Below, one piece after another: positions 1 through 64,000 of a DNA stretch of 64,000 nucleotides (its first letter is position 1; every line of letters starts with the position of its first letter). The position numbers and the translations under genes are program-made. The stretch is taken from assembly GCA_033964015.1 (NCBI GenBank), contig CM066912.1, forward strand, positions 9,478,015-9,542,014. Reading direction: 5' to 3'. Source of the DNA: Scolanthus callimorphus. Its lineage: Eukaryota; Cnidaria; Anthozoa; Actiniaria; Edwardsiidae. The notes below the pieces were generated by a model. It searched no databases. It saw nothing but the letters and a program-made list of their open reading frames with translations, and was not told the DNA's origin.

Positions 1-2
1 TA

Positions 3-390
3 CTATAGACCATCATCTAAAACATGTTCTAATGTGGCCTGGATACAATTAATGGAAGGCCTGATTCCTGGATTTTCATGCATACACTCCTTGGAAAGCT
101 CATGCAATGGGATGTACTTACAAGGGAGGATTCTTAACATTGCTCCAAATGAGTATTACATCACTTTTAAATGACTGACAGTGAGTACCTCTTATCAGCT
201 CTGGTGCAATATGGAAATATTTTTTTCTGTATTTCTTTTGTTCCTCTTTGCTTAGTTTATAGTATTTAGCATCATTAGTTCTTCGACATTTCCCAAAATC
301 AATAACTATAGGGTGAAGGGTGTCCTTTCCATTATCTGTTATTATTACATTATCACCTTTAATGTCATTGTGGAGCAGGGAAATACCATG
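3..390 (-). pseudogene. Protein kinase C-lobe exon, copy A (3' part, cut off by a LINE)
   Basis: On the minus strand this stretch encodes the C-terminal half of a eukaryotic protein kinase. Visible are the catalytic loop HNDIKGDNV (HND in place of the usual HRD), the DFG motif (here DFGK), an APE-like motif IAPELI, a SDVYSFG-like helix F segment and a terminal ECMHENPGIRPS motif typical of subdomain XI, ending in a stop at 3-5. Two defects are visible. The exon is cut after its HIHG codons by a 4.35 kb LINE at 391. Between SDV and YSFG there is one extra base, so helix F and the C-terminus lie in a different frame; the second copy near 61.9 kb has the same extra base. Unlike that second copy, copy A keeps the frame just after DFG. 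The kinase subfamily is not recognised. A minute chance remains that the frame change is handled by unseen splicing. Confidence 0.75.
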
Positions 391-667
391 GACAACAACA
401 ACAACAACAAGTCTTATTTCCTCAAAAATTTACAAAAGTTTTATAATGATAGTTTGGAAAAAAGAAAGAGGGCTGGCTACCTAGAATAACTAAAGAGTTA
501 AAAGTTTTAGGCAGCCAGTTATATACATATAGATTTAATACAAATATAGGTCGGCACACGAACACATATACAAAAATGAACAAACAACAAACAAAAATAA
601 CATTTAATGCACGATTAAGGGATGAATGCTTTCCTTCACTTTAGATATAGGAGAAAGAACCAAAAAA

Positions 668-3600
668 CTAATATGTTTCGAAAAATTTATCCTTTTGTGT
701 TTTCTTAAAAATAGATAGTGATGATGATGACTTTATGTTAGCTTCAATAGTATTCCAAATTGTTGGGCCTTGAAAACGAATATTAAATTTACCATAGTTG
801 GTTCTCGCATAGGGAAGATAATAAGACTGTTTTGCTGAAAGCCTGGTATTGTAATTATGGACACTTGATACTCTAGTAAAAAAGGAATGAAATGTTGTAG
901 GCAGAAGATGGTTATAAAATTTGTACATAAAAATAGAAATATGAAATTTAACAAGGTCAAAAAACTTAATTACCCGAAGAGATTTGAACAAAGGACTTGA
1001 ATGCCTATCAAACGGAGAAAAAGTGATAATACGCATGGCTTTCTTTTGGAGTATAAATACTGGTTTAAGAGTTGTATCATATGTGTTTCCCCAAATGATA
1101 ATGCCATAAGTCAAGAAAGGATAGATTAAAGCGTAATATAATTTCACCAAAATACTTAAGTCAACAAAATGTCTTAACTTGCATAAAATCCCAATGCTTC
1201 TTCTTATTTTTTTACCTATAAATTCTACTTGTTTTTTCCAATTTAGGTGTGAGTCAATTAAAATGCCAAGGTACTTAATACAATATTCTCTTTTCAATTG
1301 CTTATTAGACAATAATAGATTAAAAGTAGAATCTTGTAATTTCTTTTGTGGTGGATGAAATAATACAAAGTTTGATTTCTCAATATTTAAAGAAAGTTTG
1401 TTAGCACATAGCCAAGTATGAATATTAATTAACTCAACATTTATGTTATTTTGAAGTAACTGGAGATTTTTATGCTCACAAAATAAATTTGCATCATCTG
1501 CAAATAAATGAAAATCAAACATTTTTGAGGAGTGATGAAAATCATTAATGTACAATAGAAACAATAGAGGGCCGAGGACAGATCCCTGTAGAATTCCACA
1601 TGACGTAGGACACCTTTCTGACGTTACATTATTTACTACAACAACTTGTTGTCGGTTATCAAGATATGATTTGAACCAATCATTTGCAGTTCCTCTTACA
1701 CCATAATGTTCTAACTTCTTTAACAATATTTTATGATTCACAGTATCAAATGCCTTACTAAAGTCAAGAAAAATTCCACAAGAATGTCTACGGTCCTCTA
1801 TTGATTTCTGTATTTTGTCGACTATAGATAATATAGCATGGTCAGTGTTATGTTTAGACCTAAATCCAAATTGCTTGTCAAATAAAGTTCCATGAATCTC
1901 CAAAAAATTAATTAATCTATTATACATGAGTTTCTCAAGCAATTTGTGAAAGACAGAAAGTAATGAGATAGGACGATAATTGGACAAACAAGTTTGGGAG
2001 CCTTTCTTGAAAACAGGTATGACATTAGCTAACTTTAGATCATTTGGTACAATGCCAGATGAAAATGAGGTATTATATAAAATCTCTAATGGTTTAGATA
2101 AAACTGATTTTAACAGTTTAAGGACATCTACCGATATACTGAAGGGCCCTGTTGCTTTTCCTGATTTTAATTGGAGATCTCATCTTCATTTCATGAGAGG
2201 TAGTTGAAAAAATAAAGAAACTACTACAAGGACGATCACGTAAATATGCCATGGGGGAGCTTTGTACTGTCGGGATTGCTTTAGCTAAGTCTTTACCTAT
2301 GCTAGAAAAATATGAGTTGAAGGTATTTGCAACTTCAACTGGTTCAGCAATATCATGATCATTAACTCTAAGTTTAATTTGTTTTGTGCTAGTCTGAGGT
2401 TTAAAATTTACTATTTGTTTAATTCCCTTCCATATTTTTTTACTATCACTAACATTTTCAAAAAATAATTATTGTAATATTCTTTCTTTGAGATTTTCAG
2501 GAGATGATTTAGCTTATTCCTATATAACTTAAATTTTGTGTGACTATATATAGATTTAGTCTTAATAAATTTCTTGTATAAATTATTTTTGATATAGATT
2601 GATTTCCTCATAGCAGGAGTAATCCAAGGCTTTGAAAGAAAATTACGCTCCTTTGTAGAAAGTTGCTTAACAGGAATATGCTTATCAATAATAACAGAAA
2701 TCGTATTATAGAAGGAGCTAAACATGGTGGAGGGATTATGATCTGAAAATACAGTTTGCCAGTTAATTGATTGAAATTCACTTAGCATATACTGTGGGTT
2801 AAACTTTGAATAGTCCCTTTTATACAACTTGACATTATTTGGTAGAGATGAAAATTTGTCAAAAATGAGAAAATTTGGCAGATGGTCTGTGATATCATAA
2901 ATTATATTACCACTGATTGTGAAGTGCTCTAATGAATTGAAAAATATGTTGTCGATAAGTGTTGCAGAATGATCTGTTACTCTTGTTGGCTGCAAAATCT
3001 GAGGCTGAAAGCAAAATGAACTAATGCTATTTAAAAAATCATCAGTTGGTTGATGATTTTCAACCTTGAGGAGGTCGAGGTTAAAATCACCTAAAATTGC
3101 ACAATACTTATTCCCTCGGTCAATTCTCTCTGCAGTAGAGCTCAAATATTCCAGAAAATTTTCCAAATTTCCATTTGGATGCCTATATATAATACCACAG
3201 AGAATATTTGAGCTATAGCTGTTTTGTATTTCAATCCAAAGAGCCTCATAATCAGCAGTTGTCGATGAAAGTTCAGATAGAACAGTAAAATGTAAACCGT
3301 TTTTGACATAGAAGCCAACACCCCCAGCATTAGAGAGAGTAGGCTGCGAAAAGAAACTATATCCAGGCAACTCTATATTGTTTAAAGGCTGTTCACCAAC
3401 CTTAATTTTGGTTTCAGTCAAACCAATGACTGAAAAAGGAAAATATAACTCAGATAACATGGTAGACAAGTCCTCAAAATTAGCTGATAAACTTCTAACA
3501 TTAGAATTTAGGATGGAAAATGCATGACTACTTGAAAAGCACTCAGAAATATCAGAATTACCATGAAAGTCGTGAAGAGTATAGTAGCTAAAATTACTGT

Positions 3601-3775
3601 CTGTTGGCATATTCAAATCAGCATCTAAATTAGTCAAATGGCACACATTGTCAACATAGCTGATGCTTAGCGATGGTAAAGCAGAGTATTCATGGAGTCG
3701 TTCTCTATCAGAGGAACAAACAATGCCATCAGGGCATTTAGGACAGTTACTCACAGACGTATCCTCGTGTTCCAT
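668..3775 (-). pseudogene. LINE ORF2: APE endonuclease and reverse transcriptase, frameshifted
   Basis: The frame opens at ATG 3775. It encodes an apurinic-type endonuclease with the expected motifs in order: LNSNVRSL, GLTETKI, GDFNLDLL and ITDHLP. A reverse transcriptase then follows, with NYRPISLLS, FLDFSKAFDTVNHKIL, GILQGSVLGPLLFLLYIND and the catalytic FADD, down to a stop near 668. The frames are not continuous. One base is lost in an A/T run near 2460, the frame changes again near 2165, and again near 1983 just before NYRPIS. Between these points the expected linker residues (for example VIPVFKKG) are readable in other frames. The order of domains and the FADD active site place it in the CR1/L2/Jockey group. 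Non-functional in this copy unless the frame changes are sequence errors. Confidence 0.85.
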
Positions 3776-3784
3776 TCCATTTCC

Positions 3785-4609
3785 TTACACTTCCTCAGTA
3801 TCAACCACACATGCGGAACCAGAACCATGTTGGTTGCCATGTTGATTCTTGATTTTTTTCACAAGATCATCCAGGCAGCTAATCAACATGGCTGGAGACT
3901 GCTCTGTTGCTCTCATGAAGACCCTCCCATTTGTGGTCCAAATATATTTGTAGCCCAAATCTTTCTTGACTTTCAGTGCCTGGTTAAACACCTCCCGGTT
4001 CACAGCAGTGAGGCTTTCAGAAATAAACATGTTATACTCATCTGGAAATCCCAGGTCTTTTGATGTCTTACCCTTGAGTTTCATTCTTGCCTGATAAAAT
4101 GCATCTTTCGTGTCACGCTTAATGAACTTTGCAATAATAGGCAATGGACCAGTTTTCTTGCTCTTATAGGACTTCGACGGGGGAAGGCGATGGCTGACAG
4201 ATATGTCATTATCGGTAATCTCAACACCCATAATACTTCCCAATTTCTTCACAATGTAATTTGTAGATTCTTCAGGGTACTCAGGTACACCCCGTATTTC
4301 AACACACTCCCTCCGCGTGTACTGCTCGAGGTCGTTGTTCGCCTTCGTCACAGACCTGACCGAAGTTTCCAGGCTTCCCAGAGCTTTCTTCAAAATGATG
4401 TTCTCATTTCTTAATTTCATATTTTCGCCCTCGCACACAGTGATTTTACTAAGCAAGTCATCATATTGCTTACTAGTGAAGTCTAGAAGATCCTTAGCCT
4501 CTTCTACCGATTTCTTTAACTGATCAAACGAGTTCTTGAAAGGAGCTAATTTTTGTTCCAATTTCTCCTCCAAAATGGTGGCCAGTTGTTCCTTGGTAAT
4601 AGCAGACAT
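3785..4609 (-). CDS. LINE ORF1 protein (coiled coil plus RRM-like nucleic-acid chaperone)
   Basis: An intact 274-codon reading frame; the first ATG is at 4609 and the frame is open a little further upstream only through non-ATG codons. Residues about 5-95 form a leucine- and glutamate-rich coiled coil, with charged heptads around KLEQKLAPF. Residues about 100-195 look like the Transposase_22/L1ORF1p fold: an ECVEIRGVPE strand, a SHRLPP segment, then IIAKFIKRDTKDAFY, which matches the RRM-like domain seen in L1 and in many cnidarian CR1/L2 elements. Such proteins trimerise and coat the element RNA. The stop lies 10 bases before the ORF2 ATG at 3775. It is intact while ORF2 is broken. Family assignment is by pattern recognition. 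Confidence 0.8.
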   Translation of the reverse strand: MSAITKEQLATILEEKLEQKLAPFKNSFDQLKKSVEEAKDLLDFTSKQYDDLLSKITVCEGENMKLRNENIILKKALGSLETSVRSVTKANNDLEQYTRRECVEIRGVPEYPEESTNYIVKKLGSIMGVEITDNDISVSHRLPPSKSYKSKKTGPLPIIAKFIKRDTKDAFYQARMKLKGKTSKDLGFPDEYNMFISESLTAVNREVFNQALKVKKDLGYKYIWTTNGRVFMRATEQSPAMLISCLDDLVKKIKNQHGNQHGSGSACVVDTEEV

Positions 4610-4740
4610 CCCAAAAGCGACAATAAACACTTATAGTATATCACAGACATATACAGATACAAAACTTAGACTTTTTAGGCCGAAAGGCTAGGCTATTTCG
4701 AGAGCTCGTAAGAACGCCGCCATCTTGGCCGCCGACCGCT

Positions 4741-4767
4741 GATGTGCTCTATAGCATCAGCAATTTC
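4741..4767 (-). pseudogene. Kinase exon stub on the 5' side of the LINE (helix E)
   Basis: These bases encode EIADAIEHI, the end of helix E that leads into the catalytic loop, and continue the reading of 3-390 once the LINE is removed in thought. A splice acceptor-like AG lies immediately upstream on the minus strand. Joining to the previous recognisable exon (5814-5966) by canonical GT-AG ends gives the wrong phase, a further sign of decay. Confidence 0.6.
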
Positions 4768-4789
4768 CTTATTAATAATATACACGCAA

Positions 4790-5647
4790 AAATTTCTCGA
4801 TTCTGATTGGTCGAGAGTAGTGCAATTTCAATGTAATTTCAGTGCAAAAAAATGTAATTTCAGTGCAAATTACAAATTTCTCGCTTTCTTATTGGCTTAT
4901 ACAACAATGGATTTTGCGTACGAGCCAATCAAATGCGCGCTAGCTGAATCACGCCACTCGATTCTGTTGAGCCAGCCAAGATGGAGATCGATTGCATGGA
5001 GGGAGAAAAATCGGTTTCTTTTCATGAAATTCATCTTCCGAAACTTGTGGAAAGCAAAATGTGAATTCCTTATGGATTTAAGCAAGACTTGTTTTAGTTT
5101 GGGTTCTTTGTTATGGAAGGAAATGAAGGAAAATCTTCGTTGACTGTGAATCTAGCGGGAAAAATGAAGTGCACAAGTCTACACGAAAGCACTTGATACG
5201 GAAAGATTCCCGGGGTCAAATTCCTGTAAAACTTCGTTGTTTAGCTGTTACAAGAAAGTTTACACAAGAGCTAAGACTTCATGTATGTCTTCTGTGGAAG
5301 CTATGTTTACCTGGACAATATTTTGCTTGTTTTGGTTGACCGAACACAAACAATTATTTTGGTAATATTCAAAATCAATTCAAAATCAAAACTGAAAGAA
5401 ACCTACCAGTAAATTCAGGCGCTGATATGTTATTTTACCTTGGAATCGGAAATAAATTTGATGATTGACAAAACAGAATTCCACCTGTTCCTTTTAAATG
5501 AAATTGTTGTGTCAAGTTCATTTTATTTAAGCTTGTCAAGTTAGGTTTTGTAAACTTTGCTCGTTTGTCTGGCATGCGTTCGGTGCATAATGTGGCCGCT
5601 TGAAACATGTCTTTCTCTGAAAATTTTTGCAGGTATATTATTAATAA
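4790..5647. other. Kinase intron, repeat-derived
   Basis: No coding signal is convincing. The stretch begins with short direct repeats containing GTAATTTCAGTGCAAA-like units and continues as AT-rich sequence into the hairpin element at 5648. It is present in both copies of the locus (matching 62210-63067), so it predates the duplication. Together with the hairpin it may be one non-autonomous DNA transposon, but I could not define both ends. Confidence 0.4.
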
Positions 5648-5813
5648 GTAATCATACGACTTTTCTCGTGCAATTTGAAATTAATTTGCACTTGTGAGTT
5701 TTTTAAAAAGCTCAAATTGCACTCGCCCTAACGGGCTCGTGCAATTTTGATACTTTTTGAAAAACTCACTCGTGCAAATTAATTTCAAATTGCACTCGAA
5801 GTCGTATGATTAC
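5648..5813. mobile_element. Hairpin MITE at kinase exon border
   Basis: Two arms of about 49 bases, starting GTAATCATACGACTT and ending with its reverse complement, enclose a short loop. This is a fold-back miniature element. Its outer end lies directly against kinase exon 5814-5966 and supplies the GTAATC that reads as that exon's splice donor. The same element is at 63068-63234. Confidence 0.75.
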
Positions 5814-5966
5814 CTATACAAATTCTGGCAACATGAGATTGAAGTGTCAGGATCTTCTGATGTACTGCATCACTGAGGGTTACACATTTCCCTTCAATTC
5901 CATGAAACTGGGTAACTAGAAGAAGTGGTGCACCAGTGAGACAGACTCCAAACAGCAAAGGTAGAC
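5814..5966 (-). pseudogene. Protein kinase exon (beta4-hinge-helix D), copy A
   Basis: The minus strand encodes GLPLLFGVCLTGAPLLLVTQ followed by FHGIEG, the beta4, beta5 and hinge region of a kinase N-lobe/C-lobe junction, then helix D/E residues ending in HVARIC. The acceptor AAAG at 5967-5970 and the phase-1 join to the exon at 7247-7428 (codon split G|GT) fit perfectly and restore the HPG-LPLLFGV sequence expected in kinases. The 3' border runs into the hairpin MITE. The second copy of this exon lies near 63235-63387. Confidence 0.75.
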
Positions 5967-6503
5967 CTTTGTATAAAAACATACAAAATATTAAATGCAT
6001 GTCTCTATAATTATTTGCTTTTACAAGCTTGGTTAAATATAAATAATATGTTGTCTTTACTCTCAATACTTTATATTCTCTTTCCCCTATGTAGAGTCTC
6101 TTAAGTAGGAATTGAAATTATGTGTTTTGTCGCCTGTTGAACTTTGTCGAGTTCCTTTTTTCCCTCATTCACTACTTCCTATTGTTTTATTTTCTATTCA
6201 GCATTTGAAATCCAAGTACCCAATTATTTTGATTGTTCAGCCATCTTGTATGTCTGCAATTTTACAAATTTCAGACCCCCCTACAAAATTGCTCCTAAAA
6301 ATAATTATATGCACTTATATGTATTTAGGGCACTGGAATATTTGGCCTACTGCTGCGAGTAGGAGTGTTGTCTGGTCCAATTGTTGTTTGTATTATTTTT
6401 CTGCATGCACCTATCAATATCATTAATGTTTTAATTTCCTCCTGTTGAAAAAAAGGGGGGGGGGGGGAGATTTCAAATTTGAACATGAGAAGATAAATTT
6501 CAT

Positions 6504-6876
6504 GTTATTTTTTTCCGAGAGGGCACAGTAACAAATTCTGTATTCTGATTGGTTCTTAGAGCACATGCACTGGCAATATTTTCCTATCTCTGATCTAGGT
6601 CACAGTAACCATGCTTGTTTTCATCGAAAAAATCAATTTTAGAGTTGGAAAAAAATATATGTTATTTACCGGCTGGGAGGTCTGTATAGGGAAAAACTGT
6701 GATCGAGGGCTGGAAAATGTTGACCGACGCCGGAGGCCGAGGTCAGCATTTTCCAGGCCAAGGTCACAGTTTTTGCCTATACAGACCCACCTAAAGCCGG
6801 TAAATAACTTATTTATTTTTTTCCAACTCTAAGAATGCAGAATTTGTTACCGTGCCCTCTAGGAAAAAAATAAAAT
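6504..6876. mobile_element. MITE with nested inverted repeats
   Basis: Outer arms of about 37-39 bases (AGAGGGCACAGTAACAAAT near 6518 and its reverse complement near 6843-6861) enclose inner arms 6642-6701 and 6770-6832, so the whole folds on itself. No coding capacity. Also present, at least in part, at the end of the window (63920 onward), hence older than the duplication. Confidence 0.7.
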
Positions 6877-6877
6877 A

Positions 6878-7032
6878 AGTTATTTACTGACTTTAGGTCA
6901 GTCTATATAGGGAAAATACTGTGACCTTGGCCTGGAAAATGTTGACCTCAGCCTCTGGCCTTGGTCAACATTTTCAAGCCATCTATTACAGTTTTTCCCT
7001 ATATATGGACCTTCAAGCCAGTAAATAACATA
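6878..7032. repeat. Second inverted-repeat unit related to the 6642-6832 hairpin
   Basis: Its arms begin TTATTTACTGACTTTAGG and close with the complementary sequence at 7010-7032. The interior carries the same TGGAAAATGTTGACC core as the neighbouring hairpin, so the two are diverged members of one family placed side by side. Confidence 0.55.
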
Positions 7033-7246
7033 TATATCTACAAGCGTCAATGTGTTATTCTGCTTTATTATATAAACATGGCCAATACTGTTTTTGTGAA
7101 AAAATGTTCGATTGGATGAATTTGCAGTTAGTGGGCATTATTGTAATTTTTCACGTGTGTGAATTACAATATTTCTCAGTGGCCAAAATCCTGATAAAGC
7201 ATTAAAGTTTATATAGTAAAGTTCTATATTCTTGATCTCACCATAC

Positions 7247-7428
7247 CTGGATGGTTCAGCTTATTAAGGACCGAAGCCTCCCAAACAACCTCATCTTTTG
7301 AAACATGTGGTTTAAATTGCTTTACAGCAACGACAATTCCACGGTAGTCCATCTTGATACATTCACCAAAACAGCCCCTTCCAATCATTACCTTGTCACT
7401 ACCATCCAAACTTCTTTTTTGGATTTCC
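7247..7428 (-). pseudogene. Protein kinase N-lobe exon (glycine loop, VAVK lysine)
   Basis: The minus strand encodes IGRGCFGE (glycine-rich loop), IVVAVKQF (the ATP-binding lysine in beta3) and a helix C segment WEASVLNKLNHPG with its conserved glutamate. A good polypyrimidine/TTGCAG acceptor lies at 7429-7435, and the donor is CCAG|GTATGG at 7246. Phase 1 joins it to the exon at 5814-5966. The frame is also open upstream through the acceptor into an L1-like reverse transcriptase, producing a long reading frame that joins RT and kinase; because the acceptor is intact, I read that as chance read-through. The exon itself is undamaged, but the downstream exons of this gene are broken. Confidence 0.75.
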
Positions 7429-7440
7429 CTGCAATAAAGC

Positions 7441-8846
7441 AAATTATCAAAAGCTTTTTGAAAGTCAATAAACAACGCAAGCCCGGGAATATCCTCTTTT
7501 TCAGTTACATAAAAAAGATCATTTATCAATCGAATGTTTTCCCCAATATATCTTCCTTTGATGTATCCAGTCTGATTTGGCTGTATAATTTGAGGTAAAA
7601 CTGCTTTTATTCTTTTAGCAATGGCTGCAGTTGCAATTTTATAATCTGTATTCAGTAACGTAATTGGTCTCCAGTTTTCTAGTTTCATAAGAGCTTTATT
7701 TTTCTTTGGTATAAGGGAGATAATACCTCTTCTTTGTTCTATAGACATTTTCCCACTCACGAAAGCCCAGTTAAAGCTTTCAACTAAACAATCACCAATG
7801 AGATCCCAGAAATGTTTATAAAACTCGTAGGAAAGTCCGTCAGTACCTGGGGATTTATCCTTTTGAGTGTTTTTCAGCACAGCTAAACATTCGTCAGAAG
7901 TTAACAATCCTTCACAACTTTTAGACTGACCGTCATCTAATACTTTAATACTTCCACCGCCTGTGAAAGGTTCCAGATTTTCTGCAAAATCCTCCGCGTT
8001 TAAAGTAGAAGAATATAACTCTTCGTAAAAGTTCTGTTGAGCTGACAAAATATCTTCTGCATTTTTAATAACTTTATCATCTATTTCTAATCGTTGAATG
8101 TGTTTTACATTATAATTATGTTTTTCTAAATTGAAAAAGTATCGCGAGCTTTTCTCTCCAAATTCATACCATCTCACCTTGCTTCTTATTCTACATCCTT
8201 GAGTCTTCTCTTCGAGGATGTTGTCTAACTCTTTTTATGCTTATAATATTCTGACAAATTATCTTTCGTTGGAGCCTGCTCCGTGATTCTCCTCAACTGA
8301 TTTACTTTGATTATCAAATCAAACTCTTTGTGCCTGCGCTGGTTCATTTTCCTTTTGCTAAATCGGAATACAAACGACCTAATTTCCATTTTCACCATCC
8401 CATTTAATACCACTGTCTAAATTTGAGTCATCATTATGATATTTTTCAATGAATTTGTGAATTTCTTTCCTAAGAGAATCAACGAAAGTTTCATCGCTAA
8501 GCAGCCCGTTATTAAATTTCCAAACACCTGGTCCGCGTTTGGCTGACTTCCCAAGAGATATTTCAAATGTAACAGCAGAATGGTCAGGAGACGGTGAATC
8601 TTTTATTGCGCACTCTGTTACCATATTCAATAAATCCATCGAGATAAGCCAGCAATCAATCCTGCTTTGTTGCGTGAAAGATTTGTTACGCCAAGTGAAA
8701 GAAAGGGTATCAGGATACTTTTCACGAAAAACATCCATAAGCTCAAAAGAGTTCTTAAAACCGCCTATGCTCGATGTATCGATGCCTGCAGGTGCAGTGC
8801 CGAGTATAAATTTGGAAATGCGGGCGAATGATTTGACCTCCGACTA
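7441..8846 (-). mobile_element. L1/Tx1-like LINE fragment (endonuclease C-terminus and RT N-terminus)
   Basis: Three frames in succession carry LINE ORF2 remains. At 8379-8738 the C-terminal part of an APE endonuclease is seen (FTWRNKSFTQQSRIDCWLIS, then PSPDHSAVTFE). At about 8225-8413 there is linker, and from 8177 down a reverse transcriptase N-terminus with SPGTDGLSYEFYKHFWDLIG, LIPKKNKALMKLENWRPITL and LFIDFQKAFD. The fragment stops after the first catalytic aspartate block, so the YADD box and the 3' end are missing; the 5' end of the endonuclease is missing too. No tail or target duplication is visible, so one side probably results from a deletion. It sits in the kinase intron, in the same orientation as the gene, ending only about 15-20 bases from the acceptor. 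Confidence 0.8.
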
Positions 8847-9013
8847 GCGGAGAGACCAACTCAGTCGACGGCTTTTCGTGCTTGACCCGCCAGAAAACGG
8901 ACATCAGCTTAGATAACATTTAGCCGCTCAGAGCAAATAGAAAACCTAGGAAGTTCCGCTGTATTTCATGACTTGAACACTCATCGTGACTCGAGAGCAG
9001 TTTTGTGGTTTAA

Positions 9014-10658
9014 GGTGGCTCCCGAGTATTTATTGCAGAAATAGACCTCAACTTCTAGCGTATGTTTGACCCTGAAAAAATCTTCCGATTTCCATAATTG
9101 TTGTCACAGAGCTTTAAGCAAACTCTGCACTACCAAATGGTGTAGTTCATTTGATAAATTAAGCTCGTCTGTTTGGGATATTTTAAATTTTCCAAAGGAG
9201 GTGTTTTTAGAATAATTGGTATAACTTGAAAATTTGACCGTGAATGATCTTATTACCAGCTAAAATCGCATCTATAGTAATAAGGCTTTACTCAGAGAAA
9301 TGCCCAGGTCAGCTTTTCCCATGCGATTTAAGTTGCAAACGATGTAATAATTTTCCCTCTAAAAATGTCTAATTTCGCTTCTTTTAAAGTGCCGAGCGCG
9401 GATACCAGAAAAGTAGGGAAGCTCTTCAGGATTATATCGGCTAATGTTCACTCTTAATTATATAAAAGAGAAAATAGAATCGAGTATCTACAGAAAGCGG
9501 TATTTAATAAACGAATGAGAGCAGCTTCTTGTCCAGAATGAGCTGTTGCTATAATATTCAATTCGAGCTCGAAATAACTAAATTGTTGGAATTGTTTCAT
9601 AAGTTTCTTTCGTGAGAGGTAGAGTACAACCAACTGAGAAGACTTACCAAGTTTGGGCTCGTCTTTCCAATACTGTATTGAGAAACATTATCCAAAAGGA
9701 GTCAGTGTTTCGTTGCTCCAACACAAACGCCAAGAAAACCCACATGTTATGAGCGCAGTGTTCTCGCCTCAGTGCACTTCGTTAAATTTTTCACGTGCGA
9801 CGCTTCTAGTCCCGAAGTAAGACAGGTTAATATACCGGTAGCTTTTCCGATCCCGCGGGTCGAGAAAGCGTCGCACGTGAAGAATTTAGCACCATGTGCA
9901 CTGAGACGAGAACGCTGAGTATATAAACATATGGGTTTTCTTGGCGTTGTATTGAAGCGACGAAATACTGACTCCTTTTGGATAATGTTTCTCAACATAG
10001 TATTGGAAAGAAGAGGCCAAACTTGGTAAGTCTTCTCAGTTGGTTATGCTCTACCTCTCACGAAAGAAACTTGCGAAACAATTCCAGCAATTTAGGTATT
10101 TCGAGCTCGAATTGAATATTATAGCAACAGCACATTCTGGACAAGACGTTGCTCTCATTCGTTTATTAAATATCGCTTTCTGTAGATACTCGATTCTATT
10201 TTCTCTTTTATATAATTATGAGTGAACATTAGCCGATATAATCCTGAAGAGCTCTCTTACTTTTCTGATATCCGCGCTCGGTACGCTAAACAGAAGTGGA
10301 ATAAGACATTTTTAGAGGTAAAATTATTACATCGTTTACAACTTAAATCGCATGGGAAAAGCTGACCTGGGCATTTCTCTGAGTAAACCCTTGTTACTAT
10401 GGATGCGATTTTAGCTGGTAATAAGATCATTCACGGTCGAATTTTCAAGTTATAACAATTATTCTAAAAACACCTCCTTTGGAAAATTTAAAATATCCTT
10501 AACAGACGAGCGTAATATATCAAATGAACTACACCATTTGGTAGTGCAGAGGTTGCTTAAGCTCTGTGACAACAATTATGGAAATCGGAAGATTTTTCAG
10601 GGTCAAACATACACTAGAAGTTGAGGTCTATTTCTGAAATAAATACTCGGGAGCCACC
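9014..10658. mobile_element. 1.6 kb fold-back DNA transposon with TTAA target duplication
   Basis: The sequence is a near-complete palindrome. It begins GGTGGCTCCCGAGTATTTAT and ends with the reverse complement, each end next to TTAA (9010-9013 and 10659-10662). The arms run inward for hundreds of bases to a centre near 9830-9870. TTAA duplications are made by piggyBac- and Kolobok-type transposases. No transposase gene is inside. A relative with the similar end GGTGACTC lies at 52664-54415. Confidence 0.85.
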
Positions 10659-10662
10659 TTAA

Positions 10663-12095
10663 GCCCGGCTCACTTGTAAAAAAAAACCCGCCTGTGATTG
10701 GTTAACGCGGGCGAGAGTATGCGAATTAATTATCGGGTGGCCATACTTGGGCTTCTCGCGCTGTAAAAGGATTACAATTTCTCAATAAATTGACAATAAT
10801 AAACAATGAAGTGGAGAGCAAATTTTTACTGATTATTATTTTTGTTATACATTGCCACTCACTATCTCCATTCTGATTGGCTAAGAGCGCGCGCTATTTT
10901 TTTTGGGGGGGGGGGAATCACGCACTTTGGGGGTCTCCAAGAATCAGATTCTACGCGCTATGCATCATGGGACTAGAGCACTTGAATGTTTTCCCTATTT
11001 TACAAGGCGCTCGTGTGACAGAAATTGCTTGACAGAAAAAGAAGAACTTTTTTACTGAATCAATTCCACCTGTCTCGACATTGTTTATCGTTGATATCAC
11101 AAAAACCTCATCCAATAATTGCTTAAAACACTGGTGGAAATTTTTTACACCAAAGTTAATCGACATTCGAAACAACTCCTTCACGTATCAATCCCTTCAT
11201 GTATAAGCCCCTTGAAGCCTTCAAGCATCAGCCCCTTCGAGTATAAGAAGCCCATTCAAGTATGGAAGAATAGATTGACATGTCACGTGACATGCTCCAG
11301 CGCGCACGATTTGCACGAATGCTCTGTTTCCTTGCATTTGGTCGTGGGCAACCGATGGCAAATGGCGATTGCGATTAGAATTTAGATCTTAGATCTTAGA
11401 ACTTAAAACTAAATTTTTCATACTTCCAACAAGTGTTCAAGCCATCGTTTGTGCCCATTTATGAGTGACGTATTTTACCGTGGGGGAATTGGGGTAGTTA
11501 TTTGGAATATTTCAGATAAGAACATTTGGGAGTTAATTTGATTTGGAGTTAGAAAATTAATGAATTGATTTGCAGTTAGTTTGCTGTATTTAGAAATTAT
11601 AGGCCTATTTTTTGAACAATAATCTAACAAGTAGACCACAAAATGTGGATATGGACGCTGCACAACATATTTTGTTTCCTGGGAGGGTAACAACCCCCGA
11701 GATGACGCAACTGGCGGATACGAGCGCCAAAGGAACTGTACATATATGATTATGAACTGATCTCAAAGTCTGATTAAGTTTCGTTATTTAAATTGATTGC
11801 TACAATTTAGGGGAGCCATGTAACGGCAACGGAAATGACGTTTGTTTTCGTATTAAGTAATTGATATACTTGTTTGCACAACCCCTGTGTTTAGTTAGTA
11901 TTGTATTGGAAACCGAGAGAACACAGTGAATATCCCTAGACCTTGTGAATTGCTACTAAATTGATTCAAGACCCGCTAACGTTGGTAAGTGAACACACTA
12001 TGTAATTATATTGCATGCCACTAGAGTACCAGATAATAATTGTTGTATTGCAATCGGTATATTTGTTGAATGCGGCACTGAAATATACGATATAC
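10663..12095. other. Non-coding stretch, no gene seen
   Basis: It holds a G tract near 10905, AT-rich sequence and short open frames without recognisable motifs. A segment near 10950-11390 has overlapping open frames on both strands, which I could not tie to any family. Nothing else is supported. Confidence 0.5.
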
Positions 12096-12373
12096 TTGAT
12101 ATTGCTTTCCGTTTCCAATGTCCACTGAGACTTGTGGTACTTGTTGATAGAGTTTTACTTCCCATGTTTCAATCTAAAACAAAAAAGTTTTGGCAACGAT
12201 TACGATATGAAGACCATGTGCTAAAGTATAAGGTAAATTAAACTGAGACCGTACAAACACAAGTCGATCAATGGGCATAGATCGGCTGACAATGTGGGCT
12301 GTGTAGTGTGTTGTGTGGTCTGGAATAGGTTACTACCATCTTTTGCAGCAAAATTAGGTCTGAATAAGTTCAA
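12096..12373. repeat. Dispersed repeat, copy 1 (copy 2 at 15878-16474)
   Basis: About 270 bases starting TATTGCTTTCCGTTTCCAAT recur almost unchanged at 15878-16100 and 16422-16474. The second copy is split by an insert of about 320 bases. Function unknown; it may be the remains of a larger transposon. Confidence 0.75.
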
Positions 12374-12472
12374 CAGAGTGCTAATGAAATGGTCCCATGT
12401 GTGCTTCTGAGCGTTAGCCCTAGTAAGCGGAGAAATAGAAAAAAACTTCACTTCATTACCGCGACCATAATT

Positions 12473-12902
12473 ACTAAATAAACCCCTTCTGGCGGCTGTA
12501 ATATCGGCGGATAATGTCCAAGAATGAAAAATGGTACGAGAAATGAACAGTTGGCCGAGAGGCGAAGCTTCGAGGGCAACTGTGAAATTTTGAGGACCAT
12601 TTTTCATCCGCGGACATTATACGCCGATATTACAGCAAGCCAAGAAGGGGTTTATTTATTTTATATCCCAGCGACTTCACTGAAAAACTCGAGAGAGAAA
12701 AAAACATTGTGAACGTGAAAAAAACACTAAACTGCAGTATGGCGCGAAAAGGCAAATCGTAAGCGGTCATTGGCTTAGATATTTTTATTCGAGCTGTGAT
12801 TGGTTGACACAAAAACTGTCAATCAACCCTAACATGGGGCTAGAAGAAATCAGAGCGAATTCACAAAACAAATTTACAACACACAAGTTCTAGTGCTTTC
12901 AT
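12473..12902. mobile_element. Fold-back repeat family, copy 1 (others near 22.9 and 41.7 kb)
   Basis: A hairpin at 12473-12660 has arms of about 60 bases beginning AAATAAACCCCTTCT and ending AGAAGGGGTTTATTT, followed by a shared 240-base flank. The same hairpin plus flank occurs at 41679-42130 in the same direction and at about 22720-23150 in the opposite direction. Confidence 0.75.
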
Positions 12903-15877
12903 TGTGAAGAGAGCTCAAGACACCTACTGTAGATCGCTATTATTAAAGTCTGATTTAACCGTTTTGGGTCCATGTGGCATATGCGTATGACAACCGGGAA
13001 TTATCCGATCACATTTAAGTTAGCAATTTGAGAACACTTACAAATCCTATACATAAATGGCTGTATCCCGGTGTCAAATAAAGCCCACATTGATTTTGGA
13101 AAGATGTAATCTTCATGGAATAGCTTTTGGGGATTTGTACTGAGGTTTTTATCATGAAGCGGAACAATTTATGAATTATTCTGACAACAGTGAATATCGG
13201 TGTGAGCGAACTTCTACTAAATCCGTAAAATCCTCTTCTTCTGATTCTAAACTCCTTTCCTCTGATTCTGATATTTCTTCTACTTCGCTGCTTTCGAAAT
13301 AATCGCTGCTAGTAGAGTCTCTCACTTCCCTCCGCCGTCACGTCCGCCATTTTTAATTTCATTTGAAGTATGCGAGCTGTTACAGGGCGAGCACTGTGTT
13401 TGGTCAGTTTTTGGCGCGAAGGGTTCTAAAAATAACATTACTTGTGAAAATGGAGTGGATATACCCTAATGACAGCGATTCACGCTTTTACTTCATGAGC
13501 TTTTGGTTAATATTAAAACATTTTCTTAACCATTAACATTTCAGTGCCGCATTCAAATTGGAATCTTTTTTCTATGTGTGTTGACTTTACTCTTGAGAAT
13601 GTGCAAAAATGTGCAAACCGCTCGTGATAATTTGACGCTCTTTAGCAGCTCATTTTGGGGCTTTTTGTGACGATAGCTCCAAAACTTGTCGTGGAAATTT
13701 CTTCAATTGTTCTTTTTATATAACAGGAAAATGATAGTCTTATCAAAACGGCAAACTAAAAAAATTGGGGCACCCATTCTTGTTTTCACACAATGTCCCT
13801 TAAATAAAGGTTTCTGTTCTGTTCTGTATCCCAAAAAGTTCAAAAGGGGATATTTAGCTTGCGCGCGAGCGCTCGATTACGTCATTTTCGAACGAATTGA
13901 TCGCGCGTTCGTGCGCAGAACAGAGTGCGCTGTGCAAAAAAGGGAATAACCTTAAACAAGAGAAAATGATCCCCACAGAACGCAACCCCATGACCCATCT
14001 GAGTGGCAGTAACTCTAAAATAGATTCCCGTTGAAAATTGCACGCGCATTCGAACCATGTTTTCCGTTGGTTTAAGCGCGCGCACGTGTTGATGCAAGAG
14101 CGCGCGCGTGTTGATGCAAGCAGCGTTGTCTGCACTCTTATTTACCATGGCAAATCAGCCAATTATATTACAAGAACAGCAACTGTTATGGCTCTCTTCA
14201 ACTAGTTCTCCAGCCACATACCAACTCCATTTTGCTTTCCGGTTCGGCACTTCCCACTTTTAGCTAAATGAAAGAGGTCTTCGTCAATAAAAGCTACATG
14301 TATCTCGGCCATGATCTCCCCATGTTTTCCTTTCCCAGTGCAGCGTCCCGTAGCATGCCGGTCACACATGCAGTCCTCAGTGATGTATGTTGCTAGGATA
14401 CGTCCAATCAGAAGGCGCCGCTAAAATAGCTTCCCTTTCCTAAAAAAATAATTTTCACGCTCGTCTGCCGTTGTCATGGAGCGTTCTCTGTCTCTTGCCT
14501 TAAACCAATGAATGCTTATTCGATTGTTGCTGTCATTAGTACCTTTTGAAGCATTGTTTGCTTCTTTTTCATGACGAAATACTTTAGTTTGTAAGCAAAA
14601 ACACGCAAACTTGTAAATCGATCTGAGTCATTGGGAAACATTCCAATTCTAAGGATATTTTCACTGAAAGGGTACATGGCCGGGGTGGGGGGGGGGGGGA
14701 TTTCTCCCATGTAAGAGTGATGGGATGCTCGTCGGGACATCGGAAATATACCCTAAAAAATACCAGGACATAAAACATCCACCCCCTAAAAAATACCAAC
14801 AATAAACCTTTTTTGTTATTGTTTATTGTTTTTCATCTCAAAACAAGCTTAGTTTAGAGCTATAAATGAACAAAGAAAGAAAGAAAACGTTTTGCTTGGT
14901 TTGTGACCCTGTCATTCATTGCGTACCCCTAAAAAATACCATTTATTAGTGAAAGCCACAATGTTTCTCCGATAACCACTAAAAAATACCTGAGAGTCGA
15001 TTTTGACCCCTAAAAAATACGACGACCACCCCTATCAGGTCGACATGTGAAGACCCCCCCCCCCCCCCCCCCCTGTGTGCCTATTAAGTGTGTAAACTGT
15101 CGAGAGGCACTTGTCAAAACAGATCCATTAAGTCATAACAAAACTACTGAAAGGTCAAAAGTTGCTTAGATATCTGTTTTAAAGTAAATGTAGCATAATC
15201 AAGGAATACTAGTTTGTAATTGTGTATTTGTGAAAAAAGGATAAACCAATAGCTACAGATTTCTAAGCGCTCGGATTAGCCCACCGGCTAGTTTGTATAC
15301 TAGGTATTTGTGTATCTGTGACAAAAGAAAACCAGTAGCTACAGATTTCTGCGTATCCAAGCGCTCCTTAACTTAAACTTAAAATAGGCAACAACATTTG
15401 ATTGTTGCGTCATGTAATCGACAAGAGATTTTCCTGGGGCTTTTTCTGGAATGTTCGTTGGGGAGAGCAAGAAGATGTAATTTCCCGTGAATATTACGAG
15501 AACGGTTCACTTTCATGTTGTACTGCGTTCATTAGCTCGCCAGCAGCTGAGGATACTTGACCCGAAAGCAGAAAAAATATAATCAACAAGAAGTTTCAGA
15601 AATAGTAGTACTTTCGCTTTTCCCTTCTTTATAAACGACTAAACGCTCAATCAAGCAAAATGCGGATTTGAGCATCAAAATCTAGTGATCAATGGACAAT
15701 TAAGAGCGAATGTCTAGAAATCGAGCCAAGTGCGGACACAACCCAAAATCTAACCTACCCTCAAAACTTGTCTATAAAATCGCTTGGATGATAGCCTTCC
15801 CCGTAGAACGATATAAGCCCTTCTCAAGATCTTAGAGACAATTCTACAACTCTAATAGCAAACTATTGTTCATGTCA
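12903..15877. other. Non-coding stretch with low-complexity blocks
   Basis: No gene is supported. Landmarks are a CG-rich patch of alternating purine/pyrimidine near 13855-14120, a G tract at 14687-14699, several copies of CCCTAAAAAATACC between 14750 and 15030, and a C tract at 15052-15073. Short open frames here are GC-skew or repeat artefacts. Confidence 0.5.
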
Positions 15878-16474
15878 GTGAAATATTGCTTTCCGTTTCC
15901 AATGTCCACTGAGACTTGTGGTACTTGTTGATAGAGTTTTACTTCCCATGTTTCAATCTAAAACAAAAAAAGTTTTGGCAACGATTACGATATGAAGACC
16001 ATGTGCTAAAGTATAAGGTAAATTAAACTGAGTCACCGTACAAACATAAGTCGATCAATGGGGCATAGATCGGCTGACAATGTGGGCTGTGTAGTGTGTT
16101 TTTCCACTAATATATAGATTTAGCCACTGGCCAAAACCGGAGCTCCCGGTTACATATTTTTCTGTGTGAATGAGACATACAACATGTGTAAATGCCATTG
16201 TACATAGATAGCCTGCCATAGTCATACCACGTGACTAAGCACTTGCACTCCCCTTGCCACTAAGATAATTTCCCCAAGTTTGGTTGTCTGAAAAAAGTTT
16301 GGTTGTCTGAAAAATGAAGTCGATCGTATACCTGAGGTCTACTTTGAGCAATTGTATTCTTCCTGCGATACCTATGGTGCTCCGCTCTACGGCCTTCGGC
16401 CGCTAAGGAGCTCCGCTAAAATGGTCTGGAATAGGTTACTACCATCTTTTGCTGCAAAATTAGGCCTTAATAAG
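15878..16474. repeat. Dispersed repeat, copy 2, split by an insertion
   Basis: Matches 12096-12373 in two parts. The interruption at 16101-16421 starts TTCCACTAATATATAGATTT and contains the segment GCCACTGGCCAAAACCGGAG, which recurs in similar form at 38820-38850. The insert is therefore a member of a separate repeat family also found near 38.8 kb. Confidence 0.7.
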
Positions 16475-16870
16475 GAACAGGGTTTCGAGGTCAAGTCAGT
16501 ACACCCCTACCCTTAAATATATGGAACTAGGGACAGGCGAAAACTCATCGTAAACTCATTAACAACAGCTATGACTTTGGAATACATGTTCTACAAAAGA
16601 GCGAACCAATGTGTATAAATGCAAATGGACATCGATTTTACTGTTATAACGAATTCATCGAATTCCAAAATTCGTAATATTGCTGAATTCGGTTTGTGAC
16701 GATGTGTTGAAATGTGGAATTTTCACAATATGTTCCATTGATTAATCCTCTAAATACTTAGAAGTCACCATTCATTGAGCAAATTGTCTCATAATTGCTT
16801 ATACTAATGAGCTAAAACTACAAACAAAAGATCCTCCAATAAACCCGTGAAGTTACCAACTGATATTTAC

Positions 16871-17076
16871 CTGCTGGTGAGTAGCGATACACTCGTCAAC
16901 CTTTGGCTTGTCAAAAACCCCAGCGCCTTTCCGCACATACCGTGAGTGAACTGGACAGGAATGTAGAGCGAGCAGAGCTAGTGCCAGGTTCTCTCCATTC
17001 AAAACAACACATTTATCTGACTTGCTCCCAGGTCTCTTGTTTGTTGAGAGCAGAAAGAGCTCATGGATGGCAAATC
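16871..17076 (-). pseudogene. Possible C-terminal exon of a D-glutamate-cyclase-like gene
   Basis: The minus strand reads, from an AG acceptor at 17077-17078 to a GTAAAT donor at 16870, a 68-codon exon whose most telling part is LALALLALHSCPVHSRYVRK. From memory of the family, a similar CPVHSRYLRK-type segment lies near the C-terminus of animal D-glutamate cyclase, after its GVSNWGG motif. That motif is not present here, and residues before it align poorly. The join to the preceding open frame at 17540-18326 is in phase (G|GA). Either a divergent or decaying copy of the C-terminal domain or an unrelated exon. It lies downstream, on the same strand, of three convincing D-glutamate cyclase exons. 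Confidence 0.4.
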
Positions 17077-17539
17077 CTGATGAGAAAATGTGTACCCGAT
17101 TAACCAACAGCGACGGAGATGAAGAGTCTTTGTTTTTTAGACCACATGCTTTCTAGTCGTGTCAAGGATGACGGAAAAAGGATGGGTATGAAAATCACAT
17201 CACTACAGAAATATGTGCTGCTACGTTTATTTTGATATCTGTGGGAATTTTGAAGATTTGGTACAAAACAAAATTTAGCCCAAACACCTTAACCGCTGAC
17301 AATATCTCTCCACGATGTCAAAATGTCCGCATAAATTTCGAATTTTCTTCTCGAATTCTCCTAGAGGTGGCTAGCCTGCCAAATGTTACGGTAAAAAATC
17401 CAATACCGCGGAGAATATCGGGCGGAGCGTCAGGGGGGGAGTGTTGAAAGGGAATCCCCTGCCCCCTCGCCCCAAATCTAGAACCGAACACTTAATATTT
17501 TATAAAAACAGGAACAATAGTTTATGCAGAATATATTAC

Positions 17540-18326
17540 CTTTGTTGTCCACAGATACGCGCACTCCCGTGTCCAGTCCAGTCCTCTGGTCCTTTTCCTT
17601 ATATATCATATTATGATTCGAGCTTGTGTTATCACTTCTGGAACAGACATTAACTGACTGAGAAATGATTCCCGCTTGATGAGAACTAGTAAAAATCTCT
17701 CTCCATGTATCTACGTGCATGTGCGTGTTTACTCGCACGCTCTTGCCCAGGGCTTGCAGACATCGTGTGAGGGAAACTAATAAGACTACCTGTCTGCAAG
17801 GCCAAGCTCCGTTCTTGTCTAGGCTCACATCCAGTTCGAATATTACACGCGACGCATGTGAAATACGCAAAAACCCTTTTATGAACCCTTCTTCTTCGCC
17901 ATTATCTTCACTAGACTCCATTTCGTAACACGGCACCGCCTCGTCGACAACTCTTTCTTCTGCATTTTCTTGAAGAGTATTTTTGGCATTTTGAACTGGT
18001 AGTTTCTTTATCAGGTCAAGTGCTCGGTCAGAAAGAACGGAGGCGAACAGGGGATCTTCGGAAATAAATATCACTCGTGGATGTAGGTGGTTATACTCGG
18101 AGCGGTGCTCTTTCTCGTAATCCTCAGGACGGATGTCTGCGATGAAGAGGGAGTCTACGTTCTCGTTCGAGAAACCCAACGTCACCTCTGGAATTTCTGT
18201 GTTCAAGTGGAAACGTTTTAGCGCATAAGCTAGGATGTAGGTGCCGTCGATTTGGCATCTACCAGTCCACACGCTCCACAAAAATGTTGTTTCGGCACGT
18301 GAAACTTCGAAGTTTTGACCTCCCAT
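17540..18326 (-). CDS. Unrecognised 262-codon exon-like reading frame
   Basis: This frame opens at a true ATG (18326) and runs to a GTAATA donor at 17539 whose phase matches the exon at 16871-17076. I do not recognise the protein as a whole. It is acidic in the middle (a run around MESSEDNGEEEG) and has an LQALGKSV segment followed by HMHVDTWREI that is loosely reminiscent of the C-terminal domain of D-glutamate cyclase, where an ETDGPPGA motif would be expected but is absent. The first 90 bases are partly copied in inverse orientation at 18543-18640 on the plus strand, which raises doubt that the start is genuine. It could be a diverged exon of the D-glutamate cyclase gene, a separate gene, or open frame by chance. 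Confidence 0.3.
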
Positions 18327-18657
18327 GCGTGACGCTTTGGTGACGCTCGTGGAGTGGAGAAAAAAATTAGTAAAAAATTAGTAACGAAAAACAATTTGTT
18401 GCTATATTTCTTCCTGACCAGAAAAAAAACATGAAGCTACCAGAATATTAACATTTTCAGTGATTATTATAGAAAAGAAATTGCACACTTGAGTATTGTG
18501 ATGAATCGTTCAAGTTTTGCGCCGGCAAATCATTCAAGTTTCGATGTCAAAACATTGAAGTTTCACGTGCCGACAGAATGTTTTTGTCTGGCGTGTGGAC
18601 AAGTAGATGCAATCGACGGTTATGTAGGCATGGAATATAATTTGTATAATCAGCGCA

Positions 18658-18850
18658 AACACTGTCAATTACAATCACAAGGACAACGACAACGACCATG
18701 ACAACGACAACGACAACGAACACGAACACGACAAAAACAACAACAACGACAGCTACAACGACCACAATAACAACAGCGACCACGACCACGAACAACGACC
18801 ACAATAACGACAACGACGACTAAGTAATAACAACAATAACAATAATTATT
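18658..18850. repeat. ACAACG/ACGACA-type microsatellite
   Basis: Imperfect repeats of ACAACG, ACGACC and AACAAT run for about 190 bases. Long open frames on the minus strand rich in valine or cysteine/tyrosine are produced by the repeat and are not genes. Confidence 0.9.
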
Positions 18851-19423
18851 ATTCTTGTATTCATTGTAATCGTTTTCTGATTGGCTCAAGTCTACGGGCA
18901 ATTCTGGTAGTTTACAAGCGCCTGCAATATTTTCAGCGGGAACAGTTGTCTGTAGAGGTTATTGGACCGAGCCCGTACTATTTTCAACGGAAACAGTTGT
19001 GTGAACAGGTTATTGGACCGAGCCTGCAAGTTATTTCAGCGGTATTTGTGTGAAATTACAAATGCGCAGCAAAGTTTGTGTTTTATGTCTTTTCACGATG
19101 GCTGCTCGCTTTCCGACGTGTTCCACTCAAGAAATTGAAAACATAGTTAATATTTGTGCTAGTGGTTGTAGCTGAGGTTGTAGCTGTGGCTAAAATATTG
19201 GTATATTTGTGATGTATTAAGGTTTTTTGATAATTATTTGATAATTTAGAATACATATTTGTCGTTTCATTTTTTTTTAACAGACAATGAATAATAAATA
19301 TTTATTGGATTCGGTTTTCGCATGACATCGATAGTTGTCAAGTCGTCGGTTTGTGTCGGTTTGTGATACCACAAACCTCGGCCTTGATAATTATCGATGT
19401 CATGCTCAACCTCATCCAGTAAT
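18851..19423. other. Non-coding stretch, no gene seen
   Basis: Contains two imperfect copies of a GGTTATTGGACCGAGCC segment (near 18957 and 19009) and a short inverted pair around GACATCGATA/TATCGATGTC near 19324 and 19395. No coding signal. Confidence 0.5.
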
Positions 19424-19766
19424 GGGGAGTTTGCGGGTGTTGCGTGACATTTTTAATTTTGATCCCAGCAAAATAAAATCCTCAAATTTCAGGTGGTTTC
19501 AATAAATAACACAGAAGTTACGAGCGTCGGACGTTGGTTGTTTTTCTATAGGTTAATGTTGTGGTGGGCAACTCTTGCCCACCACAACATTAAACGTATA
19601 GAGAAACGGCACACTTCGGGCGCCAATAATAACTTTGCTAATATTTACCTAAATCAACTCAAATTTTCGCCTTTTTCTGATTTCGGCAAGCTCTTTTCAA
19701 ATATGGTAGTTTCATTTTATTAGGATTAAGATTAAAAATGTCACGCAACACCTGCAAACTCCCCAT
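19424..19766. mobile_element. MITE, 42-base inverted ends
   Basis: Begins GGGGAGTTTGCGGGTGTTGC and ends GCAACACCTGCAAACTCCCC, with the complementarity extending about 42 bases. An inner inverted pair (GTTGTGGTGGGCAA) marks the centre. No transposase. It lies downstream of the D-glutamate cyclase exons, probably in an intron. Confidence 0.8.
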
Positions 19767-19769
19767 TGC

Positions 19770-20068
19770 TTACAGTCAAAAGACACGAAGCGTGCCCCCA
19801 TAGAGTCGAATATTCAATTCATTATTCCATTATTGGTTTCATCATTCAATCCAAAAATGCATTTTTCAATTCAATATTAAAAACGTTAAATGCTCAAATT
19901 TTGACTTCTGAATAAGCAATTGTTCAACCAGACTAATAATTTAGATAAAAAAAATTCAATATTGAATTGAAAATTGCATTTTTGGATTGAATAATGAAAT
20001 CAATAATGGAATAATGAATTGAATATTCAACTCTAGGGGGGCACGCGTCATGTCTTTTGACTGTAATA
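19770..20068. mobile_element. MITE, AT-rich fold-back
   Basis: Begins TTACAGTCAAAAGACA and ends TGTCTTTTGACTGTAA. The arms continue through GCGTGCCCCC/GGGGGGCACGC and long ATTCAAT-rich sequence almost to the centre. It sits directly beside the preceding MITE, 70 bases beyond the donor of a D-glutamate cyclase exon. Confidence 0.8.
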
Positions 20069-20138
20069 ACAACAATAACAATAAATGTACTAGTGCTCAG
20101 GTGCTGGTGATATAACATTGAAATTCTTTCCGACTTAC

Positions 20139-20432
20139 TGGCTTCTTTCACTACCTCACCAGATGTGACATTACAGGCCCAAAATACCGTTATGTCTCCA
20201 TTCTGTACATTTGGTGGGGTATTATAGTAGTCCGTGAAGACATCTTTGATTCCTATCCATGAAGAGGCGCCAATATGTATAGGGGCTCCGTGGCCTATGT
20301 GCTCAAATTGGGACGTCACTTCTACTGTCCTCTGAATAAAGTTCCTTGGTATTGGGCGCATAGATACGATAGTGTCACAGCTGAACGGTCCCACCGGGAT
20401 TGTGGGGACGCAGGAAAGATAGACAGGAATAT
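20139..20432 (-). CDS. DGLUCY: D-glutamate cyclase-like, YcsI/DUF1445 domain, exon 3
   Basis: The enzyme family converts D-glutamate to 5-oxo-D-proline, in mitochondria in animals. This exon carries the second half of the YcsI fold: IPVYLSCVPTIPVGPFSC, then TIVSMRPIPR, GAPIHIG, and finally DITVFWACNVTSGEVV, all hallmark stretches of the family. The acceptor is TTTTACAG at 20433-20440 and the phase-1 join to the upstream exon reconstitutes K-T-D-I-P. The proposed donor is GCCA|GTAAGT at 20133-20138. Downstream the intron holds two MITEs, and the expected next segment (a CITHAPGH-like stretch) was not found, so the gene may be incomplete here. Confidence 0.8.
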
Positions 20433-21022
20433 CTGTAAAAGGGCAATGTACGTAGGGTTCCCAGCTACTCACAATAAAGGCCATGGACATTTGAAAGTGA
20501 GGGTCAAAACATCAGGTATGTGGGTCTAGGGTGATACCCCTACCCAGTTTTATCAACGTTTTATTTCTCGAAAACAGGGGCTACGGGGTGAGGCACTCTA
20601 TTAGATCGTCTTGATGTTCACATGACGTATCAAAATCCTATGAAGTTATGGTCTTTATAAAACTGTGCTTTTCAGACCAGTTACAGTTCCCCTCGCCAAA
20701 TGTAATCGTTTTTTTTTTGTGTATTAAGCTTCTCAGATGCGGCGCTGAAATTTCTGTCACGCAACAAACATTTGGCAAAACTATTGAGGATAAATTTCTC
20801 TTTCAGAATAATGGCTTATTATGTGAAATAACTCGCTAAAAATCAAATGTCTCCGGAGGTTAACACCAAGCTGAAGTAATTTGTCTAGGCATGGTTAGTG
20901 GTATAAAAACTATGACATTTTTAGCCTCAAGACGGCCAGAAATACAGCAAATTCGGTAAGAAATTTAAGGTTCTGGATCAATCTCCAGACCATTAAAAGC
21001 AACTAAAAAAATTGCTACGCAC

Positions 21023-21198
21023 CTGTTTTACTCTCTAAATGCCGGAGAGGTACCCCAGCGCTTACCAACGCATGTTCGAAAGAGAAACTGCAGCCCAAAT
21101 AGAAAGATACCATGCTGTCCCAAGGGATGTAAGAGGCGTCTGGAACTGTCTCCTTTAGCTCACCATTGATGAAAATAGAGTAGAGCTGCATATCGGTT
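21023..21198 (-). CDS. DGLUCY: D-glutamate cyclase-like, YcsI/DUF1445 domain, exon 2
   Basis: From acceptor CTCTTTAG to donor ACAG|GTGCGT this exon reads TDMQLYSIFINGELKETVPD, then IPWDSMVSFYLGCSFSFE and HALVSAGVPLRHLE. GCSFSFE and the following AGVPLRH are signature stretches of the YcsI family. The phase-2 join to exon 1 (AG|A, arginine) gives the expected DVRTD sequence. A further short inverted repeat (GGTCACGTGACC with neighbouring AGTTAGTGCAAATGGCC) lies in the intron near 21222-21247 and again near 21417-21450. Confidence 0.85.
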
Positions 21199-21713
21199 CT
21201 AAAGAGCGAAACAACATGCAATAGGCCATTTGCACTAACTGGGTCACGTGACCCAAGTCCCATACCTTCTGAATAAAATCTTGAAAATTCAACACGCTGC
21301 TATTTGCTCCAGGTTAGCTGATATTAAGCTGAAACCTGAGTTTTTGACTAATATCATTTGATTCTTTGTATTTCTGGAATTTATTTTGACAAAACATTTC
21401 GTTAAGAGGTAGTTGGGGTCACGTGACCCAGTTAGTGCAAATGGCCTATTGTATTCAGTTTGAATTGTTTTATGCTGCAGTCGGCTAAGTTTCAAGTTCA
21501 AGTTTCAAGTTTATTAATATTTTAGACAGATTACAAAATATTACCGGTTGATTCGCAAATAGTATAAACTAGTCGAGGCGGATCAGCCGTGCTTTTTTGA
21601 ACATAAATTAAATAGCTAAATAAATATAAATAATTTTGGAGGGCATGGACACGTCTGACGTTAAAGAGGTGGTGGGGGTAGGGGGGAATAGGGTTGTCTC
21701 ATTTGAAACTGAC

Positions 21714-21982
21714 CTGACATCAGATTCCGAGGCTAGAGGAGGCACTCCCACCTCCCCAGGCAGACTCCGATAGACCAGCGGACAGGACGATGAATTTAGA
21801 TGGCAAAACTCCTCAAAAGAGTCTGCATAGGACGAAGGGATGACCAGCACTCCGACTTTAGAATACGGTAGACTCATTCGAGAGCAAGAGACGTGAGGCC
21901 AACGGCCTTCCCGGAACTCCCTACGGGCGTGCTGTGGTGCCCAGGAGCTAAAGTCTGGTTCTTGAGTGTTGACTTGAGACAT
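21714..21982 (-). CDS. DGLUCY: D-glutamate cyclase-like, YcsI/DUF1445 domain, exon 1
   Basis: ATG at 21982 opens a 90-residue exon ending at donor GATGTCAG|GTCAGT. It reads APQHARREFREGRWPHVSC, then KVGVLVIPSSYADSFEEFCH and CPLVYRSLPGEVGVPPLASE, matching the start of the YcsI/DUF1445 domain (RRxFRxG, a hydrophobic strand, then a FxxFCxxNxxxCPL block). No mitochondrial presequence is evident before the domain, so either an upstream exon exists or this copy lacks it. A repeat begins only about 50 bases upstream, at 22032. Confidence 0.8.
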
Positions 21983-22031
21983 GGATACACTGTCATAAAC
22001 AGATTAAGTTAAGCTGTCAAAGACATGACAG

Positions 22032-23166
22032 GAGCAGTGTATCTTCTTTATTATATCCCAGTGATCAATTTTAACGCGCGCTCATTGGTCGAAACGTATC
22101 ACGTGGTGCATTTTCACAGGACTGATATCAGACGATATTGTCCGTCGGAAGTGATATCCGTCCTGGGAGAAATGTTTTAAGCAAAACCTGGTTATTTTCT
22201 GTTTAAAAAATAATGGAAAACAAGCAACCAAGGTTTTTGTCGAAGAATATTGATGAAATACGGATATTGGTGGTTGAGGCGACACCGGAAAACACAAAAA
22301 GTCAACTAAACAGGCCGTGAATGTTTTGAATGGTTTACAAAGTTGTTAGTTTTTTGTTGTTTCTATCCAAGTTAATTCGGTTTGACATTCGCGAAGAAAA
22401 TGAAAGAACTAAACAAAAAAGAGCAAAATGACGATAAAAGAATTGTGTTTAAACTTACCATTTTGTCGTAGCTTGGCAAATAGAAAAACAACTTGCAATC
22501 AGCTCAACCAAAATTCAACCACTTCGAGTGTAGTCCAGCAAGCCGACTTCCAAGTTCGATCAGCAGCGCTAAATTTTTCCAACTCTGCATTTCACAGCTG
22601 TAATTTATACTTCAGTTCACAACAGAACAGTTAATTAACAGTCCGGCAAGGAATTAGACCTGAAAACCCGAAATCTGGGCTAGATTTCTGTAGAAAAGCA
22701 CTCGGGAAAGCACTAGAACTTGTGCGTTGTAAATTTGTTTTGTGAATTCGCTCTGATTTCTTTTAGCCCCACGTTAGGGTTTGATTGACAGTTTTTGTGT
22801 CAACCAATCACAGCTCGAAAAAAAATATATTAGCCAATCACCGCTTACGCTTTGCCTTTTCACGCCATACTGCAGTTTAGTGGTTTTCTCACGTTCACAG
22901 TGTTCTTTTCTCTCGCGCGTGTTTTTCAGTGAAGCACTGGGGTATAAAATAAATAAACCCCTTCTTGGCTTGCTGTAATATCGGCGGATAAAGTCGATCC
23001 GCGGATGACAAATGGTCCTCAAAATTTCACAGTTGCCCTCGAGGCTTCGCTTCTCGGCCAACTGTTAATACTAACTATGATTTTTCGTACCATTTTTCAT
23101 CCTTGGACATTATCCGCCGATATTACAGCCGCCAGAAGGGGTTTATTTAGTAATTATTAGCTACGA
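22032..23166. repeat. Dispersed repeat, inverted relative to 41662-42540
   Basis: From ATATCCCAGTGATCAATTTT near 22035 to the hairpin ending near 23150, this block matches the reverse complement of 41679-42530, with extra sequence at about 22310-22560 in this copy. It includes the AAATAAACCCCTTCT hairpin also seen at 12473. Ends such as AACGCGCGCTC occur at both sides, suggesting a non-autonomous transposon about 1.1 kb long. Confidence 0.7.
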
Positions 23167-24182
23167 TATAACGCGCGCTCTGATTGACTCTGATAAAGTA
23201 ATTTCTCCCCCGCTATAGTGCGGCTTTTGATTTTACAACATTCTCGTGTCTCTCCCAACATCACGCATGCTCTATTACGCTCATATTTCCGTAAAACATT
23301 CAGCTCGGATATAATACTGTACCAAGAAGTAGGATAACCCTCGGGCCATTAAACATTAATAGCTGCGACAAATTTATAGCTAGCGGCAAATTTAGTTCGA
23401 GTCGGGCTGTTTGATAAAAGTGCAGAGGATTTTATTATCTGTCCTGAGCACCGAAATTGATTTTTTTTTAATTCGCTCTCTTTGGCAGTCATTGATTGCC
23501 CTAGCAAGGCAATAGATAGTACAATTGCATGCAGGTCGTGTTTCGAGCCGCATGCTTTTAGTCGCATCCGGATATGAGCTTGTACGACTTTTTGATCATC
23601 TGATATCCTTGTATCTTTGTATCTCTAAAACTTTTTTTCTTTGTATATTGTATCTCGAAATAGTGCAAGTACAATAGCACGTTGAAGTTTCGATAATTAA
23701 AAACATTTGACTTACTAGTTTCGTCGCTATAGAAACTCTGATTAAATTCTTGTCTATGCAGCAAAAATCACAATTCTTGTTTCGTTACAAGAGATTTGAC
23801 CGGCTGCACGAAAGTTTGTTAATTCTGAGACTCTTACTAGTTGAGTGCGAAACCCATAATACATCATCACAAACTTGTACGGCAAGTCAACCTTGGCCAC
23901 GTGAATTTTGCAATTGCGGTCGTATACAGTCGTCAAAAGGTCAATGCAAGAATTAGGCTACCAAAACTTGGTTTCGCTTCAACTCATCCAAATCAGCTAG
24001 AACATCCAACACGGTCACGAAATTTGTTTGGAATTGTTGACTGAAATTTAAAGCTGGTCAAACTTTGGAGCCAATAAGTATTCCCATTTCCCATGTTCTG
24101 TGGAGGTCGAGGGGTCCGTTTTCAAGGCATACATACCTTTCCTTCTTCTGATGATCACTGAAGGTCGACATGTGATGGATCT
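23167..24182. other. Non-coding stretch, no gene seen
   Basis: AT-rich sequence with only short open frames and no motif I can name. Confidence 0.5.
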
Positions 24183-24424
24183 TACAGCTGTTTCAGGTAA
24201 CACGCGACTTCGCCGATGTTAGAGTTTGGCAGATGGGCTTTCTGCGTTGTCAATCAATGCAATCCGTGTGAGCCAATCAAATTCTTGCCAAGTGCATTTG
24301 TTTGGCTTCTCTTGCGAGACATGTCGCGACAGAACTAGGCGATTTGATTGACGTCGAAGAGAAACCTAAGTGCCAAAAAATGTTTTGAACGCGCTGGGTC
24401 GCGTGTTACCTGAAACAGCTGTAA
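24183..24424. mobile_element. MITE with perfect 25-28 base ends
   Basis: Begins TTACAGCTGTTTCAGGTAAC and ends with the exact reverse complement GTTACCTGAAACAGCTGTAA. Interior non-coding. No clear target duplication. Confidence 0.8.
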
Positions 24425-24751
24425 GTGGTCGAGCCTCGTCCGCAGGATTGTTAAGTTGATCTCCAGCACACACGACTCTAAATGCGTGGCTCGTCCTATA
24501 TTTTTGCAAGATTCTCTAAGCCCTCCTCAGGCTAAATTAAAACAGTTAACAATTCGTCAAATTTTTTATACGAATATAATTTTTGCATAGCTTGAAGGGT
24601 GTGAATTCAGCGTTTTCTCTTTTCAGTGATAGAGATCTATATATTTATTGTGTATCTATGATAGATGAACCGATAATTCCTTTGAAAAGCTAGATTTATA
24701 TGCGATTAAATGTGTCAATTTGAGTTGTTATAAGTATGTTTGTGCTTCCCA
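24425..24751. other. Non-coding spacer before the nested transposons
   Basis: AT-rich with no coding signal. It ends in the 9-base target duplication TGAACCTAG at 24752-24760. Confidence 0.5.
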
Positions 24752-24830
24752 TGAACCTAGGGGTCTCTGTAAAATGCAGACCGGACCTCGGCGGACCGGA
24801 CCTCCGCGGACCTCGCGGACCGGATCTCGG

Positions 24831-25557
24831 CACAGGCTTACCATTCTGGGGGTGTGTGTAATGTGACTTCTTCTGTGTCATACATCTGCTCTTGGGGAGT
24901 TTGTAATGTGACTCCCCCTGTGTCATACATCGGCTCTTGGGGAGTTTGTAATGTGACTCCCTCTGTATTGATCAACGATCGGCTCACAAGTTGATAGTTA
25001 AAAGCATCTCGTATTATCATCTCTTGAAACAGAAAAGTTCTATAATAAAGGTTATAGTAAACGATAATTGTATTGTGTTTGTCCTCATATCGAAAACAGG
25101 GGGAAATATAAAGGTTTTCGGGTAGTTTATGAGAGTTTTTGGGGGGTGGGTAGCGAGGGGAGAGAGGAGAGAAGGAGTAAAGGCCAGCAGCTCTCACGCA
25201 GAACCAAATCACCATCACGTCGATCAAGCGCTCCAAATTCTTATTCACAGAAAATCTCACGAAACACTTACAACAGCTCGATCGAGTGATCATTGATCTA
25301 TGTCCCAGCCGAGTTTCAGGCTCGTAAATAAATTATGTGTACCCGAAAAGTGCACATTTTTCGGTCACCTCCGCCAAAACTCCACGCCGGCAAACGATAG
25401 AGGAACGCCGTGAAGACCCTTGGAATGTAGCGTCAATCAACGCATAGACCCTTGGAATGTAGCGTCAATCAACGCATGGCTGGTCGGGCTGGTCACGTCA
25501 CGCTGCACTTCCGCTACAAAACGGAAGAGAATGCGCCAGCCAATCAACGAGCTGGCT
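24831..25557. repeat. Left terminal inverted repeat of the P/PIF1 element
   Basis: Matches 34711-35436 in reverse. The outer end has about 2.5 tandem units of 47 bases containing GTAATGTGACTCCC (24850-24965). Nearer the gene is a direct pair of 32-base units (25414-25445 and 25446-25477, each with CCTTGGAATGTAGCGTCAAT). A CACGTCAC motif resembling a cAMP-response element lies at about 25494-25501. Repeated subterminal sites are typical transposase-binding sites, and the innermost part must supply the promoter. Confidence 0.92.
25414..25477. promoter_or_regulatory. Subterminal 32-bp direct pair, candidate transposase-binding and promoter region
   Basis: Two exact tandem 32-base units lie within 175-240 bases of the transposase ATG, followed by a CACGTCAC motif. 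The mirror copy lies at 34791-34854 before the helicase gene, so the two genes share the same upstream sequence. Role inferred from position and repetition only. Confidence 0.4.
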
Positions 25558-25649
25558 TTCTCCAGTGCACAAAATTTAAAATCAGCTGTTGTGGTTCGCG
25601 ATGCAATGTTGGTAGACTCGAAGAGAAACTTTCTACAAAACAAGACAAT

Positions 25650-25699
25650 ATGGAGTCCATGCGGAAGACTGCGACCTCCCAAAACGCGAAGCTTTACTG
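25650..25699 (+). CDS. P-type transposase, exon 1
   Basis: ATG at 25650 starts 16 codons and two bases, ending at donor TACTG|GTAAGT. The frame is open further upstream to another ATG at 25476 inside the terminal repeat, which would add 58 residues including a short CCGSRC cluster; no THAP zinc finger is formed by that stretch. I chose 25650 because it lies outside the repeat, but the longer start cannot be excluded. All nine exons together give 2502 coding bases (833 residues plus stop), within the usual size of P-element and THAP9 transposases. Confidence 0.7.
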
Positions 25700-25772
25700 G
25701 TAAGTGCATCTTTGTTATATTTTGCAAAAGAACCTCGATATTTTGGTTACAAACGTCTCAATAAATACACAG

Positions 25773-26756
25773 GTTCTCGCAGAAGTACGAGCTGTCGTTG
25801 GGAAAGACGTTAAGTCTAGATGAAGTATTGGACGACTTTGAAAATGAGAAAGAGAATTTGAATTTTAAATTGGAGAAGAAGGACGTCAGATCACTAGTCA
25901 ACCACGTTGTCGATAATGCAAAATCAGTCAAACTCAAGCGCAACGGCAAGCGAATAATCTCATTCATGGACATTGGAAAGCGTGCTCGGTATACTAGTGG
26001 AGAAGAATGGAAGCGAATGCAAACTGGCGTTTTATACAGTGGTTGGCTTTTGCGAAGCAAAACTGAAAATCCTCCGGTTTTGTCGTTTACGAGGTTAACT
26101 GGGGTTGCTTTCGACGAGAACGAGCTAGCTATCCAGCTGTCAATTGACCCTACTACGCTCGCCTTCGAACTGAAAACATCACAGGGAACCATTAACGGGA
26201 ACGATTTAGTACGAGTGTCACCAGCGAATGTCAATATATTGTTCGTGCTTGAGTACCTTTCCAGGTTCACTATTTGCTGTGGCGTACAGGGAAACGAGTT
26301 TAAGGCCTCCGTTGTACGGACAACGGAGGATACGTTATGTCATACTGTCAACGTAAATGGTAGACGTCACTTCATTTCTAAAAAGTGCAGCTTGTTAGTG
26401 CTAGGTTACGAGGGGAGGTGTACCGAGTGCATATATTTAAATAAACGCCTTTTATGTCGAAAGCAAGAAATTAATCTGAAGTTCACCAAGCATACTCTCC
26501 TCGGGAAGACGGAGATGGAGCAGAAGGTAATTCAGGTACAGAGAGAAAAAAGAAATGCAGAAAAACGTGCAGATTACTGGAGACAGAAATATGAAAACGA
26601 GAGTTTCGCTGTCACGGATGAGGATCACGAAGATTTTGCAACTCTACTAGGAGGAGTCGATCAGACGAAAATGAATGATGACATGCGACTACTCTTGCAA
26701 CAGCAACACATGGCACTCAAAAGAAAGTCAAAGTATGGATACAGGTGGCATCCAAA
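25773..26756 (+). CDS. P-type transposase, exon 2
   Basis: This is the largest exon, 984 bases from an ACAG acceptor to donor CCAAA|GTAAGT. It holds the N-terminal half: an acidic stretch, a KRIISFMDIGKRARY segment, and a putative zinc-binding pair of cysteines near GRCTEC followed by LNKRLLCRKQE. A charged helical stretch around QREKRNAEKRADYWRQK probably acts in dimerisation, as the leucine-zipper/coiled region does in P transposase. It ends in KYGYRWHPK, which with the next exon forms the conserved start of the RNase H-like part (G-RW-P-IIRLCL). No THAP-type C2CH finger is seen, so DNA recognition must use another fold. Confidence 0.85.
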
Positions 26757-27336
26757 GTAAGTAAACTGAAGATGCATTTTTTCGCAGCCAACACTGCCCC
26801 TCCATACCCTAACATTTTCTATTGTTTAGGCTTTGTACTTGGGCACCAATGCTGTGCCTGCAGTGTGCTTAGCCTAGACTAGATGTCACATCATAGGGGT
26901 AAAATCGAAAGTTCCCGACGAAAGCCCCCCCCCCCCCCCCCTCACTCTCCCCCGGGTTCTGACTCAGAACCAACAAATGAGAGATAACATGAGATGTCCC
27001 GCTCCTAGGAAAAAGGTGGATACCATTCTACACCCCTTAGACGAAGATAAACTGGGCTCAAATGATATAATTAAATTCCACCTCCCTTTATTAATGGCGG
27101 TTGCCGAATTTTTGACATCATCCTGGGCCCTATATCTCGCAAATGCATTCTTTTTATCTTTCCATCTGAATTCAGTGATATCTCAGGAAATAAGTCTCTT
27201 CAGGCATTGTGAGAACAAATTTTAAGTTCCTCCATTGGGAATCTAATGAGTACAGAATTATTTTCTGTCATGATTATATACAGTATGGACAAATCAATGT
27301 AGAAACTGAGACTGCCTGTTATTATTGTACATGTAG

Positions 27337-27432
27337 GATTATCAGGCTCTGTTTGGATATATATACAACATCATCCAAGGCTTTTGACACCTTGAAGGAG
27401 CATCTCATCCTTCCCAGCAAGAGGCTTATCAG
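27337..27432 (+). CDS. P-type transposase, exon 3
   Basis: Ninety-six bases between acceptor ACATGTAG and donor ATCAG|GTATGT read IIRLCLDIYTTSSKAF, then LILPSKRLIR. This matches the family's helix with the LPS-R-L segment directly before the catalytic core. Phases on both sides (AA|G and AG|A) restore lysine and arginine. Confidence 0.88.
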
Positions 27433-27688
27433 GTATGTGTATTGCAGATCTGCAAGATAAATAAAATATATAGCAAAGAGCAAGATAAAAAGTAAAATTC
27501 CCTGAACTGAATTTGATACTGCGAATTTTAGTGCCGTGATCAGAATATGTCTAGCATCAGCGATGCATGTCTGAATAGATGACAGTGATATTGTAAATCA
27601 CACAATTAAAGTGCAGGCATGATGGATCAGTGATGCAATGGATTAGCACCTGTCCATCAGTTTTATACATTAGAATTGTTACTTTTAG

Positions 27689-27827
27689 ATACTACAAGAA
27701 TTCAGTTCCTTGTTCTTCGGGATGGAATGCAGAAGTTATGGCATGGTGTCAAAGAGAGGCCACCAAATTGAAGATGGAAGGAAAGGATTTATGGGGAGGA
27801 CTCGTGTTTGATGAAATGACTATACAG
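27689..27827 (+). CDS. P-type transposase, exon 4 (first catalytic Asp)
   Basis: Reads YYKNSVPCSSGWNAEV and ends in GGLVFDEMTIQ. FDEM at about residues 417-420 corresponds to the first catalytic aspartate in the RNase H-like domain of P/THAP9 transposases. Acceptor CTTTTAG and donor ACAG|GTATAT are canonical, joining in phase 0. Confidence 0.9.
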
Positions 27828-28257
27828 GTATATCTGCAGGAAAACAATATTAATCAACAGATTCCAGACTTTATAAAATTCCATCCTTTTAGTACTTGTC
27901 AATTGTTAGCTCAAAACCCTATAATATTGCTTCCATACCTTTCAATTTGTGTTTTAAATAGCTCTCAAAAATTTATTTTCTTATCAGTCCCTATTCACCA
28001 GGTAAGGCTTCCCTATAGGTAGCTGCCGTGCTCATATTTCCAGCCTCGTTTCCATGCAATATTCCGCCATTTTTGAAAAAGGTCTATAAATGCTATATCA
28101 AGTGAGGCTCTGATTTTGGTAAGCGAGTTGTACATGTAAAACCACAACCAATCCAAATGTTTTAAGAGAAAAAGGATTCTTGTGATAATCTTGTGGCTAA
28201 TCCATAATTTTGATAAATTGACATAATTAGTGAATGGGTGTTCAATATTCTTAACAG

Positions 28258-28354
28258 GAAGATTTAGAGTTTGTCAGAGTTGGTGGGCAGAAGAGACTCC
28301 TTGGAGCTGTCAACCTTGGAAAAAGCTATGAGGACTCGAGACTTTTGACTGAAG
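28258..28354 (+). CDS. P-type transposase, exon 5
   Basis: Reads EDLEFVRVGGQKRLLGAVNL then GKSYED, the strand following the DEM motif in the family. Acceptor TTAACAG and donor GAAG|GTTAGA are canonical; phase 1. Confidence 0.88.
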
Positions 28355-28529
28355 GTTAGAATCTGTTTGTTGGCACAACCTTTATATTGCTAGCGCTGAA
28401 CAAAATGGTGTACTTATTTTTTTACTAGCAGGTTATCTTGCCCATTAGCTCCCCCCTCAGTATGAGGACCATCAATAGTGGTATTTTGTTCCTTTAAAAT
28501 AAATGATATAATTTCACAAATCTTTTCAG

Positions 28530-28695
28530 GGACGAATGAACCTCAACTTGCTTCAAAAGTTATGCAGTTTGCATTGGTGTCAGACAATGGCTTCCGTTTC
28601 AATTTGGCTCATTTCCCAGTTAAAACCATGCCTGCTGTAACACTACATGAAAAATTCTGGGAAGGTATAGAGCACTGCGAGAGAATTGGATTTCG
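28530..28695 (+). CDS. P-type transposase, exon 6
   Basis: Reads ASKVMQFALVSDNGFRFNLA, then HFPVKTMPAVTLHEKFW, ending GFR. In the family this segment (strand, then a short helix carrying a FPV or YP motif) leads to the second catalytic aspartate. Acceptor TTTTCAG and donor TTTCG|GTAAGA; phase 2. Confidence 0.87.
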
Positions 28696-29230
28696 GTAAG
28701 ATAATAATAAAGCACTCCTAATTTAAAATCATCTTGTGGAATTCAACAAGGAACACTGCCTCATGGAGATAAAGTTTCAACCTTCCATGAAAAATTATTA
28801 TTTAAAACTGTGTTTAAGAGTACTATGCCTTTTACCTCCCGGTCTAATTCAAATCTCCCTAGGGTGGTAAATAGGGTTGAATCAATTTTACACACAAAAA
28901 GTTTCATCATGATAGGATTCAGCTCCCTAGTCTGAAATGTCTCATGAGATGTCTAATGTTTCTGTTGACCAAGATTCAAAATGAATTTCCAAACCTTAAA
29001 TATTTTAAGATTTATTAGCAGGGGCGGCATAGCCGGGGGGGGGGGGGGGGGGGGGGGGGGCACATTTCTCAAAGTTTTCATACATTTTCACTAAACTCAG
29101 CCCCCACCTTAATTGCAATACAATCAATTACTAATGAGCCCCCACACTTTGAAAACTGTTCCGCCGTTCCTGATTTAGGGCTGCAAGTATCAAAGGATTT
29201 AAATCTAATATGATGCCAATGTCTATACAG

Positions 29231-29378
29231 AATATATTGGCTTGTTTGTGATGGAGGGGAACCCAACAGATCTTTCATGAAGATGCTCTTCCCATATGGT
29301 TCCGATCCTGAAGCTTCAGAATTTGTAGCAGAAAATCTACATACGGGAGGAAGGATTGCTGTCATGTCTGACTCAAAG
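29231..29378 (+). CDS. P-type transposase, exon 7 (second catalytic Asp)
   Basis: Reads IYWLVCDGGEPNRSFMKM, with CDGG at about residue 518 matching the second catalytic aspartate, then LFPYGSDPEASEF and GGRIAVMSDSK. The acceptor is CTATACAG. The donor is AAG|GCGAGT: a GC donor instead of GT, required for the next exon to join in frame as SDSK-HCFKKIRN. Rare GC-AG introns occur in animals, so this is acceptable, but it is the weakest splice site of the gene. Confidence 0.83.
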
Positions 29379-29630
29379 GCGAGTTTTTATAGCCAAAATA
29401 CAAACATGTTGTGGTACAATCTGTATGTGATACATTGTAGTAAATTCTTTTTTGATGTTTAAAACACAAGCAGAGCCTTGCAAACACAACTAATGGATTT
29501 TTGGAAATATTTGTTATCCCTCATTTTTAGACTTCTTTTTGTACCCCAAGCCAGGGTAACTTGTCTAAGCCACTTAAGTTTGTCTGGTTTGAGAGTTCAG
29601 TAAAATGAACATCATGTTTTCATTTTTCAG

Positions 29631-29885
29631 CATTGTTTCAAGAAAATAAGAAATCACCTGGAGAAAAGCACCATGGCTGAGAACCCCACAAGAAAGCTCA
29701 CAATCAATAACAACAGAATTGTATTCGAATTTTGGAAACGAGCTTTCAAGTGGGACCAGGAAAATCATTCCTTTCCCCTTCATGAAAAGCTAACAGAAGC
29801 ACATTTTGAGCTGGATGCCAGGTCCCGAATGCGAAACCATTTGGCTGAAGATGTCCTTGACAAAAGGATGTTACATCTTATGCAG
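29631..29885 (+). CDS. P-type transposase, exon 8 (DxxHxxKxxRN region)
   Basis: Begins HCFKKIRNHLEKS, the family's D..H..KNIRN helix when joined to the previous exon. It continues with a strand-loop RKLTINNNRIVFEFWKRAF and a helical stretch KLTEAHFELDARSRMRN, which belongs to the GTP-binding insertion region of P transposase. Acceptor TTTTCAG, donor ATGCAG|GTAAAT, phase 0. Confidence 0.88.
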
Positions 29886-30578
29886 GTAAATGAAATCAAA
29901 CATCCAGGCTTGAGTTATATGAGCTAAAAGGTGACTCAGTCACACAGCAAATAGGGGGAGGTCAAATTGAATTCTTTAAAGCAAATAGCATATTCATTGT
30001 ATCATTCATAACGTCTTGCGAAATGCCATAGTTAAGTGATAAGCAGCAGACACATCCCCCAAAAATATGAAGTTGGTGAATTTAAAATACAAGTTAGACC
30101 TACAAGTGTTATTTCAATGGAGCCCCTCAATCCCTATAGGCTGTATGGAGAGATCACTTCAACTTTTACATACCTGATTTGTACTGCATACTAAATCATG
30201 CATTGAATTGGTCAATCAATAAAAACAGCAACTTCAAGCACCATTGTAATCAAACTGAAATGACAACAAAGCAGCATCAACTGGAAGTGCCAAAATTAGA
30301 AACTGTTATCAAGTAGGCAACATTTTGAAAATGTATGATGATTGCGGGTAGCTAATAGATTTGAATGTCTCTACCAGTATCACAAGCTGTTTACATCAGT
30401 CAACTTACCATAAATGGTGGAACTTCAAACAAAACCTTAAATGATAAAAATATAAATATTGGTGGTTAAGCTTTACGAATCGACCCATTGCTGCAATACA
30501 AAATGGCTGTGAATCATGCCCTGATTTAATACTGTCATTGTTCAAATAATTGAATGGTGGTTTCTTTTTCCATCATAG

Positions 30579-31145
30579 GAGTATCAACAACATCTCTGCA
30601 ATTCTGGCCAAGTTGGAGAGGCGAGTGCTTTGAATGAGCCCATAAATCTTCTGGAATACACAAGCCAGTTAATAGACCTCTTTTCAAGAAAGGACTCATT
30701 ACTTAGCACTGAAGATCCTAGGTTGAAGAAAGCAAAGTTGTTTCTCCAATACTTACAAGAATGGAAAAGCAATGCCGCAGTTGCTAAAGAATTCCTTTCA
30801 AACCAGCTTTGGTTTGATCTGAGAGCAATGATTATCGGTCTCCATAAAGCTGTAGAGATAAAAACGAAGAAGTTCCCTGGTGTTGGCATTAAACCAGTCA
30901 TTGTAAATCAGGATGTAATAGAAAACACATTCTGCCAAGTTCGTGGGTCAAATGGGCAAAATAGTCACCCAAAGTACTATATGTACTGTTCCACAATCAC
31001 ATCGATAAATGTTGGTCAGTCAGTGGTGAGTAGAAAGAGTAACACCAATGGGAACAGAGATACTCTACCTCGGGCAGGACTCCCTAAGGAACATCCATTC
31101 TCAACAAAGAACAGAAAATTCAAGCGCAAGTTGCCTACCACCTAA
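30579..31145 (+). CDS. P-type transposase, exon 9 (catalytic Glu, C-terminus)
   Basis: Reads from EYQQHL to a TAA stop at 31145. It contains helical sequence ending the insertion domain and then GVGIKPVIVNQDVIENTF with CQVRG. QDxxEN is the conserved C-terminal block with the catalytic glutamate (about residue 760) in P/THAP9 transposases. The end is basic (KNRKFKRKLP), possibly nuclear-localising. No internal stop or frameshift interrupts any of the nine exons, so the enzyme could be active. Confidence 0.9.
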   Translation, partial: EYQQHLCNSGQVGEASALNEPINLLEYTSQLIDLFSRKDSLLSTEDPRLKKAKLFLQYLQEWKSNAAVAKEFLSNQLWFDLRAMIIGLHKAVEIKTKKFPGVGIKPVIVNQDVIENTFCQVRGSNGQNSHPKYYMYCSTITSINVGQSVVSRKSNTNGNRDTLPRAGLPKEHPFSTKNRKFKRKLPTT

Positions 31146-31412
31146 AAGGGATGTTACAGTACAGTATATAAGCTGACTCTCAATGAAGGTGACAGAGGAA
31201 GGTATTTAATGTTTGAAATCCTGGGGATGTTTACTTTTAGTAGTTTGGAGAGGCCAAAATTTGCGAAGTTACTTTAAGAGTATGATAATATGACCTTATT
31301 TATTTTTACTGATGTATTTTGGAGGGCCGTTACATTCATGATTCAGTGAGTAAATAGCCTATATTAAATTGTACATAAAATTATTTAGGAAATGATGGTA
31401 CCTTAACAGTAG
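31146..31412. terminator. Shared 3' region between convergent transposase and helicase genes
   Basis: This 267-base gap lies between the two stop codons. An AATAAA on the minus strand (31304-31299) can serve the helicase gene. For the transposase only weaker variants (ATAAAA near 31374) are seen. The two 3' ends may overlap. Confidence 0.45.
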
Positions 31413-31904
31413 CTACTGACGCTGTACTCTTCGGATACGGAATCCCAACCCCCCTCTTTCAAGAGGGAGTGCCTGTAATTCCGTCTCTAAGCTCCAAGGA
31501 TAAGGGATATTTGGCTGAGATAAGATAGCTTGTGCAAGATCTTTCCCCAAAAGGGCTTTGTTATGAGATGACTTTGCAGGTAGTCCATAGCCTTTCTGAA
31601 GCAGCAGTAGCTCTTTACGAGTGTACAACTGGGCTAAAATGGCATCTCCAAATTTGGTCAAGAGCGCTTTCAGCAAGTTATGAGACCTCTCTTTGTTAAG
31701 AGAATTGTCATCCACTATGTCACTATATGGGACCTTTGCTTCGTTTCGCACCTTTTTCTCTTTGCGTGCGAGCACCATTTGCCTATGTGCCATTGCCTTT
31801 TTAACCTGCCACTTGGATCGAAAGTCCTTGACAAACTGATTGGCACCAACATTGATGTAACGCTTTATCAGCTCAGTGTACATAATTTCAACCAGCAAAA
31901 CATC
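31413..31904 (-). CDS. PIF1-family helicase, exon 2 (C-terminus)
   Basis: This exon starts after acceptor ATTCCACAG and joins exon 1 in phase 0 (SVE-DVLLVE). It encodes 163 residues ending at the stop at 31413-31415. The part is rich in lysine and arginine (for example MVLARKEKKVRNEAK) and finishes with a LPLERGGLGFRIRRVQ tail. I do not recognise a named domain; a nucleic-acid-binding or partner-binding extension is plausible. The frame is intact throughout. Confidence 0.8.
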   Translation of the reverse strand, partial: DVLLVEIMYTELIKRYINVGANQFVKDFRSKWQVKKAMAHRQMVLARKEKKVRNEAKVPYSDIVDDNSLNKERSHNLLKALLTKFGDAILAQLYTRKELLLLQKGYGLPAKSSHNKALLGKDLAQAILSQPNIPYPWSLETELQALPLERGGLGFRIRRVQRQ

Positions 31905-32276
31905 CTGTGGAATTAATAAAAACAATCAAACAAAGCAAGTTGCTATTATGCATCAGTCAATTCCCATTCAGGGTGTCACACCAAGTTTGTTACAGGGGGT
32001 GGGGTAGGACATGACTCCCAATTCCATTCGAGGTCAGTATTGTTTTTGCCTAGTTCAGTAAAAAAGATTTTGTTAGGGGCATGTAGATGGCAAACCCAAA
32101 ACACCAATATGTCATTTTGAACATCACATTTTTCTTAATTTTGAATTCGGAATATTTTATAGCTAGGGAACTCCAAGCCACAGATAGGCACGATGAATCC
32201 AGCACGATAAAGAATATAATATTAATGTAAGACAAGAATATAATATTAATATCATGTTCAAAGCTTCATATCTCAC

Positions 32277-34625
32277 CTCCACTGAGTCTGTTGGGAACAT
32301 TATTTTCCATCGAGAGCTCAGAACATCATCATTCACTAGACTGTCTTCTACAATCTCTATCAGATTCTCACCATGAATCTTAAACATCTGTGCATTTAGA
32401 AGTTCTATGCGCCTTTGTTCGAGTTCTAAAACAAACTCAAAGTATTCATCAGAAACATGAATGAGTCCATGTGTTCTATATTGTCTAACTTCTGTAACAT
32501 TCAGTGTTTGTGGGCATGTTGTCAGAGAACATAAAATCTCATATGGTATAACAATGACCTCTTCTAGCAGCTGCGCCTTTCTTAAATTTTGCTTGACGTG
32601 AAGCAATGTGTTATTGTCTTCCGAATTCATGTTGTCTCTTACATACTTCCTGGCCTTCTTCAATATCTTACTTATTGCCCAGGCCCCAACAAATCTGATC
32701 TTGCCCTTTCCAGCACTGTCCATTTCCCTGACTTTCATGGTTACAATGTCATTCCTCAGTCTTTCTTTGCATGCTTGTGCTAAAACATCCAAAACATTAT
32801 GGTATACTCCCACAACAACGTCAAAGCCAACACTGATTTGGCCAGGTGTTAATTCTTGAACACTGAAGCAGAACTTTAACCAGCCTCTATACTCTGCAGA
32901 TTTGGAAATGTCAGCAACCTGGTGGTAAAATGCTGTAAGTTCCTTCATAGATAATGCAATATTTTGAAGGTTGGCCTTCAAATGCTGCCTCAAAAGTAGG
33001 TAAGTTTTGAACCAAACAATTTGTAGGAGACTGGAAAATTTATCAACATTTTGCAAAGCACTGTCAACAGCATCGTTTTTTAGAGTCACAAATTCTGTGA
33101 CAGTCCCAAGGACAGCTGGTCGAGAGGATTCCAAAAATTGGTTCACAGAAAAATCTTCAGGGAGGTTGCTGAGAACATGTTCTTCCTCATCTATAGCTTC
33201 TAGATACTCTTCCATATTAACCCTCAGATCTTGCCCATTATCATCATGCCCATTTTCATTCCCCTCAAACATTCCCTCAGCAATCTCCTGTATCAGCTCA
33301 TCTGATAACTCCTCCTGTACTGGTACACACTGGAATTCTAAACAGGGCACTTCCCTCCAGCACGGGCAATTTTCAAGGCTACAGCATGGCAAGCCTCGGA
33401 GCTCTTGAAGCTGGCTATCTCTGTTCTGGACATGCATTGCTTTAAAACCCAGGACTTGGAGGTTGTCTATTGTGCGGACCCTTGAGAGTGCGGTGTATAG
33501 AAGCCCACCTGTAAATTCGTAATATGAATGAATGATAGCCTTTTTTAGCGTAAGCCCTTGTGACTTGTGGACTGTTGCAGCCCAGTACAACTTCAGTGGT
33601 ATCTGATATCTAGAGCCTATGGGATGTCCTTCCTTATCTACATTTGTCCAGGTAACATTGGTAATTGTATGTTCAGCACCATCCACTTCGATTACAGCTG
33701 ATTTATCATCAAGCTTTCGCACGAAAAAGGCCCTTGTTCCATTGTGGATTCTATCGTTGACGTTATATAACACCATAACTGGGGCCCCAGGTTTGAATTT
33801 ACAAACATCAGGCGCGGGACACTGCATTCTACGAATGTCGCCTGTATCAGTAGCCCGGAATAATGCTCGTTCTCCGGAAAACTCCGACAAACGAGCAGTA
33901 TTGTGGCCATCCACCATGGAATTGGTAAAATAAAGGTGCACCGTGTCGTCATCTTCATTTATTGGCCTCGATAGGCTCTGAAGGTCCCGCGTGGTTTCCT
34001 CTTCACACCTCCCGAGTCGTATTCTTTTCAATATATCCAGGAGCTTCCTCTCGTCGGCCTTTTGTCGATGCACTACGGTCAACTGGACTGTGTGGGGGAA
34101 GAGATACCCGAACAAAGGGGAAAGATACATGGGGACGCCATCGTCGAAGCGATCTCTAACGGGCTTTAACTGTAGCCAGTCACCCACAAGGATTACCTGT
34201 ATTCCACCAAAAGGCCTCCGATCGTTTCGCACCTTGGAGCAAATGGCGTGAAGTAACTCCACGAGGCGAGCACTTCCCATGGAACATTCGTCCCATAATA
34301 CACATTTCAATTTCAAGATTCTTTTCTCCACAGCTACATTCTCGCAGGCGTTCTTGACGATCGCATCGAACGGTCCTTGCGCGGTGCGGATCCCGAAGTA
34401 ACTGTGGACAGTGACTGGACGGTGAAACAAATTCTCGTCACCTTTAAACACCTCACATGCGATTCCCGTGGAACAGACGACTTGGACGTTCTTCCCCTTA
34501 TTTTTACTGATACTAGAGACAACTATCGATTTTCCAGTGCCTGCTTCGCCGTAAATTGCAAAATTATGTCCAGAATTCGCAAGATGCACGCAGTCTTGTT
34601 GTTCGCTAGTCAATTTTATAGACAT
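32277..34625 (-). CDS. PIF1-family SF1B DNA helicase, exon 1
   Basis: ATG at 34625 (an upstream in-frame TAA excludes a longer start) opens 783 codons. Helicase motifs appear in order: TSEQQDCV; Walker A GEAGTGKS at residues 26-33; Walker B DECSM at about 112; GDWLQLKPV at about 148; VVHRQ at 184; the PIF1-type NGTRAFFVR at about 295; HKSQGLTL at 353; and YTALSRV at 377. These make a complete ATP-driven 5'-3' helicase of the PIF1/RecD group. A cysteine-rich patch (CCSLENCPCW onwards) follows at 414-433, then about 350 residues of acidic and helical sequence I do not recognise. The donor is GTGGAG|GTGAGA at 32276. It starts 86 bases inside the right terminal repeat. No Rep-type nuclease is fused, so it is not a Helitron protein. 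Confidence 0.93.
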
Positions 34626-34710
34626 TTGCTCGCGAATCACATGTTACAACTGAAACGCACGTTTCGCGGGTTTCTAATATAAACAAACAGGGCAAAGTGT
34701 ATGTTTTGAC

Positions 34711-35436
34711 AGCCAGCTCGTTGATTGGCTGGCGCATTCTCTTCCGTTTTGTAGCGGAAGTGCAGCGTGACGTGACCAGCCCGACCAGCCATGCGTTGAT
34801 TGACGCTACATTCCAAGGGTCTATGCGTTGATTGACGCTACATTCCAAGGGTCTTCACGGCGTTCCTCTATCGTTTGCCGGCGTGGAGTTTTGGCGGAGG
34901 TGACCGAAAAATGTGCACTTTTCGGGTACACATAATTTATTTACGAGCCTGAAACTCGGCTGGGACATAGATCAATGATCACTCGATCGAGCTGTTGTAA
35001 GTGTTTCGTGAGATTTTCTGTGAATAAGAATTTGGAGCGCTTGATCGACGTGATGGTGATTTGGTTCTGCGTGAGAGCTGCTGGCCTTTACTCCTTCTCT
35101 CCTCTCTCCCCTCGCTACCCACCCCCCAAAAACTCTCATAAACTACCCGAAAACTTTATATTTCCCCCTGTTTTCGATATGAGGACAAACACAATACAAT
35201 TATCGTTTACTATAACCTTTATTATAGAACTTTTCTGTTTCAAGAGATGATAATACGAGATGCTTTTAACTATCAACTTGTGAGCCGATCGTTGATCAAT
35301 ACAGAGGGAGTCACATTACAAACTCCCCAAGAGCCGATGTATGACACAGGGGGAGTCACATTACAAACTCCCCAAGAGCAGATGTATGACACAGAAGAAG
35401 TCACATTACACACACCCCCAGAATGGTAAGCCTGTG
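34711..35436. repeat. Right terminal inverted repeat of the P/PIF1 element
   Basis: Reverse complement of 24831-25557, 726 bases. It carries the mirrored 32-base pair (34791-34822 and 34823-34854), the GTGACGTG motif near 34767, and the outer tandem units. It lies directly upstream of the helicase gene and must contain its promoter. Confidence 0.92.
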
Positions 35437-35444
35437 ATCTCGGC

Positions 35445-35719
35445 GGGCGAATTTATTTTTTACGCCCACTTCAAGATGGCGGCTAGCTAGTATAAATATT
35501 CATTATGATTCACATATTCTCGTTCTACGAGTGAATTAAAAGGAGGTTGTTGACCTGCGAACTCTCTCGTAGCTCATGTGTAAGATGTTGGGTTATGAAT
35601 AGGTAATTTAGACAGGGTTGAGGGTTCGCACCACCATGAATACTTTTTCCTTTTTTCTCAATAATTTGCCTGAAAAATTTCTAAGTGCCATGAAGTGGGC
35701 GTAAATAAAAAAATCGCCC
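35445..35719. mobile_element. MITE with 5-bp target duplication inside the Mutator-like arm
   Basis: Begins GGGCGAATTTATTTTTTACG and ends with the near reverse complement ending TCGCCC, with flanking TCGGC on both sides (35440-35444 and 35720-35724). The duplicated bases overlap the right target duplication of the P/PIF1 element, so the two insertions abut. The interior is non-coding. Confidence 0.8.
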
Positions 35720-35885
35720 TCGGCGGACCGGATAAATATTTTTCCTTAATTTTTTTTCTACATTCTTTAAAAAAAAAAACGTCATTCATAAAAAAACATC
35801 CTCCATTTTACTGAAGGTATTGTCTGTTAGACGGGTAACCTTTCCAGCCGCCTGTCCCGTTGCGTGACTCGCTCTCAAAACACAA

Positions 35886-37318
35886 ACCGCAAAGGTGTAA
35901 TTGTGTAATGTTCTTCATTATTAACCTTTTAACATTATGGGGAAAATAACAATCAAAATAAATAGCAGAAAATGATATCCTTCCTCAGTCATTTTTTTTT
36001 TCTGACTACGGCGCTAGCATCGTAGACTTTAGGCCAGTTTCAAACGTCGATTCATTTGATTAAAAAAACGTGTTTGCCCGGATACTGGGGGTAACACACG
36101 AACGGATACTGGTCACCCTACTATTGTGTTTTGGACCTCCAGTTTTGTGAAAACCGCTAAAGCATGAGCCATATATGCTAGTACAACATTCACAAATAAA
36201 TAACTACAGCAATCAATGCAATCAATGCCAGTGAATCAAGGTTATCAGAATTAGTCGGATAATCAATTTTGCGTGGTCGGATACTGGGTCCCATATGAAC
36301 ACAAAAAAAAAACAGAGCGAATTTCACCAATAATAATAATTGGTGAAACCAATTGCAAAATGATTACACGCAAAATTACAAGAATTGGAAAATGACTACA
36401 TGATTTCACGCAAAATTGAATAATAATTCAATTTTAATTCCACACATCCGTATTAGTTAATTGCAACGTTTGGTATATATTGCTTCAATACTGACTGAGA
36501 TGTGAATTTTCAAAACTTGGTATTCTGGCTTTATTTTTGTTTTCCACTGAGAAATGTATGGGAAAATACATCGAAACATCCAGCCTCGACCTATTTGCCC
36601 ACACATTTCTTTGTAAAAAGTAACCCAGAATTCAAAGTTTTGAAAATTCATATCTCAACTAGTTTTAAAGTAATTATTTTGAAACTTTGCAATTTTACGA
36701 ATACTGGATTTCATTTTCTGATAACTATTAACTATTATTATTCAACTTTGCGTGATAACGGCTTATAGGAGTAATTACAAAGTATAAATTGCGAATTACT
36801 CACGACAGTCATCTGAAATCTCCCTCTTAATATATATCGAATTGTTCTTATTCTTATTGACACAACATCAGTACAGCTTAATACATAACTCAGTTTAATT
36901 TCTTTTCAAAAACAAGTACAGGCTAAATAACTAAGGGTTATTTGCAGTCTTAATAGCACTTATCAACATTTTATACCCAAATTTACCATGTGTAAACTAA
37001 GATACTGCGGCAGTACGCAAAGCAAAGCAAAGTTACTTCAGTTACTGTTCTCACGGCGATCAACAATTGCCCAGGGTGAACTGACAGCTCGGATTGTTTG
37101 TGCAAACCGGATGTTTTTTCTTGCTACAAACAGCCACTAGAAAGTTACTGTTCGCACGGCAATACCATTTTTCGCGAACGGACAGCTGAAATTGCTAGTG
37201 TGGAGATAAGGAATCATTCACAGAAAATCATTCTCCCACAAAAAAGTACCGCTCATGCAAGAGTAGCAAAGGGTCTCGCTCTCCCGGTTAGACTTCTAGA
37301 CGCTGAACTCGGATACGG
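35886..37318. other. Interior of the Mutator-like element, non-coding
   Basis: No transposase or other gene is seen. It contains an inverted pair around TGAATTTTCAAAACTTGG (near 36500 and 36650). The segment at 36768-36830 (AATTACAAAGTA and ACAGTCATCTGAAATCT) is shared with 43371-43430. Confidence 0.55.
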
Positions 37319-37564
37319 TATGTTTTGCGAGCGAGTCACGCAACGGGACAGGCGGCTGGTGAGGTGACCCGTCTAACAGACAATACCTTCTTCAGTAAAA
37401 CTAAAGATTTTTTTTTATGAAAGATGTCTTTTTTTTCTTGAAAGGATGTAGGAAAAAAATTAAGGAAAAAAAAATATCCGGTCCGCCGAGGTCCGGTCCG
37501 CGAGGTCCGCGGAGGTCCGGTCCGCCGAGGTCCGGTCTTCATTTTACAGAGACCCTGAACCTAG

Positions 37565-38237
37565 TAAGGTTCAAGTGGAATGAAGGATTATTGTTATAAT
37601 TAGTGCAGAGTAACATCAAAAGTGGCCTGATTTCATTGTCTGTCTATATTTAACCAGAATCCATCGTGCTTATATTTGCTCTTCATAATTAGCTCCACTA
37701 TGGTCTATTAATGTCAAAGAAAGGCCCTTTAGACGCGGTGTATTTTACTGGGCTTTATTGAACTCTGGAGTAGACTGTCGAGAACAAGCTTTGGTCAGCT
37801 TTTATGCCGAACAAGTGTGAATATTTTACACCTTATTACACTAATTACTTGGAGAATACAATAATAATTTCCTTTCATTGTGTATGGTAGCATACTATCA
37901 GTAAAGTATGTATTATATTATTTCAATGGATATTTGACTCATTATCATGCAACTATCCAAGCATCAAAATCAAGTCATTCTGAACAAGGGTTGCCATTAT
38001 AAGCACGAAAAGCTGTTCAATGTATAAAATCAACCAATATTCATCATGTTGAAATCTGACATAGCTCGAATTTTCAGTTTGATCTTCAAAGCTTTTGACA
38101 AGCTGGCTAACAATGGACCAAAATTGGCTAACGGTGTTTACATATGTCAGATGTGTTGATTCGATCCATTGGCTGCTTACTATTGTGTGGTTAATTTCTC
38201 ACACACGACCGAGCGCTGCAATCACATGGTCTGTATT
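37565..38237. other. Non-coding stretch, no gene seen
   Basis: AT-rich sequence with only short chance frames. Confidence 0.5.
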
Positions 38238-38245
38238 GGGTGGCT

Positions 38246-38632
38246 AGGGGCACCCAACGAGACAATACCGTAAAACAGCTCAGAATGCCATTATAATACT
38301 TTGCTGAGCATGGGTATTTTTAATCCCTACAAATTTTATATCTGTTCGGATTTCGTAGCGGAAAGTTTTGGGTTGCGAAAATTTTAGGGATTGAAATCGA
38401 GTCTTCCGAAAATGTTAGGGGAAAAACTCTATCCGAAAATTTAGGTGACCTTTTTAACGGCAAAATCCCCTAAAAATTAGTAAAATTTAACCTTTTTGTG
38501 CAATTCGAAAAATCCAGGGGATCTTATGATCTATATACGAAAGTTAAAGCTTGAAATTCTGAAGCGAAAATTTCAGCTCTCGTAGCGCCATCCGAACAGA
38601 TATTTTACCGAAAATGATTGTTGGGTGCCCCT
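38246..38632. mobile_element. MITE with GGGTGGC target duplication
   Basis: Starts AGGGGCACCCAAC and ends GTTGGGTGCCCCT, flanked by GGGTGGC at 38238-38244 and 38633-38639 (eighth base T or A). The interior is AT-rich and non-coding. Confidence 0.75.
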
Positions 38633-38810
38633 GGGTGGCAACAAGATGTAAACTATTCGCTTCCTACGGAAGCCCGAGTAAAAAAACAGCCGAATTTATA
38701 ACTCGGGCACTTCCTACGGAAGCCCGCGTAAACACTGCTATAGATTGTAGGGTAGCAGCAACTATTTCAGTATGTATTCTTATTGTGTTTCACAGCTTGT
38801 TGAAAAGCAC

Positions 38811-39520
38811 TCTAATATATAGATTTAGCCACTGGCTAAAAGCGGAGCTCCCGGTTACATATATTTCTGTGTTAATCAGAGACAAAAGGCAGCTATTGTA
38901 CATAGCCTGTCATCATCATACCACATGACCAAACACTACCTTCCATCTTGCCACTTAGATAATTTTACCCAAAATTGGTTCTGTGCGAGGTTCATCCCTT
39001 TTCAAGATTTATACATTTTCTGGTTTTATGACGTCATCGATAACGTCATACCACGTGATCATGCCATCGTACCCCCTTGCCACTTAAACAACTTCACCCA
39101 AGTTTGGTTGTCTGAGGTTCATCCCTTCCAAAGACATAAGCCTTTTCTCGTTTGATGACGTCATCGATGACGTCATACCACGTGATCACACCATCGTACC
39201 CCCCTTGCCACTTAGATAACTTCACCCAAGTTTTGTTGTCTGAGGTTTATCCCTTCCAAAGTTATCAGCCTTTTCTCGTTTGATGACGTCATCGATGACG
39301 TCATACCACGTGATCACGCCATCGTACCCCCTTGCCACTTAGACAACTTCACCCAAGTTTTGTTGTCTGAGGTTTATCCCTTCCAAACTTATCAGCCTTT
39401 TCTCGTTTGATGACGTCATACCACGTGACTATGCCATCGCACCCCCCTTGCCACTTAGACAACTAACTTCACCCAAGTTTGGTTGTCTGAGTTTCATCCC
39501 TTCCCAAGATATAAACCTTT
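38811..39520. repeat. Repeat family member with ~125-bp tandem units rich in CRE and E-box motifs
   Basis: The left part (TAATATATAGATTTAGCCACT onward) is shared with the insertion at 16101. It is followed by four to five imperfect tandem units of about 125 bases between 38925 and 39520. Each unit has CTTGCCACTTAGA, TTCACCCAAGTTT and, in most units, a pair of TGACGTCAT palindromes followed by CCACGTGAT. Confidence 0.8.
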
Positions 39521-39878
39521 TATTTACTTCCGCTGTAAAACTGGTCATGGGTTGCCTGTGCGACGACGGAACCACGGACGGAAGTAAATAAACCGGAAGT
39601 CCATCACAAAACAGGTCGATGCATATACACTTTTGTGTTGTTTCCTTTTCTCCTGCATGTAGCTATGGGGCTCCGCTATTAAGAATGTTAATTAAGAACG
39701 CTTTTAGCTCAGCGAAGCGATACAAATTATTAAAGGCGGAGCGAATGGACACATGCTAAACATATATCAGCCGAACATATGCTAAAAATTCAGTTGGACT
39801 ATATTTCAGTCGCAATATTAACTCCAGGTAAAGGATTAGGTGAAGGAAAGTTTACATTTCTCTTCTACGACATCCATA

Positions 39879-41201
39879 ATGGCAGCATCCTTACGTGCAC
39901 CGTTTCGCATCGCCACTCTGTCCCACTGCAGCGACTTCTTAAGGATAACATGGCAGGATGGTGCAAAAAGTGCGTTTCCAAACGTCTGGCTACGTGGATG
40001 TGTGCGAGACCCTACATATTTCGATCAATACAGCTGGACATACCCTCAACATGACTATGCTCGCTTTGTGGCTACCGAGTCGCAGATTGTTGGCGCCGAA
40101 AACAGAGATGGGAGCGAAGACGTTGACGTCAAGTGGAACGACCATCGCAGCATTTTCAACTCCTCTTGGCTTCGAGCACAAGACATGAAAATCAACGCCC
40201 ATCTCCTTAAGAAATGGGAAATAATAAACTGGGATGCCAGCGCTAAATTTCCTATTTACCAGTACTCAGAGCGAAAGGAAAAGTTTGAGACCTGGTTCAC
40301 CGACCTCGTAACATATGGTGTGGCATTTTTCGAGGGAGTACCTCCAAGCCATGAAGGTCTAGAAGGGATTCTGCATTGTGTTGGTCAACCAAAGCAACGC
40401 AGGCACCCAATAAACACTATAGTAATAGCGCCTGACAAGACCAAGACAGAGAAAATAGATCAAGATGCCTACGGGGCAGCCAAGCACCCCATCCATATTG
40501 ACACCGCCTATTATGATGCGATCAACACGCTGTCCTGCATAATGGCCACTTATTACTCTGCTCCAGTGCAAGATACTTACAACTACTGGATTGACAGTGT
40601 TGCGGTCATCAAAGAGCTGCGCCGGGAAGAGCCTGAAGCGTATCACCTACTCAGTACAATACCAGTTCGCTTCGCAAGAAGAAGGCTGACTACTCGAGAC
40701 GAGGTAGAGCCTGGAATGGAGTATATCTACCACAACGAAATCCACAACGAGAAGCCTATTATTTGCAGTGATCCTAGAGAAAAGCGTCACCCGTCAGTAC
40801 TGATCTCAAACAAGCACGGTGGAATGGAACTGAGCAAATTCAAGGATAATGCAACAATGAAAAGGCTTTACGAAGCCTATGTCTTGCTTCTGTCCAAGCT
40901 CGATGATCCTAAAAATCATCAAAGGTTTTTGCTGAACCCAGGAAGAGCCGTCATTTTCAACAACCACCGCGTTACCCATGGTCGAGATGTCACTCATCCT
41001 GAGACTGAACGTAATGTTCGGGTTGGATTTCTAGGCGCAGATATGTGGAGCACAAGGTGGCGCATGTTGCTTGGGGAGAAATCAGGCCTAGCGAATGAAT
41101 GGTTGTATGGATGTACCGACGAACAGTTGGAAGTACTTTCAAGCAGATTGGATAATAGTGAAACCGTTCAGAAGCCAATAAAAGCAATGCAGTCAGCCTA
41201 A
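39879..41201 (+). CDS. Gamma-butyrobetaine/trimethyllysine dioxygenase-like enzyme, intronless
   Basis: A 440-residue single-exon frame with the layout of carnitine-pathway Fe(II)/2-oxoglutarate dioxygenases (TauD/TfdA fold). The N-terminal small domain (about residues 15-60) has ITWQDGAKSAFPNVWLRGC, resembling the DUF971 domain. The catalytic core has WFTDLVTYGVAFFEGVP, the metal-binding HID (206-208, in PIHIDTAYYD), a distal histidine in NNHRVTHGRD (367) and a downstream arginine in RNVRVGF for 2-oxoglutarate. All metal ligands are present. BBOX1-type proteins are normally about 390 residues and encoded in several exons, so this may be a retrocopy or a lineage-specific intronless gene. ATG 39879 is the first ATG in frame. 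Which substrate is used cannot be told. Confidence 0.85.
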   Translation: MAASLRAPFRIATLSHCSDFLRITWQDGAKSAFPNVWLRGCVRDPTYFDQYSWTYPQHDYARFVATESQIVGAENRDGSEDVDVKWNDHRSIFNSSWLRAQDMKINAHLLKKWEIINWDASAKFPIYQYSERKEKFETWFTDLVTYGVAFFEGVPPSHEGLEGILHCVGQPKQRRHPINTIVIAPDKTKTEKIDQDAYGAAKHPIHIDTAYYDAINTLSCIMATYYSAPVQDTYNYWIDSVAVIKELRREEPEAYHLLSTIPVRFARRRLTTRDEVEPGMEYIYHNEIHNEKPIICSDPREKRHPSVLISNKHGGMELSKFKDNATMKRLYEAYVLLLSKLDDPKNHQRFLLNPGRAVIFNNHRVTHGRDVTHPETERNVRVGFLGADMWSTRWRMLLGEKSGLANEWLYGCTDEQLEVLSSRLDNSETVQKPIKAMQSA

Positions 41202-41661
41202 AGCAATCTGTGGATTTGTTTTGTATCCAAGTTCGCAGGTAGCTAGTGAGCAAAACTGACTGTGGCAATAACACAACTCGACGCCCTTCGCATTGGCACG
41301 AATTTTAGTTGGATAAAATGTAAGGCACAGGAGATCTCTAAAACTCTCAGGAAAAATGAGAATAGAAAATGAACGAGTTCAATTGTATTTCTAGTGGTTC
41401 AGACTAATGTTTGGATGCCGAATGGTTCGGCGGCTTAAGCTAGATTGCGATTACGAATTTCTCAGTAAATTGACAATAATAAGCAATTAGGTAGGGCAGA
41501 GCGAATTTGTACTTCATATTCTTTTTATAGTAAACCTATGAAAATGATTTGAATTGTTAATTGGAATTGTTAATTGTTGAGTAGCCTATAATTAATGAAC
41601 GGTCACACTACGAGTTGTAACAAATAAACTTTTTCTCCTTAATAAAGAATAATTTTATTAT
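41202..41661. other. 3' flank of the dioxygenase gene, non-coding
   Basis: AT-rich. A candidate AATAAA occurs just before the stop (41176-41181), and another, with AATAAAG, lies near 41640. No clear poly(A) tract follows the gene. Confidence 0.45.
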
Positions 41662-42540
41662 TATTAATCAATATTTACTAAATAAACCCCTTCTGGCGGC
41701 TGTAATATCGGCGGATAATGTCCAAGGATGAAAAATGGTACGAAAAATGAACAGTTGGCCGAGAAGCGAAGCTTCGAGGGCAACTGTGAAATTTTGAGGA
41801 CCATTTTTCATCCGCGGACATTATCCGCCGATACAGCAAGCCAAGAAGGGGTTTATTTATTTTATATCCCAGCGACTTCACTGAAAAATTCGAGAGAGAA
41901 AAAAACATTGTGAACGTGAGAAAACCACTAAAAGTGCAGTATGGCGCGAAAAGGTGATTGGCTAAGATGATTGGTGATTGGCTAAGATTGGTGATTGGCT
42001 AAGATATTTTTATTCGAGCTGTGATTGGTTGACACAAAAACTGTCCATCAAACCCTAACGTGGGGCTAGAAGAAATCAGAGCGAATTCACAAAACAAATT
42101 TACAACAAACAAGTTCTAGTGCTTTCCCGAGTGCTTTTCTACAGAAATCTAGCCGAGATTTCGGGTTTTCAGGTGATCTAATTCCTTGCCGGACTGTTTA
42201 ATTAATTGTTCTGCTGTGAACTGAAGTATAAATTACAGCCGTGAAATGCAGAGTTGGAAAAATTTAGCGCTGCTGATCGGTGTCGCCTTAGCCGGCCACC
42301 AATTTCCGTATGTTATCAACATTCTTAGACAAAAACCTTGGTTGCTTGTTTTCCATTATTTTTTAAACAGAAAATATCCAGTTTGTACTTAAAACATTTC
42401 TCCCAGGACGGATATCACTTCCGACGGACAATATCGTCTGATATCTGTCCTGTGAAAATGCACCACGTGATACATTTCGACCAATGAGCGCGCGTTAAAA
42501 TTGATCACTGGGATATAATGCGTGTTATTATCCAGCACAT
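41662..42540. repeat. Dispersed repeat with AAATAAACCCCTTCT hairpin, copy 3
   Basis: Hairpin at 41679-41862, then flank matching 12660-12902, then sequence matching 22035-22300 in reverse, ending near GATCACTGGGATATA. A short internal run of TTGGTGATTGGCTAAGA is triplicated at 41951-42003. Confidence 0.7.
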
Positions 42541-44129
42541 CGATGCACTGCCCAAATATGGTCATTGGAACGCCAATAGCTGTCTTCTGTACATGACAGC
42601 TACCCTGCGATAACCGTCTCTGAGGAAAATATGATGTTTTGAGCTCGTAAATAATACACAAAAGTCATTTTTTCGAGGTTTTTTACGAATCCCCCCTCTT
42701 GGTCAAAAGTAAAAAAAACATGCCCCCCCACCCACCCCACCCCCACCCCGGAGACAATTTTTTCAATTTATATTTATATCAATTTTACATTTTCTCAAAA
42801 AATAAAGCACAAGGCTCGATGATAAAAAAATACAAAGCGTAAAAATGCAAATAAAAATCCTAGGTGGCTTTACTTTTTTGTGTCGGTAGTGACTTTCTAC
42901 CAAGTGATCTGGTGCGCTCCTCGATTGGAGCCTTACTACACTTATTACATGATTGACACGGTTTCCATTGTGTTTTTGAGGTCTCCAACTAACGTACATA
43001 CCTCGCAAGTAACTTAAAGCGGGAAGGGATTTGAAATTCTCTAGGGAAGAGAGGGGCTGATGAAAAGAATTGAATAGCTGTAAGTGGAACATCCCGGGTA
43101 TATACAGAGTTAAATACCTCATTAAATAAACATTAGGTATTTAACTCAGTTAAATACATGGACATTCTACTAACCGCTACCCAATCTAGTCACCCCCCTC
43201 TTTTCCTAGTGAATTCAAATCCATACACTTATCCCGAGAGAAAAACACCAATAATCTCAGTTTATGCATCTATATGACTATCTGTCTAATTGTTAAATAG
43301 AGCGGATTTCATATGACTGTAGTGAGACCAATCGCAACGTGATTACAGCAATTCTGAATAGTAAAACCTATAGGTGTAATTACAAAGTAATTGCGAATAA
43401 CTCACGAACAGTCATCTGAAATCTGCTCTATTTGCTCCTGCATGATTATCCTTTATGCGCGAATCTCGTTGAACGCCACAAAACACCCATATCCGAGAAA
43501 CGCCTTCACTTGAACCGACTTAAAGCGTTTGTCCATAAAGCGTTTGTCCAGCCTACTTGCTTGGTTTCCTGGCCCATAGAGTGTGTTCATGCAGGTAAAC
43601 CTGAAAATACAGATGAAATCGTTTACATATGTTATCTTAGAGAACAACCAACGAGCGCAAAATACCTGAAACTTGCCTTCAGTTACTCCAGCTTGAAGCA
43701 GTTCCGATCCATGTTGTTACTCAGCGTTATGCAAATTGACTAGTAGCAGTCAGTGCGTGGTACAAACGAAAATACCGTTTGAATGAGTCGCGCTTTTACA
43801 AAAAGCCACTCGATTGACTGGCCTGGCTGTTTTGTACGAAAACAATAGACATAATTCGTGTTCTGCTAACAAATGAATGGACTCAAGCTATACATTTTTT
43901 TGTTTGGACCTTTGTCAATCATGGTTGAATAAAACCTGTCATTCATTTTCTCTGGGGAACGTACTTCTATGAAAACAGCTAAATAACTAACAATAGTTCC
44001 TATCGGAATGCGCTACCCTTTTCAATTGAAAACTATACTCCTTGTCAAAACTTTGAAATTCAACGAGAAGAATGCATTTCATTTGTTCCTGTTTTCTGAA
44101 AACCTTGCCAATCCTGTAATAAGCCAGTT
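42541..44129. other. Non-coding stretch, no gene seen
   Basis: Includes a C/A-rich run at 42722-42750, duplicated ATTTAACTCAGTTAAATAC-type sequence near 43110-43155, and a segment (43371-43430) shared with 36768-36830. Open frames are short and without motifs. Confidence 0.5.
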
Positions 44130-44225
44130 AATTACCTCGATTCTCGGCAATAACCCAAATACATCCCGCGGGCCTACGGCCCTTGGGATGTATTTGGGTT
44201 ATTGCCTCGAATCTCGGTAATTAAC
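44130..44225. repeat. Near-perfect short hairpin
   Basis: AATAACCCAAATACATCCC (about 44149-44167) pairs with GGGATGTATTTGGGTTATT (about 44185-44203), with outer pairing of TAATTACCTCGATTCTCGG and its complement. The loop itself contains GGGCCTACGGCCC. It could be a tiny MITE or a structured RNA. Confidence 0.7.
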
Positions 44226-44669
44226 TCTTACATACGCTGAGTATCATTTATTTTGTATTTGATTGTTTGGTATGTTTTCCGTTGTGCGCGCGAAGCGCGC
44301 CGCAATTTTGACAATGAAGCTACAAGACTATTAATCTAAAGTCCAAAGGCGTTTTTGTCTGGCAGACGAAAGCCACTGAAGAGGACCTCGAGGAATTGTA
44401 GTAAAACAAGAAGCCCTTTATGACTTTTTAAGTTTAATTGCTCGAGCGAGCGCAGCGAGCGAGAGCAACTCTAATTTCGTACCAGTTTACAAGTTCGTAC
44501 CAGTTTACAAATGTACCGTACTCACGAGCTCTCCATTATCCCTCTTTGATTCTTTTCGTACCAGTTTGTACCGTACTCACGAGCTCGCCATTATCCCTCT
44601 TTGATTCTCGCGCATGCGCAGTACGATGATATGTGAGACGGAATAGATTTTGGGCGGGCTGGCGGCAAC

Positions 44670-44841
44670 ATGCCACAGGGTACCCGTTTGATTGCATGCA
44701 AAAGTAGCCTGTTACCAGGTCCTGTCGGCCACGCAGTTTGGTATACCATAATTTGGTTTCTCGACGAAGCGTGTTCTGCTGCTATTTCACAACACTCAAC
44801 AGAAGTGAAGCGACGTGTTTGTGGAAATTTCTGGGAATTCG
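44670..44841 (+). CDS. Possible isolated first exon
   Basis: ATG at 44670 opens 57 codons to a good donor GAATTCG|GTAAGT. The translated sequence has no motif I can name. No matching second exon was found. Listed only because start and donor are both good. Confidence 0.2.
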
Positions 44842-44849
44842 GTAAGTAT

Positions 44850-46650
44850 TAACGTTATGAATCACTTTAGTTCTATTCTTGAAAGCTATCACAGCTTTCA
44901 AAGCATGTTATTCACTGGTATGAGATCATTTTCACAGCAGACTTCTCGACGACTAATAAGACGATTTGCGAGTCCGACGGTGGCCATCGAACACAACACG
45001 TTTGGTTTTACCAAATCTCCCCATCCGTAACAACATACTCTGCAGTGGTCACAAGTTGAATTTTTCCTATGGTGAATTTTTCCTATGGAAAATGATAACA
45101 AGACTGGACATGTATAGTACACTGGTGCCCTGTGAGCAAGCAACAAATCAAGGGAATGACACTGTTTATTATCATGGCAGAGAGAGAGAGAAAAAAAACA
45201 GTCACAGGAGGCAAAGTTAACTGTTACCATTGCTTCCAATCAACATTTACAAATTTGATATGTACAAGAAGTTGTTGTACAATTATGGAACAAGGCGCCA
45301 CGTTGTTATATTATTATGAAAAATTGTGACAGAATTATTTGAATGAAGACAATCAACAGAGGATCTGGAAGCTTTTACAGAGTGTAAAAGACACCAAGCT
45401 TTAATTTGTAAGACACCAGTGTCTATTATTATGGGAATAATTATCTCAAGAACAGAAATGACTGACTTGGTCAAACAATATCTAAAAACTGGTTAAAGAG
45501 AGTATCTTATGCATTACAAGTTCAAAGAATATTTACTTGGAACAAACTGAATCAAGAAAATGGCCCCACAGCTAGAATATTCTACCAAAACAGGAAACGA
45601 AGCTACTGCAATGGAAAATCCTGCTTTAGAAATTATATTCACACGAACCTGATTCCAGAAACATACATATACATTGATATTTAACATGCAAGTGTCTACA
45701 CCCCTCCTATAGTTCGATAACTGCAGCAGAAGTCACAGGAGATGTTCACATGTTAATACAATCACTCTGCAGAAACGTTGCATCAACTGTTTATGTCCAA
45801 TTGTTACGAGTAAAATTCTATGATAAAAGAATACTTTGTTTAACAGACCCAAAGTTCAGTAGTAACAAGAGTGCTTTTTTCTGGACTGTTTGTGAGAACT
45901 CTAGAAACATTCCTGAAGCAGCTACAAATTGTTGATGTTATGGCATCCTTCACTGGCTTCAGATACTAATCAACAACCTGATTATGTATACAGTTGAATG
46001 ATTTATTAAATTCCATGGAATGTTCACAACATTCAGACCACTCAGTTTTTATACACTAGGATGGAAACAAAACACTTTCAAGAGAGAGTAGCTTTCCGCT
46101 CGAGCACTCACTATCTCAATAGATACTTCTAGTATAATTCTTTATGCGCGCCAAGCGCGCAGTTTTTTTTCAACATATCAGTTGAAAGAGGGTGAATACA
46201 CAAGAATAGTAGTGCAAGTGATATTTCTTCAGGAAGGAGGTTCAAACTCGGTGTTCAACAATTGAGCCTTCCTTCATTTACTATCAAACTGCACAACCTT
46301 ATCTAAATATATATAATACCTCAACAAAAATATGCATCCCCCCTTCATGTTATGAAAAAAACGTCGGGCTCTACATGAAGTCATTGGAGGCGAAAAGGGA
46401 GAAAGTGTTTGAAAAAAACTTGAAGACTTAAGGATTTTGAAGATGAGATCAAATCTGTGGATGACAAAATCGCCGATGCTAGAAAATGTCTGAAGGCCAA
46501 GACTGAAAAACTTCGAAGGTTAGAGTCGAAAGTTAGCATTTTGTTTTGCTTTAAAATATTATTCCGTGTGGTTATGTGAAATGTTTACAGTTTAATACAG
46601 GGTTTTGTAGGCCGCATTTACTTGGAACACAGTTTTTTTGGCAATACTAA
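44850..46650. other. Non-coding stretch, no gene seen
   Basis: AT-rich sequence, with short inverted repeats of GCGCGC type near 44285 and 46145. No convincing exon. Confidence 0.45.
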
Positions 46651-46689
46651 CACTTATCGTGTTGCTATAGGGGGAGATGGAGCACCTGG

Positions 46690-46960
46690 AAAAATCGGTC
46701 CTTCTTGTAACTATGTAAACAGTTCGTAAAATCCGATTTACACAGTATGTAAATTCATTTACAGACTATTTACATCGTATGTAAATGAAATTTCCTTTCA
46801 CATTGTGTGTGAATAGTTTGTAAATTTTAATTTACACACTGCTGTAAAATGTTCACCAACTACGCTATTTCTATGCACTGAAAGAGTCTGTAAATATAGA
46901 TATACACTCTATGTAGAAAACTTCATCTCACATAGCCATATTTACAGAGTTTATTGGTAC
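46690..46960. repeat. GTAAAT-rich degenerate repeats
   Basis: Many scattered TGTAAAT/ATTTACA words on both strands resemble the monomer words of the minisatellite at 47283. It looks like older, decayed sequence of the same kind. Confidence 0.5.
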
Positions 46961-47282
46961 CTCTGTTAAGCGGACATCTCCTATTCAGCGGACACTTTCC
47001 AAGGCAATTAACTGTACTTATCTTCATTCGGTAGACACCTCCATTAAGCGGCCAGTGGCCGCGACCGCCATTTCCCTTTTCGTACGTGTCGCGAGCTTAA
47101 CTTATTGCCTTTTGCGAACCTCCAATAACTGGCTACGTTTCACGGTCTCGCGGGTTTTGTGAGTGGAGTTGAAATAATTTTGGTTACATTAAATATGCAC
47201 ATTAGTTCGTTACTGTGTTATTTCAGAAATGAAGTTATGTTGCCAGTTACTTGATGGACACCCTTATAGTATCGACCATTTA

Positions 47283-48395
47283 AATAACATTGACGGTAAA
47301 ATCATATTCTGTAAATAGTCTGTAAAAGTGCAGAAAGGGGCCCACAATAGTCTTTGTAAATATTGTGTAAATATTCTGTAAACAGCCTGTAAATGATGTT
47401 TTAGGCGCTGTTATAAACTTTGTAAATAGTATGTAAAGGTACAGAAAGGGGGCCCTGAATACTATGTAAATAGTGTGTAAATAGCCTGTAAAAATCATAC
47501 CCCATAAATAGTCTGTAAAAGTGCAGAAAGGGGCCCACATAAGTCTTTGTAAATATTCTGTCAATAGTCTGTAAACAGCCTGTAAATGATGTTGTAGCTC
47601 CATTATAAACGTTGTAAATTTTATGTAAAAGTGCAGAAAGGGGGCCCTGAATACTGTGTAAATAGTCTGTAATTAGTCTGTCAAAATCATACTCCGTAAA
47701 TAGTCTGTAAAAGGGCAGAAAGGGGCCCACAATAGTCTTTGTAAATATTCTGTAAATAGTATGTAAACAGCCTGTAAATGATGTTTTAGCTCTGTTAGAA
47801 ACTTTGTAAATAGTATGTAAAAGTACAGAAAGGGGGCGCTGAACACTATGCAAATAGTGTGTCAAGAGTCTGCAATTAGTCTGTAAAAATCATACTCCGT
47901 AAATAGTCTGTAAAAGTGCAGAAAGGGGCCCACATACGTCTTTGTAAATATTCTGTCAATAGTCTGTAAACAGCCTGTAAATTATGTTGTAGCTCTGTTA
48001 TAAACTTTGTAAATAGTATGTAAAAGTACAGAAAGGGGGCCCTGAACACAATGCAAATAGTGTGTCAATAGTCTGTAATTAGTCTGTAAAAATCATTCTC
48101 CGTAAATAGTCTGTAAAAGTGCAGAAAGGGGCCCACATACGTCTTTGTAAATATTCTGTCAATAGTCTCTAAACAGCCTGTAAATTATGTTGTAGCTCCG
48201 TTATAAACTTTGTAAATAGTATGTAAAAGTACAGAAAGGGGGCCCTGAACACTATGCAAATAGTCTGTCAATAGTCTGTAATTAGTCTGTAAAAATCGTA
48301 CTCCGTAAATAGTCTGTAAAAGTGCAGAAAGGGGCCCACATAAGTCTTTGTAAATATTATGTCAATAGTTTTGTAAACAGCCTGTAAATTATGTT
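47283..48395. repeat. Minisatellite, ~205-bp units
   Basis: About five to six tandem units, each with CAGAAAGGGGCCCACA, later CTGTAAACAGCCTGTAAAT and then CAGAAAGGGGGCCCTGAA. Each unit is itself built from two related halves. Units differ by a few percent. Long minus-strand open frames across it are repeat artefacts. A single detached half-unit lies at 52350-52440. Confidence 0.9.
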
Positions 48396-49782
48396 TCATT
48401 CTCCTTCACCAGTTCATCCGAATGAAAAATATTTTCCCTTTCCTTCCCGCATGACTATTAATAAAAGACAACACAGTTATACGTTTTTTAAACGTTTGGC
48501 AGCTTGGTTCAGGTCTGAACAAGGCACCGTTACGCTGATTTATTGCAAATGATTACAAGTATCTAAATATATTGTTCCTGCTACTGAAAAGCCTGCGAGG
48601 TGCAGTTCTTTTACATACATGCTATTCGCTGGATCTGATTTACAACGGCCATTTTACTCTATTGTACAATCGAAGTTTCACTGCCTAACCCGGAAACTGT
48701 GTAAACCGAACATGTTTGTTTTTTGTCCAGTGTCCTAAAGTTTGAGGAGTGACTTGAAACATTCATCTTCTACTTGTTGATAGACTTTAAATACAATACA
48801 TTCGTAAATATATAGTCAGGATATACACAATGATTAGACGATGTCTGTGTCGACTAAATAACGACTTTTCATAGAGCCAACTAAGCACGAAACATTTTTA
48901 AATGGCTTTGAGAAAGTCTAATAGACATCTTGTCCTTCCCTGAATACATTAGTCTTGCTTTCTGGTACTTTTACTATTATGACCAGGAAAAGCGGTGATG
49001 TCGCACGCCCTTATTTTAAGGAGCTTCTCAGAACGAAAAAGCCCTGCAACGATAAAACACATTTAGTAATACGTAAATATTTCAGTGAAGCTTGATCCGT
49101 AGCATATATTCATATCTTGAATTAGGCAAAACATACTCCTTTACCCTATATAATTGGTTTTAATCTATATCTTTCTTCAACTTGTACTGAATTGCAACAG
49201 ATACTTGCAACCTACTCCGGGGATTGTGTGAAAGGTAGATGGCTAGCATTTCCACTAGAGTAGACTCGCATCTCTTGGAAGTCTAAGCGCACATTTCTCT
49301 TATTATAAGCACGCGTGGATGGTGCAGCGCTGAAATGGAATCTACAAAAAAAACGTGTTTAGCAAAATTGTAAAAACAAATTATAAGAACAGTGCAAAGT
49401 CTCAGATCATACCATTACATGCGAACAAGTATGCATCTTTTTTGAATGCACCTATCAGCTCCTTGGGCCTCGTTGCACTAAATCAGTAAAGCGATACATC
49501 ACTCGACATCGCTATTTGTCAATCGACTTCCAATAATTACATGTAAGTAATCTAAAAGAAAAAACAATGCGCCATGATATGGCTAGATTAATAACCTTGT
49601 ATAGTATAATGATATGATCACCCTGTGTCATTCACCATGTCATTCACGGCTGGGCGCCATCTTGGCCGCCAGGAATAAACTGTAGTGAGGTGAAAACTAT
49701 CTCTTTGTCATCTTTACACAATGCCGTGGTATAAAATTAAACAACAAATCCAAATACCAAATCTTCAGATTTCTTACATAAA
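48396..49782. other. Non-coding stretch, no gene seen
   Basis: AT-rich with no exon-like signal or clear repeat. Confidence 0.5.
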
Positions 49783-49789
49783 ATGCGGA

Positions 49790-50115
49790 ACTGCCATGCA
49801 TCCAAACACTCGTCATCAATTTCTATGCAGCGAATGTGTCACTCGACTTCGCTCCTACAATTTGCCAATCAGCTCTTAGCATCAATTTCCATGAAGCGAA
49901 TGTGTCACTCGACTTCGCTCCCACAATTTGCCAAATCAGCTCTTAGCATCAATTTCGATGCAGCGAATGTGTCACTCGACTTCGCTCCCACAATTTGCCA
50001 ATCAGCTCTTACTGTAGCATCAATTTCGATGCAGCGAATGTGTCACTCGACTTCGCTCCTACAGTTTGCCAATCGGCTCTTAGCATCAATTTCGATGCAG
50101 TGAATGTGTCCTCGA
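49790..50115. repeat. Tandem repeat, ~65-75-bp units
   Basis: About five units containing GCATCAATTTCGATGCAGCG and GTGTCACTCGACTTCGCTCC. The plus-strand open frame through it is a product of the repeat. Confidence 0.85.
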
Positions 50116-52346
50116 CTTCACTATTAAATCAATAGAATAGTCTAATAATTAAACTTATGTCATTATTCTACATGCAACGATATTTCCATTCCAATTACTA
50201 GAGCCAATGACAGACCTTGCATTTCTACCATGAATACAAGCTTCTCTTCCGACAAAATAACGACAGTCACGTGAATGAAAACTAGAATACTTAAACCATA
50301 ATAATGGCCAAAAACTGGCAGATGGCCATGCAGGAACAACTGTGATTGATACATGTTGCCTACTAACAAAATTCAAAATAGCCGTGGAAGGCTATCCTTT
50401 CTCCTCTCGTGCGTGAACAAACAGCAATTTATCACCTTTTTATTTTATCCCTGCTCGTTATTCAATGTGTGACCAGCTCATTGTGACAATATACCGATCC
50501 CTATTTTGACGATAGCTCCGCCCACTCATAGCAAACAATAGGAAGTTTTCCCTACGGAATTCAAAATGTCCGAGCAGCAAAGTTGAATATCGAAGATTTT
50601 TCAATAATTATTCAGGTTTTCAAGATCAAAATATAAAATCCAAATTGCATGCAACAACTTCTAACACCTCCCTGCAATCGGTGTTTTCTCCGCGCTCTAT
50701 GCCAAAGATAAAATTTGGCTTGTCCGACGTAGCAACAGTAACTAGGGGCATAACAATGAATGCGGGATCGGTGAATTGCAATAATTTCTGTAATTTTCCT
50801 GTTATTACGCTAGAAACTTACTTCGATTACACAATATTCATTAATGTGAAAAGGACATTCCAAATCTTTGCAGCAGCAATGGAGATTGACAAAAACTGGT
50901 CATTAGATTGGGCAATCGAACTACGACTGGACTAATAGATATTATAGATACCACGAAACGCAGCATAACAAGAGGTATAACATACCAATTATCCGAATAC
51001 ACAAAATCTGAAAACGTTGATGAACAAGAAGAGCGCGTTTCCTCATTGGGAAAAGTCCATGCAAAACCTAATGGTCTGTGGAAAGATATCTAGATGGTCA
51101 TATCCACTTTAGAAACCAAATACACAGCAAATTATGTTCCAGAATGGAGAAACTCAAAATATTTGATGTAATTTTCATACTTGAATTGAATTTGTACAAA
51201 CACCTGTTGATCAACCGATCGATAATAAGCCTATTTAATTCTTTCCCCATGGCCATGGTTGGATGGAGACAGACATCGATATTGTAAACACATTCACTTC
51301 AACTTCAAAAATTATATCACCAAGCAAAAGTTCCTGAACAGATTCAATTCAACTACAAAATATTTGTGCAAAAAGCGCACAAAATTATTGTTTTAGAAGT
51401 ATTAAAGAGATATGCTTTCTTATAGGCCGATCCTTGATGAGGTCATTGTTTACATTCACGAAATTTAAAATGCTGTATCTAGGCTCGTTCAAGCTTTTCA
51501 AAATTGTGTGAAATCATTGAGGCAAAAACGCTCACATGTTTACTCTAAATTGCACAAAGGACTAACAGTCAAAACTTCAGCAAAACACCATATTTCCACG
51601 CCGTTTAACATAAATCTCAACCTTTGGTTGTTGTTGTTCGCGTTCAGATCGCAGACCACCTACTTTTCCCGTAAAACCAGTCATACCATTATCATTAATA
51701 GCTCCCTCTACTCGGACGTTCTGATTCTGAACATTGCTTAATATGCTAATGAGCTCAAAATACCTATCCTGTATTTGGCAGAAATAATGAATTCTGGTGC
51801 TACTATATTTCCATAACGGTTGGTATGCTTTTAACTGACCTTGCACATTGCAAACAATTTTTTATTACATGACTCCCGCTCCTCATTATGTAAATAGTAC
51901 CGCCAGTTCTTGACTCATTATTGCTCATTATTACAATTCGTCATCTTCATTTTCCCGTTCCTGATTTATCTGATGTTGTAGTCATTATTTCTACACAAGC
52001 ATAACCCAGCAAAGTGGTGCTTGTTGGAATTCTTGCATTGCGCGTTGAGAAGCGTACGTCATTTGGTCTATAAAAATAGAAAATACAATTAAGAATGGAA
52101 AACAATAAAACATTTTAAACGGCCTAGCAATGGTTAACCATAATAACTGCAAGAAAAAAATAAAAAATAGCGTAAGCTGTAACGTGCCGTGTGAACCTGA
52201 AACCTGGATACTCTAGACTTCTTCCAAGCTCCTTATAAACCTGAAAACTTGTTAGTCTAAACTAACAAAGTTAGATGCCATTACATAACTTCATACATAC
52301 CAAACATGACTTTACGTCATGCTTCGAAAACAATGGAAAATACATT
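50116..52346. other. Non-coding stretch, no gene seen
   Basis: Only short open frames without motifs. Nothing else supported. Confidence 0.45.
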
Positions 52347-52440
52347 TGTAGCTCCGTTATAAACTTTGTAAATAGTATGTAAAAGTACAGAAAGGGGGCC
52401 CTGAGCACTATGTAAATGGTCTGTCAATAGTGTATACCTA
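52347..52440. repeat. Detached unit of the 47.3 kb minisatellite
   Basis: Matches the part of the unit running from TAGCTCCGTTATAAACTTTG through CAGAAAGGGGGCCCTGA, about 4 kb away from the array. Confidence 0.85.
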
Positions 52441-52663
52441 ATACTCTGAATAGACTGTGAAAGTGAAGGCCGAATGGTGTCTTGTCAAGTTCTCGGTAAT
52501 GGTTAAAATCTAAACATAAAATTTTCCCGAAATTCATTTTGGTAAATTCCTTAAAAGTATATCTAGAACATCTGATGACGTGTCAACTGTTTTCCGAGGC
52601 CCATTCTTTTGTATTGCCCGCCACTCATTTTCTGTAATTTACCTCACTTTATACACGCTTTAA

Positions 52664-54415
52664 GGTGACTCATTCGAAATTCAAAATGCACCCAACTGTA
52701 TCTAGAGCGCAAATCTGCGTCGTCAAACTAACGGCTATAACTTTTGTGTCTTTTCCTCTATTGTTATAATTATTTTTTTCAAATCCTACTTTAATGATGT
52801 ATAAATATGCTACTGGGAACCGATTTTCTTGAAAACATTTTTAGAAGTCACAATCTAAATTTTTGTGAGGCCCTAATTTCATATTCCGGTCGTACTAGAA
52901 AAAAAAAATTGCCGGTTTTTTTGGCTGAAATTCCAGGAATCGATTCCAGTTGTAGTGATCTCAAACCAAGCGAAGTTACAGAAAATTCGTCGGAACAGAA
53001 ACGCGGTAATAAAAATACCGTCAGTTATGATCAACTATTGCCAAATTAGAACGCTGATTCTGCTTGGCTTGAATTGAATTTTAATAGTGCTCCGAAAAGT
53101 CATTATTTTGGGCTCTTCCACCGGCACTATGTTGTATAGTAATGTATTAAACTTTACCGAAGGTCAGATTGTAAATACCATGAAATACTAAAATGTTCGA
53201 ACATTATCTACCGAGGAAAGAAATTGTGAAAGCGCAATGAATTTATTACAAGAATGTCGAGTTAAAATGTGTCGTTATTACGTATTATTTCTTGCTAAGA
53301 TGTATATAGACGAGAAACTCGTGGCATTGGTAATACTTAGTAAGCAAGTTTGAACATCATGCGTGCTTATTTGATATAGAAGAAAATTGTTACGGCGGTC
53401 GCCATCTGGTCATGCACGCAGATTTTAAGCTGTCTTATTTATGAATGGTAATGAAATCTCGCATTTTGCCAGGGGGAACATAGTAGGCCAACTCTAATCA
53501 TCGAACAAAGAAAACGTTTATCGTCGACTCTTTTTGTTCCATAGGGACTTATCAGACAATTGCTATTTTTGGAGCGTGACTGCTATTGATTAGATTTGGC
53601 CTAATGAGCTCCCCCTGGAAAAACTTCAGATTTATAAACTAGAGAGCTTCAAATCTGCGTGCAAAACCAGAGGGCGAATGTCGTAACTTTGTAATTTTTT
53701 CTATACCAAATAAGCAAATATAATGGTCAAACCTGGTTACTAAGTTTTACCAATGCCACAAACTTCTCGTCTATATAAATTTTAGCAAGAAATAATACCT
53801 AATAACGACACATTTTAACTCGACATTCTTGTAATAAATTCATTGCGCTTTCACAATTTCTTTCCTCGGTAGATAATGTTCGAACATTTTAGTATTTCAT
53901 GGTATTTGAAATCGGACCCTCGATAAAGTTTAATGCATTACTATACAACATAGTGCCGGCGGAAGAGCCCAAAATAATGACTTTTCGGAGCACTATTAAA
54001 ATTCAATTCAAGCCAACCAGAATCAGCGTTCTATTTTGGCCACAGTTGACCATAACTGACGGTATTTTTATTACCGCGTTTCTGTTCCGACGAATTTTCT
54101 GTAACTTCGCTTGATTTGAGATCACTACAACTGGAATCGATTCCTGGAATTTCAGCCAAAAAAGCCGGCAAATTTTTTTTCTAGTACGACCGGAATATGA
54201 AATTAGGGCCTCACAAAAATTTTGATTGTGACTTCTAAAAATGTTTTCAAGAAGATCGGTTCCCAGTAGCATATTTATACATCATTAAAGTAAGATTTGA
54301 AAAAAATAATTATAACAATAGAGGAAAAGACACAAAAGTTATAGCCGTTAGTTTGACGACGCAGATTTGCGCTCTAGACACAGTTGGGTGCATTTTGAAT
54401 TTCGAATGAGTCACC
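52664..54415. mobile_element. 1.75 kb fold-back DNA transposon with TTAA target duplication
   Basis: Begins GGTGACTCATTCGAAATTC and ends with the reverse complement. TTAA stands on each side (52660-52663 and 54416-54419). The arms remain complementary for several hundred bases, through CAAATCTGCGTCGTCAAACT and the ATACAACATAGTGCC segment, to a centre near 53520. Mirrored open frames at 52807-53049 and 54003-54272 are the two arms, not genes. The end resembles that of the element at 9014. Confidence 0.87.
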
Positions 54416-54419
54416 TTAA

Positions 54420-55419
54420 TCTAGACTTAAGTTTTATGTCAAATTTTCACTTTCGCGTAGCTTCTGATCTCGTGACCTAGCGCGATTTAATCGGCGATCA
54501 AATTTTCTGTGTCGTTAGAAAATGATGACACCTAAAAAAAGCCGTGTTAGGGAATTTTTTAATTGTATAATAAGCAACCTTATATTTTCGTAAATATGCA
54601 AAATATAAAAAAATCGCTCACACGGTTTTGCAGGTCATTTTCCCGTGAGTAAAGTCCGAAAAAGTGTGAAATGTGCCGTCTCGATCCGTTTCAAGTAATT
54701 ATTAGTTAGTCTTTAAGTTCTGGGCCGGTTAAAATACAAGAAAAATTTAAACTTCGCTAAAATGAACAACTTCATGAGATAGAACTATCCTTTAGCTTTT
54801 AAACAATGTATAGCGGATTATCATAGCGTAAATCCACGATTACGGAAAAGATGGCGCCGCGCGCGGCATTCTGGGAAAATATACCAAATTGAACTCAAGG
54901 TCAAGACAAAAAAGATGGCTGAAAGGTCACACGTGCCGTGCGAAACTACCGCAGAAAAATTCACTTTATTCGTTATTCGGGAATAGGGTTGGCAAAATAT
55001 GAAGGGAAACACGCTCTTAAGGGAATCCTTATTCAAAGGAGGGAATTTTGAACTGGATTTGGGATGGAAATATTGCCAAAACCATGTAAGTTGTGTCACC
55101 GTGTGCCTTCGAGGGAAGTCAAATTTTGACTTTCCAGTTGATTTAGATCTGCCAAAATTAGTTCATTCTACACTTTTCCGTTGCCGGTTCCACTAATTAT
55201 TCAATGTCAATGATTTAGGTACCTTATAGAAACCATTCCTCTAGTTAAATTTTGCAAAGCCGAAAGTATTCAGAGAAAAATACGGCAAACTTACTGTCTG
55301 ATAGCCAGCGTTCGACACTGGAAAAATCGGTCCTTCAGTAGTAGTAACTGGGGGTTTCCAGCACATTTTTGAAATTGTCAGGATTCCTGTGGTTTTATCA
55401 CGTGACTTTAGACCTGTCA
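54420..55419. other. Non-coding stretch, no gene seen
   Basis: No exon-like signal. CTGGAAAAATCGGTCCTTC near 55318 also occurs near 46688, hinting at a shared repeat. Confidence 0.45.
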
Positions 55420-55705
55420 ATCAAAATTGTGGGCGTGGCACCTGTCAATCAAATTTATTTAACCACGCCTGTCATGGGCGTGGCACCTGTCAATCAAATT
55501 TATTTAACCACGCCTGTCAATCAAATTTATTTAACCACGCCTGTCAATCAAATTTATTTAACCACACCTGTCAATCAAACTTTAAAATCCAAAATGGTGG
55601 ACAATCTTTAAAATCCAAAATGGTGGACAATCTTTAAAATCCAAAATGGAGGACAAACCTAAAACCTAAACCTAAACCTAAACCTAAACCTAAACCTAAA
55701 CCTAA
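55420..55705. repeat. Three adjoining tandem repeats, including a CCTAAA array
   Basis: First, units of CCTGTCAATCAAATTTATTT with ACCACG (55438-55575). Second, three copies of AAATCCAAAATGGTGGACAA (55584-55655). Third, about nine copies of CCTAAA (55657-55710). The last resembles telomere repeats but is a hexamer with one G/C base fewer than the animal CCCTAA. Confidence 0.9.
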
Positions 55706-55710
55706 ACCTA

Positions 55711-56478
55711 ACACAGGACGAAATCGCTAATTTTGTTGTCATTCATTATCAATGAATCGCCCTGAAAGTTAAGGTTTCACCTTTCATGACCTTTCAGTCT
55801 GGCTTGAAAGGTATATTTCCCTTTTAGTTGACTTTAGTGTACCTTTCAGCATTTTCGACTTTTCAGGTCCTTTCATTTTGAAATAAAAACTTCAAAATAC
55901 ACATTTGTCTCGTTCTGAAAAGGTCCGAAAGATAAACATGATCTTTCGTGGTCTTTCAGGGTGGCTTGAAAGTTTACATTATCTTTCATGGTCTTTCAGG
56001 GTGGCTTGAAAGTTTTACGTGATCTTTCGCGGTCTTTCAAAGAGGCCTTAAAGTTACCTCAGACTTATGGATATTTAGTGTACTTTACTCTTTAGGTTCC
56101 GAAAGTTCAACAATAGTACTCTTGTACTGAAATTCTACCTGACGCTGTCAGTTTATCCTGTCTGTTCAAGTCTTATAATCGACACAATTTAATACAGAAA
56201 ATTTCACGTTTCATGACGAAAAAATTATGCTCCCTTCCTCAGCATATACAGACAGCAAGCTGCTGGCAATGACTTCTCCAGCAGCAAACTCTAGCTGCAT
56301 TTTTAGGTAGTTGAGACAAGCATAATGTTGCGAAACCGATTGCGTGCTTCGTTATTTATATCAGCATCTAAATTGAGATACATTGGGCAATCAATGCTCA
56401 CGTGTTATTCTGGCGATTAATGTGATAAAACAAGCTGCTGTTCACTGTATTTACTACTGCTGGTTACGCTCTTTCCGA
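55711..56478. other. Degenerate CTTTCA/TGAAAG-rich stretch
   Basis: Many repeats of GGCTTGAAAG and TCTTTCATGGTCTTTCAGG between 55770 and 56050, then unique sequence upstream of the transposase gene. No coding signal. Confidence 0.55.
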
Positions 56479-56632
56479 ATGGACGGGTATATTTGGTGTA
56501 ATCATTGCGAAAAGGAAGTTTCCCGCTCGACATACGAAAGGCATTTAAGGAAAAGTGGTGCCAGAGAATATATTGTGAAGTGGCGTAGAGTTGCTGGTGA
56601 AGTGAGCACTTCATCAGAAGAAAGCGATACAG
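56479..56632 (+). pseudogene. CACTA/EnSpm-like transposase gene, exon 1 (N-terminal zinc finger)
   Basis: ATG at 56479 starts a 51-codon exon that reads IWCNHCEKEVSRSTYERHLR, a short Cys-Cys/His finger typical of the N-terminus of these proteins, then a stretch rich in serine and acid. The donor is ATACAG|GTAAGG, phase 1, joining to 56745. This exon is intact; I class it with the frameshifted gene downstream. Confidence 0.65.
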
Positions 56633-56744
56633 GTAAGGCTTTGATTTCTTCTGAATATCAAACAATTCGTTTACATAATTATCAGATACACTACACGAAT
56701 TGACTTTCAACTTTATATTAAAGGCTCTACTCTTGTGTATTCAG

Positions 56745-56809
56745 ATTGTAACAAATCCAATGCAGGAATAGAACATGAACTGGAACAAGCCAAAGAACCG
56801 GATGCCGAG
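56745..56809 (+). pseudogene. CACTA/EnSpm-like transposase gene, exon 2
   Basis: Sixty-five bases after a TATTCAG acceptor encode an acidic helix (IEHELEQAKEPDAE). The donor is GCCGAG|GTTATT, and phase 0 joins it to the exon beginning at 58029 with ESTGPQVE. Intron 2 (56810-58028) is AT-rich and holds nothing recognisable. Confidence 0.55.
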
Positions 56810-58028
56810 GTTATTTTTTACTAATAATAGTTAACCCTTTAGGCTCGGCTCTGTCGTTCCGCGGGGGGCGGTGTTGCGTTGAGAATCTTTCCACGCAGCG
56901 ATCTGCCTACAAACGATTCATTTGATTTTCAAAATAAATATTTGTTTTTGTACTATCAGCAGCACTAAAAAAAGTAGAAGTGTTCGCGCGCAAATTTCCT
57001 GCAGATTCAAATGACACCCGCTAAATGCCGATGTATATCATCAGCCCCCCGTCCCTTGTGAAATAAAAGCCACACTTTCCTTTTCACATAAAAATGTCGC
57101 GATTTTCAGTTGAGCCGATATTTCCCATTTTGTGATAGTTTGAACAAAAATCACGAAAGTAAAGTTACGCGAAATGGCATGTAATAAGGGTATCTCGCTC
57201 TCCGTGCCGATCTCTACTGATAGTTACATTTCTTATTGAGGGAAGTGGCAGAACAAATTAAAAGTACTTTTTCAGAAACGTGACAAATTTGCAAATGGAA
57301 TAGGTTCAATTTCGATATAATAAAATTCTAAGGCATCCGTAGGCAAGGGAAACAAAACAAAACGCCAATTACACCGAGGGGATTCGTTCTTTTGAAATTT
57401 GTTATATCGAAATTGGCATCTACTGACATTTATATCAAATTGTAATGCAAATTGTCAGTCATAATCATGAAACGTTTTGCAACAAATTTTAGTGGAGACA
57501 TAATTATTTATATTTATTTTTGTGGCCTCTTCATAATATAAATATTCAGTGATTCAATTTGCAAATCACTTTGAGGCTATCATGAAAAGAAAAAGACAGT
57601 GGTAGGCACGTGCCTACCTGTAGACGCTCGTTTTATTGCAGCTATTGTACAAAATATTTCAAACTGTTACATTTTCAAGTATATTCGTAACAAGTGATTT
57701 TACAGTGTATAATTTCATTTCTCGCCTTCGAGAGGGGGTGTATTAGAGACGAGGGTTACTAAACGTGTCTCACTCGCTTTACACGATATATACCTTGGCT
57801 GATAACCCTACACGATAGTTACATTTAACAAAAGATAATTGGAGCCTTTTCGGTATACTGAATTGAGCTTACTATCGCCTCGTATGCCTCTGAAACTCAG
57901 GCACTTGCAGTATGGAATATGCAGCAGTGGTAACTGAAACGGGAGAAAAAATGGGTCAATATATTTTATCATCTTCTATATTTTTATCGAGGGTTAGATT
58001 AATTATTTATATTTTTTTCGATTCTTAG

Positions 58029-60721
58029 GAGTCTACTGGGCCACAAGTAGAAAGTAGTAATAGCGAAGATGAAGCTAACGTGGATCAGAGTAGCGGAAGC
58101 GCTAGTGACGACGCATCGTCGACAAGTGACGAAAATGCCGAAGAAGAAGTGTGGAACGGCGAATTACAAGAAGCGCTTTTACGCGACATCACGGAACCAC
58201 CCAAACCTTTGCCAGAGCCCAAGCCCTTTAAAGGGAATGATAAAGAAGATAAATGCTCTAGTCTTTTGGCTTATTTATTTCATGCTTGTTTGGCAAACAG
58301 CTTGCCGAATTAGTGATAATGGCATGGCATGGATGCTACGTTTTTTTGTATCCTGGTTAAAAGTATTAGGGATTGAGTTATCAAACGATTCAGAAAACTT
58401 ATCAAAACTAGTCATGGCCTTTCCTACATCCTTATACATGATGAGACAATTCCTCGACGTTGACAGAGACGACTTCGACAAGTTTGTTGTTTGTCCCAAA
58501 TGTACGAAGCTCTATGCATACGACTCGTGTTTAAAACTTGTTAACAACAGACAGGTCCCAAGAACATGTACAAATTATTGGTATCGACGAGGAAAGAAGC
58601 AGGCTTGCAACTCCCCATTAGTTAAGAAAGTAGTCCTTTCAGGTGGAAAGATATCCTTCTATCCAATCAAGTATTATTGTTCCAAGAGCATTATCATGCA
58701 ACTTGAAAAGCTTCTCCTACGTGGAAATCTTGTTGATCTTTGCGAGTCCTGGAGAGACAGAGCAGGTAAGGAAAACACTATGTGCGACGTATACGATGGT
58801 AGGCTATGGAAAGACTTTTCGTGCGTGAATGGAAAAGCCTTCTTGAAATGTCCTTACACTTATGGAATGATGCTGAACTTCGATTATTTCCAGCCTATTA
58901 AACACAGGAAAGACTACTCTGTTGGGGTGTTTTATATTGCATTGCTGAATCTCCCCCGATCAATACGATTTAAATGGGAGAACATCATAGTTGTTGGTAT
59001 TGTACCCTCTATGGACAAAGAATTAAAAACTCTGAATGAGTTCCTGGTACCAGCTCTCGACGAATTGAAGGCACCGTGGAAAGGGGTTAAAATGAATTCT
59101 TCTCTTGGTCCATATCCACTACAGGTTCGAGCAGCTCTGATAAGTACCGCTTCAGATGTCCCAGCCGCAAGGAAACTTTGTGGCTTTAAGGGACATGCTG
59201 GAAGAGTAGGATGTTCTCATTGTTTGAAAGAGTTTCCTGGAGGTTTTGGAGAAAAGAAGGACTATTCTGGTTTCCGACGGGCATCCTGGAAGAAGCGCAC
59301 AAATGAACAACATAGAAGAGTGGCGGAACAAATGAAGAGAGCTACCACACTTATACGACATACATCTTTAGGAAAAAAGTTTGGAATAAGTCATGTTAGC
59401 GCGCTACTAGAACTGGAATACATTGATATAGTACGATTTTGTACAGTCGATCCGATGCATAACCTATTCTTAGGAACTGCGAAAACAATTTTCCATATCT
59501 GGACAGATCAGGATATTCTTTCTAAAAAGCAGCTGAAGGAAGTAGAGGAAAGAATAGGTACAATTGAAGTTCCCAGTGACATTGGACGACTTCCAATGAA
59601 GATATCTTGCAACTCAGGATCGTATACTGCAGAACAATGGAAAAAACTGGACATTAATTTACTCTATCGTGTGTCTAAAAGGAATTCTCAAAGATGAACA
59701 TTTTAAATGCTGGCAAACATTTGTATTAGCATGTCAGGATCTAGTTCAACCAGAAATTTCCAACACTCAGCTAGAGGTTGCCGATCGTAGGCTCCTCAAG
59801 TTTTGTACTACATTTGAGACACTGTACGGGAAAGAGGCCATAACTCCGAATATGCATCTGCATTGTCATCTGAAAGATATCATCGCTGATCATGGTCCTG
59901 TAACAGGATTTTGGTGCTTTTCGTTTGAAAGGTACAACGGAATATTAGGAAGTACAACAACAAATAAAAGGTCCATTGAGCTACAACTGATGCGAAAGTT
60001 TACCATATCCAGGTATCTCTCTGAAATAGAATTTCCTGATCATTTCAAGGGTGACTTTCAAGGGTTATGCACGCAAGATACAGACAAGTCATCAGAAACA
60101 CCACGCATTGGAGAAGTAGAGGAACAACTGGAATTTCAATCAATTGCAACGTTAAATTCTCTTAGGAATGTAAACTGGTTGAACAAGAGACTAATCGTGC
60201 TACCATCAGTCCACAGGATAAGCACCCTAGATGATGATGAAATGCAGCTACTTATTCAAGTTTATCATGTTATGTTCCCAAATTATGATGTTAAGATAGA
60301 AGACATGAGCCAGATAATCTACAAATATGGCTCAGTGACTGTCGGATCTGTCTGCTATGGATCAAAAATGCAGCCACGAGGGATTCGATCGAGCGGCATA
60401 ATGGCTTCCTGGTCTAATGGAAATGGCCACATTTGCACTGACAAATTTACCTTGACACCTGGATCTGTGCAATTATACTTCAAACACTCTGTTCAGTTGG
60501 GAAATAACTACCATGAGTTTGTGTTTGCCTACACGCGTTGGTATCAAGCATATGAAAACTGCGCTGAAATTGGAAATCCAGTGATGGTTTGGAAAGCAAC
60601 ATACCAACCAGCAGGACCAGCTATTTATCTGCCGATACAAAGAATATATTCTCGATTTGGACAAACAACGAGAGATGGAAAAATAATAGTTTGCCCACTT
60701 GTTAGAAAAATTATAGCGTAA
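58029..60721 (+). pseudogene. CACTA/EnSpm-like transposase, main exon, two frameshifts
   Basis: The exon opens in one frame with an acidic serine-rich stretch to about 58210. It then continues in another frame with VWQTACRISDNGMAWMLRFF, a zinc-binding-like patch (VVCPKCTKLY), LNFDYFQPIKH, STASDVPAARKLCGFKGHAG, GCSHCLKEFPGGF and VDPMHNLFLGTAK. These are the ordered blocks of the CACTA (Transposase_21) core with its acidic residues. Near 59670 the frame shifts again and reads VCLKGILKDEHFKCW, then HLHCHLKDIIADHGPVTG (DUF4218-like) and a C-terminal domain to the stop at 60721. Only one base need be gained or lost at each break. Either a recently dead transposase or one with sequencing errors. 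No flanking inverted ends were found. Confidence 0.8.
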
Positions 60722-61771
60722 ATAATGATGATAGACATCCTAGCAATTCCATGTTAAAGCATATGAAAAAGAAGAGCATCAGAGACAATCAGCTAGGAGT
60801 GCCACCTAACCAAACACAAAGCAATTAGAGGGTGAATGACTTTCCATCAGTCATGGTAAATGCAAAAAGTAACGACTACCATGAATATAAAATTTAGTTT
60901 TTTTTTATTTGATACAATACGCAAAATTAATTCTTCGCTTTTGAACAATGGCTGGTATGCATTTGCGTATTAGGTGTATATGACATAAATATAGCTAGGA
61001 CTTTTCAAGGATCACTCACAAATAGTCTGATTGTTAAATAACTGACGATTACATGTACAGTGTAGAGATGAAATAGAGTATATCCAAATGGTTGAGCCCA
61101 TGTATTTACCATTTCCCCATCATACACCTCCTTACCCAAATCCTTTCCCATTTAAGTATTGCTATATCTTTTAGCTAGGGCACACAATGCAACAGAAAGC
61201 TTTACAATCCATCTGTAAGTGCAACCCCTAGCGCCAAACATATTACCGGGGGGAGGGTACTTGGCTTGATATAGGGTGGGTGGGTATGTGCCGCTGAGAA
61301 TTTCAAATGCGGATTTTTCAAGAAAAGCAACCCCGTTAAATTTTTTTGCACCCAAATGAGACCCTGTTCTAAAGAGAAATTAATCAAACCTGTAAATAAA
61401 AATTATTGCTGTTTACATGTTACAGTATTTTCTGTAATAGAATGTTGAAGCTTGTTGAATTCTTTACATTTAATAAAACAATACGTGACCGCTGGGTCGC
61501 TTCCTAGAAGATTTTACTGGGTGGTCTTTATTATCATACCCCGTTCTAGTGGATGGTTCCTAATCGGTACCCTGTTCTATCGGCTGGAGGAAGACAATGG
61601 GACCCCGTTTGGCGGCACATACCCCTATAGCTCTTGTAAGGGAGTACCCCCCCCCCCCCCCCCAGACATATTGCACTTCTATCTGCACCATAGATGCATG
61701 TACCCATTGGGTACCTTTCTATTTCTTTTGCCACTTGCCAATGGATGGGAAATCCAGGTGGAAGTGTGTTT
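60722..61771. other. Non-coding stretch with a long C tract
   Basis: No gene. A C run at 61649-61664 marks a possible sequence-uncertain point. A GGTACCCTGTTCTATCGG/ACCCCGTT-type run near 61540-61610 looks like low-complexity repeat. The block ends at 61771, where similarity to the start of the window begins. Confidence 0.5.
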
Positions 61772-61773
61772 TA

Positions 61774-62187
61774 CTATAGACCATCATCTAAAACATGTTC
61801 TAATGTGGCCTGGATACAATTAATGGAAGGCCTGATTCCTGGATTTTCATGCATACACTCCTTGGAAAGCTCATGCAATGGGATGTACTTACAAGGGAGG
61901 ATTCTTAACATTGCTCCAAATGAGTATTACATCACTTTTAAATGACTGACAGTGAGTACCTCTTATCAGCTCTGGTGCAATATGGAAATATTTTTTTCTG
62001 TATTTCTTTTGTTCCTCTTTGCTTAGTTTAAAGTATTTAGCATCATTAGTTCTTCGACATTCCCAAAATCAATAACTATAGGGTGAAGGGTGTCCTTTCC
62101 ATTATCTGTTATTATTACATTATCACCTTTAATGTCATTGTGGAGCAGGGAAATACCATGGATGTGCTCTATAGCATCAGCAATTTC
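61774..62187 (-). pseudogene. Protein kinase C-lobe exon, copy B
   Basis: This is the same exon as 3-390 plus 4741-4767, here continuous: EIADAIEHIHGISLLHNDIK, then GDNVII and IDFG. One base is missing directly after the DFG codons, relative to copy A, which leads to a stop within about 12 codons. The extra base in the SDV/YSFG segment is present as in copy A. Copy B thus escaped the LINE but carries its own lesion. Confidence 0.75.
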
Positions 62188-63234
62188 CTTATTAATAATA
62201 TACACGCAAAAATTTCTCGATTCTGATTGGTCGAGAGTAGTGCAATTTCAATGTAATTTCAGTGCAAAAAAATGTAATTTCAGTGCAAATTACAAATTTC
62301 TCGCTTTCTTATTGGCTTATACAACAATGGATTTTGCGTACGAGCCAATCAAATGCGCGCTAGCTGAATCACGCCACTCGATTCTGTTGAGCCAGCCAAG
62401 ATGGAGATCGATTGCATGGAGGGAGAAAAATCGGTTTCTTTTCATGAAATTCATCTTCCGAAAATTGTGGAAAGCAAAATGTGAATTCCTTATGGACTTA
62501 AGCAAGACTAGTTTTAGTTTGGGTTCTTTGTTATGGAAGGAAATGAAGGAAAATCTTCGTTGACTGTGAATCTAGCGGGAAAAATGAAGTGCACAAGTCT
62601 ACACGAAAGCACTTGATACGGAAAGATTCCCGGGGTCAAATTCCTGTAAAACTTCGTTGTTTAGCTGTTACAAGAAAGTTTACACAAGAGCTAAGACTTC
62701 ATGTATGTCTTCTGTGGAAGCTATGTTTACCTGGACAATATTTTGCTTGTTTTGGTTGACCGAACACAAACAATTATTTTGGTAATATTCAAAATCAATT
62801 CAAAATCAAAACTGAAAGAAACCTACCAGTAAATTCAGGCGCTGATATGTTATTTTACCTTGGAATCGGAAATAAATTTGATGATTGACAAAACAGAATT
62901 CCACCTGTTCCTTTTAAATGAAATTGTTGTGTCAAGTTCATTTTATTTAAGCTTGTCAAGTTAGGTTTTGTAAATTTTGCTCGTTTGTCTGGCATGCGTT
63001 CGGTGCATAATGTGGCCGCTTGAAACATGTCTTTCTCTGAAAATTTTTGCAGGTATATTATAATAAGTAATCATACGACTTTTCTCGTGCAATTTGAAAT
63101 TAATTTGCACTTGTGAGTTTTTCAAAAAGCTCAAATTGCACTCGCCCTAACGGGCTCGTGCAATTTTGATACTTTTTGAAAAACTCACTCGTGCAAATTA
63201 ATTTCAAATTGCACTCGAAGTCGTATGATTACCT

Positions 63235-63387
63235 ATACAAATTCTGGCAACATGAGATTGAAGTGTCAGGATCTTCTGATGTACTGCATCACTGAGGGTT
63301 ACACATTTCCCTTCAATTCCATGAAACTGGGTAACTAGAAGAAGTGGTGCACCAGTGAGACAGACTCCAAACAGCAAAGGTAGACCT
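63235..63387 (-). pseudogene. Protein kinase exon (beta4-hinge), copy B
   Basis: Matches 5814-5966 and encodes the same GLPLLFGVCLTGAPLLLVTQ segment. The adjoining hairpin MITE (63068-63234) is shared as well. Confidence 0.75.
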
Positions 63388-64000
63388 TTGTATAAAAACA
63401 TACAAAATATTAAATGCATGTCTCTATAATTATTTGCTTTTACAAGCTTGGTTAAATATAAATAATATGTTGTCTTTACTCTAAATACTTTATATTCTCT
63501 TTCCCCTATGTAGAGTCTCTTAAGTAGGAATTGAAATTATGTGTTTTGTCGCCTGTTGAACTTTGTCGAGTTCCTTTTTTCCCTCATTCACTACTTCCTA
63601 TTGTTTTATTTTCTATTCAGCATTTGAAATCCAAGTACCCAATTATTTTGATTGTTCAGCCATCTTGTATGTCTGCAATTTTACAAATTTCAGACCCCCC
63701 TACAAAATTGCTCCTAAAAATAATTATATGCAACTTATATGTATTTAGGGCACTGGAATATTTGGCCTACTGCTGCGAGTAGGAGTGTTGTCTGGTCCAA
63801 TTGTTGTTTGTATTATTTTTCTGCATGCACCTATCAATATCATTAATGTTTTAATTTCCTCCTGTTGAAAAAAGGGGGGGGGGAGATTTCAAATTTGAAC
63901 ATGAGAAGATAAATTTCATGTTATTTTTTTCCGAGAGGGCACAGTAACAAATTCTGTATTCTGATTGGTTCTTAGAGCACATGCACTGGCAATATTTTCC

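Follow-up and report, generated by a model that had tools for sequence, protein, structure and literature searches.

A P-superfamily transposon of Scolanthus callimorphus carries a PIF1-type helicase gene that recurs in diverged relatives

In a 64,000-nucleotide stretch of Scolanthus callimorphus contig CM066912.1 (hereafter the window), we analysed a 10,606-bp element at positions 24831-35436 that holds two convergent genes, one for a P-type transposase and one for a PIF1 helicase, between long terminal inverted repeats (TIRs) (Table 1). Alignment of the ends bore out the original prediction of a 10.6 kb unit with near-identical inverted ends of 727 and 726 bp, which have one single-base length difference and the termini CACAGG...CCTGTG. 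The target duplication had been put at 7 or 8 bp. Only the shorter length stood, and 8 bp was rejected, because a second copy on contig C13, with the same terminus, has GTTTGGT on both sides. Duplications of 7 bp were found at four of the six insertions checked (the window element, the C13 copy, a copy on C15 and a derivative, L185) and were not seen at the other two, a copy of the F173 family on C10 and a member of the F184 family. It had also been suggested that the helicase resolves G-quadruplexes; such a role was not supported at the ends, and G4-forming ends were rejected, since none of the three TIRs scanned contains a canonical G4 motif. Inside the element, the only canonical G4 motifs among the matches listed, at most ten positions per strand, were a poly-C tract at ~26939-26953 and a poly-G tract from 29035.

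Table 1. Features of the element and its flanks, in window coordinates
Feature	Position	Strand
Left target site duplication, ATCTCGG	24824..24830	
Left TIR, 727 bp, first letters CACAGGCTTACC	24831..25557	+
45-bp unit, 2.7 tandem copies, near left terminus	24845..24966	+
32-bp unit, two tandem copies, near inner edge of left TIR	25414..25477	+
Transposase exon 1	25650..25699	+
Transposase exon 2	25773..26756	+
Transposase exon 3	27337..27432	+
Transposase exon 4, with D418 (FDEM)	27689..27827	+
Transposase exon 5	28258..28354	+
Transposase exon 6	28530..28695	+
Transposase exon 7, with D518 (CDGG) and D558; GC donor site	29231..29378	+
Transposase exon 8	29631..29885	+
Transposase exon 9, with E760 (QDVIEN), includes stop codon	30579..31145	+
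Helicase exon 2: last 163 residues, plus stop codon	31413..31904	-
Helicase exon 1, coding for the PIF1 core (residues 1 to ~400) and the larger part of the C-terminal region specific to the clade	32277..34625	-
Right TIR, 726 bp	34711..35436	-
32-bp unit, two tandem copies, right TIR	34791..34854	-
45-bp unit, 2.7 tandem copies, right TIR	35301..35422	-
Right target site duplication, ATCTCGG	35437..35443	

The transposase gene (25650-31145, plus strand) is predicted, from splice sites inferred from the sequence, to comprise nine exons with an 833-aa open frame and eight introns, one of them GC-AG. The FDEM, CDGG, SDSKH and QDVIEN blocks claimed for a nine-exon P-type transposase were all found in this frame, at positions 417, 517, 557 and 756, respectively. 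Pfam searches matched the protein to the TNP-like RNase H N-terminal domain (PF21787; 9e-14, 52.4 bits, cut-off 24.6), while its match to PF21789 (0.042) lay below the cut-off. In an alignment, D418, D518, D558 and E760 are kept in all three of the sister families described below and in the Actinostola transposase P0121, and residues from among these four presumably form the active site. The description of the transposase as THAP9-type was rejected: Pfam gave no match to a THAP domain at E<=1, and the THAP C2CH pattern had no unbroken match in the six frames of the element, where an intron-split finger would escape. For a GTP-binding insertion domain, Pfam gave no match at E<=1. At the sequence level, placement of the element in the P superfamily of TIR transposons is supported.

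The helicase gene, which runs from 34625 to 32277 and from 31904 to 31413 on the minus strand, encodes 946 aa, and both frames of the convergent pair are open after predicted splicing, in agreement with the original prediction. The claim of a PIF1 helicase also held, with a match to the PIF1 domain PF05970 (1.3e-25) and readable PIF1/SF1B motifs, which we take to be motifs I, II, III, V and VI. The predicted structural model of the helicase aligns with PIF1 structures at a best E of 7.8e-30, with TMq reaching 0.47 and TMt 0.83, and, more weakly, with the Helitron transposase Helraiser 7lcc (E 4.9e-20, TMq 0.39); a PDB profile search with the helicase also matched 7lcc (E 6e-36). The C-terminal region is conserved along with the helicase core, and a search for a recognised fold in this region found none. 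Neither protein has a Rep/HUH domain by Pfam at E<=1, and a search of the window revealed no additional long inverted ends around the helicase; on these grounds, the idea of a Helitron nested inside a P element was rejected.

The copy on C13 is full-length, 99.78% identical to the window element and flanked by different sequence with its own 7-bp duplication. Because its boundaries are exactly equal to those of the window element, the composite in the window is not a chance arrangement. Judged from the sequences of these insertions, the transposase and helicase demonstrably moved as a single unit with 7-bp target duplications, and we regard the identity of the element and its mobility as a unit as virtually certain. 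In the C13 copy the helicase frame is open, with 4 substitutions, and single-base differences within short homopolymer runs disrupt that of the transposase, a combination that we count against our best explanation.

We found the same convergent transposase/helicase pair in three diverged families of the same genome (F173, F174 and F184), in which the helicase is ~35% and the transposase ~40% identical to that of the window element. The matched PIF1 cores of all three contain no stop and show recognisable motifs I, II, V and VI, with motif III altered in F174 and F184. Recurrence of the pair between matching inverted ends, the check put forward with the original prediction, was found in part: all four families, counting that of the window, have the pair and the helicase C-terminal region, and three have long inverted ends, including two of the three sister families. 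The ends of F173 (646 bp, 99.8% identical, spanning 15.8 kb) share the CACAGG terminus with the window element, and its copy on C15 likewise has a 7-bp duplication, ATTTGTT; the flanks of its C10 copy are unmatched. F184 has 237-bp ends that are 97.9% identical, around which a target duplication was looked for and not found, and F174 has no long inverted pair within 22 kb.

The association between the two genes was also examined in 20 PIF1-match regions at 10 kb, with a threshold of E<=1e-3 for the C-terminal region. A P transposase is encoded in all three regions that have the C-terminal region and in none of the 17 that lack it (Fisher p = 0.0009). In a tree of helicase cores, the P-linked helicases group with P0001-P0015, which include a protein of Oculina patagonica, and with P0122, apart from those other PIF1 genes of this genome included in the tree, although the node that unites the two halves of the combined group is supported at only 0.70. 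The original prediction that the helicase is a second gene of a P-type transposon is upheld by the recurrence of the pair in F173, F174 and F184. Because such different relatives keep the same pair, the helicase seems to be a durable component of the transposon and not an incidental passenger, and it is very likely an inherited part of this P-superfamily lineage.

Helitrons, whose helicase is of the PIF1 type, resemble the element in bearing a helicase, as the 7lcc match reflects. They are described as encoding a single RepHel protein with a Rep domain (PMC6431247), whereas here the helicase has a separate gene and is accompanied by a DDE-type transposase and inverted ends. The premise that transposon PIF1 helicases are known mainly from Helitrons proved incomplete: Helitrons are not the sole helicase-bearing transposons, because KolobokH and AcademH are cut-and-paste elements with helicases. 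KolobokH and Kolobok-1_CCri are DDD/E transposons with an accessory helicase, which in Kolobok-1_CCri is encoded by the complementary strand, as it is in the window element; they differ in pairing a RecQ helicase with a Kolobok transposase, and KolobokH is described as confined to fungi (PMC9587614). AcademH, a helicase-encoding DNA transposon of animals and fungi, differs in its 9- or 10-bp duplications and belongs to another superfamily (PMC10045372). At the profile level, the Pfam results for the window proteins included no Kolobok or Academ transposase. Like the Drosophila P element and vertebrate P-like/THAP9 transposons, the lineage of the window element has a TNP-like RNase H domain, terminal inverted repeats and an intron-bearing transposase gene; unlike them, it has no THAP domain that we found, spans 10-16 kb and has a second gene, for a PIF1 helicase. 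Its duplications are of 7 bp rather than the 8 bp given for P elements, and its ends are of 237-727 bp rather than the 31 or 13 bp given for Drosophila and zebrafish P elements (PMC7776569). In this it resembles Galileo, a P-superfamily element of Drosophila described with long inverted ends and 7-bp duplications, and the tandem repeats inside the ends of the window element are a further likeness (PMC2775673); F173, by contrast, has the long ends and 7-bp duplication, but the repeat finder detected tandem repeats in neither the F173 nor the F184 ends. The helicase named alongside Galileo in that account is a novel Drosophila gene from an inversion-breakpoint study, not a part of the element (PMC2775673). 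RAG-like transposons also have two convergent genes (PMC7204232), a likeness limited to layout, as the proteins differ. No published helicase-bearing P family was among the literature matches listed (Repbase lay outside this search).

P elements are textbook cut-and-paste transposons, and the way such elements multiply is generally attributed to gap repair by the host. Because host PIF1 helps to repair P-element gaps in Drosophila, where the efficient repair of a 14-kb P{wa} gap in the absence of POL32 is reported to require it (PMC8951532, citing Kocak 2019), we propose a similar role for the element's helicase. The transposase would bind the long ends and cut using D418, D518 and E760, and excision would open a double-strand gap of 10-16 kb in the donor site. 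D-loop or bubble migration, driven by the element's PIF1 together with a host polymerase, would then allow the long element to be restored in full from the sister chromatid or homologue, so that cut-and-paste would yield additional full-length copies. In this scheme, the C-terminal region would connect the helicase with either the transposase or the repair machinery. We consider this gap-repair role quite possible, though short of probable. An additional PIF1 is not obviously needed, since the genome encodes several others, of which one (best match 214.7 bits) is probably the host's own. To our knowledge, ordinary P elements manage without a helicase of their own. The wider suggestion of a two-component transposition system, in which a P-superfamily lineage kept a dedicated PIF1 with its C-terminal module through much of animal history, and in which processive repair synthesis across a 10-16-kb gap would gain copies and permit elements several-fold longer than ordinary P elements, is more speculative, and we think it rather unlikely to hold in full.

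Other roles for the helicase have to be weighed against gap repair. It may act in transposition itself, by opening or remodelling the ends, stripping transposase from the strand-transfer complex or aiding target capture. The preservation of the gene pair through deep divergence and the unusually long ends would fit such a role, as would the C-terminal region, which is conserved with the core and could be a transposase-binding module; against this, the excerpted account of P transposition in PMC7776569 involves no transposon helicase and names only host BLM, in repair. We regard this alternative as unlikely. A replicative mode, in which strands are displaced by the helicase in the manner of Helitrons and the transposase only resolves the ends, draws on the PIF1-type helicase and its profile match to Helraiser, but we judge it very improbable, given that neither protein has a Rep/HUH domain, that the inverted ends and the 7-bp duplications of four copies point to staggered DDE-type integration, and that the helicase model is closer to cellular PIF1 than to 7lcc.

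Accessory genes of transposons can have anti-silencing or damage-signalling roles, and a C-terminal region without a recognised fold leaves room for the helicase to counter host silencing or DNA damage signalling, outside the DNA transactions of transposition. The recognisable motifs I, II, V and VI of all four families speak instead for enzymatic unwinding, even with motif III altered in two, and make this improbable. A single capture of a helicase from the host or from a Helitron, carried along as a passenger, might be expected in a genome rich in PIF1 genes (150 scored among 345 candidates), as might a nested insertion. Capture was rejected on the recurrence of the pair, in the same orientation, in three diverged families and on the tree position of the helicase core, which falls away from the remaining PIF1 genes compared; the lack of a second pair of long inverted ends argues against nesting, and we regard either event as exceedingly improbable. 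On balance, the window element probably belongs, as a young autonomous copy, to a P-superfamily lineage with an inherited PIF1-type helicase, for which gap repair is the leading role, though not the only one.

A P lineage that carries a helicase of the type used by hosts in long gap repair would make the question of copy gain directly testable. It also adds a further transposase type paired with a helicase, after Kolobok and Academ, a pattern that points to recurrent selection for unwinding in large TIR transposons. In Hydra, PIF1-like genes are described as over-represented along with transposases (PMC7642931), an expansion that a helicase-bearing P lineage may explain in part.

Besides the altered motif III and the missing ends or duplications noted above, some further observations count against the best explanation. 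Among the F173 transposase matches, two contain a stop that may lie in intron sequence, and the F184 helicase has one stop in its C-terminal part. In L189, a region without a C-terminal match, the helicase match runs weakly past the core for ~112 residues. When the ends were searched for within the window and 41 stretches of the genome (340,740 bases), the only extra bearer was L185, a 2.7-kb sister-family derivative that matches neither gene.

Our results demonstrate that the window element, which lies on a piece of contig C2 in an assembly of 597 Mb and 302 contigs, is a mobile unit that holds both a P transposase and a PIF1 helicase, and that this pairing is conserved. The near-identical inverted ends of the original prediction were borne out, with terminal inverted repeats (TIRs) of 727 and 726 bp whose sole difference is one inserted base; each TIR contains two sets of tandem repeats, one close to the terminus (2.7 copies of a 45-bp unit) and one nearer the inner edge (two copies of a 32-bp unit). 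The termini read CACAGG...CCTGTG and are flanked on either side by ATCTCGG. In addition, the PIF1 family search returned an equal-scoring second match on contig C13, corresponding to a full-length copy with identical boundaries and 99.78% identity, which is surrounded by unrelated flanks and its own duplication, GTTTGGT. The target duplication, previously given as 7 or 8 bp, is thus 7 bp and not 8 bp. The two copies differ in 23 alignment columns, 7 of them within one poly-G tract. The C13 helicase has four substitutions and an open frame. Single-base differences in short homopolymer runs, which could be genuine or introduced by assembly, disrupt the transposase frame of this copy. Two bases past the right target duplication of the window element begins a stretch of 275 bp (35445-35719) carrying inverted arms of 29 bp; it resembles a small inverted-repeat element, with the P element apparently inserted at its edge.

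Both convergent genes were likewise confirmed within the unit. The transposase, on the plus strand, is encoded by nine exons (833 residues, one GC-AG intron), and Pfam analysis placed a TNP-like RNase H N-terminal domain well above the cut-off and the C-terminal one weakly; no THAP domain was detected by Pfam at E<=1, and the label "THAP9-type" was dropped. Two transposase introns contain a poly-C run (26925-26941) and a poly-G run (29035-29060); C13 has 7 fewer bases in the latter. The helicase, on the minus strand, consists of two exons encoding 946 residues with a PIF1 core. Its first exon (783 residues) was modelled with AlphaFold2 (mean pLDDT 82.0); the best solved matches to the core in this model were PIF1 structures, and a helical part began at around residue 470; modelled separately (mean pLDDT 88.2), this part had no convincing match among solved folds.

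The PIF1 search of the assembly scored 150 matches from 345 candidates, of which 20 were read with 10 kb around each, working down the ranking to 101.4 bits with a single match for each score and skipping scores of 103.8 (on C13), 103.1, 102.7 and 102. Since the window and C13 copies score 94.4 bits, below the sampled stretch, and most lower rows fall outside the sample, the families found number at least three. Three of the 20 regions (L173, L174 and L184, defining sister families F173, F174 and F184) match the window helicase across both its core and the C-terminal region beyond it, and all three carry a P transposase downstream of the helicase, convergent as in the window. In the other 17 regions neither the C-terminal query nor the transposase matched at E<=1e-3; these include L189, where the full-length-query match extends beyond the core up to residue 554, and L172, which gave no match whatever. 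Fisher's exact test for the association of the C-terminal region with the P transposase gave p = 0.0009 over these 20 regions, a non-random sample. Four further lower-scoring PIF1 hits, read as 2.5-kb slices, matched the core only, and the other PIF1 genes of the genome were taken as Helitron-type or host genes.

The sister families are strongly diverged, with anchored identities to the window proteins of 34.9%, 35.1% and 36.0% for the helicase and 41.7%, 39.7% and 38.6% for the transposase (F173, F174 and F184, respectively). Acidic residues D418, D518, D558 and E760 of the window transposase are kept in all three families and, by alignment, in the Actinostola transposase. All three helicases retain recognisable motifs I, II, V and VI; F174 and F184 have an altered motif III. 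The matched PIF1 cores contain no stops. The F184 helicase has a single stop in its C-terminal part, and two matches to the F173 transposase hold a stop, which may be intron sequence.

Within this genome, recurrence of the gene pair between matching inverted ends held for the pair in all three families and for the ends in F173 and F184, but not for the ends of F174, where no long inverted pair was seen within 22 kb. The F173 copy on contig C10 spans 15,767 bp between 646-bp ends that are 99.8% identical and terminate in CACAGG...CCTGTG; its flanks do not match each other, a mismatch that would follow from ectopic recombination between copies of the kind reported for Galileo. For a second F173 copy, on C15, the sequence read covers both ends and 3.6 kb of the helicase side, and ATTTGTT stands on either side of the copy. 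Directly outside it (L200:1-447, C15 flank), a short open frame shows, by eye, cysteines reminiscent of a THAP domain. A derivative with F173 ends on C11 matched neither the transposase nor the clade helicase, providing evidence of mobilisation in trans; it adjoins another PIF1-type helicase gene. F184 has 237-bp ends (97.9% identical, span ~14.3 kb), and no recognisable target duplication was found for it. Overall, 7-bp duplications accompany four of the six insertions checked, and four of the five with a CACAGG terminus. Except for this terminus in the window element and F173, the three end sets resemble one another no better than chance.

The closest named relatives are cnidarian, namely P0121 from Actinostola for the transposase (60% over 58% of the query) and P0002 from Oculina patagonica for the helicase (42% over 77%). 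In a FastTree phylogeny of the helicase core, the window helicase and P0001-P0007 formed one group (support 0.99), and F173, F174 and F184 formed another together with P0008-P0015 and P0122 (support 1.00), the node uniting these halves having a support of 0.70; the other PIF1 genes of this genome included in the tree were placed elsewhere. Viral contigs yielded no relative of the C-terminal region. The distant relative P0016 aligns with 98% of the helicase query, C-terminal tail included, and is 26% identical to it, which suggests that the family predates the elements read here and extends beyond them. P0016 ends in a cysteine-rich stretch that appears PHD-like by eye.

Among the titles and abstracts listed, with Repbase outside the search, we found no published P-superfamily element with a PIF1 helicase. 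Helicase-bearing transposons as such are known: RecQ is present in Kolobok lineages, in one case encoded on the complementary strand (PMC9587614), and AcademH has a helicase (PMC10045372). In passages of a review of P transposition, "helicase" appears twice, each time for host BLM in repair (PMC7776569). Galileo shares long repetitive ends and 7-bp duplications with the window element (PMC2775673).

P-type excision would leave a gap of the element's own length, and a PIF1 carried by the element would help an element of 10-16 kb to be copied back in full; alternatively, the helicase could act on the transposition complex itself. Bearing on copy-back, excision of a 14-kb P element serves as a gap-repair assay in Drosophila, with PIF1 required for efficient repair of that gap when POL32 is absent; PIF1 is linked to bubble migration in break-induced replication (PMC8951532).

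Other open frames lie elsewhere in the window. We take the minus-strand frames to resemble a LINE-type reverse transcriptase and endonuclease, the uninterrupted plus-strand frame presumably resembles a gamma-butyrobetaine hydroxylase type enzyme, and the overlapping frames are assumed to resemble a tnp2-type transposase.

Coordinates of the elements and open frames (window positions unless a contig or fetched stretch is named)
Feature	Location	Strand	Length	Remarks
Open frames	668-4630 and 7224-8177	minus
Window element	24831-35436		10,606 bp
Uninterrupted frame	39840-41201	plus	453 aa
Two overlapping frames	58069-60721	plus	542 and 350 aa
F173 copy	C10:2210507-2226273			L173 with L197, L191, L192; near-identical ends
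Non-autonomous F173-ended derivative	L185:4586-7288 (C11)		2.7 kb	ATCTTAC either side
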